This document shows, in pieces, positions 1 through 39,459 of a DNA stretch of 39,459 nucleotides. The notes under the pieces were generated by a model, which was given only the letters and a program-made list of their open reading frames with translations, was not told where the DNA came from and ran no database searches. A program made the translations under genes and the position numbers. The stretch's first letter is position 1; each line of letters starts with the position of its first letter. The DNA is from a virus: positions 1 to 39,459 of IMG/VR virus record IMGVR_UViG_3300027659_000082; one strand, 5' to 3'.

Positions 1-672
1 TTGTTCTACAATCTCATGTTGCCACGAACCAAGTGTGCCAGCGTTTGTGATAACAACAAACACAGATCCAGGTCGCTTCTGCCTACCTGACCATAGTGTA
101 TCCCACAAGTCTCTCTTCTTCCAGTGCGTGACTTCGTCACACACAACTAAGTCTGCTCTCAATCCGAATGATGTTGCACTATCAGCAGTTAGAATCTTTA
201 GTATTCCCCCCGGTCCTTTAATTCTCTTAGCACCATACACAATGCGTTTAGCTAACCAAGGATTCAATCTAGCCTCTGCTGCCATAGACTCAACAAGTAG
301 TGCTGCTTGGTCGAAATCTGCCGCTGCTGCAACTATCTCAATTGGTTTACGACTGAACGCTAGTACCCAATTGCATATGCGTGCGAGTCCTGTTGTCTTA
401 TCATGTCCGCGCGGAAGTGTTTCCCATGTGTTACGAGGACCTTTAAACTCAGGGCGTAAACCACACAACGCCTCAATAGGTGCCAACATGTAATCAGTAC
501 GCTTCCATTGCCAGGGTCGTGCGACATGTGCGAACCGCCTAGGCTCAGGGCGTGAGTCAATAATTACAGAGTCTAAATATCCTTTTATACTGCGTGCTGA
601 TGCTAACTCCGCAATAGTGTAAGCTTGTTTTAACTTCTCCTCTAATTCTAATCTAGTCATTGCTGCTGACAT
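1..672 (-). CDS. terL: Terminase large subunit, N-terminal ATPase part (runs off the left edge)
   Basis: The packaging motor ATPase/nuclease drives DNA into the prohead and cuts the concatemer. Reading the minus strand from the ATG at 672 gives 224 residues without a stop to the window edge. Seen: a Walker A at residues 86-94 (LPRGHDKTT, the usual RGxxKS/T form), a Walker B at 176-180 (VVCDE) and a coupling motif at 206-212 (VITNAG). The C-terminal nuclease domain is outside the window. A weak Shine-Dalgarno (GGGA) lies 7 nt upstream; a second ATG at 660 has no better site. It is divergent from the plus-strand gene at 741 and more than 1.7 kb from the small subunit, with two terminators between, so it needs its own promoter. 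The product is secure; the exact start is less so. Confidence 0.93.
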   Translation of the reverse strand, partial: MSAAMTRLELEEKLKQAYTIAELASARSIKGYLDSVIIDSRPEPRRFAHVARPWQWKRTDYMLAPIEALCGLRPEFKGPRNTWETLPRGHDKTTGLARICNWVLAFSRKPIEIVAAAADFDQAALLVESMAAEARLNPWLAKRIVYGAKRIKGPGGILKILTADSATSFGLRADLVVCDEVTHWKKRDLWDTLWSGRQKRPGSVFVVITNAGTLGSWQHEIVEQ

Positions 673-740
673 TGTTTATTCCCAGTGAGTTTATATAATA
701 TCAATTGGTTTTACATTATCACATTTTGAGGGAGAAAGCT
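673..740. promoter_or_regulatory. Divergent intergenic region with a plus-strand sigma70-like promoter
   Basis: This 68-bp AT-rich gap separates two divergent genes. On the plus strand TTGTTT (672-677) and TATAAT (694-699) are spaced by 16 nt, a fair sigma70-type promoter for the gene at 741, followed by a strong ribosome-binding site GAGGGAG (728-734). The minus strand must carry the promoter for the large terminase and perhaps the whole late operon. TATTAT-like hexamers exist there but with a poor -35, so late transcription may need an activator. The -35 overlaps the first codons of the large terminase. Confidence 0.4.
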
Positions 741-1001
741 ATGCTTAAGCGTGGGATGTGTTTTAGGATTCATGTGTTGTTCACAGACAAGACAGAATAT
801 ATCTGTGATTGGCAATTGAACCTTGGTAAGATGTACAAGTTTATTGGTGCGATGATGAAGTTCAGAGGTGATGTTGAATATTGGACTATTGAACGCAACG
901 ATGGTACATTTGTTGCAACCAAGGATAATCCTGTCCAGCTAGAAACCTACTGTGGTAGCATGTTCCAACTAATGGGATTTGTAAAAGATCTAGAAGACTA
1001 G
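741..1001 (+). CDS. Hypothetical 86-aa protein, the only rightward gene
   Basis: I do not recognise this protein. The ATG at 741 is chosen because GAGGGAG sits 6 nt upstream; an upstream TTG at 705 would stay open but has no ribosome-binding site and would run through that signal. The product has no obvious helix-turn-helix, signal peptide or membrane segment. It is predicted to be mixed, with many aromatic and methionine residues (MYKFIGAMMKFRG) and an acidic end. It is divergent from the large terminase and ends 10 nt before a long stem-loop. Its position as a lone gene facing away from the late operon is where phages often keep a regulator, but nothing in the sequence itself shows DNA binding. 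Confidence 0.7.
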   Translation: MLKRGMCFRIHVLFTDKTEYICDWQLNLGKMYKFIGAMMKFRGDVEYWTIERNDGTFVATKDNPVQLETYCGSMFQLMGFVKDLED

Positions 1002-1011
1002 TGCAATTTGT

Positions 1012-1066
1012 ATATAAGAGATTTACCTGCCTGACGCTCGCGCTCTGGCAGTAAATCTCTCTATAT
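1012..1066. terminator. Long stem-loop between converging transcription units
   Basis: Arms pair as ATATA (1012-1016) with TATAT (1062-1066), AGAGATTTAC (1017-1026) with GTAAATCTCT (1051-1060), and TGCC (1028-1031) with GGCA (1047-1050), leaving a 15-nt GC-rich loop and single-base bulges at 1027 and 1061. It begins 10 nt after the stop of the plus-strand gene. No U-tract follows on either strand, so it may be a pause or processing structure, a mRNA 3' protector or a protein site rather than a classical terminator. The structure is directly visible; the role is inferred. Confidence 0.55.
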
Positions 1067-1108
1067 GCGATTATAGTCTGTGCTTGTTTTATGTGTCAAG
1101 TTAATTAA

Positions 1109-1152
1109 CAAAAAAACTCAACTACTAATCTTTTCTTAATTAGTAATTGAGT
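1109..1152 (-). terminator. Intrinsic terminator of the small-gene operon
   Basis: On the minus strand a stem ACTCAA-(2 nt)-ACTAAT pairs with ATTAGT-(2 nt)-TTGAGT around a 9-nt loop, and is followed directly by seven U residues (plus-strand A run ending at 1116). This is a textbook rho-independent terminator for transcripts coming from 2213-1195. Between it and the last gene, a second small hairpin (ACTAAGG 1181-1187 with CCTTAGT 1193-1199) overlaps that gene's stop codon. Confidence 0.85.
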
Positions 1153-1194
1153 CTTAGTTCACGCAAATGCGTTTCCCTTAACTAAGGGAGTTCC

Positions 1195-1524
1195 TTAGTC
1201 CAACTTGCAGGCCTTACGCATCTCCCAATCGTATTGCAAATTCTGTAGGTGGGTTACAATAGGCTTACCTGTGACCTTGTCGTATTTATCCAACCCTGGG
1301 ATTGAGTAGCTTTCTTCATTGATATAATCAGACTCAATGTAGTAGTAAGGGTTCTCATTGGTGCATAATTTCTTTGAATAGTTATCAGTGCACTCGTTAG
1401 CCTCCTCAATAGATATTGTGCTCTCATGGGGCAACCTAGGGGCTATCTTGTTGCCAGTGGTCAGGTGACCACTAGCAAGCAAGGCAGGTATAATCTCATC
1501 ATTCCGCACAAATTGAATACTCAT
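1195..1524 (-). CDS. Hypothetical 109-aa protein
   Basis: Not recognised. Soluble, rich in polar, Asn and Tyr residues, with no membrane segment and no clear motif. The ATG at 1524 overlaps the previous gene's stop as ATGA, so translation is probably coupled. It is the last of four small genes placed between the small-terminase region and the large terminase, and is followed by a short hairpin over its stop and then by the terminator at 1109-1152. Small genes bracketed by terminators near the packaging genes are often accessory host-takeover factors; there is no direct evidence for that here. Confidence 0.7.
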   Translation of the reverse strand: MSIQFVRNDEIIPALLASGHLTTGNKIAPRLPHESTISIEEANECTDNYSKKLCTNENPYYYIESDYINEESYSIPGLDKYDKVTGKPIVTHLQNLQYDWEMRKACKLD

Positions 1525-1703
1525 GACACAACCTCTTTCTTTTTAGTGACCCAAAGTTTATTCCAAAGTTTTTCCATAGCCTTATCATACGCTAGGTCAA
1601 TCCTAGTCCTAGCGTCATGATATTTTAACCAAGCCTTATCCCTAGCTAGCTCCCTGTTGAACGCCAAGTCCTCAGTAGCTTTTTGATATTCTTCCTGTGT
1701 CAT
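1521..1703 (-). CDS. Hypothetical 60-aa charged helical protein
   Basis: Not recognised. The sequence is almost wholly alpha-helical in character, rich in Lys, Glu, Asp, Ala and Trp (LAYDKAMEKLWNKLW), and ends in a basic KKKEVVS tail; a short coiled coil or amphipathic helix is likely. The ATG at 1703 overlaps the upstream stop by one base (TAATG), with GGGGAGG 8 nt before it. That ribosome-binding site lies inside the last codons of the upstream gene. The stop overlaps the next start as ATGA, so it is embedded in a translationally coupled chain. Confidence 0.7.
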   Translation of the reverse strand: MTQEEYQKATEDLAFNRELARDKAWLKYHDARTRIDLAYDKAMEKLWNKLWVTKKKEVVS

Positions 1704-1731
1704 TACATATCCTCCCCTGTTTGGTTTCTAA
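1703..1731. repeat. 29-bp direct repeat, copy 1 (3' end of the 83-aa gene)
   Basis: These 29 bases are identical to 1956-1984. They encode the shared C-terminus and also carry the GGGGAGG ribosome-binding site for the next gene. The repeat marks the duplicated unit (about 253 bp) and could allow further copy-number change by recombination. Confidence 0.9.
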
Positions 1732-1954
1732 TGAAAGCGTCTACCTTGTGTTCTAGAAGTCTCAGGTCGTGAAGCATGTCGTTACATTCCCTTATTTCTT
1801 CGTGTAACGCACACTTCTGTGCTATAGAGTAAGGCTTATCTAAACCATTCTTAAAGCGTCTTTTGTTATCCTCAGTTACTATTAGCTTAGTTGTAATAGC
1901 ACTTCTGATTGCGTTAATATCTCTCATGTTGAATTCTAAAGTTACAGTTGTCAT
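1703..1954 (-). CDS. Hypothetical 83-aa protein, downstream copy of a tandem paralogue pair
   Basis: Unknown function. It matches the next gene upstream (1956-2213) end to end: both begin MTTV.LE.NM..IN.IR.AIT.KLI..ED.KR and both end NQTGEDM, with similar spacing throughout. The frame is open to 1996, but the ATG at 1954 is chosen because it aligns with the paralogue's start and has GGGGAGG 8 nt upstream. The proteins look helical, with heptad-like Leu/Ile spacing near the C-terminus (LRLLEHKVDAFI), suggesting oligomerising helices. The pair must have arisen by tandem duplication. Confidence 0.75.
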   Translation of the reverse strand: MTTVTLEFNMRDINAIRSAITTKLIVTEDNKRRFKNGLDKPYSIAQKCALHEEIRECNDMLHDLRLLEHKVDAFIRNQTGEDM

Positions 1955-1955
1955 G

Positions 1956-1984
1956 TTACATATCCTCCCCTGTTTGGTTTCTAA
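1956..1984. repeat. 29-bp direct repeat, copy 2 (3' end of the 85-aa gene)
   Basis: Identical to 1703-1731. Its conservation is higher than in the rest of the two genes, consistent with selection for both the C-terminal residues and the downstream ribosome-binding site, or with recent gene conversion. Confidence 0.9.
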
Positions 1985-2213
1985 CTGCTGCATCAATCTT
2001 GTTTTCTAAAACTCTAAGTTCGCTTAAAGCAATATTAATCTGTCTTAAGTCTTCACGAACCATCGCACACTCTTCACCCTTTGGCAAAAGTGACGCAGCT
2101 ATAAAATTCTTATAGCCTCGTTTTTTGTCTTCATTAGCTATCAACTTAACTGTGATAGCGTTTCTAATGTTGTTGATTTCGATCATGTTCAATTCTAAGT
2201 TAACTGTTGTCAT
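1956..2213 (-). CDS. Hypothetical 85-aa protein, upstream copy of a tandem paralogue pair
   Basis: First gene of the small operon. Its ATG at 2213 is preceded by TTGAGGGAG, the same leader box found before the first genes of the other units (741 and 10194). It is the paralogue of the 83-aa protein directly downstream, sharing the start, the AIT.KLI..ED.KR core and the last seven residues. The middle differs most (around residues 38-50), so the copies have diverged while keeping their ends. Both are small, charged, mainly helical proteins; I recognise no family. Confidence 0.78.
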   Translation of the reverse strand: MTTVNLELNMIEINNIRNAITVKLIANEDKKRGYKNFIAASLLPKGEECAMVREDLRQINIALSELRVLENKIDAAVRNQTGEDM

Positions 2214-2300
2214 CTCTTCACTCCCTCAAGTGTTTCAGGTTGACACTGCGTCAGCCTTGTACGGTTATCTTACTCCACATTTATCTATCGGCAAGGTTAG
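2214..2300 (-). promoter_or_regulatory. Probable promoter and leader of the small operon
   Basis: This gap between the upstream terminator and the first small gene should carry a promoter. On the minus strand TTGCCG and TAAGAT are spaced by 16 nt, a weak sigma70-like match, about 65 nt before the ATG at 2213. The leader ends in TTGAGGGAGTGAAGAG just before that ATG. No other structure was seen. The promoter call rests mainly on position. Confidence 0.35.
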
Positions 2301-2312
2301 CAGAAAAAATAA

Positions 2313-2347
2313 ATAAAAAAAACACCCAGGGTTTAATCTAGGTGTTT
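2313..2347 (-). terminator. Intrinsic terminator after the small terminase gene
   Basis: On the minus strand AAACACCTAG (from 2347-2338) pairs with CTGGGTGTTT (2329-2320), a 10-bp stem with one G-U pair and an 8-nt loop, followed by a run of U residues. It closes the replication operon downstream of the small terminase stop at 2411; the 63 bases between them show nothing else. Confidence 0.88.
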
Positions 2348-2410
2348 TGTTGTCGTCTTCGCAAACAAGATCCAACGAGCCAACACTAGTTATTCGTACC
2401 AACCTGGGAA

Positions 2411-2941
2411 TTATTGCAATAAATCTGGATGATTTGGAAAGTTTCCATCATTCAGGGATTCAGGTTGCACATTCAGCTGGTCCATTGGGATACTGATACC
2501 CCACATGCCTGCCTGTTGTATTAGCTCTTGGTCTGATAGCGTCTGATATGTGACAGTAGATTCAGACTTCTTAGGTGCCTCAAGTCCTAATATCTTAATC
2601 TGTCTGTCCATGATAGATAACACAGACTGAAGTGATTCTCTGTTACCAGCTGTTGCCTCCTTATAGTATACCTTTAGTAGCTCATCAAACCTAGCTAGTG
2701 TTAGGCTAAGTGCTTTCTCAGCTACAACACTGCCCTCCTTCATTAGACTCTTGAACTCCCTCTCTACATACGAATAGGCAGCCTGCCTTGTCACACCCAT
2801 AGCACGCCCTATCTCCGCATATGTCATCCCCTGTTTTCGCATCCCTATCGCTTCTAACCTCCTCTCCTTTTTGATTATCTTGTGCTGTGACATTTTGTTC
2901 TTCAGGCCGGAATTGTCTTCCCCTGTGTGATCTGATAACAT
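2411..2941 (-). CDS. terS: Terminase small subunit (HTH-containing)
   Basis: The small subunit recognises phage DNA and feeds it to the large subunit. The 176-aa product has a helix-turn-helix at about residues 40-62 (YAEIGRAMGVTRQAAYSYVE), then helices (about 70-110) and a linker with ILGLEAPKK, typical of this family. The ATG at 2941 has TAGGAGAAG ideally spaced upstream; an internal ATG at 2893 would remove 16 residues. With the 2941 start the gene overlaps the upstream MazZ-like frame by 224 nt in a different frame. It is the last gene of the replication operon, and a terminator separates it from the large subunit about 1.7 kb away, an unusual split. Family call good, start good. Confidence 0.8.
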   Translation of the reverse strand: MLSDHTGEDNSGLKNKMSQHKIIKKERRLEAIGMRKQGMTYAEIGRAMGVTRQAAYSYVEREFKSLMKEGSVVAEKALSLTLARFDELLKVYYKEATAGNRESLQSVLSIMDRQIKILGLEAPKKSESTVTYQTLSDQELIQQAGMWGISIPMDQLNVQPESLNDGNFPNHPDLLQ

Positions 2942-3287
2942 AATCTTCTCCTAGTTCAGCGGGTAAATTGTTTAGTAAAACTTCTTCCTCAGTCCACATT
3001 GCTGCCATCACATTCCAGCAACAAGCAGCTAAGTGATCCTCATCACGATAGCCCATTGCGTATTTAATTATGTGGCGTAGAGCACTATTAATGTAGCGTG
3101 CAATTGGTTGACCCTTCTCCCAATTGCGTGCACCGTATTTCATAGCACCCAACTCTGTGTGTATGGCAATCCTCTCTAATGCTGAGAAAGGTAGCAAGTC
3201 GTACCTGCCCTTAGCAAACTGAGAGTCACGCACAGAACCACTTGGGAATGTCTCACGCTCACCACTGTCTTTTACTTCGTAGTTCAT
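2718..3287 (-). CDS. dATP/dGTP diphosphohydrolase-like protein (DUF5664/MazZ type) with overprinted C-terminal tail
   Basis: Residues about 20-105 match, by eye, the domain annotated as the N-terminal part of phage dATP/dGTP diphosphohydrolases (DUF5664): RYDLLPFSALERIA, a GA.KYG.RNW motif, then RH..KY..GYRDEDHLA..CWN. The family shares a helical nucleotide-pyrophosphohydrolase character and some members (MazZ) supply precursors for 2-aminoadenine DNA. The start ATG overlaps the polymerase stop (ATGA). From about residue 115 the frame runs through the first 224 nt of the small terminase gene in another frame. The tail there is Cys- and Gly-rich (CYGCDKAGC) and looks like by-product sequence, so the working enzyme is probably the first 110 or so residues. 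No PurZ homologue is present in the window, so a modified-base role is unproven; nucleotide-pool cleaning is the safer reading. Confidence 0.6.
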   Translation of the reverse strand: MNYEVKDSGERETFPSGSVRDSQFAKGRYDLLPFSALERIAIHTELGAMKYGARNWEKGQPIARYINSALRHIIKYAMGYRDEDHLAACCWNVMAAMWTEEEVLLNNLPAELGEDYVIRSHRGRQFRPEEQNVTAQDNQKGEEVRSDRDAKTGDDICGDRACYGCDKAGCLFVCREGVQESNEGGQCCS

Positions 3288-5407
3288 GTCTTACTCCATG
3301 TGTCAGATACAACCCACTCAACCTCTGATCTTACAAAACCATTAAGCACTTTGTCCATGCTAGTATTCATTAAAGATTCTATTACTCTACCATGCTTGTC
3401 AGGTTCATCAGCAGGTACCTCAACAACAAGCTCATCATGAACAAATGCAACTACCGGGTACAACTGCGATACGGCGTACAATGCAAGCTTCGCACCATCT
3501 GAAGCCAAACCCTGGAATTGTGTGTTGCACGACTCTGTGTATTCAGCAGCACCACGCACACGCCCTGTGAGTGTAACCACAGTGTTACCAAATATTCTGC
3601 GTCTTAGTGAAGGGCTACCTCGCTGGGATCTTAGTGGCATCTCTAGTGAGCTATCCTTGTTTATCTTAGATAGTGCGTTCCACACATGCCGCCTGAAAGC
3701 ACCTGTGTAACCTGTGCCCTTCCTATTCCTCATGTTGCCTGACACTACATCTTGTATTGGGCTAAATGCGTACACTCCAGCTGATCTCAGGTTGAACGCA
3801 TCACACACCTCATCAGCACCACACTGTAGATTGAAACACAATGCACCAAGCACATCCTGAAACAAATACCTAGACAACTCTGGGTACACCTCTGTCACTA
3901 GTTTGTTCTTCCACTCCTTAGCCTCATCCAGGGTCATAGTCACACCGTATGACGCTGATGCGTACTCCATTAGAGACTTTGCCCCAAGACCACCGGGCAC
4001 ACCAAAGTTTACTGCCTTAGCTGACTGTCTAAACTTCTTAAACTTTTCAGGATCTGATTTCTTAAGACTCATGAACTCTGCAAAGGGTATATTTGATAGG
4101 CTGGACGCTGTGTATGCGTGCGGATCAATACCTTCATAGAATGTTTTTGCTAGCTGTGAAAATCCAAACCTAGTCTTGCATATCGCACCCAAGCACCTAA
4201 GCTCTACTGCGTTGTAGTCAGCTATTATAAACTTAGTGCCCTTGCTAGGTACGAATAGCTTCCTGAACCACTGTGCCTTTGGCATCTGTTGCAGGTTAGG
4301 TTTGCTACAACTTGTCCTTCCTGTGCGGACAAGTGCTTGGTACCTAGGGTTCACACGGTCTGTCTTTATCTGCTCAACAAAGTTTAGTAGCTTCGCCTTT
4401 GTAATCATGTCTTGCCAATTCTGAATGAATGGGTGATTGTACTCTGACCAGTATTCAGCACTGGTTGTTATCTCACCAGACTTATCTGTCTTAGGTATAG
4501 ACTTATCTTTAAGCTTTAACTCTGTAGCAATGTTCAACAAGTACACACGAAGTGCTTTGCTATCTATCGCTGGAACGCCTGTTGTGTAATTGTACATCAG
4601 CTTGCCTGCAAACTTCTTGCGTACATCTCTCTTGAACAACGCTGGATAATTACTATCTAACCAATTAACGATATCGTTTATCTGTAGTTTTATTTCAACA
4701 CCAATGTTTTGCTGTGCTTCAGTATCAACCTTGATACCAACTCGGCTACAGTCTGTGAGTGCAATTGAACCTTTAACTTGTGTGTGATGTGTCAGTGGTC
4801 CGTGCATATCTATCAAACAATTGTTGTGGTTGGATATGTGCACAGCAACTGGGTGAAGTTCGTTGAATAGCTCCCTAGTAACAGCAGAATCCTTAAGAGC
4901 ATAAGCAAAGTATTCATCCGGTATATTCTCCATAGGCTGTCCTAGAAACTTAGACCACTCAGTCTGTAAAGTTTTGTCCAGCTTAACTGACAAGTAGTGC
5001 TCGGACAGGTCACTAAGGCTTTTAGGCCTTAGTGGACCGTCCTCCTCACCATTAGCTAACCTAACTAGAAAGTCTAAAATCATTGTATCCCAAACTTTGT
5101 TCTGTTCGACCATTGCCTTCCACATCTGAATTTCTTCAACATACTTCAACGCAGCGAACACAACATGGTAATCAAACGCAACATTGTGAGCAACTATATT
5201 GCAACCGCTCAGGTATATCATCTCAACCCAAGCACCAACCATATCTGGTGGCACAATGTAGCTACGCTTGTTGTCACTGAATGTGAGCACGATTAATTCT
5301 GGAATCATCCCAGGCTCAATCATTGTAGTCTCTGTGTCGAAACCAAAAGCACCATCACACTTAAGGTGCTCGCCGTTCCACAAATTTGTCTTTAATAGTA
5401 TTCCCAT
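3284..5407 (-). CDS. polA: Family A DNA polymerase with 3'-5' exonuclease
   Basis: Replicative polymerase, 707 aa, with no 5'-3' exonuclease domain. Proofreading motifs: D24 and E26 in FDTET, D79 in NVAFDYH, D173 in YALKDSAVT. Polymerase motifs: A at 395-403 (ADYNAVELR), B at about 460-475 (RQSAKAVNFGVPGGLG) and C at 657-659 (HDE). Motif B is odd: the tyrosine of the canonical NFGxxYG is replaced, giving NFGVPGG, a form I recall from other phage polymerases. An extra segment of about 60-70 residues lies between motifs B and C. The ATG at 5407 overlaps the upstream nuclease gene by 47 nt; the stop overlaps the MazZ-like start. It acts with the primase-helicase and SSB-like protein of the same operon. 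Confidence 0.95.
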   Translation of the reverse strand: MGILLKTNLWNGEHLKCDGAFGFDTETTMIEPGMIPELIVLTFSDNKRSYIVPPDMVGAWVEMIYLSGCNIVAHNVAFDYHVVFAALKYVEEIQMWKAMVEQNKVWDTMILDFLVRLANGEEDGPLRPKSLSDLSEHYLSVKLDKTLQTEWSKFLGQPMENIPDEYFAYALKDSAVTRELFNELHPVAVHISNHNNCLIDMHGPLTHHTQVKGSIALTDCSRVGIKVDTEAQQNIGVEIKLQINDIVNWLDSNYPALFKRDVRKKFAGKLMYNYTTGVPAIDSKALRVYLLNIATELKLKDKSIPKTDKSGEITTSAEYWSEYNHPFIQNWQDMITKAKLLNFVEQIKTDRVNPRYQALVRTGRTSCSKPNLQQMPKAQWFRKLFVPSKGTKFIIADYNAVELRCLGAICKTRFGFSQLAKTFYEGIDPHAYTASSLSNIPFAEFMSLKKSDPEKFKKFRQSAKAVNFGVPGGLGAKSLMEYASASYGVTMTLDEAKEWKNKLVTEVYPELSRYLFQDVLGALCFNLQCGADEVCDAFNLRSAGVYAFSPIQDVVSGNMRNRKGTGYTGAFRRHVWNALSKINKDSSLEMPLRSQRGSPSLRRRIFGNTVVTLTGRVRGAAEYTESCNTQFQGLASDGAKLALYAVSQLYPVVAFVHDELVVEVPADEPDKHGRVIESLMNTSMDKVLNGFVRSEVEWVVSDTWSKT

Positions 5408-5735
5408 CTATAAACTCCTCTGTTGCTAATTTCTCTACAATGCAAGCCCACAACCACCAAGGTAGTACGACCAGCGGTTCCTTGTTGTCAGCTTGGATGT
5501 GTAGAATATCATTCTTTCCTAGCCAGTCATATAGCTGTTTGAATCCGGTAGATCGACACTTGACCTCCCCGGTCCATTCGTGCACACCTGCCTGAATCTT
5601 TAAGTCGCCCTTGTAATTTGCATCAGCACCACTTAGTGGTACTCGATGACAAAACACACCGTGCAACTTCATGTATCGGTGCACAAACTCACGCTCTCTA
5701 CGCATCCCCTTATCCCTAGAAAATTTCCCGCTCAT
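5361..5735 (-). CDS. PD-(D/E)XK nuclease, Holliday-junction-resolvase-like
   Basis: The 124-aa protein has the layout of Hjc/VRR-type nucleases: an N-terminal basic helix with EREF (conserved Glu, about residue 14), VPLSGA, GDL at about residues 43-45, and GEVKCR at about 54-59, giving the D...ExK metal site, followed by DILHIQADNKEPLVVLP. Such enzymes cut branched DNA, so it probably resolves recombination or replication intermediates before packaging. The ATG at 5735 is chosen because it overlaps the helicase stop as ATGA. A TTG at 5777 with AAGGTGAG upstream would add 14 residues. The 3' end overlaps the polymerase gene by 47 nt. Confidence 0.7.
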   Translation of the reverse strand: MSGKFSRDKGMRREREFVHRYMKLHGVFCHRVPLSGADANYKGDLKIQAGVHEWTGEVKCRSTGFKQLYDWLGKNDILHIQADNKEPLVVLPWWLWACIVEKLATEEFIDGNTIKDKFVERRAP

Positions 5736-7450
5736 AGCTCTGATCGTCCTTTCCAATGTAGGCGGGTGTCGTGCCAATTCTCACCTTCTTCAAACTCAAA
5801 AGCCCAAGAAGCTTGTGCAGGTGCTAGGTTGTTTTTAACCTGACCTAGAATTTTATCATTGCTGTCTTCGTCCTGAATCATGTACAGACAAACTCTAGCA
5901 GCAGCTACAACTGCAATGCTTCCTGTGCCCTTGTACATCTTGTTTACCTGACCCTGTGACTTGTTCAGGTGGCGTATCAGAAGAACACTACACCCTGTGC
6001 GTTCTGCCATCTTGCTGATAGGCGTTAGAACCTGCCTAATGTTCTGATCCTTGTAAGAGTCTATGTCAGAGTCTAGGAAGGCTAGGAACGGATCTAGTAT
6101 TACCAAAACTATTCCCATCTGCTCAATGATGGCCTCCAATTGTGCCAATTTTTCAGGGAATGTTGGGTGGTAATCCCAGAAGAAGACCTTGTCTAGATTC
6201 GCGCCCGCAGCACGCATCCTAGGCACTGTAATACGCCCTGGGTCATCCTCAGCCGATAGAAACAACACAGAGCCACACACAGGCTTGTCTATCTCTCCCG
6301 GAAACGGCGTGCAGGTTGTAATACGCATTGCAATGTCCGCACACAAGGTGCTCTTGCCTAGGCCGGGGTCACCTTCAAGAACACACAACATGCCCTTAGG
6401 TATCCAACCCTTCCACAGCCAATCCACAGCCACCGTCTTATAAGAGCTAGCAGGCCTAACACCTTCGACAATTGTGTTGCCGGGCAAGCTAGCATGTATC
6501 GTTATAGCCGATCCAGCAAGAAGGGCATCATCAACGCCCTTCTGTGCTGAATCCCACATTTCTATGAATGTGGTGATCCCTTCAGACTTGCAGGCAAAGA
6601 ATAGCTCCATCATCTGAGTCTTCACAGCATCATTAGTTTGCCAATCCATGTCAAAGGCGATGTACACTTCCTTGCATTGCCTTGACCTAAGCACAGGTAA
6701 TGCTGTTGCCCAATTAGATGTTCCAGGCACACCTATAGTAAGTGTCGTTTCATCAACGCAACAAGCTATGTCAGCTTTTAGAACACCTTCTGTGATTCTA
6801 ACTCTCTCACGGTCTTGTGCACTCCAAGGCACATGGCAGGTAGTCTTGGCTTGTGCGTCACCTGAGAACCAAATGTACTTGGGAGTACCACCTGTGGCTA
6901 TCTGGAACCCACGGATTCTCATGTGGGTATCTGTCACAGGTAGTAGTATTCCCTTAGTTGCTTTTATTCGTATGGGCTGTTCACCTTTGCGTGTGAACCC
7001 TGGAACACTCAACAGGGAGTCTCCATACAATTCAAACAACTTTAATACACTGCGTCTAGTGGCAGGACTTGATAAGGAACGGTACCCGCCTAAAGTAACC
7101 CATTCCTTAGTTAGTCCTCTTGCAACGAGCAAGGTACTATCACTAGACGACAGTTCGCACAACTGAATCATTTCCTTATACACTTCGTGCCACAGATCAA
7201 GGTCTGGGTCTGTGAATAAGTCTTTCCATTCTAGATTTAGGACATCCAATATAGCTTTTGGCTTACAGCCAGCGTGACAGTGCAAAAGTATCTGACCGTC
7301 ACGCTCTCTAATACTCAACGATGGTGAAGAGTCGTCATGAGAGGGGCACAACGATTTATATTCACCACCGCTGGTGGTCACTCCCTCAAGAAGGTTTAGT
7401 ACCTTCTCCAAGGTGTTTGTCGTTCCATTTTCTTTGCTGATTAAAGACAT
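5732..7450 (-). CDS. Bifunctional primase-helicase (zinc finger, TOPRIM-like, RecA-type ATPase)
   Basis: 572 aa. A CHC2-type zinc finger lies at residues 35-62 (CPSH...CHAGC, ligands C35, H38, C58, C62). A TOPRIM/DUF3854-like part follows, with ITEGVLKADIA at 218-228 (E220) and IAFDMDW at 263-269. The C-terminal half is a RepA/DnaB-like RecA ATPase: Walker A GDPGLGKST (359-367), Walker B VLVILDP (447-453) and LLIRHLNKS (489-497). It would unwind the fork and lay RNA primers for the polymerase two genes downstream. The start ATG at 7450 overlaps the upstream gene by 65 nt; the stop overlaps the nuclease start. Function is well supported, although the priming fold is of the less common DUF3854 type. 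Confidence 0.88.
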   Translation of the reverse strand: MSLISKENGTTNTLEKVLNLLEGVTTSGGEYKSLCPSHDDSSPSLSIRERDGQILLHCHAGCKPKAILDVLNLEWKDLFTDPDLDLWHEVYKEMIQLCELSSSDSTLLVARGLTKEWVTLGGYRSLSSPATRRSVLKLFELYGDSLLSVPGFTRKGEQPIRIKATKGILLPVTDTHMRIRGFQIATGGTPKYIWFSGDAQAKTTCHVPWSAQDRERVRITEGVLKADIACCVDETTLTIGVPGTSNWATALPVLRSRQCKEVYIAFDMDWQTNDAVKTQMMELFFACKSEGITTFIEMWDSAQKGVDDALLAGSAITIHASLPGNTIVEGVRPASSYKTVAVDWLWKGWIPKGMLCVLEGDPGLGKSTLCADIAMRITTCTPFPGEIDKPVCGSVLFLSAEDDPGRITVPRMRAAGANLDKVFFWDYHPTFPEKLAQLEAIIEQMGIVLVILDPFLAFLDSDIDSYKDQNIRQVLTPISKMAERTGCSVLLIRHLNKSQGQVNKMYKGTGSIAVVAAARVCLYMIQDEDSNDKILGQVKNNLAPAQASWAFEFEEGENWHDTRLHWKGRSEL

Positions 7451-7832
7451 CCTCTATATCCCCCATATCAAGTTGATAACCTGAAATTTTATTGCATTCT
7501 CTAGACAAGTGCTCTGCTGTTAAAGACAGTGTGTGGGCAACATCTGCGATTGCTGCCCAGTACGCTGCCGCATTAACTAAAAACAAATCAGATGTTTTAT
7601 CTATCTGTTTTCCATCTTTAACGAACTGTGCCATTAGCAGGTCAAAAGCATCTAGGCTGTCCACTTGCACCTTCCTTATACGGTTACCCCAGTGGGTGAA
7701 CGCATACGAAAAGACTCCAAATGCTTCTACTTTGTCTGAACTACTTTTAGCCATGTTCTTTTGTAGAGATCGCCCGTCAGAGCGATCTCCCTCCATATAA
7801 GTTAGTAACTTAGAAAGGCGTTTGATATCCAC
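7386..7832 (-). CDS. Hypothetical 148-aa replication-operon protein
   Basis: Not recognised; predicted soluble and helical, with a block of alanines (LVNAAAYWAAIADVAHTL) that resembles packed helices. The GTG at 7832 is chosen because AGGGG lies 5 nt upstream. ATG codons at 7796 and 7754 are alternatives without a good site, and a perfect 8-bp hairpin (7766-7789) falls between them. It overlaps the SSB-like gene by 23 nt and the primase-helicase by 65 nt. Placed between those two genes it may be a helicase loader or fork accessory factor, but this is position only. Confidence 0.65.
   Translation of the reverse strand: MDIKRLSKLLTYMEGDRSDGRSLQKNMAKSSSDKVEAFGVFSYAFTHWGNRIRKVQVDSLDAFDLLMAQFVKDGKQIDKTSDLFLVNAAAYWAAIADVAHTLSLTAEHLSRECNKISGYQLDMGDIEDVFNQQRKWNDKHLGEGTKPS
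7766..7789. other. Perfect 8-bp hairpin near a gene start
   Basis: GAGATCGC (7766-7773) pairs with GCGATCTC (7782-7789) around an 8-nt loop. It lies inside the 148-aa gene just after the candidate start at 7796. It could modulate translation, or be a protein-binding palindrome; it has no U-tract and is not a terminator. Confidence 0.5.
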
Positions 7833-8403
7833 TTTTTCCCCTAGCTACTTTTGCAGTTTGCTTCGTGGGATTGATCGCAGGGCTTTTCTTAGGCGTAGCA
7901 ACAACCACCGTTTCGTCTGACTCATCTTCCTGAACATCTTTAGATTCCTCCTTAGTTAATTTGTGCTGCTCATCCCTGAACAACTTTGCAAATATAGACA
8001 TAGTTTCCGCAGCTAGTGGCTTCGCATTATTAGTGGATGGGAACATACCCAACCGTTCTCGTACAACACCATTTTGATCTTCTGCGTGTTTACAAGATAT
8101 GCGAACCTGAACACCTAACAAACCTGACGACTCTTCGTGCTCCATACCAAGTCCTTTGATATCGTCCTGGGTGTACCCAAGTGAGCGTATGTTTTTAACT
8201 GTGTAAGGCAAGGCCTTGTCAGTCAACCACATCAGAATCTTTTTACGCACGCCTTCACAATCTACATTTTGTTTTTCAGCGTCCTTACCATCACGAAGGA
8301 CAACATTAAACACAACACAAGGTGTACCCTTATCGCCTAGTGCGGTAAGGTCATGCCCTTCAATCTGGGCATTATAATTTCCAACAGGCAACATCTCAGA
8401 CAT
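7810..8403 (-). CDS. Probable single-stranded-DNA-binding protein
   Basis: 197 aa. The first about 125 residues look like an OB-fold SSB-type domain found in phage recombination operons: M.PVGNYNAQIEG, a strand-rich KGTPCVVFNVVLRDG, then GLLGVQVRISC and NGVVRERLGMFP. An acidic linker (EESKDVQEDESDET) and a basic tail ending GYQTPF follow, a plan reminiscent of SSB proteins with an acidic segment and an aromatic tip that contact partners. It sits directly between the RecT-like annealase (2-nt gap) and the helicase region. The fold assignment rests on pattern and context, so a different DUF669-like recombination protein is possible. Confidence 0.55.
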   Translation of the reverse strand: MSEMLPVGNYNAQIEGHDLTALGDKGTPCVVFNVVLRDGKDAEKQNVDCEGVRKKILMWLTDKALPYTVKNIRSLGYTQDDIKGLGMEHEESSGLLGVQVRISCKHAEDQNGVVRERLGMFPSTNNAKPLAAETMSIFAKLFRDEQHKLTKEESKDVQEDESDETVVVATPKKSPAINPTKQTAKVARGKSGYQTPF

Positions 8404-8405
8404 AA

Positions 8406-9128
8406 CTACTCTCCCTTATATGAATTTACAAAACTTACCGCACGCTTAAACTCTAACTCACTCATTGCTTCAAACGATTGGATACCCAGGTGTTTGCACA
8501 ACTTTGAAACTGTGATACCCTGTGTAACACAGCTTGTGAGAAGCTTGTAACGATCTTCCAAAGAAACTTCTGAGGATGGCACAAAAGTTTTCTCCTGTTT
8601 CTCGTCCTCAAGTATGTCGTCTTCACTGTGAGCACCTCCTAACTCTTCATGAGTGTAGTACGGGAATGCTGTGAGGTCAGGGCAGTAAACCCTACCACCA
8701 GCAGTGATACACCGTGCAAACAACATACTCTTTGGGAACTTAGTCCACACTTCCTTTGTGGTCAACCCTGCTTTCTTGGCATCATCCCAAGTAAACTGGT
8801 GATTACCTACTACTTCCTTGTCTTCAAGAAAGTCAACTGAGCACTCGGTAGGTGTCAGGACTTTTACCCGGTAGTTATACCGTGGTCTAGATTTTTTAAT
8901 AAGTGCTGCAATGAAGTTTGCAGAAAATGTTGGCGTACCCTGAATTAGTTGTATAGCTTTCAATGATGCTGCCGCTCCTAATCCTAGTTCCCTACCAACT
9001 TGTATTCGCACCATCGCAGATGCAGCGTCTTTAACATCTTTGTAGATACCGGACTTAACCGCAGCTACAGCAAACCGTTCCATATCAGACACATTCGCAA
9101 ATGTATCATTAGCCACAATATTACTCAT
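8406..9128 (-). CDS. recT: RecT-like single-strand annealing protein
   Basis: 240 aa. It shows the RecT superfamily pattern: ELGLGAAASLKAIQLIQGTP, then FTWDDAKKAGLTTK, and the hallmark FPKSMLFARCITAGGRVYCPDL followed by YTHEELG. RecT proteins coat and anneal single strands made by a partner exonuclease, here the YqaJ-type nuclease at 10964-11566. The frame is open to 9179, but the ATG at 9128 is preferred: it has GGGAG upstream and overlaps the previous stop by 8 nt. A C-terminal region of about 70 residues (after an acidic DILEDEKQ stretch) with short helices is typical of the variable tail of this family. Confidence 0.83.
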   Translation of the reverse strand: MSNIVANDTFANVSDMERFAVAAVKSGIYKDVKDAASAMVRIQVGRELGLGAAASLKAIQLIQGTPTFSANFIAALIKKSRPRYNYRVKVLTPTECSVDFLEDKEVVGNHQFTWDDAKKAGLTTKEVWTKFPKSMLFARCITAGGRVYCPDLTAFPYYTHEELGGAHSEDDILEDEKQEKTFVPSSEVSLEDRYKLLTSCVTQGITVSKLCKHLGIQSFEAMSELEFKRAVSFVNSYKGE

Positions 9129-9426
9129 CAAAAGGACTCCCTGGAGAAGTGGGTGGATCACCCGCAGAAATATATTCACAACTTGAGTAGTGCACGAACA
9201 CCACCTGCATTTGGCCTGACACAGTAGAATCTGTTTGAGTCACTGTCAGAGGGCCATCTAATTTTACTAAGTATCCCATCGCAGTACTATCGCCGTGGTA
9301 GTACGGAATCAAAGGTGAGCAAATCTGTCCATGCAAAACATTGTCAGGGTGCTCTCCACTCATCCCCCAAACATGCACCTGTGAGTACAACGGATAGAAC
9401 TCACAGGAAGACAAAGTATCAGCCAT
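9121..9426 (-). CDS. Hypothetical 101-aa protein
   Basis: Not recognised. Beta-rich in appearance, with several Tyr, His and Val residues (SGQMQVVFVHYSS) and a Pro-rich C-terminus (DPPTSPGSPFDE). No signal peptide or membrane segment. The ATG at 9426 follows the previous stop by 1 nt; its own end overlaps the RecT start by 8 nt. It belongs to the run of small genes at the start of the replication operon, so it is probably expressed early. Confidence 0.7.
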   Translation of the reverse strand: MADTLSSCEFYPLYSQVHVWGMSGEHPDNVLHGQICSPLIPYYHGDSTAMGYLVKLDGPLTVTQTDSTVSGQMQVVFVHYSSCEYISAGDPPTSPGSPFDE

Positions 9427-9427
9427 T

Positions 9428-9631
9428 CTATTCCCCTTTCCCAGGTATAGTGTTTACCACCTTAGCAACCTTCTGCCAGAGTGATTCAGGACTCGTATCA
9501 ACAAAAAACGCCTTAGCTACCTTATCCCAACCTGCATTAATTCTTACACACTCTGAATCTGATGGCTCGTATTCAGGACTGTCGTCATGAAAGTTAGCTC
9601 TCTCAGGTATAGTCTCTTTAATCTTCGACAT
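9428..9631 (-). CDS. Hypothetical 67-aa protein
   Basis: Not recognised. Acidic first half (HDDSPEYEPSDSE) and a helical second half (WDKVAKAFFV...SLWQKVAKVV). The latter could form an amphipathic helix. The ATG at 9631 follows the upstream stop by 1 nt and the stop precedes the next start by 1 nt, so it is tightly coupled to its neighbours in the early operon. Confidence 0.7.
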   Translation of the reverse strand: MSKIKETIPERANFHDDSPEYEPSDSECVRINAGWDKVAKAFFVDTSPESLWQKVAKVVNTIPGKGE

Positions 9632-9632
9632 C

Positions 9633-9842
9633 TTATTCTCCCATTAGGCTGTAGTGGTCGTCATCGTAACTTTGCATCCGTAAATCGTTCTCTTCGGTAG
9701 GATCATCGTAGTCAGGTTTAGACCTAGACTCCGCCTCCAGTGCGTCTTCCGCACTGTCGTCCTCAGACTGTTGGTAATCCCTAGGGTCGTCACCGTGATC
9801 GTGCTGATCAAGGTCGTAATCATTGTGGTCAGGACTAGACAT
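9633..9842 (-). CDS. Extremely acidic 69-aa early protein (DNA-mimic candidate)
   Basis: By count the 69 residues hold 18 Asp and 7 Glu against 4 Arg/Lys, a net charge near -21 before histidines, spread over the whole length with little hydrophobic core. The ATG at 9842 is chosen over an upstream frame extension because GAGGAG lies 7 nt before it; it overlaps the previous stop by 8 nt. It is the second gene of the early operon. Small, highly acidic, early phage proteins are sometimes DNA mimics that block host nucleases, but a disordered chaperone-like or packaging role is equally open. I recognise no family. Confidence 0.72.
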   Translation of the reverse strand: MSSPDHNDYDLDQHDHGDDPRDYQQSEDDSAEDALEAESRSKPDYDDPTEENDLRMQSYDDDHYSLMGE

Positions 9843-10194
9843 TAGCGTTCTCCTCTTCTTCAATTTTAGCAATCAACTCAACAATCTTGCGATTGCATTC
9901 TTGGTCACACCATTCCAACGATAGAACGGTTTCCTCAAACCAATTAGCCATTAGAGGTGGGTACAATGTGTAGTCTTGTACCATTTTGCAATCATAGGTT
10001 TTGATCTCAATCTTGAAATCAACTTGCAGGTTGGAGCTAGTCTTTGTCGAAATGATTTTAAAATGACTAGCCTTGGCAAGGCCTAAGATCACAGAGTAGA
10101 ATCTATCCCATTCGGTTGAATCGTAACGAGTCTTCTTGTCGAAGTCGTCCATAGCTTTTACAACATAATCAGAAACAAAGTACTTTACTGCCAT
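9835..10194 (-). CDS. Hypothetical 119-aa protein, first gene of the replication operon
   Basis: Not recognised. Mixed alpha/beta in appearance (FKIISTKTSSNLQVDFKIEI looks like paired strands; the ends look helical) with an acidic tail KIEEEENANV. The ATG at 10194 has the TTTGAGGGAG leader box 6-8 nt upstream, shared with the first genes of the other units. It follows the 375-nt structured non-coding region, so it is probably the first gene transcribed in the early operon. Possible early regulator or host-takeover factor by position only. Confidence 0.72.
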   Translation of the reverse strand: MAVKYFVSDYVVKAMDDFDKKTRYDSTEWDRFYSVILGLAKASHFKIISTKTSSNLQVDFKIEIKTYDCKMVQDYTLYPPLMANWFEETVLSLEWCDQECNRKIVELIAKIEEEENANV

Positions 10195-10390
10195 GACTAA
10201 TCTCCCTCAAAGATTTAGTGTTCCGTGTGTCGCTCTGTGCTTCACATAAACTTAATCTACAATCTAAAAAGCAGACTGCAACCCCAGTTGCCAACATTTT
10301 GTCAAAGTATTTTTACTGTTGTTGTAAGTACTTAGCAGACATGCCTTTAAATTGAAAAGTATTTTTTAATATAGCTATAGCTAAGTATAA
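10195..10390 (-). promoter_or_regulatory. Early-operon leader and promoter region, right part of a candidate replication origin
   Basis: Non-coding and AT-rich. It holds a perfect -35 hexamer TTGACA on the minus strand (10305-10300) without a convincing -10 at 16-18 nt, a small GCAAC/GTTGC palindrome beside it (about 10278-10291), two direct copies of AAAGTATTTTT (10304-10314 and 10356-10366), and two overlapping TATAGCTA motifs (10370-10377, 10376-10383). A weak TTGCAG-16 nt-TAGATT pair is also present nearer the gene. A promoter must lie here; activation by a phage protein bound at the palindrome is possible. Confidence 0.45.
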
Positions 10391-10420
10391 GTTAGTATTT
10401 CTCTTCAGAGAAATACTAAC
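10391..10420. other. Perfect 13-bp stem-loop (hairpin 1 of 5)
   Basis: GTTAGTATTTCTC (10391-10403) pairs without mismatch with GAGAAATACTAAC (10408-10420) around a TTCA loop. It is flanked by TATAGCTA motifs (10376-10383 and 10421-10428) and followed by a TATATATATA stretch. No U-tract follows on the minus strand, so it is not a simple terminator. Confidence 0.8.
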
Positions 10421-10451
10421 TATAGCTAGTTATATATATAGGTATAAAAGC

Positions 10452-10473
10452 AATTACCGTGCCAATGGTAATT
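10452..10473. other. 7-bp stem-loop (hairpin 2 of 5)
   Basis: AATTACC (10452-10458) pairs with GGTAATT (10467-10473), 8-nt loop. On the minus strand it is followed by GCTTTTATA, the only hint of a U-run in the cluster. Confidence 0.6.
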
Positions 10474-10474
10474 C

Positions 10475-10504
10475 TGTCAGAAAAGTGTATGCGTTTTTCT
10501 GACA
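10475..10504. other. Perfect 10-bp stem-loop (hairpin 3 of 5)
   Basis: TGTCAGAAAA (10475-10484) pairs with TTTTCTGACA (10495-10504), 10-nt loop GTGTATGCGT. It starts one base after hairpin 2. Confidence 0.75.
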
Positions 10505-10517
10505 AACTCCGCATAGC

Positions 10518-10540
10518 AAACGCCTATTTTTATAGGGTTT
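10518..10540. other. Bulged 9-bp stem-loop (hairpin 4 of 5)
   Basis: AAAC (10518-10521) and CCTAT (10523-10527) pair with ATAGG (10532-10536) and GTTT (10537-10540), with one bulged G at 10522 and a TTTT loop. Confidence 0.55.
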
Positions 10541-10545
10541 AGCCT

Positions 10546-10573
10546 ATGATCACGAAATCTTTTTCGTGATCAT
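10546..10573. other. Perfect 12-bp stem-loop over a stop codon (hairpin 5 of 5)
   Basis: ATGATCACGAAA (10546-10557) pairs with TTTCGTGATCAT (10562-10573), loop TCTT. It contains the TGA stop of the GNAT gene (10572-10570) and so ends the late operon's mRNA. No U-tract follows on the minus strand; it may protect the transcript 3' end or act with the other hairpins. Confidence 0.8.
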
Positions 10574-11004
10574 AAATCTAAACGCATTGTGGTGCCATTG
10601 ACATAGAAGCCAAAACCTGCGTAGTACTTTTCCAGGGTGGGTGAGCAATCTAAAATAATTTTAAAACATCCTTTTGTGTGGCAGTAATTTATTGCGTGCC
10701 TCATTAGCATCTTGCCGATACCTTTTGAACGCCAAGCCTCAGCTACAATAAAATCATCTATGAATGCGTAAGGTAGTCTGTAGATCATCTTATCTACTAA
10801 TTGGACTGTAATACTCCCTAATGGTTTTCCGCAATCACTAAGGTACAAAAAAGTAGGACAGGAGCCAGCAAAGCTCCTGTCCAAATAACACCTTTTCATC
10901 TCTTCTATAGTCGTGAAAACAGGTGCAAATTCATTGAGTAATTCAACATAGTGGTGGTCTAAATCATGTAGGTCGAGCCTTCTGATGTTCGAGTTGTGTG
11001 ACAA
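10570..11004 (-). CDS. GNAT-family N-acetyltransferase
   Basis: 144 aa, transfers an acetyl group from acetyl-CoA. The CoA-binding motif A is clear: IVAEAWRSKGIGKMLMRHAI at about residues 86-105 (R/Q-x-x-G-x-G/A form, RSKGIG), then motif B KIILDC (115-120) and LEKYYAGFGF (124-133). The arrangement resembles glucosamine-6-phosphate acetyltransferases, though the substrate cannot be read from sequence. The start is a TTG at 11004, chosen because AAAGGAG lies 7 nt upstream; no in-frame ATG precedes motif A with a good site. It overlaps the YqaJ gene by 41 nt and ends inside hairpin 5. Possible roles include modifying a host protein, a toxin or the phage DNA/cell-wall sugar. Confidence 0.82.
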   Translation of the reverse strand: MSHNSNIRRLDLHDLDHHYVELLNEFAPVFTTIEEMKRCYLDRSFAGSCPTFLYLSDCGKPLGSITVQLVDKMIYRLPYAFIDDFIVAEAWRSKGIGKMLMRHAINYCHTKGCFKIILDCSPTLEKYYAGFGFYVNGTTMRLDL

Positions 11005-11566
11005 ATGATAGCTCCTTTAGAAAGAGTTCTTTGATATAACCTTCGTTCGGACGCATCTCTACCAAGGCTAGCCTTTCATGTAATTTAAACTTATCCGCAT
11101 CTGAATAGGATACATAGTGTGCTACCTTCGCACCTGTCACCCCTAGCTGATGTTGCACCTGGGGGTAATAGTATTTTGGTATCCATCCTCTCAGTGCCTC
11201 TGAATGTGCCCTGTCGTTGGGGCATTTAATCTCTACAATCAATCGACCATCCTTGGTGATACCATCTAGGCTAGCCATGAACCACGGAAACTTTTCGTGT
11301 TCAACACAGGCTGGCTCAACTTTTAATCCTGTTAAGTCTTCGTACATCTCACGCACAATAGGCTCTAGGCGCTTGCCTCTAGCCATTCGCTCGTTCTCGT
11401 ACTGCTCAGGTATAGTTCCTATTTTTTTACCCATTAGTTCGTCTGGCTTGCACCAAGGGTTAGAACCCATTAGCACAGCAGCATCAGAACCACCTACCCC
11501 GCCCTGTCGCCATCTCAACCACTCTGAACCGCTCTGATCTAGAGTCACATACTTGCAGTTCAACAT
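10964..11566 (-). CDS. YqaJ-like exonuclease (recombination partner of RecT)
   Basis: 200 aa, lambda-exonuclease/YqaJ fold of the PD-(D/E)XK group. Seen: GGSDAAVLMGSNPW at 25-38, ARGKRLEPIVREMYE at 62-76 (E68), D101 in ASLDG, EIK at 112-114 and QVQHQL at 136-141. It resects double-strand ends to give single strands for RecT. The ATG at 11566 has GAGG 9 nt upstream; a GTG at 11611 would extend into the previous gene without a site. It overlaps the 83-aa gene by 83 nt. It is separated from RecT by the hairpin region, so the pair is not one simple operon. Confidence 0.85.
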   Translation of the reverse strand: MLNCKYVTLDQSGSEWLRWRQGGVGGSDAAVLMGSNPWCKPDELMGKKIGTIPEQYENERMARGKRLEPIVREMYEDLTGLKVEPACVEHEKFPWFMASLDGITKDGRLIVEIKCPNDRAHSEALRGWIPKYYYPQVQHQLGVTGAKVAHYVSYSDADKFKLHERLALVEMRPNEGYIKELFLKELSFVTQLEHQKARPT

Positions 11567-11735
11567 TCTTATTATCCTCGTTGTGATGAAGCGGTAACTC
11601 CAGCTCTGCACGAATTTGCATTACCCGAATCTTTTCAGGTGAGCCGGGTGGATATACCGTAGGCAGGTACGGGTCTATTGTACCATCCCAGTCATACACA
11701 CGACTAGACTGCATTAGTAAAATACCAAGATCCAT
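11484..11735 (-). CDS. Hypothetical 83-aa protein with a YPPGSPEKIRVM motif
   Basis: Residues about 26-54 carry YPPGSPEKIRVMQIRAELELPLHHNED, a pattern (PGSPEK..V...R...G.PL.HP.D) that I associate with small proteins in Planctomycetota and their phages; function unknown, and this is recall, not a search. The ATG at 11735 overlaps the methyltransferase-like gene by 32 nt. The last 27 residues are read in a second frame over the start of the YqaJ gene, and the ED codons double as that gene's ribosome-binding site. The conserved core ends near the YqaJ start, so the tail may be under little selection. Confidence 0.65.
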   Translation of the reverse strand: MDLGILLMQSSRVYDWDGTIDPYLPTVYPPGSPEKIRVMQIRAELELPLHHNEDNKNVELQVCDSRSERFRVVEMATGRGRWF

Positions 11736-12423
11736 CGTTTCTTCTAGACATTTTAACCTTGTTTTCTGGGGGTGGAATTAAAGAGTGTATATGTTCTGCA
11801 ATAGCCTTAGCCACAGTAGGTCTTGTGCGCGATCTGTCTGTTGCCCTCTGTGCGGATGGTGGCTCCTTTGGATACACCTTACCACCCTTACCACGCATTT
11901 GGTTATCCCAAAGGCCGTTAGCAGGTTTAGGCATAACCTGGGTTGGCTTCATGGGTGGCACATTGCGTGTGTGGAACCTAGTGTGCTTAGACTCAGTCGC
12001 ACCGTGTTGGTACGGCTGGATTCCAAAGGTAGACTTCTCACCAATTATCCTTGTTGCGTGTCCGTGCATAACAGGGTTTTCTAACATCACCCTATCGGCG
12101 TGCGGTGTGTTCAACATGCGTTTGAAGTCTTCCGCATCTCTCTGCATGTCTTGCATTCTAGTTGGGTACGCTAGCGTGCCATCAGCTTTTTTTTGTGTTA
12201 GCCTGCTCACTGAACTGTTAGCCATGTTCGTGCAGGTTGGGTGGCCCAGAAGCATATCCCAATGGTGACTACCGTCAAGTAGATCCCAATAGTTGCCTTG
12301 GTAATGGTTTGTCTGGTCAACCTCGTTAGGTTTAAAATCCGCAGTGGTGACATGGTGCCCCAGGGCACGCAAGTGCCCTGCAACACCATTGCTACATTCA
12401 CCAGCTATAAGTACCCTTCCCAT
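11704..12423 (-). CDS. Cytosine-5 DNA methyltransferase-like protein
   Basis: 239 aa. It resembles phage proteins related to C5-methyltransferases: MGRVLIAGECSNGVAGHLRALGH (SAM-binding start), HYQGNYWDLL and WDMLLGHPTCTNM at about 54-67, with the catalytic-type Cys in HPTC where the canonical motif is PPC, then VMLENPVMHGHA at about 112-123 (ENP motif) and YQHGATESKHT. A target-recognition region is short. It may methylate phage DNA against host restriction, or be a degenerate relative of unknown activity. The ATG at 12423 overlaps the stop of the small membrane gene (TAATG). Confidence 0.6.
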   Translation of the reverse strand: MGRVLIAGECSNGVAGHLRALGHHVTTADFKPNEVDQTNHYQGNYWDLLDGSHHWDMLLGHPTCTNMANSSVSRLTQKKADGTLAYPTRMQDMQRDAEDFKRMLNTPHADRVMLENPVMHGHATRIIGEKSTFGIQPYQHGATESKHTRFHTRNVPPMKPTQVMPKPANGLWDNQMRGKGGKVYPKEPPSAQRATDRSRTRPTVAKAIAEHIHSLIPPPENKVKMSRRNDGSWYFTNAV

Positions 12424-12575
12424 TAGGCTACATTCTTCAGTGCACTGCGTAAGCCGTAAGCAGCTAATGCAGCTAAGAACGATTGTCCAGCCTGTTCAAA
12501 GTGCCCTTCTGAGAGTTGGAATAGAGCTAATCCCAACAATCCAGCACATGCGATATATGTTTTAAATCCAGCCAT
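12423..12575 (-). CDS. Small hydrophobic 50-aa protein (holin-like candidate)
   Basis: A short gene: ATG at 12575 with AAAGGAG 7 nt upstream, stop TAA overlapping the next start as TAATG. The product begins MAGFKTYIACAGLLGLALFQ and ends SFLAALAAYGLRSALKNVA, so two short hydrophobic stretches (about 6-20 and 31-42) flank a polar turn with SEGHFEQAGQ. This fits a small two-pass membrane protein such as a holin, and it directly follows another membrane gene in the lysis candidate cassette. No motif proves the role. Confidence 0.72.
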   Translation of the reverse strand: MAGFKTYIACAGLLGLALFQLSEGHFEQAGQSFLAALAAYGLRSALKNVA

Positions 12576-12577
12576 GT

Positions 12578-12760
12578 TTAGACTCCTTTAAGTTTTTTGA
12601 GTTCTTCTTCAACATCAATAACTTTAGCCTCTTTAGCTTTCTGCGCTAGAAGCTTTTTAACACCATCTATAATTGGGTGGTCTTTAGGGCGACAAGTCTC
12701 CCTGGCAATCCAACCACCTGCAAAACCTGCAATAGCAAACGCAATAGATATAATACTCAT
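12578..12760 (-). CDS. Small membrane protein with charged cytoplasmic helix (60 aa)
   Basis: An N-terminal transmembrane segment (MSIISIAFAIAGFAGGWIA, about 1-19) is followed by a charged helix rich in Lys and Glu (KKLLAQKAKEAKVIDVEEELKKLKGV). One-pass membrane proteins of this size are common in lysis cassettes as holins, antiholins or spanin-like factors. The ATG at 12760 has AGGAGGAG 6 nt upstream and overlaps the upstream stop as ATGA. Confidence 0.75.
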   Translation of the reverse strand: MSIISIAFAIAGFAGGWIARETCRPKDHPIIDGVKKLLAQKAKEAKVIDVEEELKKLKGV

Positions 12761-13497
12761 TCGTCACTCCTCCTAAAAAAGAATACAGCCAAGACTAGTG
12801 TAACAACGATAACAAATACCAACAGAGATCCTTGTAGGGTACCTCTGAGATCTGGATCACCCCCCTTCCGGTAGCTAGAATCTACCTTCCTTAGTGCTGT
12901 TGCCAAACCTACCGCTCCATCCGTGTAGTCGTTCTGCCTGTGCACTACTGTGCCGTCTGGAGATTGCACATAAATTGCAATATCACCATTGACTTCGTAG
13001 CCAATATTACTAACAGCCCAATGATCTTTAGGGTAGTCTTGAACTACTGTGATAAACCTAAAGTCTAAAAGTGCAGGGTCGTTCTGCAAGTCGTCACGCA
13101 CTTTCTTTCTAATAGCCTCGGAACCAATTACGGTGACTCTGATAAAATCACTATCGTCAGGTATTCCCTGAGTTCCCATAAGAAGAAGTGCACTCTCCTT
13201 AGTGATACTCCTACCGTTGTGGTAGTAGCTCTCAGGCCTACCCTTCATCTCAGATAAGTCAATACCGTAATTAGCTATCTTTTTAATAGGAAATAGCTCC
13301 AAATACGAATTTGGCACTGGCGTAGGTAGTTCGGATTCTTTAAAATCCCCACTAGCGTCTAAGCTTAGGTAGACTCGTTCAGGCACCTTATAAACACCTA
13401 CTTGCACAGAGTTGCTATAAAGTGCCACCTGACGAGGATCGTCAGTAGGCACCCAATCCCAACCTGAAATCATAAACACAGCAAATAATAAACTCAT
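12757..13497 (-). CDS. Membrane-anchored 246-aa protein, thioredoxin-like in outline
   Basis: The N-terminus (MSLLFAVFMISGWDW) looks like a signal peptide or anchor, and a C-terminal transmembrane segment (GSLLVFVIVVTLVLAVFFF, about 220-238) is followed by RRSDE. Between them a soluble domain has FIRVTVIGSEAIRKKVRDDL, then DYPKDHWAVSNIGY and DIAIYVQSPDGTVVHRQNDY, an alternation of strands and helices that recalls the thioredoxin fold without a CXXC pair. The ATG at 13497 has ATAGGAG upstream; the longer frame to 13554 would put a TTTT-rich, low-complexity start. It follows the peptidase gene by 8 nt. Role unknown; perhaps an envelope factor of lysis or adsorption. Confidence 0.65.
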   Translation of the reverse strand: MSLLFAVFMISGWDWVPTDDPRQVALYSNSVQVGVYKVPERVYLSLDASGDFKESELPTPVPNSYLELFPIKKIANYGIDLSEMKGRPESYYHNGRSITKESALLLMGTQGIPDDSDFIRVTVIGSEAIRKKVRDDLQNDPALLDFRFITVVQDYPKDHWAVSNIGYEVNGDIAIYVQSPDGTVVHRQNDYTDGAVGLATALRKVDSSYRKGGDPDLRGTLQGSLLVFVIVVTLVLAVFFFRRSDE

Positions 13498-13505
13498 AGC
13501 ATCTC

Positions 13506-14270
13506 CTATCGTGGTACTGGTGGTGGTGGTGGTGCGAGCCAAACAAAAGCCCAACCGTTAGAATCATTAGTCCATCTACTTTTAAACTCCTCAGGTGTCA
13601 TCCAGATTAGCTCGCCTGCTGTGCCGTTATTATCCCATATTGCTGCCCACTTCTCGTCTAAATGAGCCAAACATACCATGTGGGCAATTGTGCCAGAATA
13701 TCGCACTTTATCGCGCCCTGAATAGGTCACAGCTGGAAACCTACCTGTCTTGAGTGCAAGCTTAAGCAAGTCTAATTCTTTCCCTTCATATTGCACATAT
13801 TCAGGCGTGTTGATTTTCTGTACCTGAGAGTACTCTTTTAGTTGTTTGTCTACCTTGGAAGGGTACCCACCACCTGGCTTATTGGCACACCAATTGCGTA
13901 GGCCACGAACCTGCTCTAAGTTCTGCCACCTACCAGCCATCTCAATAGAAGACATAACGCACATACCTGCACCGTCCACATGAGATCCAATGTTGCTAAT
14001 GTGCTGGCTCAGTGGGTAATCAATCTGTAGTGGTGTTGATCCGTCAGGAGCAATCGAACTACCTAGTGTTATAGACTCAACTGAGCCTTCTAGGTCTTTG
14101 CCCCAAGGTCTTTTAGGCTTAGGCTCGTCTGGTTTAATTGGTATTGGTGTTGGTGGTGCAATCTTTGGCCTAAGGAGTGGCATTGGGTCAAACTTCAGGT
14201 TCCCAAAGTACACCTCATTAGCTGTTATAAGGCCTACAGCTATAATTAACATGCCGATTACCTTATTCAT
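13506..14270 (-). CDS. Membrane-anchored papain-like cysteine peptidase (C39-like), possible endolysin
   Basis: 254 aa. Residues 1-20 form a hydrophobic signal or signal-anchor segment, then a Pro-rich linker (about 38-57) leads to a peptidase domain. The likely catalytic set is C104 (GAGMCVMSSIEMAGRWQ), H197 (GTIAHMVCLAH) and N214 or D213 (AIWDNN), the order and spacing of papain/C39-like enzymes. The tail is a short PPPPPVPR. With small membrane genes on both sides it is the best lysis enzyme in the window: no lysozyme, amidase or transglycosylase was seen. A peptidase could cut peptidoglycan cross-bridges or a proteinaceous envelope. The ATG at 14270 has AGGAG upstream and overlaps the previous stop (ATGA). 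Confidence 0.62.
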   Translation of the reverse strand: MNKVIGMLIIAVGLITANEVYFGNLKFDPMPLLRPKIAPPTPIPIKPDEPKPKRPWGKDLEGSVESITLGSSIAPDGSTPLQIDYPLSQHISNIGSHVDGAGMCVMSSIEMAGRWQNLEQVRGLRNWCANKPGGGYPSKVDKQLKEYSQVQKINTPEYVQYEGKELDLLKLALKTGRFPAVTYSGRDKVRYSGTIAHMVCLAHLDEKWAAIWDNNGTAGELIWMTPEEFKSRWTNDSNGWAFVWLAPPPPPVPR

Positions 14271-14431
14271 GATGCTCTCCTGTTAGTGAGAAGGAACAAC
14301 ACAAAAAACGCAATTCCGCCCATTGTAACTCCGTCCTTAAATCCCCACCAGTATATTCTATCAATAGTCCACTTTAAGGGTAGTAAAATATCCTCTAAAA
14401 GTTCAATTGGGGGTAGATCCTGAGGTGTCAT
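14267..14431 (-). CDS. Small one-pass membrane protein (54 aa)
   Basis: A short gene: ATG at 14431 with GGAG 5 nt upstream, stop TGA overlapping the peptidase start as ATGA. The first half is polar and acidic (PQDLPPIELLEDILLPLK), then IDRIYWWGFKDGV, and residues about 37-50 are hydrophobic (TMGGIAFFVLFLLT) followed by NRRAS, a typical one-pass membrane protein with a positive cytoplasmic end. It overlaps the zinc-ribbon gene by 29 nt. Holin or antiholin of the candidate lysis cassette is plausible. Confidence 0.72.
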   Translation of the reverse strand: MTPQDLPPIELLEDILLPLKWTIDRIYWWGFKDGVTMGGIAFFVLFLLTNRRAS

Positions 14432-14786
14432 GTTCGCTCCATTTCCCTAGCGGGCACTTTTCAGTTATCCAGCTAGCTTTGATTTTTAAGAAACATCCAC
14501 AAACTCCGCATTTATCAAACTTTTTAAATTCGCAGGTATTGCAAATAGTTAGCCTGTCCGCTTGCACTTCCAATGGCACTCGAGTGCAACCTGAAAAGCT
14601 CCATTTAGCTACAGAAGAGATTAGAGAGCTAGCTTGTTCCAACATAGGTGGAACTTGTATTGGCTCGTCATTATCCCAAGCAGCCCTTACCCTTGTGTTG
14701 TGGTGGTAATGCCAACAAAGTTGGCACTGTGTGTTATCCCAAGTGCTATTAGGAATTACATTATTACATGTGCAAGGTCTTGGCAT
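14403..14786 (-). CDS. Cysteine-rich zinc-ribbon protein (DUF6171-like)
   Basis: 127 aa. Two Cys clusters: an N-terminal CTCNN...CQLCWHYHH set and a C-terminal RLTICNTCEFKKFDKCGVCGCFLKIK...CPLGKW (about residues 77-116). The latter matches, by eye, a small zinc-ribbon family found after tail-fibre genes in many phages. The function of that family is not known; metal binding is likely. The ATG at 14786 overlaps the adhesin stop as TAATG, with AGGAG 10 nt upstream. Confidence 0.7.
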   Translation of the reverse strand: MPRPCTCNNVIPNSTWDNTQCQLCWHYHHNTRVRAAWDNDEPIQVPPMLEQASSLISSVAKWSFSGCTRVPLEVQADRLTICNTCEFKKFDKCGVCGCFLKIKASWITEKCPLGKWSEHDTSGSTPN

Positions 14787-17700
14787 TAGCTACACGCTCC
14801 TACTGTAACTGTGGGGGCTGTTCCAGCACCACCATAAGCAACAGACCACAGACCAGTTAAAGAAGCTGTAACTGTTGCTCCTGATTCCGCACTATAGAAA
14901 TCTGAATAACCTTCAGAAATTGTGTACCTCGATTGCATATTGTTGTAGCCGATTTGGATTGTACCCCCAACTTTTTCCCAATATCCAGAACTAAAATACA
15001 TATTGGTTGGAGAAGATCCAGACTTATAACTGTAGGTTCCATTTACCGCTGCATTATCTGCACCAGCTACGCAGTAAGGATCAACCAAAGTAACTACACA
15101 TTGTCCCTCTGTAATTGTTGGAACGGTTCCGGTGCCATTTCCGCCGTATGAATTTTGCCATCCTGTTAATGGAAGACTTCCATAGTCACCCCCAGTGTAA
15201 TATCCTTCACCATTTGAAGTATAAAAAAACCAAGTTCCATCACCATTATAATTTATTGTTGTACCAGAGCTTCCTACTTTTACATATTGATCGCCCGAAA
15301 CATAATTATAAGTTCCGTTATACGCATCATTACCAGCACCCGAAACACAGTAAGTGCCAGTTGGTGTAGGAGTGGCATAAGTAAACAATGTGTTAGCTGC
15401 ATTAGTACCACCTGAAGTTGTAACTAACACACTTGCAGTTCCAGCAGTTTTAGCAGGTGTAGTTGCAGTGATACTCGTAGAACTTACCACAGTAACATTG
15501 GTGGCAGCAGTGCCACCTATTGTTACTGCACTAGCTCCGGTTAAATTAGTACCTGTTATAGTAACGCTAGTTCCACCCGCAGTAGAACCACTAGTAGGTG
15601 AAATACTAGTCACAGTTGGACTAGGTGTTGGTGTTGGAGTAGGTGTTGGTGTAGGTGTTACACAATACCTGTGCCATGCGTAGCTGTTCCAATACCATGC
15701 ACGACCTGCAAAGCTGTAGATGTCGTTGGTTGCGTGTGTCGTTGGGAAAAAGAATGGGCCGTTGTTTGTGTTTGCAGGTGCTAAACATGGGCTAAGTGTT
15801 GATGTTGGAGTTGGACTAGGTGTGGGTGTAGGAGTTGGTGTAGGTGTTGGGGTTGGTGTTGGTGTTGGGGTTGGTGTTGGGGTTGGTGTTGGTGTTGGTG
15901 TAGAGCTATACACTGCACCCCAAGTAATTGTAGTTTCAAACTCTCCATTAATAGGGTGTGAGTCGTAGTATGTCTGAGTAGTGTTTGGGGTTATCAAACG
16001 ATCCCCAAAAAGGAACCCATATCCTCCAGGAGCACCTTGAGTCCAAGCATTATGCATTACACTATATTGATCCCCTTCGTTTTTCATTACGACAACAGTT
16101 GGGTATGTGGTTGAGTTATAACCTAACTCCGAATATGCCAAAGTAACTGGGGAGCCGTATGAACTAGAAGAATTGTAAAATGCATCTACACTTCTGGTTA
16201 CATTAAGTTGCGGGTTGCCCCACGGTCTTATTGTAACCGTAGCACTAATAGGCACGCATAGTGGAGATGGTTGGGTATAGGTGAATAAGAAGTTGTAAAG
16301 TGCACTAGTGCCATTTGGTGTGGTAACTACCATAGCTTTAGCACCAACAGTTCCAGCAGGTGTAGTTGCCGTAATGGTGGTTGAGTTAACCACGGTAACA
16401 TTGGTTGCAGGATTGCCACCGATGGTGACAGCAGTTGCACCAGTAAAGTTAGTACCCGTGATGGTTATGCTGGTGCCACCTGCGATATTACCGCTATTCG
16501 GTGTAACATAACCTACACCGGGTGGTGGGGGTGGACACACCCCTTCTATCAATCCAAATTCTGCAAGTGGTGGTATGTTGTTGTTGTAAGGTGCGTTAGA
16601 AGTTTGGATTAAGCAACTAGAAGTAGCGTTGCTTGTCCGCATCCATTGATAGTTATTAAGCCCTGTTGCACCATATCCAATTATTTGTCTAAAAGGGTCG
16701 TTGACATTATTTACATTGGTAGTCCAGTAACCATTAGGGTAGTTTGTGCACCCTGCCTGACCAATATTTACAGTTGTAAATGTATATGTAGTATTGCCAT
16801 CTTTACAGTAGGCTGTGCTAAAATTTAAAGAAGTTGCAGTCACTTGTGCACTGCCACTTACATAGTTAGTTCGAGTGGTGGTAATGGTAGCAGTGGAAGA
16901 AGTATTAACTGCTACTCCGGTTACTGTTACCAAACCAGTGTTGGATATCGATACGGTGCCACTAGCGGTGGCGGTTCCACCATAGGTGAAGGCTCCGTTG
17001 TAGTTACTTATCTGCACGGTAAATCCTGCACCGTTTCGAGATACACTTCCAAAAGTTGGTGTGTTTGCTGAATTGTTTACCACGATTAAACCGTAATAGG
17101 TTGATCCATCCACCCCATATCCGGTTAGGTTTGGGGTTCGGAGTAACCTTGCACCAGATGCCACTTGCCAAAAGGGATTTGTTCCTACTGTAGCAGGTGC
17201 ATTTCCTAAGAATCTAACTGCGTTTAATAAATTACAATTCCCAAACGAGTATGGTCCAAGATTTGTTAAGCTAGCTGGCATTGTAATGGTAGTCAAAGCA
17301 GTACAGTCAGTAAAGCCCCATTGTGCAATTGAACTTACACTATTACCAAGGGTTACGCTAGTTAATGCATGATTAGTTGAGAATGCACTTACCCCAATTG
17401 TAGTAACTCCGTTGCCAATTGTTACGCTAGTTAATGAATAACAATATGCAAATGCTTCCATCCCAATACTAGTGACGCTATTGGGAATGGTAACGCTAAT
17501 CAAACTGCTGCAACTCCGAAACGCATTAGGGCCAATTGTTGTAAGTGATTCAGGAAAATCAGTAATATCGTAAAAATCTGAATTAATGCGTCTTAAACTT
17601 GAACAAGATGAAAATGCATTATTTCCTATAACGGAAACAGTACCGGGTATAGTTATACTGACAAGGTTGGATCTGCCGTAAAAAGCATCTTCACCTATTT

Positions 17701-17827
17701 CTTGTACCATAAGACCGCCAAGGGTACTTGGAATATCTAGCTCGGTTGCGCCTGTATCATTCCAGCCAGTTATAATACAGCCGCCATTATTATTCGCTGT
17801 CCAATGAAAATTTCCTGTTATTGGCAT
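14786..17827 (-). CDS. Modular adhesin: BspA-type LRR, Ig/TIG domains, Pro-Thr linkers, C-terminal repeats
   Basis: 1013 aa, probably virion-exposed and host-binding. Order: residues about 15-225, leucine-rich repeats of the BspA/LRR_5 type ([18 protein letters not shown] and variants, each about 23 residues); about 250-330, an Ig-like part; about 335-430, a Cys-containing part; about 440-517, an IPT/TIG domain ([19 protein letters not shown]); about 520-640, an insert; about 641-674, a (PT)n linker; about 680-720, a small Trp/Tyr-rich module; about 722-736, a second (PT)n; about 738-817, a second TIG domain nearly identical to the first; about 825-1013, two related Cys-containing modules ([14 protein letters not shown] and [14 protein letters not shown]). 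No signal peptide, as expected for a virion part. ATG at 17827 with AAGGATATTTATT upstream. TIG, LRR_5 and TP linkers are typical of surface proteins, so transfer from a bacterial adhesin is possible. Confidence 0.8.
15618..15658. repeat. Second, shorter (Pro-Thr)n tandem repeat
   Basis: Same 6-bp repeat type as 15804-15903, about 14 residues, between the Trp/Tyr-rich module and the second TIG domain. Having two copies of the linker suggests that the module between them was inserted or duplicated by repeat recombination. Confidence 0.88.
15804..15903. repeat. Tandem repeat encoding a long (Pro-Thr)n linker
   Basis: About 100 bp of 6-bp units (GGTGTT/GGGGTT/GGTGTA variants on the plus strand) encode alternating Pro and Thr on the minus strand, about 32 residues. 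Gain or loss of units keeps the frame, so linker length can vary by slippage. Confidence 0.9.
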
Positions 17828-17838
17828 AATAAATATCC

Positions 17839-18978
17839 TTAATTATTAAACTGCACCCAAGCTGTCTGGTAGTATGTGTACTGAACCGCATCCGTAGTGT
17901 TTACCCACCTGTCGCCTTGTTGTGGTGAAGTTGGTGCTGTTGCACCTGAAGTGAATTTAGTAGAAGCTGTAGTTTGTACTGTGTTATCTGGGAATATTAA
18001 GCTTCCGTTTGTAGCAAATGTCCAATAATTTTCGGTTGTCTGACCTTCAATAAAATTGGTAGTAACATGTGCAGCAGCATCATCTACCCAGAAACTATTA
18101 GAACCTTTGCAACTTAATAAACTTGCGTAACCATCTGGCTCACACCCTGACCTGACAATACTACTACTACTACCACCGCTAACAATTAGAACAGGGGTGC
18201 CTGTTTCGTCAGCAACCCACAATTGACGATCTGGAATATTAATTGCTATCTCAAAAGGTACAATATCCCCAACTATAGGCGGATCTCCAGCGACTATGCT
18301 CCGTCTAGGTTTAATTATGTTTGTTGGTATAAGGTTTATAGTAATTACAGCAGAAGTCATTCCCGGTGAAGAGAATGTCACTACTACCTGCGAACCACCT
18401 GAAAAGGTCAACTGTGTGAATATTACAAAGCCTGCTACACCGCTCTGTAGTGTGGTTGTTCCTGACATTGTCGCACCTTGTGCACTCGCAACAATGCTAA
18501 TTCCACTTAACGGTATGTCGTTGTCATCCACATCTTTAAATTGCACCTTGACAGGTATCTGCATCACCCTACCGAGTGTGGTTGTGGTAGGAACCGGAGT
18601 TGATGTTATTACTAGTTTAGATGCGTTGGATATTTGGAATGTGTTCGATGTCACTACATTTAGATTGGTGGTTATAAACGACAAAGACGCAGAAGATATA
18701 TCTAGTGCCGTGTTTGTGCTGTCTGGAACAATCCCAACATTGGTGAATGTTGCAACACCATCTACAAAAGTCTTTGTAAGTGTTCCTGAGAGGTTATAAC
18801 CTGTGTTACCGGGTCCTTCCGCAATTAACACCGATCCCACAAACGCAGTATCTATCGTAAAATCATTAGTTGCTGTGTCTAGGTCACCAACATGTATTAC
18901 GGGCTGAGTGCTGAGGGTTGCGTTGTACCGTGCACCTTGTGGGTGTGTAATTATCTTTAGTGTTTTAATAATTGCCAT
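17839..18978 (-). CDS. Tail-fibre-like protein with invasin/Ig-like domains (379 aa)
   Basis: Residues about 1-220 are beta-rich with Ig-like/invasin-type strands ([56 protein letters not shown]). The C-terminal part has fibre signatures: [15 protein letters not shown], which recurs in bacterial and phage repeat proteins, then [23 protein letters not shown], an end motif of many tail fibres. ATG at 18978 overlaps the upstream stop as TAATG. It lies between the two other fibre genes and the adhesin, so it is most likely part of the host-contact apparatus. Confidence 0.68.
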
Positions 18979-20159
18979 TAGTAGGAACCTCCATCAATTT
19001 CTAAACTAGCTATTGCGCCACTTCCAGAAGCGCCCGGTTGCCACCTGTTATTAAGAGTGTTCCAAATAAGTGCTTGACCGTCTGAAGCACCATTACGCCC
19101 TATTAAGAGTTCCAAGGTATTCATATTGTACTCCAGTGGGTAAACTGGTGTCAACACTTCTAAGTTGTCCTGTGGTCGCCATTCTAGTGCGGTTGCATCC
19201 CAACCTAAAACTTGCCTGTCTTGTGCACCAGCCTGTGCTATCCTTAATACACTTCCTGAAGGTGTGTACGACAGTGGTAGTACGGGGTTTAATGTTAGAG
19301 AACCACCAGAACCACCAGAGCCACCTGTGTAATCTTCTATGTTCTGAAAGGTGCCGCCATCACTCCACCAGCTACCGTTTGGTGCAATTTCACCATCGTA
19401 AATGTACCCTGCAAGATTGCTTGATGTGGCTGGACCAAAGCCCACCTTCACATGAATAGTTTTTCCGCTAGCGTTATAAACACAAATTTGTTTAATCACT
19501 GTCGCTATCGGGGGTGCTGATGTAGGTAGCTTGTATATTGATGTGTTAGCAGTACCTGCAATAACCTTCTGAGTTAGTGTTTCTGTAATTCCCCAAGTTG
19601 TCTGGCCTGTTATACCGTGCGACATGGTGACATGCACCTTGTCCGAACTGTTTAGAGTCTGTGTGCCTGTTGGTGCTGTTACTATGGATATTTCATCCAT
19701 ATTTTGATTGTCTAAAACTATTACAGATGGGTAGCTAAGTAGAAACGCCTCCGAGAATCTCCACACCTTCTCTGATGGTATTGCAATGTCTATTAAACAG
19801 GTATCAGTGTAGTTATCGGGGTGGTCTTTCTGACCAGCCCCTTCACCAGCTAATAATGTAAGATCTAAATAGGTGCGAATTCTAATGCTGTAAACTTGTG
19901 CGTCTATTGCATTGTTATAAAGATAAATTTCTCGTACTACACGAACTCCCTCAGGTACAGTGTCTATAAGTGTGTTGACATTGTTCTGCTGCGGGTGGCT
20001 ATAGAAAACACGCTCGTAGTTCTCCTCACCACCAGGACCTGGATACAAGTTAGAGTCCTTTACAAATTCCATCAAATGGGTGGTAGCCGTGACATTGCAG
20101 GCAACACCCTGAGATTTAACATACAGCCTAGACTTGTTACTTATTATTAGTGTTTTCAT
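18978..20159 (-). CDS. Tail-fibre-like protein (393 aa)
   Basis: The N-terminal about 275 residues form a beta-rich domain of unknown family. After a Gly-Ser hinge (TGGSGGSGGSL) the C-terminal part repeats a small module also found in the collagen-like fibre: VLGWDATALEWRPQDNLEVL and ALIWNTLNNRWQPG, each a W-containing strand pair preceded by PLSY/PLEY-type segments. ATG at 20159 overlaps the 1039-aa stop as ATGA. A short fibre or fibre adaptor is likely. No enzymatic motif was seen. Confidence 0.66.
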   Translation of the reverse strand: MKTLIISNKSRLYVKSQGVACNVTATTHLMEFVKDSNLYPGPGGEENYERVFYSHPQQNNVNTLIDTVPEGVRVVREIYLYNNAIDAQVYSIRIRTYLDLTLLAGEGAGQKDHPDNYTDTCLIDIAIPSEKVWRFSEAFLLSYPSVIVLDNQNMDEISIVTAPTGTQTLNSSDKVHVTMSHGITGQTTWGITETLTQKVIAGTANTSIYKLPTSAPPIATVIKQICVYNASGKTIHVKVGFGPATSSNLAGYIYDGEIAPNGSWWSDGGTFQNIEDYTGGSGGSGGSLTLNPVLPLSYTPSGSVLRIAQAGAQDRQVLGWDATALEWRPQDNLEVLTPVYPLEYNMNTLELLIGRNGASDGQALIWNTLNNRWQPGASGSGAIASLEIDGGSY

Positions 20160-23100
20160 ATTCCAAAAAAGCTCCTTCTTTGAGAGGCGTTGTTAGATAT
20201 AGGCCTGAGGCTTAGTTGGTTGCTACTGTTCAAATAAAACACACCTAGTGCCCCTAGATCAAGTGATAAATGAGGGTGTGTGGATGTTCCAATGTTCTTC
20301 AAAGCTAAACCCGTTCCTGAGGTAGTTTTTATGGCTAATGTCGGGTCTTGTGGTGTTCCTGTGTTGAACAAACCACCGTCTATGTCCGATAGGGCTGGGT
20401 TAGGGGTTGTGCCCGCTGGACCTTGTGCACCTGTGCTACCTGTTGGGCCTGTTGGACCGCGCAGGTTTCTAGGTGTTCCCCAAGGATCTGTTGCACTTGA
20501 TGTCTTTGGACCAAACAAATAAGTACCAATATACTCGCCTATGGTGGTATTAAGTTCTGTAATGTGGAAGTCGCCTATATCACCTAGTGTTGCACTAGGG
20601 TCAGGCGGTATAGATGCGTTAGACGATACTGTTGCACTGTGAATTACTTGCCCGCCTTGGAGTCCGGGTACCCCTTGTAAACCTTGATTTCCTTGAACCC
20701 CTTGTGGTCCGTCACTGCCTTTTAATTCAATGTAGCTAGATGTAGGCCAAGCACCTGCTGCTTTAGGCCCGTACCACCGTATGGTTGTCACACCGTTGAC
20801 TATTAGGAAGTCACCGTTGTTACCAATGTAGTTGTAGTTGGTGTACGGCGGCATGGTGGACGGATCGCCAGAGTGGTCTACTTTTCGGATAAGGTTTTGT
20901 GTTGAATTGCCTTGTGCACCCGTCATTCCTGTTGGACCTTGCACTCCCTGCACGCCTTGAATTCCAGCGGGTCCAGTAAGACCAGTAGGCCCAACTAAAC
21001 TCACAGGTTCTTGAATAGATGTCCACTTGTTGTTTAGACATCCTGAACACTTAGGTCCGTATAGATAATGCCCTGTGGTGTCTATGTAGAAGTCACCGGA
21101 TCTTCCTAAACCTTGCTCTGGTACACCGTCACCCCAAAGTATTGTAGGCCTTGAGTGGTCGTATGGTGTATCCGCAACCCATGCAACACCATCGTACATG
21201 AGCACATTCCCAGACTGTGCATCAACACCGAATGAAAGAACCTTATCTGTTGAATTCCAAAACAGTGGTGTATTTGCTGTGATGTCAGCAGCAGGTAAGT
21301 CTTTAATTTCCCAACCTAATGTAGTAGCATTCCACAAAATTGCTTGATCTTCTTTTGAACCATCGCCTATCTTTATTGTAGATGTTGCAGAATCCCAATT
21401 TAAAGGCAGAACCGCATTAATGGAGCTTACTGTTGTTGAATTTACCCAATTAGTTCCGTCAAAGGATAGAACATCCCCTGTTTCAATTGTTGTGATTACA
21501 ACATCAGATAAGGACTCTAATGTTATCTCACCGTTCACCCACTCCGTGCCTGAGTATTTTAAAACTTCCCCAGAAACTGCATTGCTAATGGTCACATCTG
21601 CTAAACCGTCTAGAAGCTCGTTAGGTGCTTCACCACTCCACGACTTATTTACGCTGTTCCAAGTTAGTACATCACCTGTGGTTGTTCCGTCAGCTAGAGA
21701 GACTGTAAGTGTGGTTGACTCGTTAGGAAAAACACCTGTGGTTTCTGATGTCATAGTAATAGGAAGTGTGCCTACAATGTTTGCTGTCTCGCCTTGCTCA
21801 CCCTTAGCTACTAGAAGATCCCAGTTAAATGTTGTGTTAGGTGTGATGTTTAAAGTATCATCAACCTCGCAGATATACAGAGATCCCAAGTAAGATACCA
21901 CAGCACCTTTAGAGTAGTTTACCGTAGAATCCCACTCGTAGTTCCACTCCATGCCTGGGGTGCCGTCAGCACCCGCAGGTCCAGCTATACCATTTTGACC
22001 GTCATTACCATCAGCCCCTATTAGAGACACACCAGATCCCCAATCTGTGCCCGATTTTGGCCCAAATAGTATTGGTGCACCTGTTCCAGCCATCTGCATA
22101 TAAAAGTCGCCATCTGACCCTGTTTCAGAGGCTGGTGCACCTGCCCCAGAGTATATTGATTTAGCTGCTACGCTGGTACCTGCTACCCACGCCGTACCGT
22201 CATATTTTAGAACATTACCTGTTGCTGCATTTGGCACATTAAAGCTAAGAGTTGTAGTAGGTTCATCCCACACAATTGGCGATGTTGCATAAATGGTAGC
22301 CGTGCCTGTTGTGCTGGTTCCCTTTGATGCTACAAGCTCCCAATCTGATGCGTTTGTAGGCACATTAGTTGTAGATTTTATAGACACATAACTAGAACCT
22401 GAGTGCTGTACCACCGAGTGAATAGGGTAAGTGGTGCCTGATGTCCATGTTCCCTTCCATTCTAAACCCGCACTACCTGCATCCCCTTTTGCACCTTGTG
22501 CACCCGCAGAACCCGCTGGGCCTAGAAGTGATACACCTGCACCCCAACCTTGTGAAGTGGTAAAACCACCGTACAACCTACCTGCGACTAGATCTATGTA
22601 GAAATCCCCCTCCCTACGCTCTGATGGGCTAGGGAACATGCTAGTTGGAACTTCATTACCGTAGAAAATTTTAGAACCTGCGGGTCCATCAGCACCAGCT
22701 ACACCCTGAATTCCCTGTGCCCCTTGTGCTCCGGTTTCCCCTTTAAGATCTATTGCACCACCCCAACTGACAACACCGCTTGTAGTGACCCTGGGGCCGT
22801 ATAATAAGCGAGTTGTCGTATTAAGGAAGTAATCACCGTCTATTGCAGTAGTTGTTGAAATTGGGCCTGTTGTGCCTGACAGAAAGGTAGCCCCACGGAC
22901 TCCCTGAATACCTTGAATTCCTTGTGCCCCTATTGAGCCTATTGCGCCAGTTGCACCCGCTGGGCCTGTCGGACCAGAGGCTAAAACTCTAGTCCACTCA
23001 CCTACACCACCTGCATATTTCCAAATGTACAGAAAGCTATCGGATGTGTCATACCAGAACGATTTTGCCGTAGTAGGGTTAGCTGGTGCAGGCGGAACCT

Positions 23101-23275
23101 CATCTTGAATTATATAAGTAGCAGATCCTCCTAGTGAGGATATATTAATACCGCCTAGCGTAAAACCATCACCTACAAAAAGCTCTTTTGTGTCGTTTGC
23201 AAACGCTGGCTCACCTGTCAGGAAAGATTGTGTCTGAATTGCTGACTTAGGCCCGTTCTTAAATTGAATTAGCAT
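20156..23275 (-). CDS. Collagen-like tail fibre protein (1039 aa)
   Basis: The protein alternates Gly-X-Y tracts with globular modules. Collagen-like tracts appear at about residues 97-120, 180-200, 250-270, 425-445, 760-790, 850-875 and 935-960. A module of the form GDFYID...LYGPK...W...SLIG, ending in the next collagen tract, recurs six times (DNA near 22850, 22600, 22100, 21080, 20800, 20560). A second small module (VLKYDGTAWV, VLKYSGTEWV, VLSFDGTNWV, AILWNATTLGW) is repeated between about 340 and 720. The N-terminus (MLIQFKNGPKSAIQTQSFL) looks like a particle-attachment part. Collagen triple helices give long thin trimeric fibres. ATG at 23275 follows the upstream stop by 1 nt. Confidence 0.82.
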   Translation of the reverse strand: MLIQFKNGPKSAIQTQSFLTGEPAFANDTKELFVGDGFTLGGINISSLGGSATYIIQDEVPPAPANPTTAKSFWYDTSDSFLYIWKYAGGVGEWTRVLASGPTGPAGATGAIGSIGAQGIQGIQGVRGATFLSGTTGPISTTTAIDGDYFLNTTTRLLYGPRVTTSGVVSWGGAIDLKGETGAQGAQGIQGVAGADGPAGSKIFYGNEVPTSMFPSPSERREGDFYIDLVAGRLYGGFTTSQGWGAGVSLLGPAGSAGAQGAKGDAGSAGLEWKGTWTSGTTYPIHSVVQHSGSSYVSIKSTTNVPTNASDWELVASKGTSTTGTATIYATSPIVWDEPTTTLSFNVPNAATGNVLKYDGTAWVAGTSVAAKSIYSGAGAPASETGSDGDFYMQMAGTGAPILFGPKSGTDWGSGVSLIGADGNDGQNGIAGPAGADGTPGMEWNYEWDSTVNYSKGAVVSYLGSLYICEVDDTLNITPNTTFNWDLLVAKGEQGETANIVGTLPITMTSETTGVFPNESTTLTVSLADGTTTGDVLTWNSVNKSWSGEAPNELLDGLADVTISNAVSGEVLKYSGTEWVNGEITLESLSDVVITTIETGDVLSFDGTNWVNSTTVSSINAVLPLNWDSATSTIKIGDGSKEDQAILWNATTLGWEIKDLPAADITANTPLFWNSTDKVLSFGVDAQSGNVLMYDGVAWVADTPYDHSRPTILWGDGVPEQGLGRSGDFYIDTTGHYLYGPKCSGCLNNKWTSIQEPVSLVGPTGLTGPAGIQGVQGVQGPTGMTGAQGNSTQNLIRKVDHSGDPSTMPPYTNYNYIGNNGDFLIVNGVTTIRWYGPKAAGAWPTSSYIELKGSDGPQGVQGNQGLQGVPGLQGGQVIHSATVSSNASIPPDPSATLGDIGDFHITELNTTIGEYIGTYLFGPKTSSATDPWGTPRNLRGPTGPTGSTGAQGPAGTTPNPALSDIDGGLFNTGTPQDPTLAIKTTSGTGLALKNIGTSTHPHLSLDLGALGVFYLNSSNQLSLRPISNNASQRRSFFGI

Positions 23276-23276
23276 A

Positions 23277-26036
23277 TTAAGCCTCTTTAATTATTACTTT
23301 TGTGGTTGTTCCTACGCAAGAAAAAGGAGTCAGAATACCTGCTGCAAATTCTAATTTAAAAGGTGTGCAAATACATGTAGTTCCTGAAGTTAATTGCACT
23401 GGTGTTTTAGATACATTAACTATATCTTTAATAGTTAAATTAAATCCGCTGTTACCCACTAATGTTAATTTAGCCTGCACTATATCTTTTAAAAGACCGA
23501 ATTGATCATTTATACCAGCCCAACCCCCATCAAAAACAGACTGTTGCAAAGGTATTACGGTACTGTTTAACCATTTACACGACTCTGGTGCATTTTCAAA
23601 TGACATTATAAGGCTTGCAGGTATTGTGCAATTACCACCACCGCACTGAAAGGTAGACTCTTCCGCATCTGCTACGCACACGGAGGTGTTCGGTACTAAT
23701 CCGTTACTTGTGCTAGGTATGTTTACCGGAATGCTAGTAAACATACCTAAAGTAAATATACCGCCAACCTCGTCTAGTTTCTGATCGCACGCAACAGCCC
23801 TTGGTGCAGGGTACGGTTGAGAATCTACGCACCGCATGTTCATATACCAATTTTGATTCTGTAATAACTGTGCGTCATTATCGTACTCATTAACTCTCTC
23901 AATTATAACAGTAGCGTATGAAGGAGTTTTTGCAGTTTTTGCAAATGTGAGCCTTCCCCAACATTGTGCACAACCTTGGCAAGTAAATGACTTTCCACCG
24001 TTAATTTGGCGTGATGTCACCTTGCTACCGTTCCAATACACACTGACCATAGCCTGTGTTTGGAAGTGGTAGTCAAGTGCAACATTACCTACGGAAGAAC
24101 CCAAACAGAATTTAACTACATAAGGCGGCTTGTGGTAATTTGTATATAACAAAGGATCTGCACCAACAGGAAGTGTGGAGTTTTTTACCTGCACAGGGCT
24201 GTAAGGCAAGAACATGCTAGAATTACCGAAACCGTAGAGTTGAGTAGTGACGCTACCAGCCTGCATACCCTTGCATTGACCACATGGGTAGGTGTCAGCG
24301 TCACATCCTGACTCATCACCTAAATAAGATTCAATATACAAGTCTTGCACTGTGTCGTTGTAAGGTGGGCGAACAACTCTTGTAAAAGATCCGCCTTCAG
24401 TAATATTAAATTCTATGTGTCCTATTAGAGATGTCTGTTGTACAGGTACGCAACCGTTTAGAGTAATGTCTGTGTCAGCAAGTTGGAATAAAGCCCAGTC
24501 ACCTGCGTAGGTTTGTGCGTATTCCTTTAGCTGGTTATCATTAAATTCTTTGTCCGTCTTGTTAGCAGGCTTTTGTGATGCCACAGGGCACTGCTTTACA
24601 TTTGCTTTGTAGCTCGATGCGTTTATTCTAAAATACTTACTTAGTACGGAAACACCGTTTACACCATCTCCCCAAGAACCTGACTTCCTAGGCCCGTACC
24701 TTGTGCCTGTTCTAGTGTCAAGCAAGAAATCCCCATCCTTGTACGAAACATCTGTAATTACTGATCCTCTTCCTTTAACTTGATAAGTTGTTATAGACGG
24801 AGATCCTGTGTCACCTTCCGCACTAGTAAAATAACCAAGAACACCTTTTGTAACTGAATTTAAATTTCCGCTAGTCGTAATAGTTTCAATACTTTGTGTA
24901 TTAAGTGTGTCGTAACCATTATCACTTAGAGGCCAAACATTGGCATCTCTTTTTGCATAGTCCTCACTAGTTTCACTTTTTCCAATTACATCAATGTGAA
25001 TTTTTTTGTTATTAACTATAAATGTAGTTACCGCTGGTATAACTCCAGGTGTGTCTCTTATAACATTTACAAGTTTATCTGCCGCCGTGCTTGATTTGTT
25101 TAGTGGTGATGACGCTGGAAATTGTTTTTCGTAGCTTTCTTTCTCTGTCGAGTGTAAGGACATGTAACCACCTGCGGCTACGCCAGCAGGTGTGATTGAT
25201 GTGTAGCTGTCTAGGTTGTAACCATCCCTGACATGTTCTACAAGAATCTGTCCGTTAAACTTGCTAATAATTCTAGAGTTACAAGAGTGTGCAATTGTAT
25301 CTAATAGCAATGGAACTTTTAAATTACTGTATTGATTTCTAAAAATTTTATTTGGGTAAAGATATTTAGAAGGAATGCTAGATACTAATATTTGGTGTAA
25401 GTCGTATCCCATGTTTTTAAACAAAGACACAAATAATCCCTGCCAGCTTGTGCAGGTTTTTAACGACATATCCCCAGATGTGTGCCACCACCACCAATAA
25501 CGCTCATCTACTAAAGGAAGAACCCACAGAGCCTCTAAATGGCTCATTGGTATCTTTCCACGAAGTTGCACATTGTCATTGTAGGCTGGTGTAACAATTT
25601 GAATTAGAGGCCTAGGCGGAAGCATGTACATTTTAGCGGAAAAGGGTAAGTCTGTGTTTTGCATTACAAGCTTTCCAGCCTTGTACTTGTCTTTACTTAT
25701 AGTTGCCCTTAGCCCACCATTATTATCCAAAGAGTCTGTAAATCCTAGTGTGTCGTATCCAGGTAACTTCTCTAAGTCTGAAGATGTTACTAAAAAGAAT
25801 CCGGCTGCAAAATTAGACGCTCCAGTAGGCCAATAGAGCGAGCCTAACTTCATGTGTCTGTAAGGATCTCTGTCGTAGTTATCAAAGTAAATATCTTGAC
25901 CGTCTAGCTTACCGTTGTTAGGTATTCTAAAATAGCTTTCTGGCTTGAACTGCCCGTGGTCTTCCACAAATGATAGTATCTGTGCACTAGGCACTATCAG
26001 TGGAACACCCGCAAATGTAAATTGTTCGCTGCTCAT
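23277..26036 (-). CDS. Large tail-tip/baseplate protein (919 aa), Cys-rich
   Basis: Function not recognised, but the position between tail and fibre genes and the size suggest a tail-tip hub or central fibre part. Features: a Trp run YWWWWHTSGD (about residue 178-188), Cys-rich groups (SGCDADTYPCGQCKG; CQGCAQCWGR; CGGGNCTIP; CICTPF) that may bind metal or form disulphides, and a DGDFLLDTRTGTRYGPRKSG segment (about 435-455) matching the fibre module in the next gene. ATG at 26036 follows the upstream stop by 1 nt. No enzymatic motif was seen. Confidence 0.6.
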   Translation of the reverse strand: MSSEQFTFAGVPLIVPSAQILSFVEDHGQFKPESYFRIPNNGKLDGQDIYFDNYDRDPYRHMKLGSLYWPTGASNFAAGFFLVTSSDLEKLPGYDTLGFTDSLDNNGGLRATISKDKYKAGKLVMQNTDLPFSAKMYMLPPRPLIQIVTPAYNDNVQLRGKIPMSHLEALWVLPLVDERYWWWWHTSGDMSLKTCTSWQGLFVSLFKNMGYDLHQILVSSIPSKYLYPNKIFRNQYSNLKVPLLLDTIAHSCNSRIISKFNGQILVEHVRDGYNLDSYTSITPAGVAAGGYMSLHSTEKESYEKQFPASSPLNKSSTAADKLVNVIRDTPGVIPAVTTFIVNNKKIHIDVIGKSETSEDYAKRDANVWPLSDNGYDTLNTQSIETITTSGNLNSVTKGVLGYFTSAEGDTGSPSITTYQVKGRGSVITDVSYKDGDFLLDTRTGTRYGPRKSGSWGDGVNGVSVLSKYFRINASSYKANVKQCPVASQKPANKTDKEFNDNQLKEYAQTYAGDWALFQLADTDITLNGCVPVQQTSLIGHIEFNITEGGSFTRVVRPPYNDTVQDLYIESYLGDESGCDADTYPCGQCKGMQAGSVTTQLYGFGNSSMFLPYSPVQVKNSTLPVGADPLLYTNYHKPPYVVKFCLGSSVGNVALDYHFQTQAMVSVYWNGSKVTSRQINGGKSFTCQGCAQCWGRLTFAKTAKTPSYATVIIERVNEYDNDAQLLQNQNWYMNMRCVDSQPYPAPRAVACDQKLDEVGGIFTLGMFTSIPVNIPSTSNGLVPNTSVCVADAEESTFQCGGGNCTIPASLIMSFENAPESCKWLNSTVIPLQQSVFDGGWAGINDQFGLLKDIVQAKLTLVGNSGFNLTIKDIVNVSKTPVQLTSGTTCICTPFKLEFAAGILTPFSCVGTTTKVIIKEA

Positions 26037-26037
26037 T

Positions 26038-27393
26038 TTAGTTAATTAGTGTATCTGCCACATTAGGTGTGCTGCTGAAAGGAAGTGTAAACCCGCCAAC
26101 GCCTGTTGCAAATAACCTGTTAAACAACATCTGAAAAGTGTTGTTAGTGTACGGTATAGTTCCTGTTCCATCCTTTAGTGCTTTTGTGATGTTTACAGAT
26201 ATTCTCTCACCTTGTGATAGAGGATTTGTAGACACTCCAAAAACAGCAACATAAGGCCCGCCACTGTACATCTCTTGCATTTGTGTAAGTGCTAGCCTAT
26301 CCACATATAAAATTTTTGTTGACTCTGCTGTGCTTATTATTCTTAAGTATACAACAGAGGGTGTTTTTGTTCCTGTTACAAAGTATCCGGTGTGCTCGGT
26401 AAAGCTTGTTCCAACTTCGTTCAGATTAACCGAGTAAGCCAACATTGTGTTTGTGTCTGATGTTAGTATTGTTCCAGACTCGTCAATTAAATCTATAGTT
26501 AGATTACCTGTGGTTAAGGCAACAGGCGCCTTAACCCTGAAGTGAAACCCATACACAGTCCTACCTGTCACGGATGTGCTTACATCCTGACGAAGCCTCA
26601 CACTAGATGTTGCGTTACCCGTTAGCTTCAGACCGTCAACAGATGTAGCCCAATTAACACCTGCAACACCGTGAGGTGATATAGCCTCCCAACTTTCCGG
26701 TGCAGTGGGTGTAGTTGTGCTAGCAATTAAAAATGTACCGTTAGTTACTAAATTACCTTGCTCAAGTGATGCTGTTACATTAACTCTATTAAATGTATCA
26801 GATGCCCCGCTTCCAGCCGGGTAGTCGTAATTATAAATGCTACTTGCAGTGTTTGCGGTAGAGATTGTAAATGCCTCATTACCTGCCGCCGCACCTCCTG
26901 TGTAGGAGTCCGAGCTTACCTCTAATCGAAGTGTCTCAGCAAGTATAAATTGATTCTCTAAACCTCTTTCATTAACAGGTGCAATTAAAACAACACTTTT
27001 TGCAGGTGTACTTTGTGATGTTGTTATTGTGTTTGTCACTTGTCTAACCCTTATGTTGTTTTCTTCCATCTGTTTAACAAGCTCTGCTAGGCACAAGCTT
27101 AGGTCTTCAGGTATGATAGGGTCGTCTGACCTGACGCTATCTATGACAATATCAGCGGCAACCCCTACTAATAGGTTAGGTGTAATATTACTTACACTTT
27201 CAATCTGTAAGTCTATCTCAGGGATGTAACCTAAAATAACCTTTGTCTTAGCATTACCTGTGAATTTAGTTATAAATTCAGGAGATTTTACAGTTATAAG
27301 GTCTTTTTGGAATTGGTTAATTTTAGATAAAAAACCTCCCAATAGTCCTAATTTAGTGAATATACCATAAGGGCCTGTAAAATCAATAGCCAT
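26038..27393 (-). CDS. Structural protein with a carbohydrate-binding-like module (451 aa)
   Basis: Central residues about 210-370 look like a beta-sandwich of the CBM_4_9 type: NLVTNGTFLIAS...PESWE, then VRLRQDVSTSVTGRTVYGFHFRVK, LTIDLIDESG and TKILYVDRLAL. Such domains bind sugars and are common in tail tips. The flanks look like a virion protein of unknown family; the last 60 residues (LSQGERISVNITKALKDGTG) may form strands. ATG at 27393 has AGGAG upstream. It acts with the neighbouring tail genes, probably at the host surface. Confidence 0.6.
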   Translation of the reverse strand: MAIDFTGPYGIFTKLGLLGGFLSKINQFQKDLITVKSPEFITKFTGNAKTKVILGYIPEIDLQIESVSNITPNLLVGVAADIVIDSVRSDDPIIPEDLSLCLAELVKQMEENNIRVRQVTNTITTSQSTPAKSVVLIAPVNERGLENQFILAETLRLEVSSDSYTGGAAAGNEAFTISTANTASSIYNYDYPAGSGASDTFNRVNVTASLEQGNLVTNGTFLIASTTTPTAPESWEAISPHGVAGVNWATSVDGLKLTGNATSSVRLRQDVSTSVTGRTVYGFHFRVKAPVALTTGNLTIDLIDESGTILTSDTNTMLAYSVNLNEVGTSFTEHTGYFVTGTKTPSVVYLRIISTAESTKILYVDRLALTQMQEMYSGGPYVAVFGVSTNPLSQGERISVNITKALKDGTGTIPYTNNTFQMLFNRLFATGVGGFTLPFSSTPNVADTLIN

Positions 27394-27407
27394 ATTATAT
27401 CTCCTGT

Positions 27408-27986
27408 TTAATTTGGTGGTCCTGGGGCACTATTATCTACCGAAGAAGATCCTGTCTGAACTCCTTGAACTGGTGTTGGCGGCCAAGTTGCATTAAATCC
27501 GCCACCATTAAATGAATTATTGTTTTGAGATCCCCTAGGATTTATTGATGCAATTTGTTCTCTGTTTGCGTCCACAGGAGACATTGGAAAAGTTATAACG
27601 GAGCTTGCTGGGTCGTGAATAGTCTGGCATATGTAAACTATTTTACCTGCTGCTTGGTAAACCTGTGATTGACCATCGCTATGCAGTGTAGGTGCTGATA
27701 CTTGTATATCGCTTGTCTCAACTACATCTTCAACATTATCCATGTGCACTGAAGAAATATAAGGTAAGTCAGGCGCTGCGTTTAATCTAACAAACTCAAA
27801 GGTTAGTGATTTTCTTGTGACAGGGCCACTTAAGTTTATTACTCTAGTTGTTCCGCCTGTTGGACCAACACCCTTTACAGCAGCTTTGTTAGTGCTTGTG
27901 GAGTATTGAATCTTTACCTCAGCTACTAAGTAAGGGTAAAGTGCGTGAGATCCTGTTATTACATTATCTCTTAGAACTTGTGCCAT
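27408..27986 (-). CDS. Hypothetical tail-region protein (192 aa)
   Basis: Not recognised. The first 135 residues are beta-rich and ordered (KIQYSTSTNKAAVKG, FEFVRLNAAPDLPYISS); the last 50 are disordered, rich in Asn, Gly, Pro and Ser (QNNNSFNGGGFN, VDNSAPGPPN). ATG at 27986, 8 nt after the previous stop. The gene order suggests a minor tail component. Confidence 0.62.
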   Translation of the reverse strand: MAQVLRDNVITGSHALYPYLVAEVKIQYSTSTNKAAVKGVGPTGGTTRVINLSGPVTRKSLTFEFVRLNAAPDLPYISSVHMDNVEDVVETSDIQVSAPTLHSDGQSQVYQAAGKIVYICQTIHDPASSVITFPMSPVDANREQIASINPRGSQNNNSFNGGGFNATWPPTPVQGVQTGSSSVDNSAPGPPN

Positions 27987-27994
27987 TTTAGTTC

Positions 27995-28648
27995 CTATGG
28001 TGTTGCGTTAAGTACTATTATTCCAGAAAATGCTTGCTGTATAAGCAACTGCATTTTCTTAAGTATGTCGTCAGCCTTACTGCCAGGGTCTGTATAATTT
28101 CCCCAATTTTCAGTTAGGTGGCTAAAAATAATAGGCCATTTTTTCCCAGGCTCAACTTGTCCAGATGCAAAGGCCTCGTACCATTTCATGAATGCAGCTT
28201 TACCAGTTAAAGGCGCGTACCTAAATTCATATTTGTTTGGGGGTAGTTGAACATATTGGTATGTTGTAACAGGTGCTGTGGCGTTTGGGTCGTTTACATC
28301 CCAAGCTGTAGTGCCTACAGATCCTGTGTTAAATGGTGCTCTCCTCCACGGAACATCTTTAACCCCCCAAGGAAAGTTATTCATGAGCAACTGCCCAACT
28401 TGAGCGTTTATAGTTTTGTAGTAAGCCCCTGGATTAAAATTATATATCTGCTTAGGTGTTAATACCGCTTTTGTTTGCGGGAAAATAGATGTAACTACTT
28501 GCGTTCTTGTCGATGTTCCTGTGTTTGGTTCGACTCTGGTAGTGTCTAGGAATCTGTGATATCTTACACGCTTGTACTTACACTCTGTTCTTCCCTTACA
28601 CACTGTACCAGTGCTGTAGTCAAAACACAAGTTAGTTTCTTGTGGCAT
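27995..28648 (-). CDS. Hypothetical tail-region protein with N-terminal Cys motif (217 aa)
   Basis: Not recognised. A short Cys group near the N-terminus (CFDYSTGTVCKGRTECKYKRVRYHRF) could bind metal. The middle is rich in Tyr, Pro and Phe, and the C-terminus has an amphipathic helix (DDILKKMQLLIQQAFSGI). ATG at 28648, with the box TGAGGGAG 8 nt upstream. It belongs to the tail-tip cluster by position. Confidence 0.62.
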   Translation of the reverse strand: MPQETNLCFDYSTGTVCKGRTECKYKRVRYHRFLDTTRVEPNTGTSTRTQVVTSIFPQTKAVLTPKQIYNFNPGAYYKTINAQVGQLLMNNFPWGVKDVPWRRAPFNTGSVGTTAWDVNDPNATAPVTTYQYVQLPPNKYEFRYAPLTGKAAFMKWYEAFASGQVEPGKKWPIIFSHLTENWGNYTDPGSKADDILKKMQLLIQQAFSGIIVLNATP

Positions 28649-28650
28649 CT

Positions 28651-30339
28651 TTAAACTCCCTCATCTTGGATAAGGTCTGGATCGTTGCCCATAGGTAGTG
28701 TTTTTTCAAACTCTTTCTTGTCAGTGTTATCTCTAATTTTATCTTGATATTTATAAACTTTGCTAGACTTATCATCAAGTGGCGGCTCATCTGGTGAGTG
28801 TCTTATGCTTTCTGCTATTAGCTGCTCTAAGTAAGTTCCACGCATTTGGTCGTATTGACCGCTGCGTGCTTTTATAATGTTTAAATCTTTAAGTGCTGGG
28901 TTTGGTTCACCCTCAACAAAAGATTTTACAGTTACACCAGCTATACCAGCAGGCTCTGTAAAAAATACATTTTTCTTGTTGTAGATTTCGTTTAAATTAA
29001 ATTTAGAGTTATTACCAAGTGTATCCCAAACAGGTGCCATTCCAATATTAGACAAGGTAGCTTCGTTATATCCGGTCAAACCTAAGTTGTCAGTAATGCT
29101 ACTATTCCTAGTCACATGTATTTTTACAAAAGATCCAAGAATGTCTTCTTCTACTGCAATGGTGTACATACCGGAGTAAGGGTTAAATGGTAATCTTTTC
29201 TCAATAATAAATAATGCTAAATACTCTAGCTCGTACTTTTCACTTCGGTTGTTTCCGTAGATAGTAATATCAAGCTTTTCTTCACGCACAGGCATTAGGT
29301 TTCCTGAAAGATTCTTAACACCATTAAAAACAGTTTGTACTGAACTGTGCCAGTTTTTAAAATTCTTTGGACTTAAGGAACCTATAATATCGTTTGTTGC
29401 TCCGCCGATTGCATCCATTAAACTTTTAGTAACTATGCTTACATATTGTTTTACCTCTAGTCTTGTAATGTTTCTCATTCTGGGTATAGGTGCTGTCTTA
29501 GAGTCTGAATCTCTAAGCTTAATCTGTTTTCCTTCGTTCTCTGCCCTTGTGTCTAAGTGGTGGTGCATCTCCCTGTCTACAAATGAATACTCTAATTTTA
29601 ACGAGTCTGGGTGTAATCTGCACTTTACGATATCTCTTTTAAACCCTATAGGTGAGGGTATGTTTAACCACTCCCTGAAGTCGTCAGGTGAGTAGTTGTG
29701 CTTAAGTAGGATATCCCCACGGAAGTGTGCCAGACCGGATACTTTTCTTGTGGTGTAGAAATCTTGGTCTATCTCATGTTCCATTGAAAATTGGTTAGAT
29801 ACTACCGGGTATTCGGGCGAGCCGTATTTTATACTTTCGTTTACATCAGTACAGATTACAAACTCAACATACATAGACTGTAGGCCGCCTACTTTTTTTA
29901 TTGTAAGGCTAACAGGCTTAGGGCCGTTGTTGCAGTCTACCATGGAGTCTATAGATGGACTTTCTAATATAATATCCTCACCAATTACATACTTTAGCTT
30001 CTGCCTAGGTTGCATTAGGAAGTGCCTTAGCATCGAGTCAATCCTGACTACGCTAGGCATAACATTACCAATTGTATTTATGTTTCCTTGTGTGTTTTTG
30101 CTATCTGCTATCTCGTTAGTGTAGCAACCAAATGTAGCTCTTAGTTGTTGTGGGATCTCGCTGTAATCTACATCTGTGTCAGGGTAAACAGTGGCACCCA
30201 CCGCAAGTGTGTGCCTTGTGTACATGTAGTGAACCTTTTCCTTGTCTCCGTAGACAGGTTCTTTCTTGTACTCTAGGAGCTTTACTATGTTTAATTTAAT
30301 TGGGCCGTAACGCATCCAATTAGCAGAATTAGTAGCCAT
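28651..30339 (-). CDS. Large tail-region protein of unknown family (562 aa)
   Basis: Not recognised. Rich in charged and aromatic residues, with alternating strand-like segments (PVSLTIKKVGGLQSMYVEFV; KLKYVIGEDIILE) and a charged helical C-terminus (KVYKYQDKIRDNTDKKEFEK). The size and place directly after the tape-measure and terminator-like genes suit a distal tail or hub protein. The ATG at 30339 overlaps the upstream gene by 11 nt. No lysozyme or peptidase motif was found. Confidence 0.58.
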   Translation of the reverse strand: MATNSANWMRYGPIKLNIVKLLEYKKEPVYGDKEKVHYMYTRHTLAVGATVYPDTDVDYSEIPQQLRATFGCYTNEIADSKNTQGNINTIGNVMPSVVRIDSMLRHFLMQPRQKLKYVIGEDIILESPSIDSMVDCNNGPKPVSLTIKKVGGLQSMYVEFVICTDVNESIKYGSPEYPVVSNQFSMEHEIDQDFYTTRKVSGLAHFRGDILLKHNYSPDDFREWLNIPSPIGFKRDIVKCRLHPDSLKLEYSFVDREMHHHLDTRAENEGKQIKLRDSDSKTAPIPRMRNITRLEVKQYVSIVTKSLMDAIGGATNDIIGSLSPKNFKNWHSSVQTVFNGVKNLSGNLMPVREEKLDITIYGNNRSEKYELEYLALFIIEKRLPFNPYSGMYTIAVEEDILGSFVKIHVTRNSSITDNLGLTGYNEATLSNIGMAPVWDTLGNNSKFNLNEIYNKKNVFFTEPAGIAGVTVKSFVEGEPNPALKDLNIIKARSGQYDQMRGTYLEQLIAESIRHSPDEPPLDDKSSKVYKYQDKIRDNTDKKEFEKTLPMGNDPDLIQDEGV

Positions 30340-30874
30340 TGCTGGTAACCCCTAACATGTAAGCTGCTTCGAAAGCCAGCAGTGAAATACCATACTGTTT
30401 CTGACTGTCTTTTTCATTAGATCCTTTTGTGTAGCCCTCTTGTGAGTGCCCCACAAAGTCTGTGACAGGCTTAGTCATACGCAATGGTTGTATTAGTAAG
30501 TCGTTGTTAGATGCGTCCTTTATCCACCTTAAATGTAGAAGATTTATAAGTTGTTCTTCTCTTGCAAGGTGTCCGTAGGTTGGGTCTAAAAGCCAGCGTT
30601 CATCGCTATTAGATATATCTACAGCAAACCTTGTCCGTATTGCAATATATATCTGTCTACTAACTACAGAAGCAGTCCTACCACTACCTTGAATAAAACC
30701 ATCGTCAGGTGTAGGTGAACCTGGGCGAATAATAATATCTTGGTCACCTGTGAAGTTAGGTATTTCTGACCGAGCGACCAGAAGTACTCTTGATGAATTT
30801 AAACTAAGCTGCGTTACAATTAGCGATTTAATTGCTTTTAAGAGTTCACCTGTGGATGATTTAATTTGTGGCAT
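30329..30874 (-). CDS. Minor tail protein, tail-terminator-like by position (181 aa)
   Basis: Contains VVSRQIYIAIRTRFAVDIS...DERWL, a strand pair followed by DPTYGHLAREEQLINLLH, a layout seen in head-tail joining and tail-completion proteins. I would not assign a named family. ATG at 30874 overlaps the previous stop as TAATG. Its place just after the tape measure is unusual for a terminator, which normally lies before the tail tube, so the role is uncertain. Confidence 0.55.
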   Translation of the reverse strand: MPQIKSSTGELLKAIKSLIVTQLSLNSSRVLLVARSEIPNFTGDQDIIIRPGSPTPDDGFIQGSGRTASVVSRQIYIAIRTRFAVDISNSDERWLLDPTYGHLAREEQLINLLHLRWIKDASNNDLLIQPLRMTKPVTDFVGHSQEGYTKGSNEKDSQKQYGISLLAFEAAYMLGVTSNGY

Positions 30875-33117
30875 TAAAGTCCTAGTTCAGAAAAATACGG
30901 TAGCTGTATTTGCACTCTGTCGTATGATGGGCTTACAAGTGATGGATACCCACCCATAGCAGCACTAGAGAATCCGCCTCCCCCCACGCCAGCGGAAGCG
31001 GCTGGGGGTAGTCCAGGTGGTGCAATTTCTCTGTTTGGGTCTTGTGCCACATGTGGTACTTTGTCTTTAATTGCAGGGTCTTCGTTAACTCTTGTGGTGT
31101 CGCCAAAAAACTTGTTTTCGTTTAGCTGTTCTCTTGTAGCATCTCTTTCCGCAGTTCTGACAAGCTGGTTAGCTTTACCCTCGTTTACTTTTATAGACTC
31201 ATCGTGATTTCTTACAGATTCTATATCAGATCTATTTTGTAGCTCTCTTGCAACAGCGTCTAGGTGTACTTGATCCGCTGGAATAGTACCATCTTGCAAA
31301 CCTTGAGATTGATCCACTAACTGCGCGTCAGTAGCTTTAGACGCATCCACCGTGTGCTGTGAAGCCTTTATAGAGCTTAGGCTTGCAAATGGTGCAGGGT
31401 TGGCTAGGTCTGCGTGAGCCTGTGCAACACTGTCTTGGTGTGACTGTATGTCAGCCCTTATAGGTGCTGCGTTTTTATTAGAAGCACTAGCAGCGTCCAT
31501 GTGCCCCCTGCTCATAACTAGGCTAGGGTGGTTTGCAGGCATGTTTGCTCTAGCTGTAGATTGTGCTGATTTAACTTGAGCTTGCGTAGGCGGAGAGCTA
31601 TTCTGCATATTACCATGCAAGTCTTTTCCTGAAAATCCTATATCCCCTATGTCTGTAGTAGTTCTCTGTATAACTTTTTGTTTAGCCATTGCACGCAATT
31701 GTTCTTGCGTTTTATTTTTGTTCTGAGGTAGTCTTTCTAACTCTTGTGCTTGAACATCTACTTGGTGGTCAAAGTTTCTAATTGTGTTACCTACCTTAGA
31801 AACACCTTCAACAAGTCCAGCGGCGTTCATAGTGTTTCCAACTACAGACAATGTATTATGACTAACTTTAGATGCTGTGGCAATAGCACCCTTACGACCT
31901 CCCAATGTAATAAGTGCAGGATTAATGTTTGCTGCCATCTGCCCATTTAAAATAGATCTAGGATCTCTTATATCTATGTTACCATATTTGTCCTGAGTGT
32001 AGGAAGCTGCCGCACCGCTAGCAATAGACCCGGCTGTTTTCATCCATTCGGGTGCGTTTGTTTGTTGGAGTAGGTCGTTGCCTGACTGTATTGCTTCGTT
32101 ACCTGTTACAGTGCTTACAAATTTTCCAACTGGTTTAATGGTAGCTTTTGCACCTTGTTTTACTAGCTCTGCCCCGCCTCGAACAAGTCCTCGTTTACCT
32201 ATCTCAAGACCAACCTTACCAAGTAACCCAACACCTGCTCCGGGTAGTGCCACAAATGAAGCAGCAGTTATAGCTTTATCACCTAACTCCCACAAAGCTG
32301 CGTGGTATTCTCCGTCAGCGTCATTGTCTTTAGAGTTAGCATTCCTAAACCCTGCAAACTTTTCGGTAAATTGTGCTTTGTAGGCTTGTGTTATAAATTT
32401 TCTACGCTCTTCAGGGTCTTGTATTTTAGCTGCTTCAGCCTCTGTTCCACTTTTCTTTACATCCGTATCAATCTTAGAACCTTGTTCAATTGCAGTTTGC
32501 ATTCTAGCTTTAAAGTACGCCTCTTTATCAGCAACTAAACCTTGGCCTGTGGACAACATCCCTACTGCACCACGCTTGTATTGGAAAGAACCAGAATCCA
32601 TGTGGCCTTTTTCAACTTTCATTTCGTGATCTACAGCTAGCTTGGCCTCTGGTGAAAGTGCGTTATATTGTTCAGCCATTTTTATACCGGAATCAATTTG
32701 ATTAGCCCAAGCTTTTTTAGACTCTTCCCTTTGTTTTGTAGAAAAGTTCTCCTCTGTTAAATCGTAGGCATTTGAAACCGCTACCTGAGATTTACCACCA
32801 AAGAAACCTCTCTTTGTAGTAGTGGCACCGCTGTGCACTGCGCGAGCCATCATAAAGTCTTGGTAGGACATGTTTCCTATTTTTGCACCACCCCCGCTCT
32901 CGTCAGCGTATCTCTTAGCGAGTGTGCTTGTAGATAAATTGTTTCTTGTTTCTTCTCCAACTCCGGCTGTGCGTGCGATCCCTTGTAGACTACTTCGTGC
33001 ATCTTTAAAAGAGTTTAAATAGTCTAGAGTTGCGTTTTGTTTAGGTTCTTGATCCTTCACTCCAAGGGGTTTATTCCTTGGAATGTTGTGATCAATTGGA
33101 ATCATATTAGGGGCCAT
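30874..33117 (-). CDS. Tape-measure protein candidate (747 aa)
   Basis: Supporting a tape measure: it is the longest protein between the tail-tube and tail-tip genes, mainly helical and low in Cys, with long Ala/Gln/Asn/Lys-rich stretches (about 380-700) and one hydrophobic block (ITAASFVALPGAGVGLLGKVGLEIG, about 278-302) that could be the membrane-inserting part. Against: no zinc-binding or lysozyme domain, and no tail-assembly chaperone pair between it and the tube genes. The C-terminus ends with a Gly/Pro-rich region (PPGLPPAASAGVGGGG). ATG at 33117, 11 nt after the previous stop. Confidence 0.6.
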   Translation of the reverse strand: MAPNMIPIDHNIPRNKPLGVKDQEPKQNATLDYLNSFKDARSSLQGIARTAGVGEETRNNLSTSTLAKRYADESGGGAKIGNMSYQDFMMARAVHSGATTTKRGFFGGKSQVAVSNAYDLTEENFSTKQREESKKAWANQIDSGIKMAEQYNALSPEAKLAVDHEMKVEKGHMDSGSFQYKRGAVGMLSTGQGLVADKEAYFKARMQTAIEQGSKIDTDVKKSGTEAEAAKIQDPEERRKFITQAYKAQFTEKFAGFRNANSKDNDADGEYHAALWELGDKAITAASFVALPGAGVGLLGKVGLEIGKRGLVRGGAELVKQGAKATIKPVGKFVSTVTGNEAIQSGNDLLQQTNAPEWMKTAGSIASGAAASYTQDKYGNIDIRDPRSILNGQMAANINPALITLGGRKGAIATASKVSHNTLSVVGNTMNAAGLVEGVSKVGNTIRNFDHQVDVQAQELERLPQNKNKTQEQLRAMAKQKVIQRTTTDIGDIGFSGKDLHGNMQNSSPPTQAQVKSAQSTARANMPANHPSLVMSRGHMDAASASNKNAAPIRADIQSHQDSVAQAHADLANPAPFASLSSIKASQHTVDASKATDAQLVDQSQGLQDGTIPADQVHLDAVARELQNRSDIESVRNHDESIKVNEGKANQLVRTAERDATREQLNENKFFGDTTRVNEDPAIKDKVPHVAQDPNREIAPPGLPPAASAGVGGGGFSSAAMGGYPSLVSPSYDRVQIQLPYFSELGL

Positions 33118-33128
33118 TAAAGTGCCTC

Positions 33129-33797
33129 CTAATCTGCGCTAGGTAATGTGCTGAAACTAAATATAGCCTGCTCTGTGGTGTAGAGCCTGTTGAAGTAAGC
33201 ACCAGCTGCCATACCACGATCATCAGCAGCACCATTAGCAGCACTTACAACCTGAGGGTGTGCCTCTAAAGATAACGCTATCTTCTTGTGCTTAGATCCT
33301 ACTTGCTCGTAGGCAAACTGAGCAACATGCACTGAAGGGAACCAATACCCAGGTGGAAGACCTACTAAAGACGCATTACCTGCAAAAGAAAATTTAAGAG
33401 CTAACCAATAACCCTTGGTGTGCTGTGCCTTAGTTCCACCCAAGTGGCCGATCTCACTTAGAGAACCAATCTGTGCGGCATCCATAATACCCGGTTGGAA
33501 TGCTGGCTTAGCTACCCTATCTGCTGATGGTATGGCACCTAGATTGCCTACAAACTCCATTAGCTTGTCTTCGTTGTACCTGTTGAGGCTTAGGTTGATC
33601 TTAGCCGTGATCCCCTTAAAAACCATATCTACGGGGGCTAGACCGCCAACATCGTTGTTAACAGGTGCCCACTTATATTCAATTTCAACATTAGGTGTTT
33701 TTTCGCAAGTTCCTAGATAAACTGCTGCTGCTGGACCTAATGTTTTATGTGCCACATAAATATGTACTGGTCCTGTGGAATAGATTTGTGCTGCCAT
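33129..33797 (-). CDS. Tail-tube-like protein B, paralogue of the next gene (222 aa)
   Basis: Paralogue of the protein encoded at 33799-34446: both start M..IYSTGP.HI, then have YLGT.E..P...I, a D(V/I)GG.AP segment near residue 50-60 and LNRY.E near 75. This one adds a C-terminal tail (about 180-222). One of the two is probably the tail tube and the other a variant or sheath-like part; the sequence does not tell which. ATG at 33797, one base after the previous stop. Confidence 0.65.
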   Translation of the reverse strand: MAAQIYSTGPVHIYVAHKTLGPAAAVYLGTCEKTPNVEIEYKWAPVNNDVGGLAPVDMVFKGITAKINLSLNRYNEDKLMEFVGNLGAIPSADRVAKPAFQPGIMDAAQIGSLSEIGHLGGTKAQHTKGYWLALKFSFAGNASLVGLPPGYWFPSVHVAQFAYEQVGSKHKKIALSLEAHPQVVSAANGAADDRGMAAGAYFNRLYTTEQAIFSFSTLPSAD

Positions 33798-33798
33798 G

Positions 33799-34446
33799 TT
33801 AGTTCACCAATCCTTTCAATGCTTCTGCTACAGTAGCGATGTGGTTGTATAGAACAAATTCAAATACATTGTTTAAGTCATTAGCATTAGAGGTTTGTGC
33901 AGCACGACCAGCAGGGATAGCCCTTCTTTTAGGAATAGCCATTAGATTAATTTCAATCTTTCGTGCTGATGTTCCCATCTCCATAAGCTTGTCCGGACCT
34001 TGTGGAACAACACTTACAAAGTGTAAACCCTCAGGTGGAACATACGGTGAGTCATCTACTGTGAATCTAGACGCAAATGGGAAGTACATTAACACATCAA
34101 AATCAAAGCCCATAGTCTGAGCCAGTGCACCAATGTGCTCCTTGGTCGAGATTCCACGGTTTGTAGTTCCGTACAGACCGCCTGAAAGTTTCTGATACAC
34201 AACCTCATCGTATCTATTTAGAACACCTTGGATGTTTGCAGTCTGGCCTAGGACGGATTTAGCTATCGGTGCGTCACCACCAATATCATTCATCACATCT
34301 TCGCTCAGGTTGTTAATAGTTATCTTTGGAGATCCTTCAAATGTTCCAAGATAGAACATTTTGTCCGCAGTAAATTCTGCCACATCATCAGTAGGCATCC
34401 TCCCAATAAATATATGTGCCGGACCTGTTGAGTAGATGTTTGCCAT
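33799..34446 (-). CDS. Tail-tube-like protein A (215 aa)
   Basis: Likely tail tube subunit: mid-size, beta-rich, placed right after the head-tail connector. Shared motifs with the downstream copy are IYSTGPAHIFIG, MFYLGTFEGSPKI, NDIGGDAPI and VLNRYDE. No named family assigned from sequence alone. The ATG at 34446 follows the connector stop by 1 nt. The duplication implies two different tube-type subunits, as in some phages with a tube plus a baseplate ring protein. Confidence 0.66.
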   Translation of the reverse strand: MANIYSTGPAHIFIGRMPTDDVAEFTADKMFYLGTFEGSPKITINNLSEDVMNDIGGDAPIAKSVLGQTANIQGVLNRYDEVVYQKLSGGLYGTTNRGISTKEHIGALAQTMGFDFDVLMYFPFASRFTVDDSPYVPPEGLHFVSVVPQGPDKLMEMGTSARKIEINLMAIPKRRAIPAGRAAQTSNANDLNNVFEFVLYNHIATVAEALKGLVN

Positions 34447-34447
34447 T

Positions 34448-34975
34448 TTAACTCCTTGGGTTGAAAAATTCGTTCGCTGTTGATTGTCTCATACCGAAGT
34501 AGCGGTCCATCTCGCTAGAGAATAGACTTACAGTTCTGCTGACTTGTGCTTGTTGTGGTGTTGAGGCTTGTTCATTTTTTTCAATTTCAAATACTCGCTC
34601 GCCTGTGCGTAACAACTCTAACACTGCTTCTGATTCTTTAGATCGTGATGTCATAGCGTCTAAGTCAGCGGCACCGTAACCACGCCTAGAGATTAGAAGT
34701 CCGTACGCTATATCACAACAGATTCTTTTAAGGTGACCCTTAGAGTCTGGTGTCATAGCTACTAAATCTACAAGCTCGTACCTGCCACCTGCAAGTATTG
34801 CACTATTGATCATACCTGAAGCATCAGACAGGGCGGTCTGTACGACCAGCCCTGCTGTGCTGTTTCCAGCTAGTAGTTCGACATCCGTAGCTCGCTGGTC
34901 TGTGTCTAACACAAGGTCAGCAATTCTACGGAGGTCGTAACGCATCAGAAGATCAGATACTGTTGCGTGTGCCAT
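34448..34975 (-). CDS. Head-tail connector (DUF1320-like)
   Basis: 175 aa. The first about 110 residues have the outline of the gp36-like/DUF1320 adaptor family: an N-terminal DLLMRYDLRRIADLVLD helix, then ALSDASGMINSAILAGGRYEL and KRICCDIAYGLLISRRGYG. Such adaptors form a ring below the portal. The remaining residues are charged and polar. ATG at 34975 overlaps the capsid stop as TAATG, consistent with head-tail order. Confidence 0.66.
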   Translation of the reverse strand: MAHATVSDLLMRYDLRRIADLVLDTDQRATDVELLAGNSTAGLVVQTALSDASGMINSAILAGGRYELVDLVAMTPDSKGHLKRICCDIAYGLLISRRGYGAADLDAMTSRSKESEAVLELLRTGERVFEIEKNEQASTPQQAQVSRTVSLFSSEMDRYFGMRQSTANEFFNPRS

Positions 34976-36141
34976 TACGCACTCGTAATGCCAGTTACGA
35001 CATTTTTGAGTTTGAATGCGGTAATAGGAGCAACAATTTCAACGCCGTAATCTTCTACAATACGGGCATTAATACGGCGGTTATCTGGATCGTCTTTTTG
35101 TTCTACAGTCATTTCTTCGTATGCGAAGAGATGCACAGTAGAGAATGAAGGCGAACCTTCAAAACCAACCAGATCACCTGGGCGTGCAAGAACCCACATG
35201 TCGCCTGAAGGAACAACATAGTCGCTTACTCTGGTTGCACCCTTCTTGTTGGATACTTTTACAACATCTTCGATGATGATGTCGTAACCGTACAACTTGT
35301 CAGGCAAACCATATTTACCATTCATGGAGTCTGAATCTCCACGAATTTGGGCAAGTGCTACTGGCGACTCTTTAAGGTAGGTGTGGAGTTCCTTAGATCG
35401 TGCAATAGCATCAGCCGTTTCAGGGTTGATGATAATACACATCTCTTTAGGTCCACAAGCACCTAAGGTTGCCTTGTTAATTCTTCGAGAAATCGCATTG
35501 AACGCTTTCTTGATAACAGGTCCGTTAGATGTGCCTGTGTTAATGTCACCGGAGTCACCTGCATCAAGTCGGACACCACCTGTGATCACATTGTTTGCTA
35601 AGGAGCAATCTACTGAGTCAATACTATCAGTACCACCCAATTGAATACCCCTGTCAGGACTACCGCTAGTAGTAACCGCACTTGTCGTAGATGCGGACTC
35701 GTACAGCTTTTTCCAAACTTTGACAACACGGGCGGTCATCGCTTGTTGTGCGTTAATCGCACTATAGCTAGCTACAATCTTCCAATCTGCTTGGTCAACT
35801 GCTTTATAGCCCAGCCTGAATGGGAACACATACCGTTGGGTATTAAAGTTTAACCATTCAAACTTTTCATTATTCCACTCCCCGTGTGGAGCGTCATTAC
35901 CATCGTGCCATACATGATCTTCAAGCTTATCGTATGTAACTCTAGCAGCTTGTTCCGCATTGAGTTTCAAGTAATAACCTGAAGACTTTTTGACAGGGGT
36001 AATTGTAATATATTTGTTCAGCCCAAAGTCTTTAGGGTTGCGACTGAACGACACTACAAGTTGACCAGTAGCGTCAAAACTTGGAATGTATGTGTTTGTT
36101 CCACTTGGAAACTGAGCATTTTGCGATACAAAATCTGCCAT
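34975..36141 (-). CDS. Major capsid protein
   Basis: 388 aa. Placed between the protease/decoration genes and the connector, and with the right length, so almost surely the major capsid subunit of HK97-like heads. Seen: a long N-terminal part, a central helix around INAQQAMTARVVKVWKKLYES (about 128-148, spine-helix-like), GPKEMCIIINPETADAIARS and, near the end, GSPSFSTVHLFAYEEMTVE, and a terminal GVEIVAPITAF strand. No lengthy scaffold domain precedes it, since that lies in the gene before. ATG at 36141. Confidence 0.75.
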   Translation of the reverse strand: MADFVSQNAQFPSGTNTYIPSFDATGQLVVSFSRNPKDFGLNKYITITPVKKSSGYYLKLNAEQAARVTYDKLEDHVWHDGNDAPHGEWNNEKFEWLNFNTQRYVFPFRLGYKAVDQADWKIVASYSAINAQQAMTARVVKVWKKLYESASTTSAVTTSGSPDRGIQLGGTDSIDSVDCSLANNVITGGVRLDAGDSGDINTGTSNGPVIKKAFNAISRRINKATLGACGPKEMCIIINPETADAIARSKELHTYLKESPVALAQIRGDSDSMNGKYGLPDKLYGYDIIIEDVVKVSNKKGATRVSDYVVPSGDMWVLARPGDLVGFEGSPSFSTVHLFAYEEMTVEQKDDPDNRRINARIVEDYGVEIVAPITAFKLKNVVTGITSA

Positions 36142-36168
36142 GATATTTATCCTTAATTAGTTATATTG

Positions 36169-36624
36169 TTAAACAGTTGGTATAACCACAACATGTGGGT
36201 TTACTTGGATCAAAACTTTTTCTCCAGCAACAACAGTGTTAAGTGCTGTTCCGCCTACTTGCCAAGTACCAGCGGTAGTTCCAATGGTAATAGCGCCACC
36301 GTTAAGGGTAGCATTATTACCTGTTCCACCTGTGTAGGCTCTAACTTTAGAACCAGCGGTAATGTTGCCACTTGAGCGAACCATGCACACATCGCCTAGG
36401 CCAAACACCTTTAGTGTTCTCCCTTCCTTAGCTGCAAGCTTGCTCTCGGTGCCACCTAGAAGGGTAGCAAGGTTTGGTGGATCAAATGTACCTTCTTGTG
36501 CTACACCGATAATTGGTTCGGTGGTGGCACTAACCTGGGATACTGTAAATTCCCCAGTCACTGTTACGAAACTTGCTGGAAAGATATCTCCACCAGCTAC
36601 AAAAGACGGATTGTACAAAGGCAT
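36169..36624 (-). CDS. Head decoration protein (DUF2190-like)
   Basis: 151 aa, strand-rich and Gly/Thr-rich with few charges. IIGVAQEGTF, GEKVLIQVNPHVVV and an NITAGSKVRAYTGG segment match the look of DUF2190 capsid decoration or cement proteins that trimerise on the head surface. ATG at 36624; the 27 nt before the capsid gene hold only its ribosome-binding site. The position next to the capsid gene supports this. Confidence 0.68.
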   Translation of the reverse strand: MPLYNPSFVAGGDIFPASFVTVTGEFTVSQVSATTEPIIGVAQEGTFDPPNLATLLGGTESKLAAKEGRTLKVFGLGDVCMVRSSGNITAGSKVRAYTGGTGNNATLNGGAITIGTTAGTWQVGGTALNTVVAGEKVLIQVNPHVVVIPTV

Positions 36625-36639
36625 GAATTATTCTCCTAG

Positions 36640-37788
36640 TTAAAGTACTTTTTCAGCATTGATTTTACCAAGAGCTTCTTGGTAGCTAATGCCGTTTTCA
36701 GTTGCAAAATTAATAGCTTCGTTCACTTCGTCCTTAGTGCGGCCACGCACCCCACCAGAACGAGATTCTTGGTAGTAAGAGGCCCGTGCACCAATAGGTG
36801 CTTTTTGGTACCTTTTACGGATGATCTGAAGATGTGCCCTATAGGTCTTCTCAGGTAGAGATTGGACCAAGGATAGCTCTTCACCACGGTCTAACATGAA
36901 ACCTTCAGCTTCCAACTCAATAAGATCTTTCTCACGCTCTGCACGCTGGAATTTAATCTTGATGTTTTGGATCTCCTTGTGGAGAAGTTGGTTTTCCTGT
37001 TCTACCCTGGATAGTTTAATCCTGTCGTATTTTCTGTTACCACGACTAGATTGAATAGGTTGTTCTTCCTCCATAGATTCTTCTGGCATAGGTTCTTCAC
37101 CCATACCTTCATCCATAGGAGGTCCACCCATGCTAGGGTCTTCCATACCTTCTTCAGGCATAGGTGCTTCTTCACCGGGCATTCCCTCAGGCGGCATACC
37201 ACCTTCCTCAGGTGGTGCTTCACCACCCTGCTGTGAAAGTTGTGTAAGGAATTGCCAAACATCCGTTTGTTGGAGTCCAGCTAAAACACCATCAATAATA
37301 CCTTGTTGATCATTCATTCCTATAGTCCTTTGATATTTTTTAACCCCGCCTTTAGAAAGTCGGAGTAAGCCTAAGTCTCGTTCAGGAGTAGTTGCACCGA
37401 GCAAACTAATCGGGTCAATCTTGTAATCACTTAGCCAAAGTTCTATTGATCTCCTTGGGAAACCACGAACCTTGTCAGCAGCATGTTTGAAAAACTTGAA
37501 GGTAGCTGTGATACACTTCCTACCTGTCTTGAAGAACGGCTCTACCTTTAGGTTGGTAGCGTATCCAACAATCTCAGGTTGCTCACCTTCAGGTGCGTCA
37601 TCTTTGGTGTGCCCAATGACAAGTGGTATCTCGTCACCAGTATTACCCATGCGCTTATTGTTTACTTTAACTATCTCAGATAGTTTCTTCTGGTCGAGCC
37701 GAATCACCACATTCCCTTTGCCATCCTTAAGCTCATGCTCGTCCAGAATAGGAACATGGTGTTTAACAATCATGTCGTTATCGTCCAT
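36640..37788 (-). CDS. Prohead protease/scaffold fusion (382 aa)
   Basis: The N-terminal about 150 residues resemble Mu-type prohead proteases: H60 in VIGHTKDDAP, RRSIEL with S114, and DPISLLGATTPE. A disordered stretch rich in Glu, Pro, Met and Gly (about 188-255) leads to a helical, coiled-coil scaffold part (about 260-340, LSRVEQENQLLHKEIQN). It would guide shell assembly and be cut away before packaging. The ATG at 37788 overlaps the 539-aa stop as TAATG. Good agreement in order with Mu-type and HK97-type clusters. Confidence 0.66.
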   Translation of the reverse strand: MDDNDMIVKHHVPILDEHELKDGKGNVVIRLDQKKLSEIVKVNNKRMGNTGDEIPLVIGHTKDDAPEGEQPEIVGYATNLKVEPFFKTGRKCITATFKFFKHAADKVRGFPRRSIELWLSDYKIDPISLLGATTPERDLGLLRLSKGGVKKYQRTIGMNDQQGIIDGVLAGLQQTDVWQFLTQLSQQGGEAPPEEGGMPPEGMPGEEAPMPEEGMEDPSMGGPPMDEGMGEEPMPEESMEEEQPIQSSRGNRKYDRIKLSRVEQENQLLHKEIQNIKIKFQRAEREKDLIELEAEGFMLDRGEELSLVQSLPEKTYRAHLQIIRKRYQKAPIGARASYYQESRSGGVRGRTKDEVNEAINFATENGISYQEALGKINAEKVL

Positions 37789-39407
37789 TAAACTCCTCGC
37801 AGTTTTTTAATCATGTGTGTTAGGTTGGAGTCTTTTTCAAACCTTTTAACACCGTCATTCTGTGGTGCAAATTGTCCGCCGTTGTAGTTTCTACCACGGA
37901 ATGTAATACCATGTGCACCTGCTCGATACTGATTTGCTGCGTGTGCGGATTTCTTAGCAAACTTCTGTGGTTGTCCTGTTCGCATTTTATCCCATGCCTT
38001 TCCAGCTTTGTTATATTCCTTCTCTGCGGCTTTTGAGAAAGCCCGCAGTGAAGGTACGCTGTGTTGTAGTTCTGAGCTAATGGCTTCTAAGGAAAAGTAA
38101 TCTCCATCCTTAGCGTCTTCAATCAAGTGCTGTGCGTGTTCAGGTATTAAATTTTGCACTCTAAGACTATCAATTAGCTTCTTTAAACCACTGCTCTGAA
38201 GTACTGTCCTTGCGTGTTCCTTGCAGTACATCTCTCGCCTGTTAGATTCACTCGTCATGTCATCGTACAAGCTAGGGTCTTTTTGCAGTGAGGTTACCGC
38301 ACCCTCTATGTCTGACCACTTAGCGTCTGGAATCAACTGCTGATACTTTGATAGATGCTCTGGCTTTATATTCTGTAGATCTTGGCTTAGTAAATCCCCA
38401 ACAGGTGGTAGCTCTTTGTTAGGCGTGTTGTGTTGTCGCAAGAATCCCTCAAGGATTCTTCGACTACGGTCAAATTTTATTTTGGTCTTGGTTGCTGTGG
38501 TTTTGCGGGAGAGTTGCTGGGCTTTCCCTGTGCTGGTGCCTGTGCCATTGGTGGGTGCCCCACTAGTATTGTTGGTAGGCCCGGCTTGGTTACTATTCTG
38601 CTCATATTCACCTATGATGTTTGTGTAAGCTTGTCTGGATTTCGGTAGAGCACCAGCGCTGTTCCAATCACCATTATGTCCTACAATCTCACCTTGTCCA
38701 ATGTTTTCTTCTACATTTAAGTTATTATTTGTAGCAAATTGGTCTATGGTGTTTCTCATTCCTCTGTTTGGATCATACACCACTACTCTAGTGTTTGTCT
38801 TTCCAGGTAGTAGCGTTTTGTAATTTATACCTGCTGCAATTAGTTGTTCTCGCACTTCACCCATGTCCGTTGAAGGGTGCACCATGTGGTACAAGCTGTC
38901 TGGACCTTTTGGATTCGGATGGAACACAAGTACAGATTTCTTCTGTCCTGAGATACCGTGCCAAGCACCTAAGTATTTTAATCTGCGTGGGTCTGTGCCT
39001 TGTGGTGCCGTGTGCACGATTGATTCTTCAGAACCGTTAGGCCAATCCCCTACTGCATTTTGTGCGGTGGTGTTTACTCCACCCTTGGCGTTAATCTGAT
39101 TACCAAGTGCACCTTGTGCTAGGTTCTTACCACCTGGGGATTTAGCCACAGCATTGGAGAACGGCTGGTTAGTTCTAGTCGCAACAGGTGTTCCTGTCAT
39201 ACCACCCGGTGCCTGTGTGAACTGTGCAAATTTTAGTCGTCTTCCGTTTCTTCCGGGTAGTCTTGTGCCTCTTTTTCCCTTTGAGTTTTTAAGTGGGTTT
39301 CCAGGACTGCCTGCCAACCGGGTCGGCTCTTTATAAGTGTCTGTATAATCGATTCCAAGGACGGCATTAGCCCTTGCGAGATTAGCTGCTGAGATATTTG
39401 GTGGCAC
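37788..39407 (-). CDS. Head-region protein of unknown family (539 aa)
   Basis: Not recognised. Residues about 145-280 include an alpha/beta segment (KKSVLVFHPNPKGPDSLYHM, EQLIAAGINYKTLLPG, NTRVVVYDPNRGMRNTID), followed by a Thr/Asn/Gly-rich linker and a helical C-terminus. The only upstream start in frame is a GTG at 39407 with AAAGGAG abutting it, too close to be ideal, and it would overlap the previous gene by 175 nt. An ATG at 39200 avoids that overlap but also lacks a good site. It could be a minor capsid or head-morphogenesis protein by position. The start is uncertain by about 70 residues. Confidence 0.6.
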   Translation of the reverse strand: MPPNISAANLARANAVLGIDYTDTYKEPTRLAGSPGNPLKNSKGKRGTRLPGRNGRRLKFAQFTQAPGGMTGTPVATRTNQPFSNAVAKSPGGKNLAQGALGNQINAKGGVNTTAQNAVGDWPNGSEESIVHTAPQGTDPRRLKYLGAWHGISGQKKSVLVFHPNPKGPDSLYHMVHPSTDMGEVREQLIAAGINYKTLLPGKTNTRVVVYDPNRGMRNTIDQFATNNNLNVEENIGQGEIVGHNGDWNSAGALPKSRQAYTNIIGEYEQNSNQAGPTNNTSGAPTNGTGTSTGKAQQLSRKTTATKTKIKFDRSRRILEGFLRQHNTPNKELPPVGDLLSQDLQNIKPEHLSKYQQLIPDAKWSDIEGAVTSLQKDPSLYDDMTSESNRREMYCKEHARTVLQSSGLKKLIDSLRVQNLIPEHAQHLIEDAKDGDYFSLEAISSELQHSVPSLRAFSKAAEKEYNKAGKAWDKMRTGQPQKFAKKSAHAANQYRAGAHGITFRGRNYNGGQFAPQNDGVKRFEKDSNLTHMIKKLRGV

Positions 39408-39457
39408 TCCTTTTCCGTTAGGGGTTTGCTCTGTTGATTTGGTCTTTGCATATGCAT
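39233..39457 (-). CDS. Small hydrophilic protein at the right edge (74 aa)
   Basis: Gln-, Glu- and Lys-rich, helical (HQISQQLISQGLMPSLESIIQTLIKS), with an acidic end (DYPEETEDD). ATG at 39457 is part of TAATG, the same coupling pattern used elsewhere, implying an upstream gene that ends right at the edge of the window and is probably the portal. It overlaps the frame of the 539-aa protein by up to 175 nt. No family recognised. Confidence 0.55.
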   Translation of the reverse strand: MHMQRPNQQSKPLTEKECHQISQQLISQGLMPSLESIIQTLIKSRPGWQAVLETHLKTQREKEAQDYPEETEDD

Positions 39458-39459
39458 TA

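Follow-up and report, generated by a model that had tools for sequence, protein, structure and literature searches.

The hydrolase and terminase-like genes

The window, which is the whole 39,459 nt stretch of viral DNA analysed here, carries on its minus strand a hydrolase gene and a small-terminase-like (TerS) gene whose open reading frames share 224 nt, out of phase. The hydrolase frame (2718 to 3287, minus strand) encodes 189 aa, including a C-terminal extension, and contains the DUF5664 domain (PF18909), in agreement with the earlier note. Upstream of it is a family A DNA polymerase gene (3284 to 5407, minus strand; DNA_pol_A, 1.5e-34; exonuclease domain, 1.9e-10), the end of which overlaps the start of the hydrolase by 4 nt (ATGA).

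The match of the hydrolase to PF18909 has an E value of 8.8e-20 and a score of 71 bits, passing the curated cut-off of 27. It also matches phrog_18716 (E 1.6e-37) and phrog_801 (dATP/dGTP pyrophosphohydrolase; E 2e-18). An alignment of 27 DUF5664 sequences, picked by the author from relatives found by similarity to the window and including the window protein, has 29 invariant columns, and the window protein keeps the invariant core residues. On these profile and alignment matches the 189 aa product is a member of the DUF5664 dNTP pyrophosphohydrolase family, with its activity predicted. The domain core is placed at residues 21 to 101 (2985 to 3227, minus strand) from the Pfam stretch and the AlphaFold model. 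Pfam ends the domain at residue 101 and PHROG 18716 ends it at 103; in the AlphaFold model the block means are 81 to 97 over residues 31 to 110, and residues 118 to 189 have pLDDT below 50. The expectation that the domain ends near residue 110 therefore holds, at approximately 110 to 117, and the tail beyond it is predicted to be disordered.

The term 'MazZ-like', previously applied to this protein, is loose, since the protein belongs to DUF5664/PF18909, and strictly the name MazZ covers MazZ-1, or DUF550. No MazZ was found in a profile search of PDB sequences at E values up to 1. In a Foldseek search with the hydrolase model, disordered tail included, MazG-type chains such as 7ody appeared only at E >1, which is not evidence. 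No relative of PurZ/PurA (PF00709) was found in any of seven records, these being the window and six relatives, some of them fragments; the control was positive in 14 of 14 genomes. Fold searches of the PDB with the hydrolase and TerS models gave no match with E <0.001, and profile searches of PDB sequences with the two proteins gave nothing judged relevant at E values up to 1.

The TerS-like gene (2411 to 2941, minus strand) encodes a helix-turn-helix (HTH) protein of 176 aa that matches HTH_23 (4.3e-7) over residues 24 to 61. This HTH (2759 to 2872, minus strand), which is overprinted by the hydrolase tail, has AlphaFold block means of 85 to 90 pLDDT over residues 21 to 60. The phrog_309 TerS profile matches six of six homologues, the best at 9.1e-6, and matches the window protein weakly (0.0017). 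In the relative L137, the one in which this was tested by profile, a large terminase gene (phrog_9, E 1.5e-29; TerL_ATPase, 2.2e-6) starts at 6624 on the same strand as the TerS ATG at 4001, approximately 2.6 kb downstream. The HTH, the weak but consistent phrog_309 matches and the downstream TerL in L137 together make it likely, if not proven, that the gene is a small terminase. The best profile for the protein is phrog_645, labelled 'Rnase E', and the RefSeq records of Gordonia phage Jace and Streptomyces phage mu1/6 also call the matching HTH protein 'Rnase E'. This phrog_645 label looks like a misannotation.

Downstream of TerS, the genes at 1956 to 2213 and 1703 to 1996 (both minus strand) form a tandem pair of paralogues with 53% identity over 85 residues, and both end in NQTGEDM. 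Elsewhere in the window, a 1013 aa frame (14786 to 17827, minus strand) has long Pro-Thr runs and, presumably, BspA-like leucine-rich repeats, and it is possible that this is a surface or fibre protein. Several collagen-like Gly-x-y stretches were seen by eye in a 1039 aa frame (20156 to 23275, minus strand). Three further frames (34975 to 36141, 37788 to 39407 and 7810 to 8403, minus strand), two of them in the structural region, have no PHROG match at E 0.001.

The overlap in related contigs

Searches with the hydrolase and TerS identified 26 viral contigs with this TerS, and the overlapping pair is present in all 26. The contigs fall into six groups. In group A (the window and L001 to L008) and group B (L009 to L013) the stop is at TerS codon 74 and the overlap is 224 nt. 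In group C (L031 to L036) it is at codon 27, with an overlap of 83 nt if the second of two in-frame ATGs is taken as the TerS start, as was done here, or 89 nt from the first. The stop is at codon 35 in group D (L059 to L061, L148 and L149; 107 nt), at codon 42 in group E (L062; 128 nt) and at codon 36 in group F (L068; 110 nt). Groups A and B are related to one another, as are D and E, and the lineages are therefore not fully independent. Two more viral scans added no new lineage, and a scan of genome contigs gave two 33-residue matches only.

The earlier note had named two observations that would speak against its reading, that homologues all stop near residue 110 or that a base error in this assembly accounts for the open frame, and neither is borne out. 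None of the 26 TerS-linked contigs has a hydrolase stop near residue 110; all run on. The frame is exactly 189 aa in 13 of the 26 (L001 to L013), of which L001 has the same gene sequence as the window and L002 to L013 have different ones, so that an assembly error is ruled out. Since no TerS-linked lineage stops near residue 110, the overlap is older than the lineage of the window. The proposed loss of a stop in this lineage is partly correct, in that groups A and B lack the stops at codons 27 to 42 that the other lineages have.

The Shine-Dalgarno sequence of the TerS-like gene, AGGAG (2948 to 2952, minus strand), lies within the hydrolase codons for L-G-E, and the TerS ATG is at 2941. The hydrolase frame does therefore pass through the ribosome-binding site, start and HTH (approximately 2872 to 2759) of TerS, as had been described. 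The Shine-Dalgarno sequence is aligned across all six lineages, being AGGGG in L062. The hydrolase motif beneath it is LGE or LGD in nine of nine scored linked proteins (nine of ten distinct linked sequences were scored for motif and tail length, L148 being left out), and by the same pattern the G is absent from 51 of 51 unlinked proteins; this count and the tail lengths both take the earliest place where the pattern matches, and in some rows that place precedes the motif. A protein is called 'unlinked' here when the TerS scans did not bring up its contig, and the downstream frames were inspected for part of this set. The nine linked proteins have 28 to 75 residues after the motif, and 39 of the 51 distinct unlinked proteins have 22 or fewer (median 15, range 1 to 120), the unlinked lengths being overstated in rows where the pattern matched early.

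Within TerS codons 2 to 16, the second position of the TerS codon is the least variable or tied, and the third is the most variable or tied (counts for positions one to three of 3, 1 and 9 between D and E and 5, 3 and 9 between A and B), for correctly registered pairs only, with L034 (two codons off) and L068 (one inserted codon) excluded. This indicates that TerS starts at the first ATG. The overlap would be shorter if TerS began at codon 17 (MSQHK), but this start is disfavoured by this TerS-type variation and by the conservation of the Shine-Dalgarno sequence and ATG. Folding of the RNA at the TerS start in seven sequences gave no consistent structure (z +1.41 to -1.66), and no conserved hairpin hiding the start was found.

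Stops and constraint along the overlap

A stop in the hydrolase frame arises when a TerS codon ending in T precedes a codon starting with AA, AG or GA. Among the sites that could carry a T, counted in one representative of each of the six groups, T is present at 0 of 41 stop-making sites in TerS codons 2 to 26, against 18 of 55 harmless sites. TerS codons 1 to 26 (2864 to 2941, minus strand) are accordingly free of hydrolase-frame stops in all six lineages. In codons 27 to 73, T is found at 12 of 50 stop-making sites (0 of 18 in A and B, 12 of 32 in C to F) and 44 of 153 harmless sites, and in codons 74 to 140 at 50 of 101 and 59 of 199, respectively. The same region, codons 2 to 26, of 33 other window frames picked by the author as likely genes has T at 83 of 190 stop-making and 192 of 505 harmless sites.

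Compared with these 33 frames, the absence of T from codons 2 to 26 has a Fisher P of 1.3e-9, or 2.2e-7 using groups A, C, D and F only, and for these four groups against their own harmless sites P is 0.0007; the tests treat sites as independent. Codons 15 to 26 alone, a stretch in which many of the unlinked relatives would already have reached their end, have T at 0 of 18 stop-making sites by the author's count. For example, codon 15 (Asn) is AAC where a T would create a stop, and AAT in L062, where it is harmless.

Resampling of the TerS codons places the median first stop at codon 3 to 12. The probability that the frame stays open to at least codon 27, using window and own codon usage respectively, is 0.016 and 0.014 for group A, 0.015 and 0.014 for B, 0.020 and 0.037 for C, 0.011 and 0.018 for D, 0.073 and 0.103 for E, and 0.049 and 0.157 for F. 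Depending on the codon table, the product over A, C, D and F is 1.7e-7 or 1.4e-6, and the combined P for the observed lengths is 4e-6 or 4e-5. For an open frame to codon 74, as in each A or B sequence, P is approximately 0.0003 to 0.001. Among the 33 other window frames, three have the corresponding frame open to codon 27 and none has it open to codon 74; starting from any of their codons, the frequencies are 0.086 and 0.0022. By these comparisons of codons the 224 nt overlap is more than chance.

The proportion of same-residue codons that are changed between A and C to F is 27 to 50% in codons 2 to 26 and 48 to 78% in other regions (38 to 75% for B against C to F). This lower value for A suggests that some sites may be alike by descent and that the groups are not fully independent. 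Even so, T is absent from all 41 stop-making sites of codons 2 to 26 but present at 18 of the 55 harmless ones, and further downstream it occupies 50 of 101 stop-making sites; hydrolase-frame stops in TerS codons 2 to 26 are therefore seemingly selected against. The tail appears to have a minimum length of approximately 24 aa or 70 nt and to be an old, sequence-tolerant extension.

TerS codons 27 to 74 (2718 to 2863, minus strand), ending at the TGA at 2720 to 2718, are the part of the tail specific to groups A and B. Changes across the overlap concentrate at TerS third positions, and it is the TerS frame that is the constrained one. Between the window and L002, L004, L006 and L007, 19 to 37% of same-residue TerS codons 27 to 73 are changed (33 to 37% for the last three), and the TerS residues are 100% identical. 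The tail is thus free to vary in its residues here, and the reduced silent change expected of a tail selected as a protein was not found in codons 27 to 73. The comparison regions in clade A have 6 to 9% (TerS codons 75 to 140), 6 to 14% (hydrolase core) and 9 to 20% (polymerase) changed, and such a local excess of change in the overlap points to recombination of this patch.

Between A and B, the change is 19 to 38% in codons 27 to 73, 26 to 37% in the hydrolase core, 43 to 50% in the polymerase and 58 to 60% in TerS codons 75 to 140. As the divergence of the overlap resembles that of the hydrolase core, it cannot be read as constraint on the tail. Low silent divergence between A and B was therefore rejected as proof of tail function, the core being equally low and the region exceeding its neighbours within clade A. 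Two haplotypes were seen at TerS codons 42 to 66 in clade A, one in the window and L002 and the other in L004, L006 and L007, with many silent differences inside otherwise near-identical sequence (Ser57 as TCG or AGY, Leu66 as CTN or TTG), suggesting recombination in the HTH region.

Beyond codon 26 the hydrolase stop wanders (codons 27, 35, 36, 42 and 74) through mostly TerS-silent changes. Once the frame is open past codon 26, the probability of reaching codon 74, taken from ratios, is approximately 0.02 to 0.05, with six groups examined. For the frame to stay open over the roughly 31 to 48 changes in A and B, with 5 to 9% of available silent changes making a stop, P is approximately 0.01 to 0.18 by the author's arithmetic. 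The further 47 codons to codon 74 in the window phage are probably fortuitous and drifting, with some room for selection on a long tail left by the 0 of 18 stop-making T in A and B, a shortage that is not significant by these estimates. Of the earlier suggestion that the tail does something, what stands is the first 26 or so TerS codons, free of stops in six lineages against expectation; beyond them no amino acid constraint was found.

Explanations for the open frame and known overlaps

TerS follows the hydrolase gene without a gap, its ribosome-binding site lying within the final codons of the hydrolase domain, and the hydrolase frame therefore continues out of phase into TerS. The tail would be made as a disordered, sequence-tolerant extension. 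Ribosomes ending the hydrolase within the first 70 to 80 nt or so would sit on, or re-initiate at, the TerS start, and it is proposed that stops are excluded from this stretch because termination there would disturb initiation. The exclusion would keep the hydrolase and TerS independently initiated. It is quite possible, if short of probable, that the tail is translated in this way, that early stops are excluded for the sake of TerS initiation, and that the last 47 codons are fortuitous; this is the best of the explanations considered. Against it, the window frames open to codon 27 (3 of 33; 0.086) make such an open frame less rare than resampling says. In addition, the review PMC12548453 describes coupling as best at -4 to +3 nt and weaker as the overlap lengthens, and a synthetic study that it cites saw no coupling already at -25 nt. 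An exclusion out to approximately 70 nt therefore exceeds what this explanation needs.

It is nearly as likely that the first 24 or so residues of the tail are needed by the hydrolase as protein, as a sequence-tolerant tail, a linker or a contact, which would keep stops out of codons 2 to 26, though on its own this too is a possibility on the unlikely side. It accounts for the same stop avoidance (0 of 41) and for the 28 to 75 residues past the motif in the nine linked proteins, where 39 of 51 unlinked proteins have 22 or fewer with a median of 15. However, tail residues vary widely among lineages, those imposed by TerS apart, the tail is predicted to be disordered, and shorter tails suffice in most unlinked relatives.

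Chance, the frame being open merely since no stop happens to occur here and elsewhere, is improbable as an account of the whole. The model of PMC3887535, as outlined there, needs no selection for long phase-1 overlaps, three of the 33 window frames are open to codon 27, and for codons 27 to 74 alone chance is acceptable (P approximately 0.02 to 0.05 with six lineages, or 0.01 to 0.18 over the changes). For codons 2 to 26, however, it must recur in lineages strongly diverged at silent sites elsewhere, and is already disfavoured there.

A functional module of the clade in the Cys/Gly-rich end of the tail, for example a metal-binding one, is more doubtful again. Six aligned A and B sequences all keep C157, C162, C165, C170, C174 and C187, and in the A and B representatives codons 27 to 73 are without a stop-making T (0 of 18). 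Yet every one of these Cys residues arises where a TerS codon ends in T and the next codon is for Ala or Val. Four of the six codons concerned (41, 49, 54 and 58) also end in T in group D, where the hydrolase frame has an earlier stop. The Cys content is thus explained as a by-product of the TerS HTH codons, and a zinc site was rejected on this ground. Within clade A, where TerS is identical, nearby tail residues also undergo non-conservative changes; the motif is absent in C to F, and its pLDDT is approximately 35. For annotation this is a warning that a long Cys-rich 'domain' can be the shadow of another gene's codons.

A +1 frameshift at AAR-AAG-GAR (TerS codons 24 to 26), giving a minor hydrolase-TerS fusion with the frame held open to the slip site and free after it, is very improbable: the direction fits and the conserved Lys-Lys-Glu codons stand right at the end of the stop-free zone, stops occurring from codon 27 onwards, but the A-run is broken (AAG AAG) in L010 and L068, the RNA structure is not consistent, and TerS has its own Shine-Dalgarno sequence and start with the codons before the slip site constrained. 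The frameshift to the terminase raised in the earlier note is accordingly unsupported, the Shine-Dalgarno sequence and ATG being conserved, codons 2 to 16 varying in a TerS-like manner and no A-run being conserved. If true, such a fusion would link control of the nucleotide pool to DNA packaging.

Among known systems, the DUF5664 protein of Arthrobacter phage Wayne is reported in PMC12884076 to have measured activity from dATP, dUTP and dGTP to dNMP. The window protein has the same Pfam domain, PF18909 (dATP/dGTP diphosphohydrolase N-terminal), but unlike the Wayne protein its C-terminal extension runs into TerS and its activity is predicted only. DUF5664 is described as a domain separate from DUF550 and sometimes fused to it (PMC8342488, PMC12884076). 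The MazZ of cyanophage S-2L (MazZ-1) has a MazG-HisE fold, and in Z-genome phages MazZ is DUF550, by the same accounts. DUF5664 resembles MazZ as described in PMC8342488 in being a phage nucleotide pyrophosphohydrolase family that yields dNMPs, although the window hydrolase belongs to a different family from the S-2L protein. The portions of the DUF5664 literature found (PMC12884076) make no mention of such an overlap.

Long phase-1 overlaps have been described before, and selection is not required for them to arise, according to the account in PMC3887535. The overlaps described here, of 83, 107, 110, 128 and 224 nt, all equal 2 modulo 3 and are in this like the prokaryotic same-strand phase-1 overlaps reported there, the class excluding the common 1 and 4 nt overlaps. 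They differ from the overlaps of that report in that, over the first 26 downstream codons, stops are fewer than codon resampling predicts, and in that the downstream Shine-Dalgarno sequence lies over a motif conserved in the upstream protein. As in the coat-lysis overlaps of phages MS2 and fr, an upstream phage frame passes through a downstream start. Those overlaps are reported in PMC12548453 to be translationally coupled, at -50 and -38 nt, whereas that of the window is longer, and no RNA structure hiding the start was found in it.

The window overlap is a further case of the long phase-1 overlap already known, and a clean natural one in which the ribosome-binding site and N-terminus of one gene are overprinted on the C-terminus of another. 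Several lineages reveal which positions of an upstream stop are tolerated and which are not, and what is new, as far as these alignments indicate, is this evidence from lineages that an overprinted start is followed by a zone without stops. If the zone is due to translation, it would provide a measurable rule for the distance of termination from a downstream start in phage operons.
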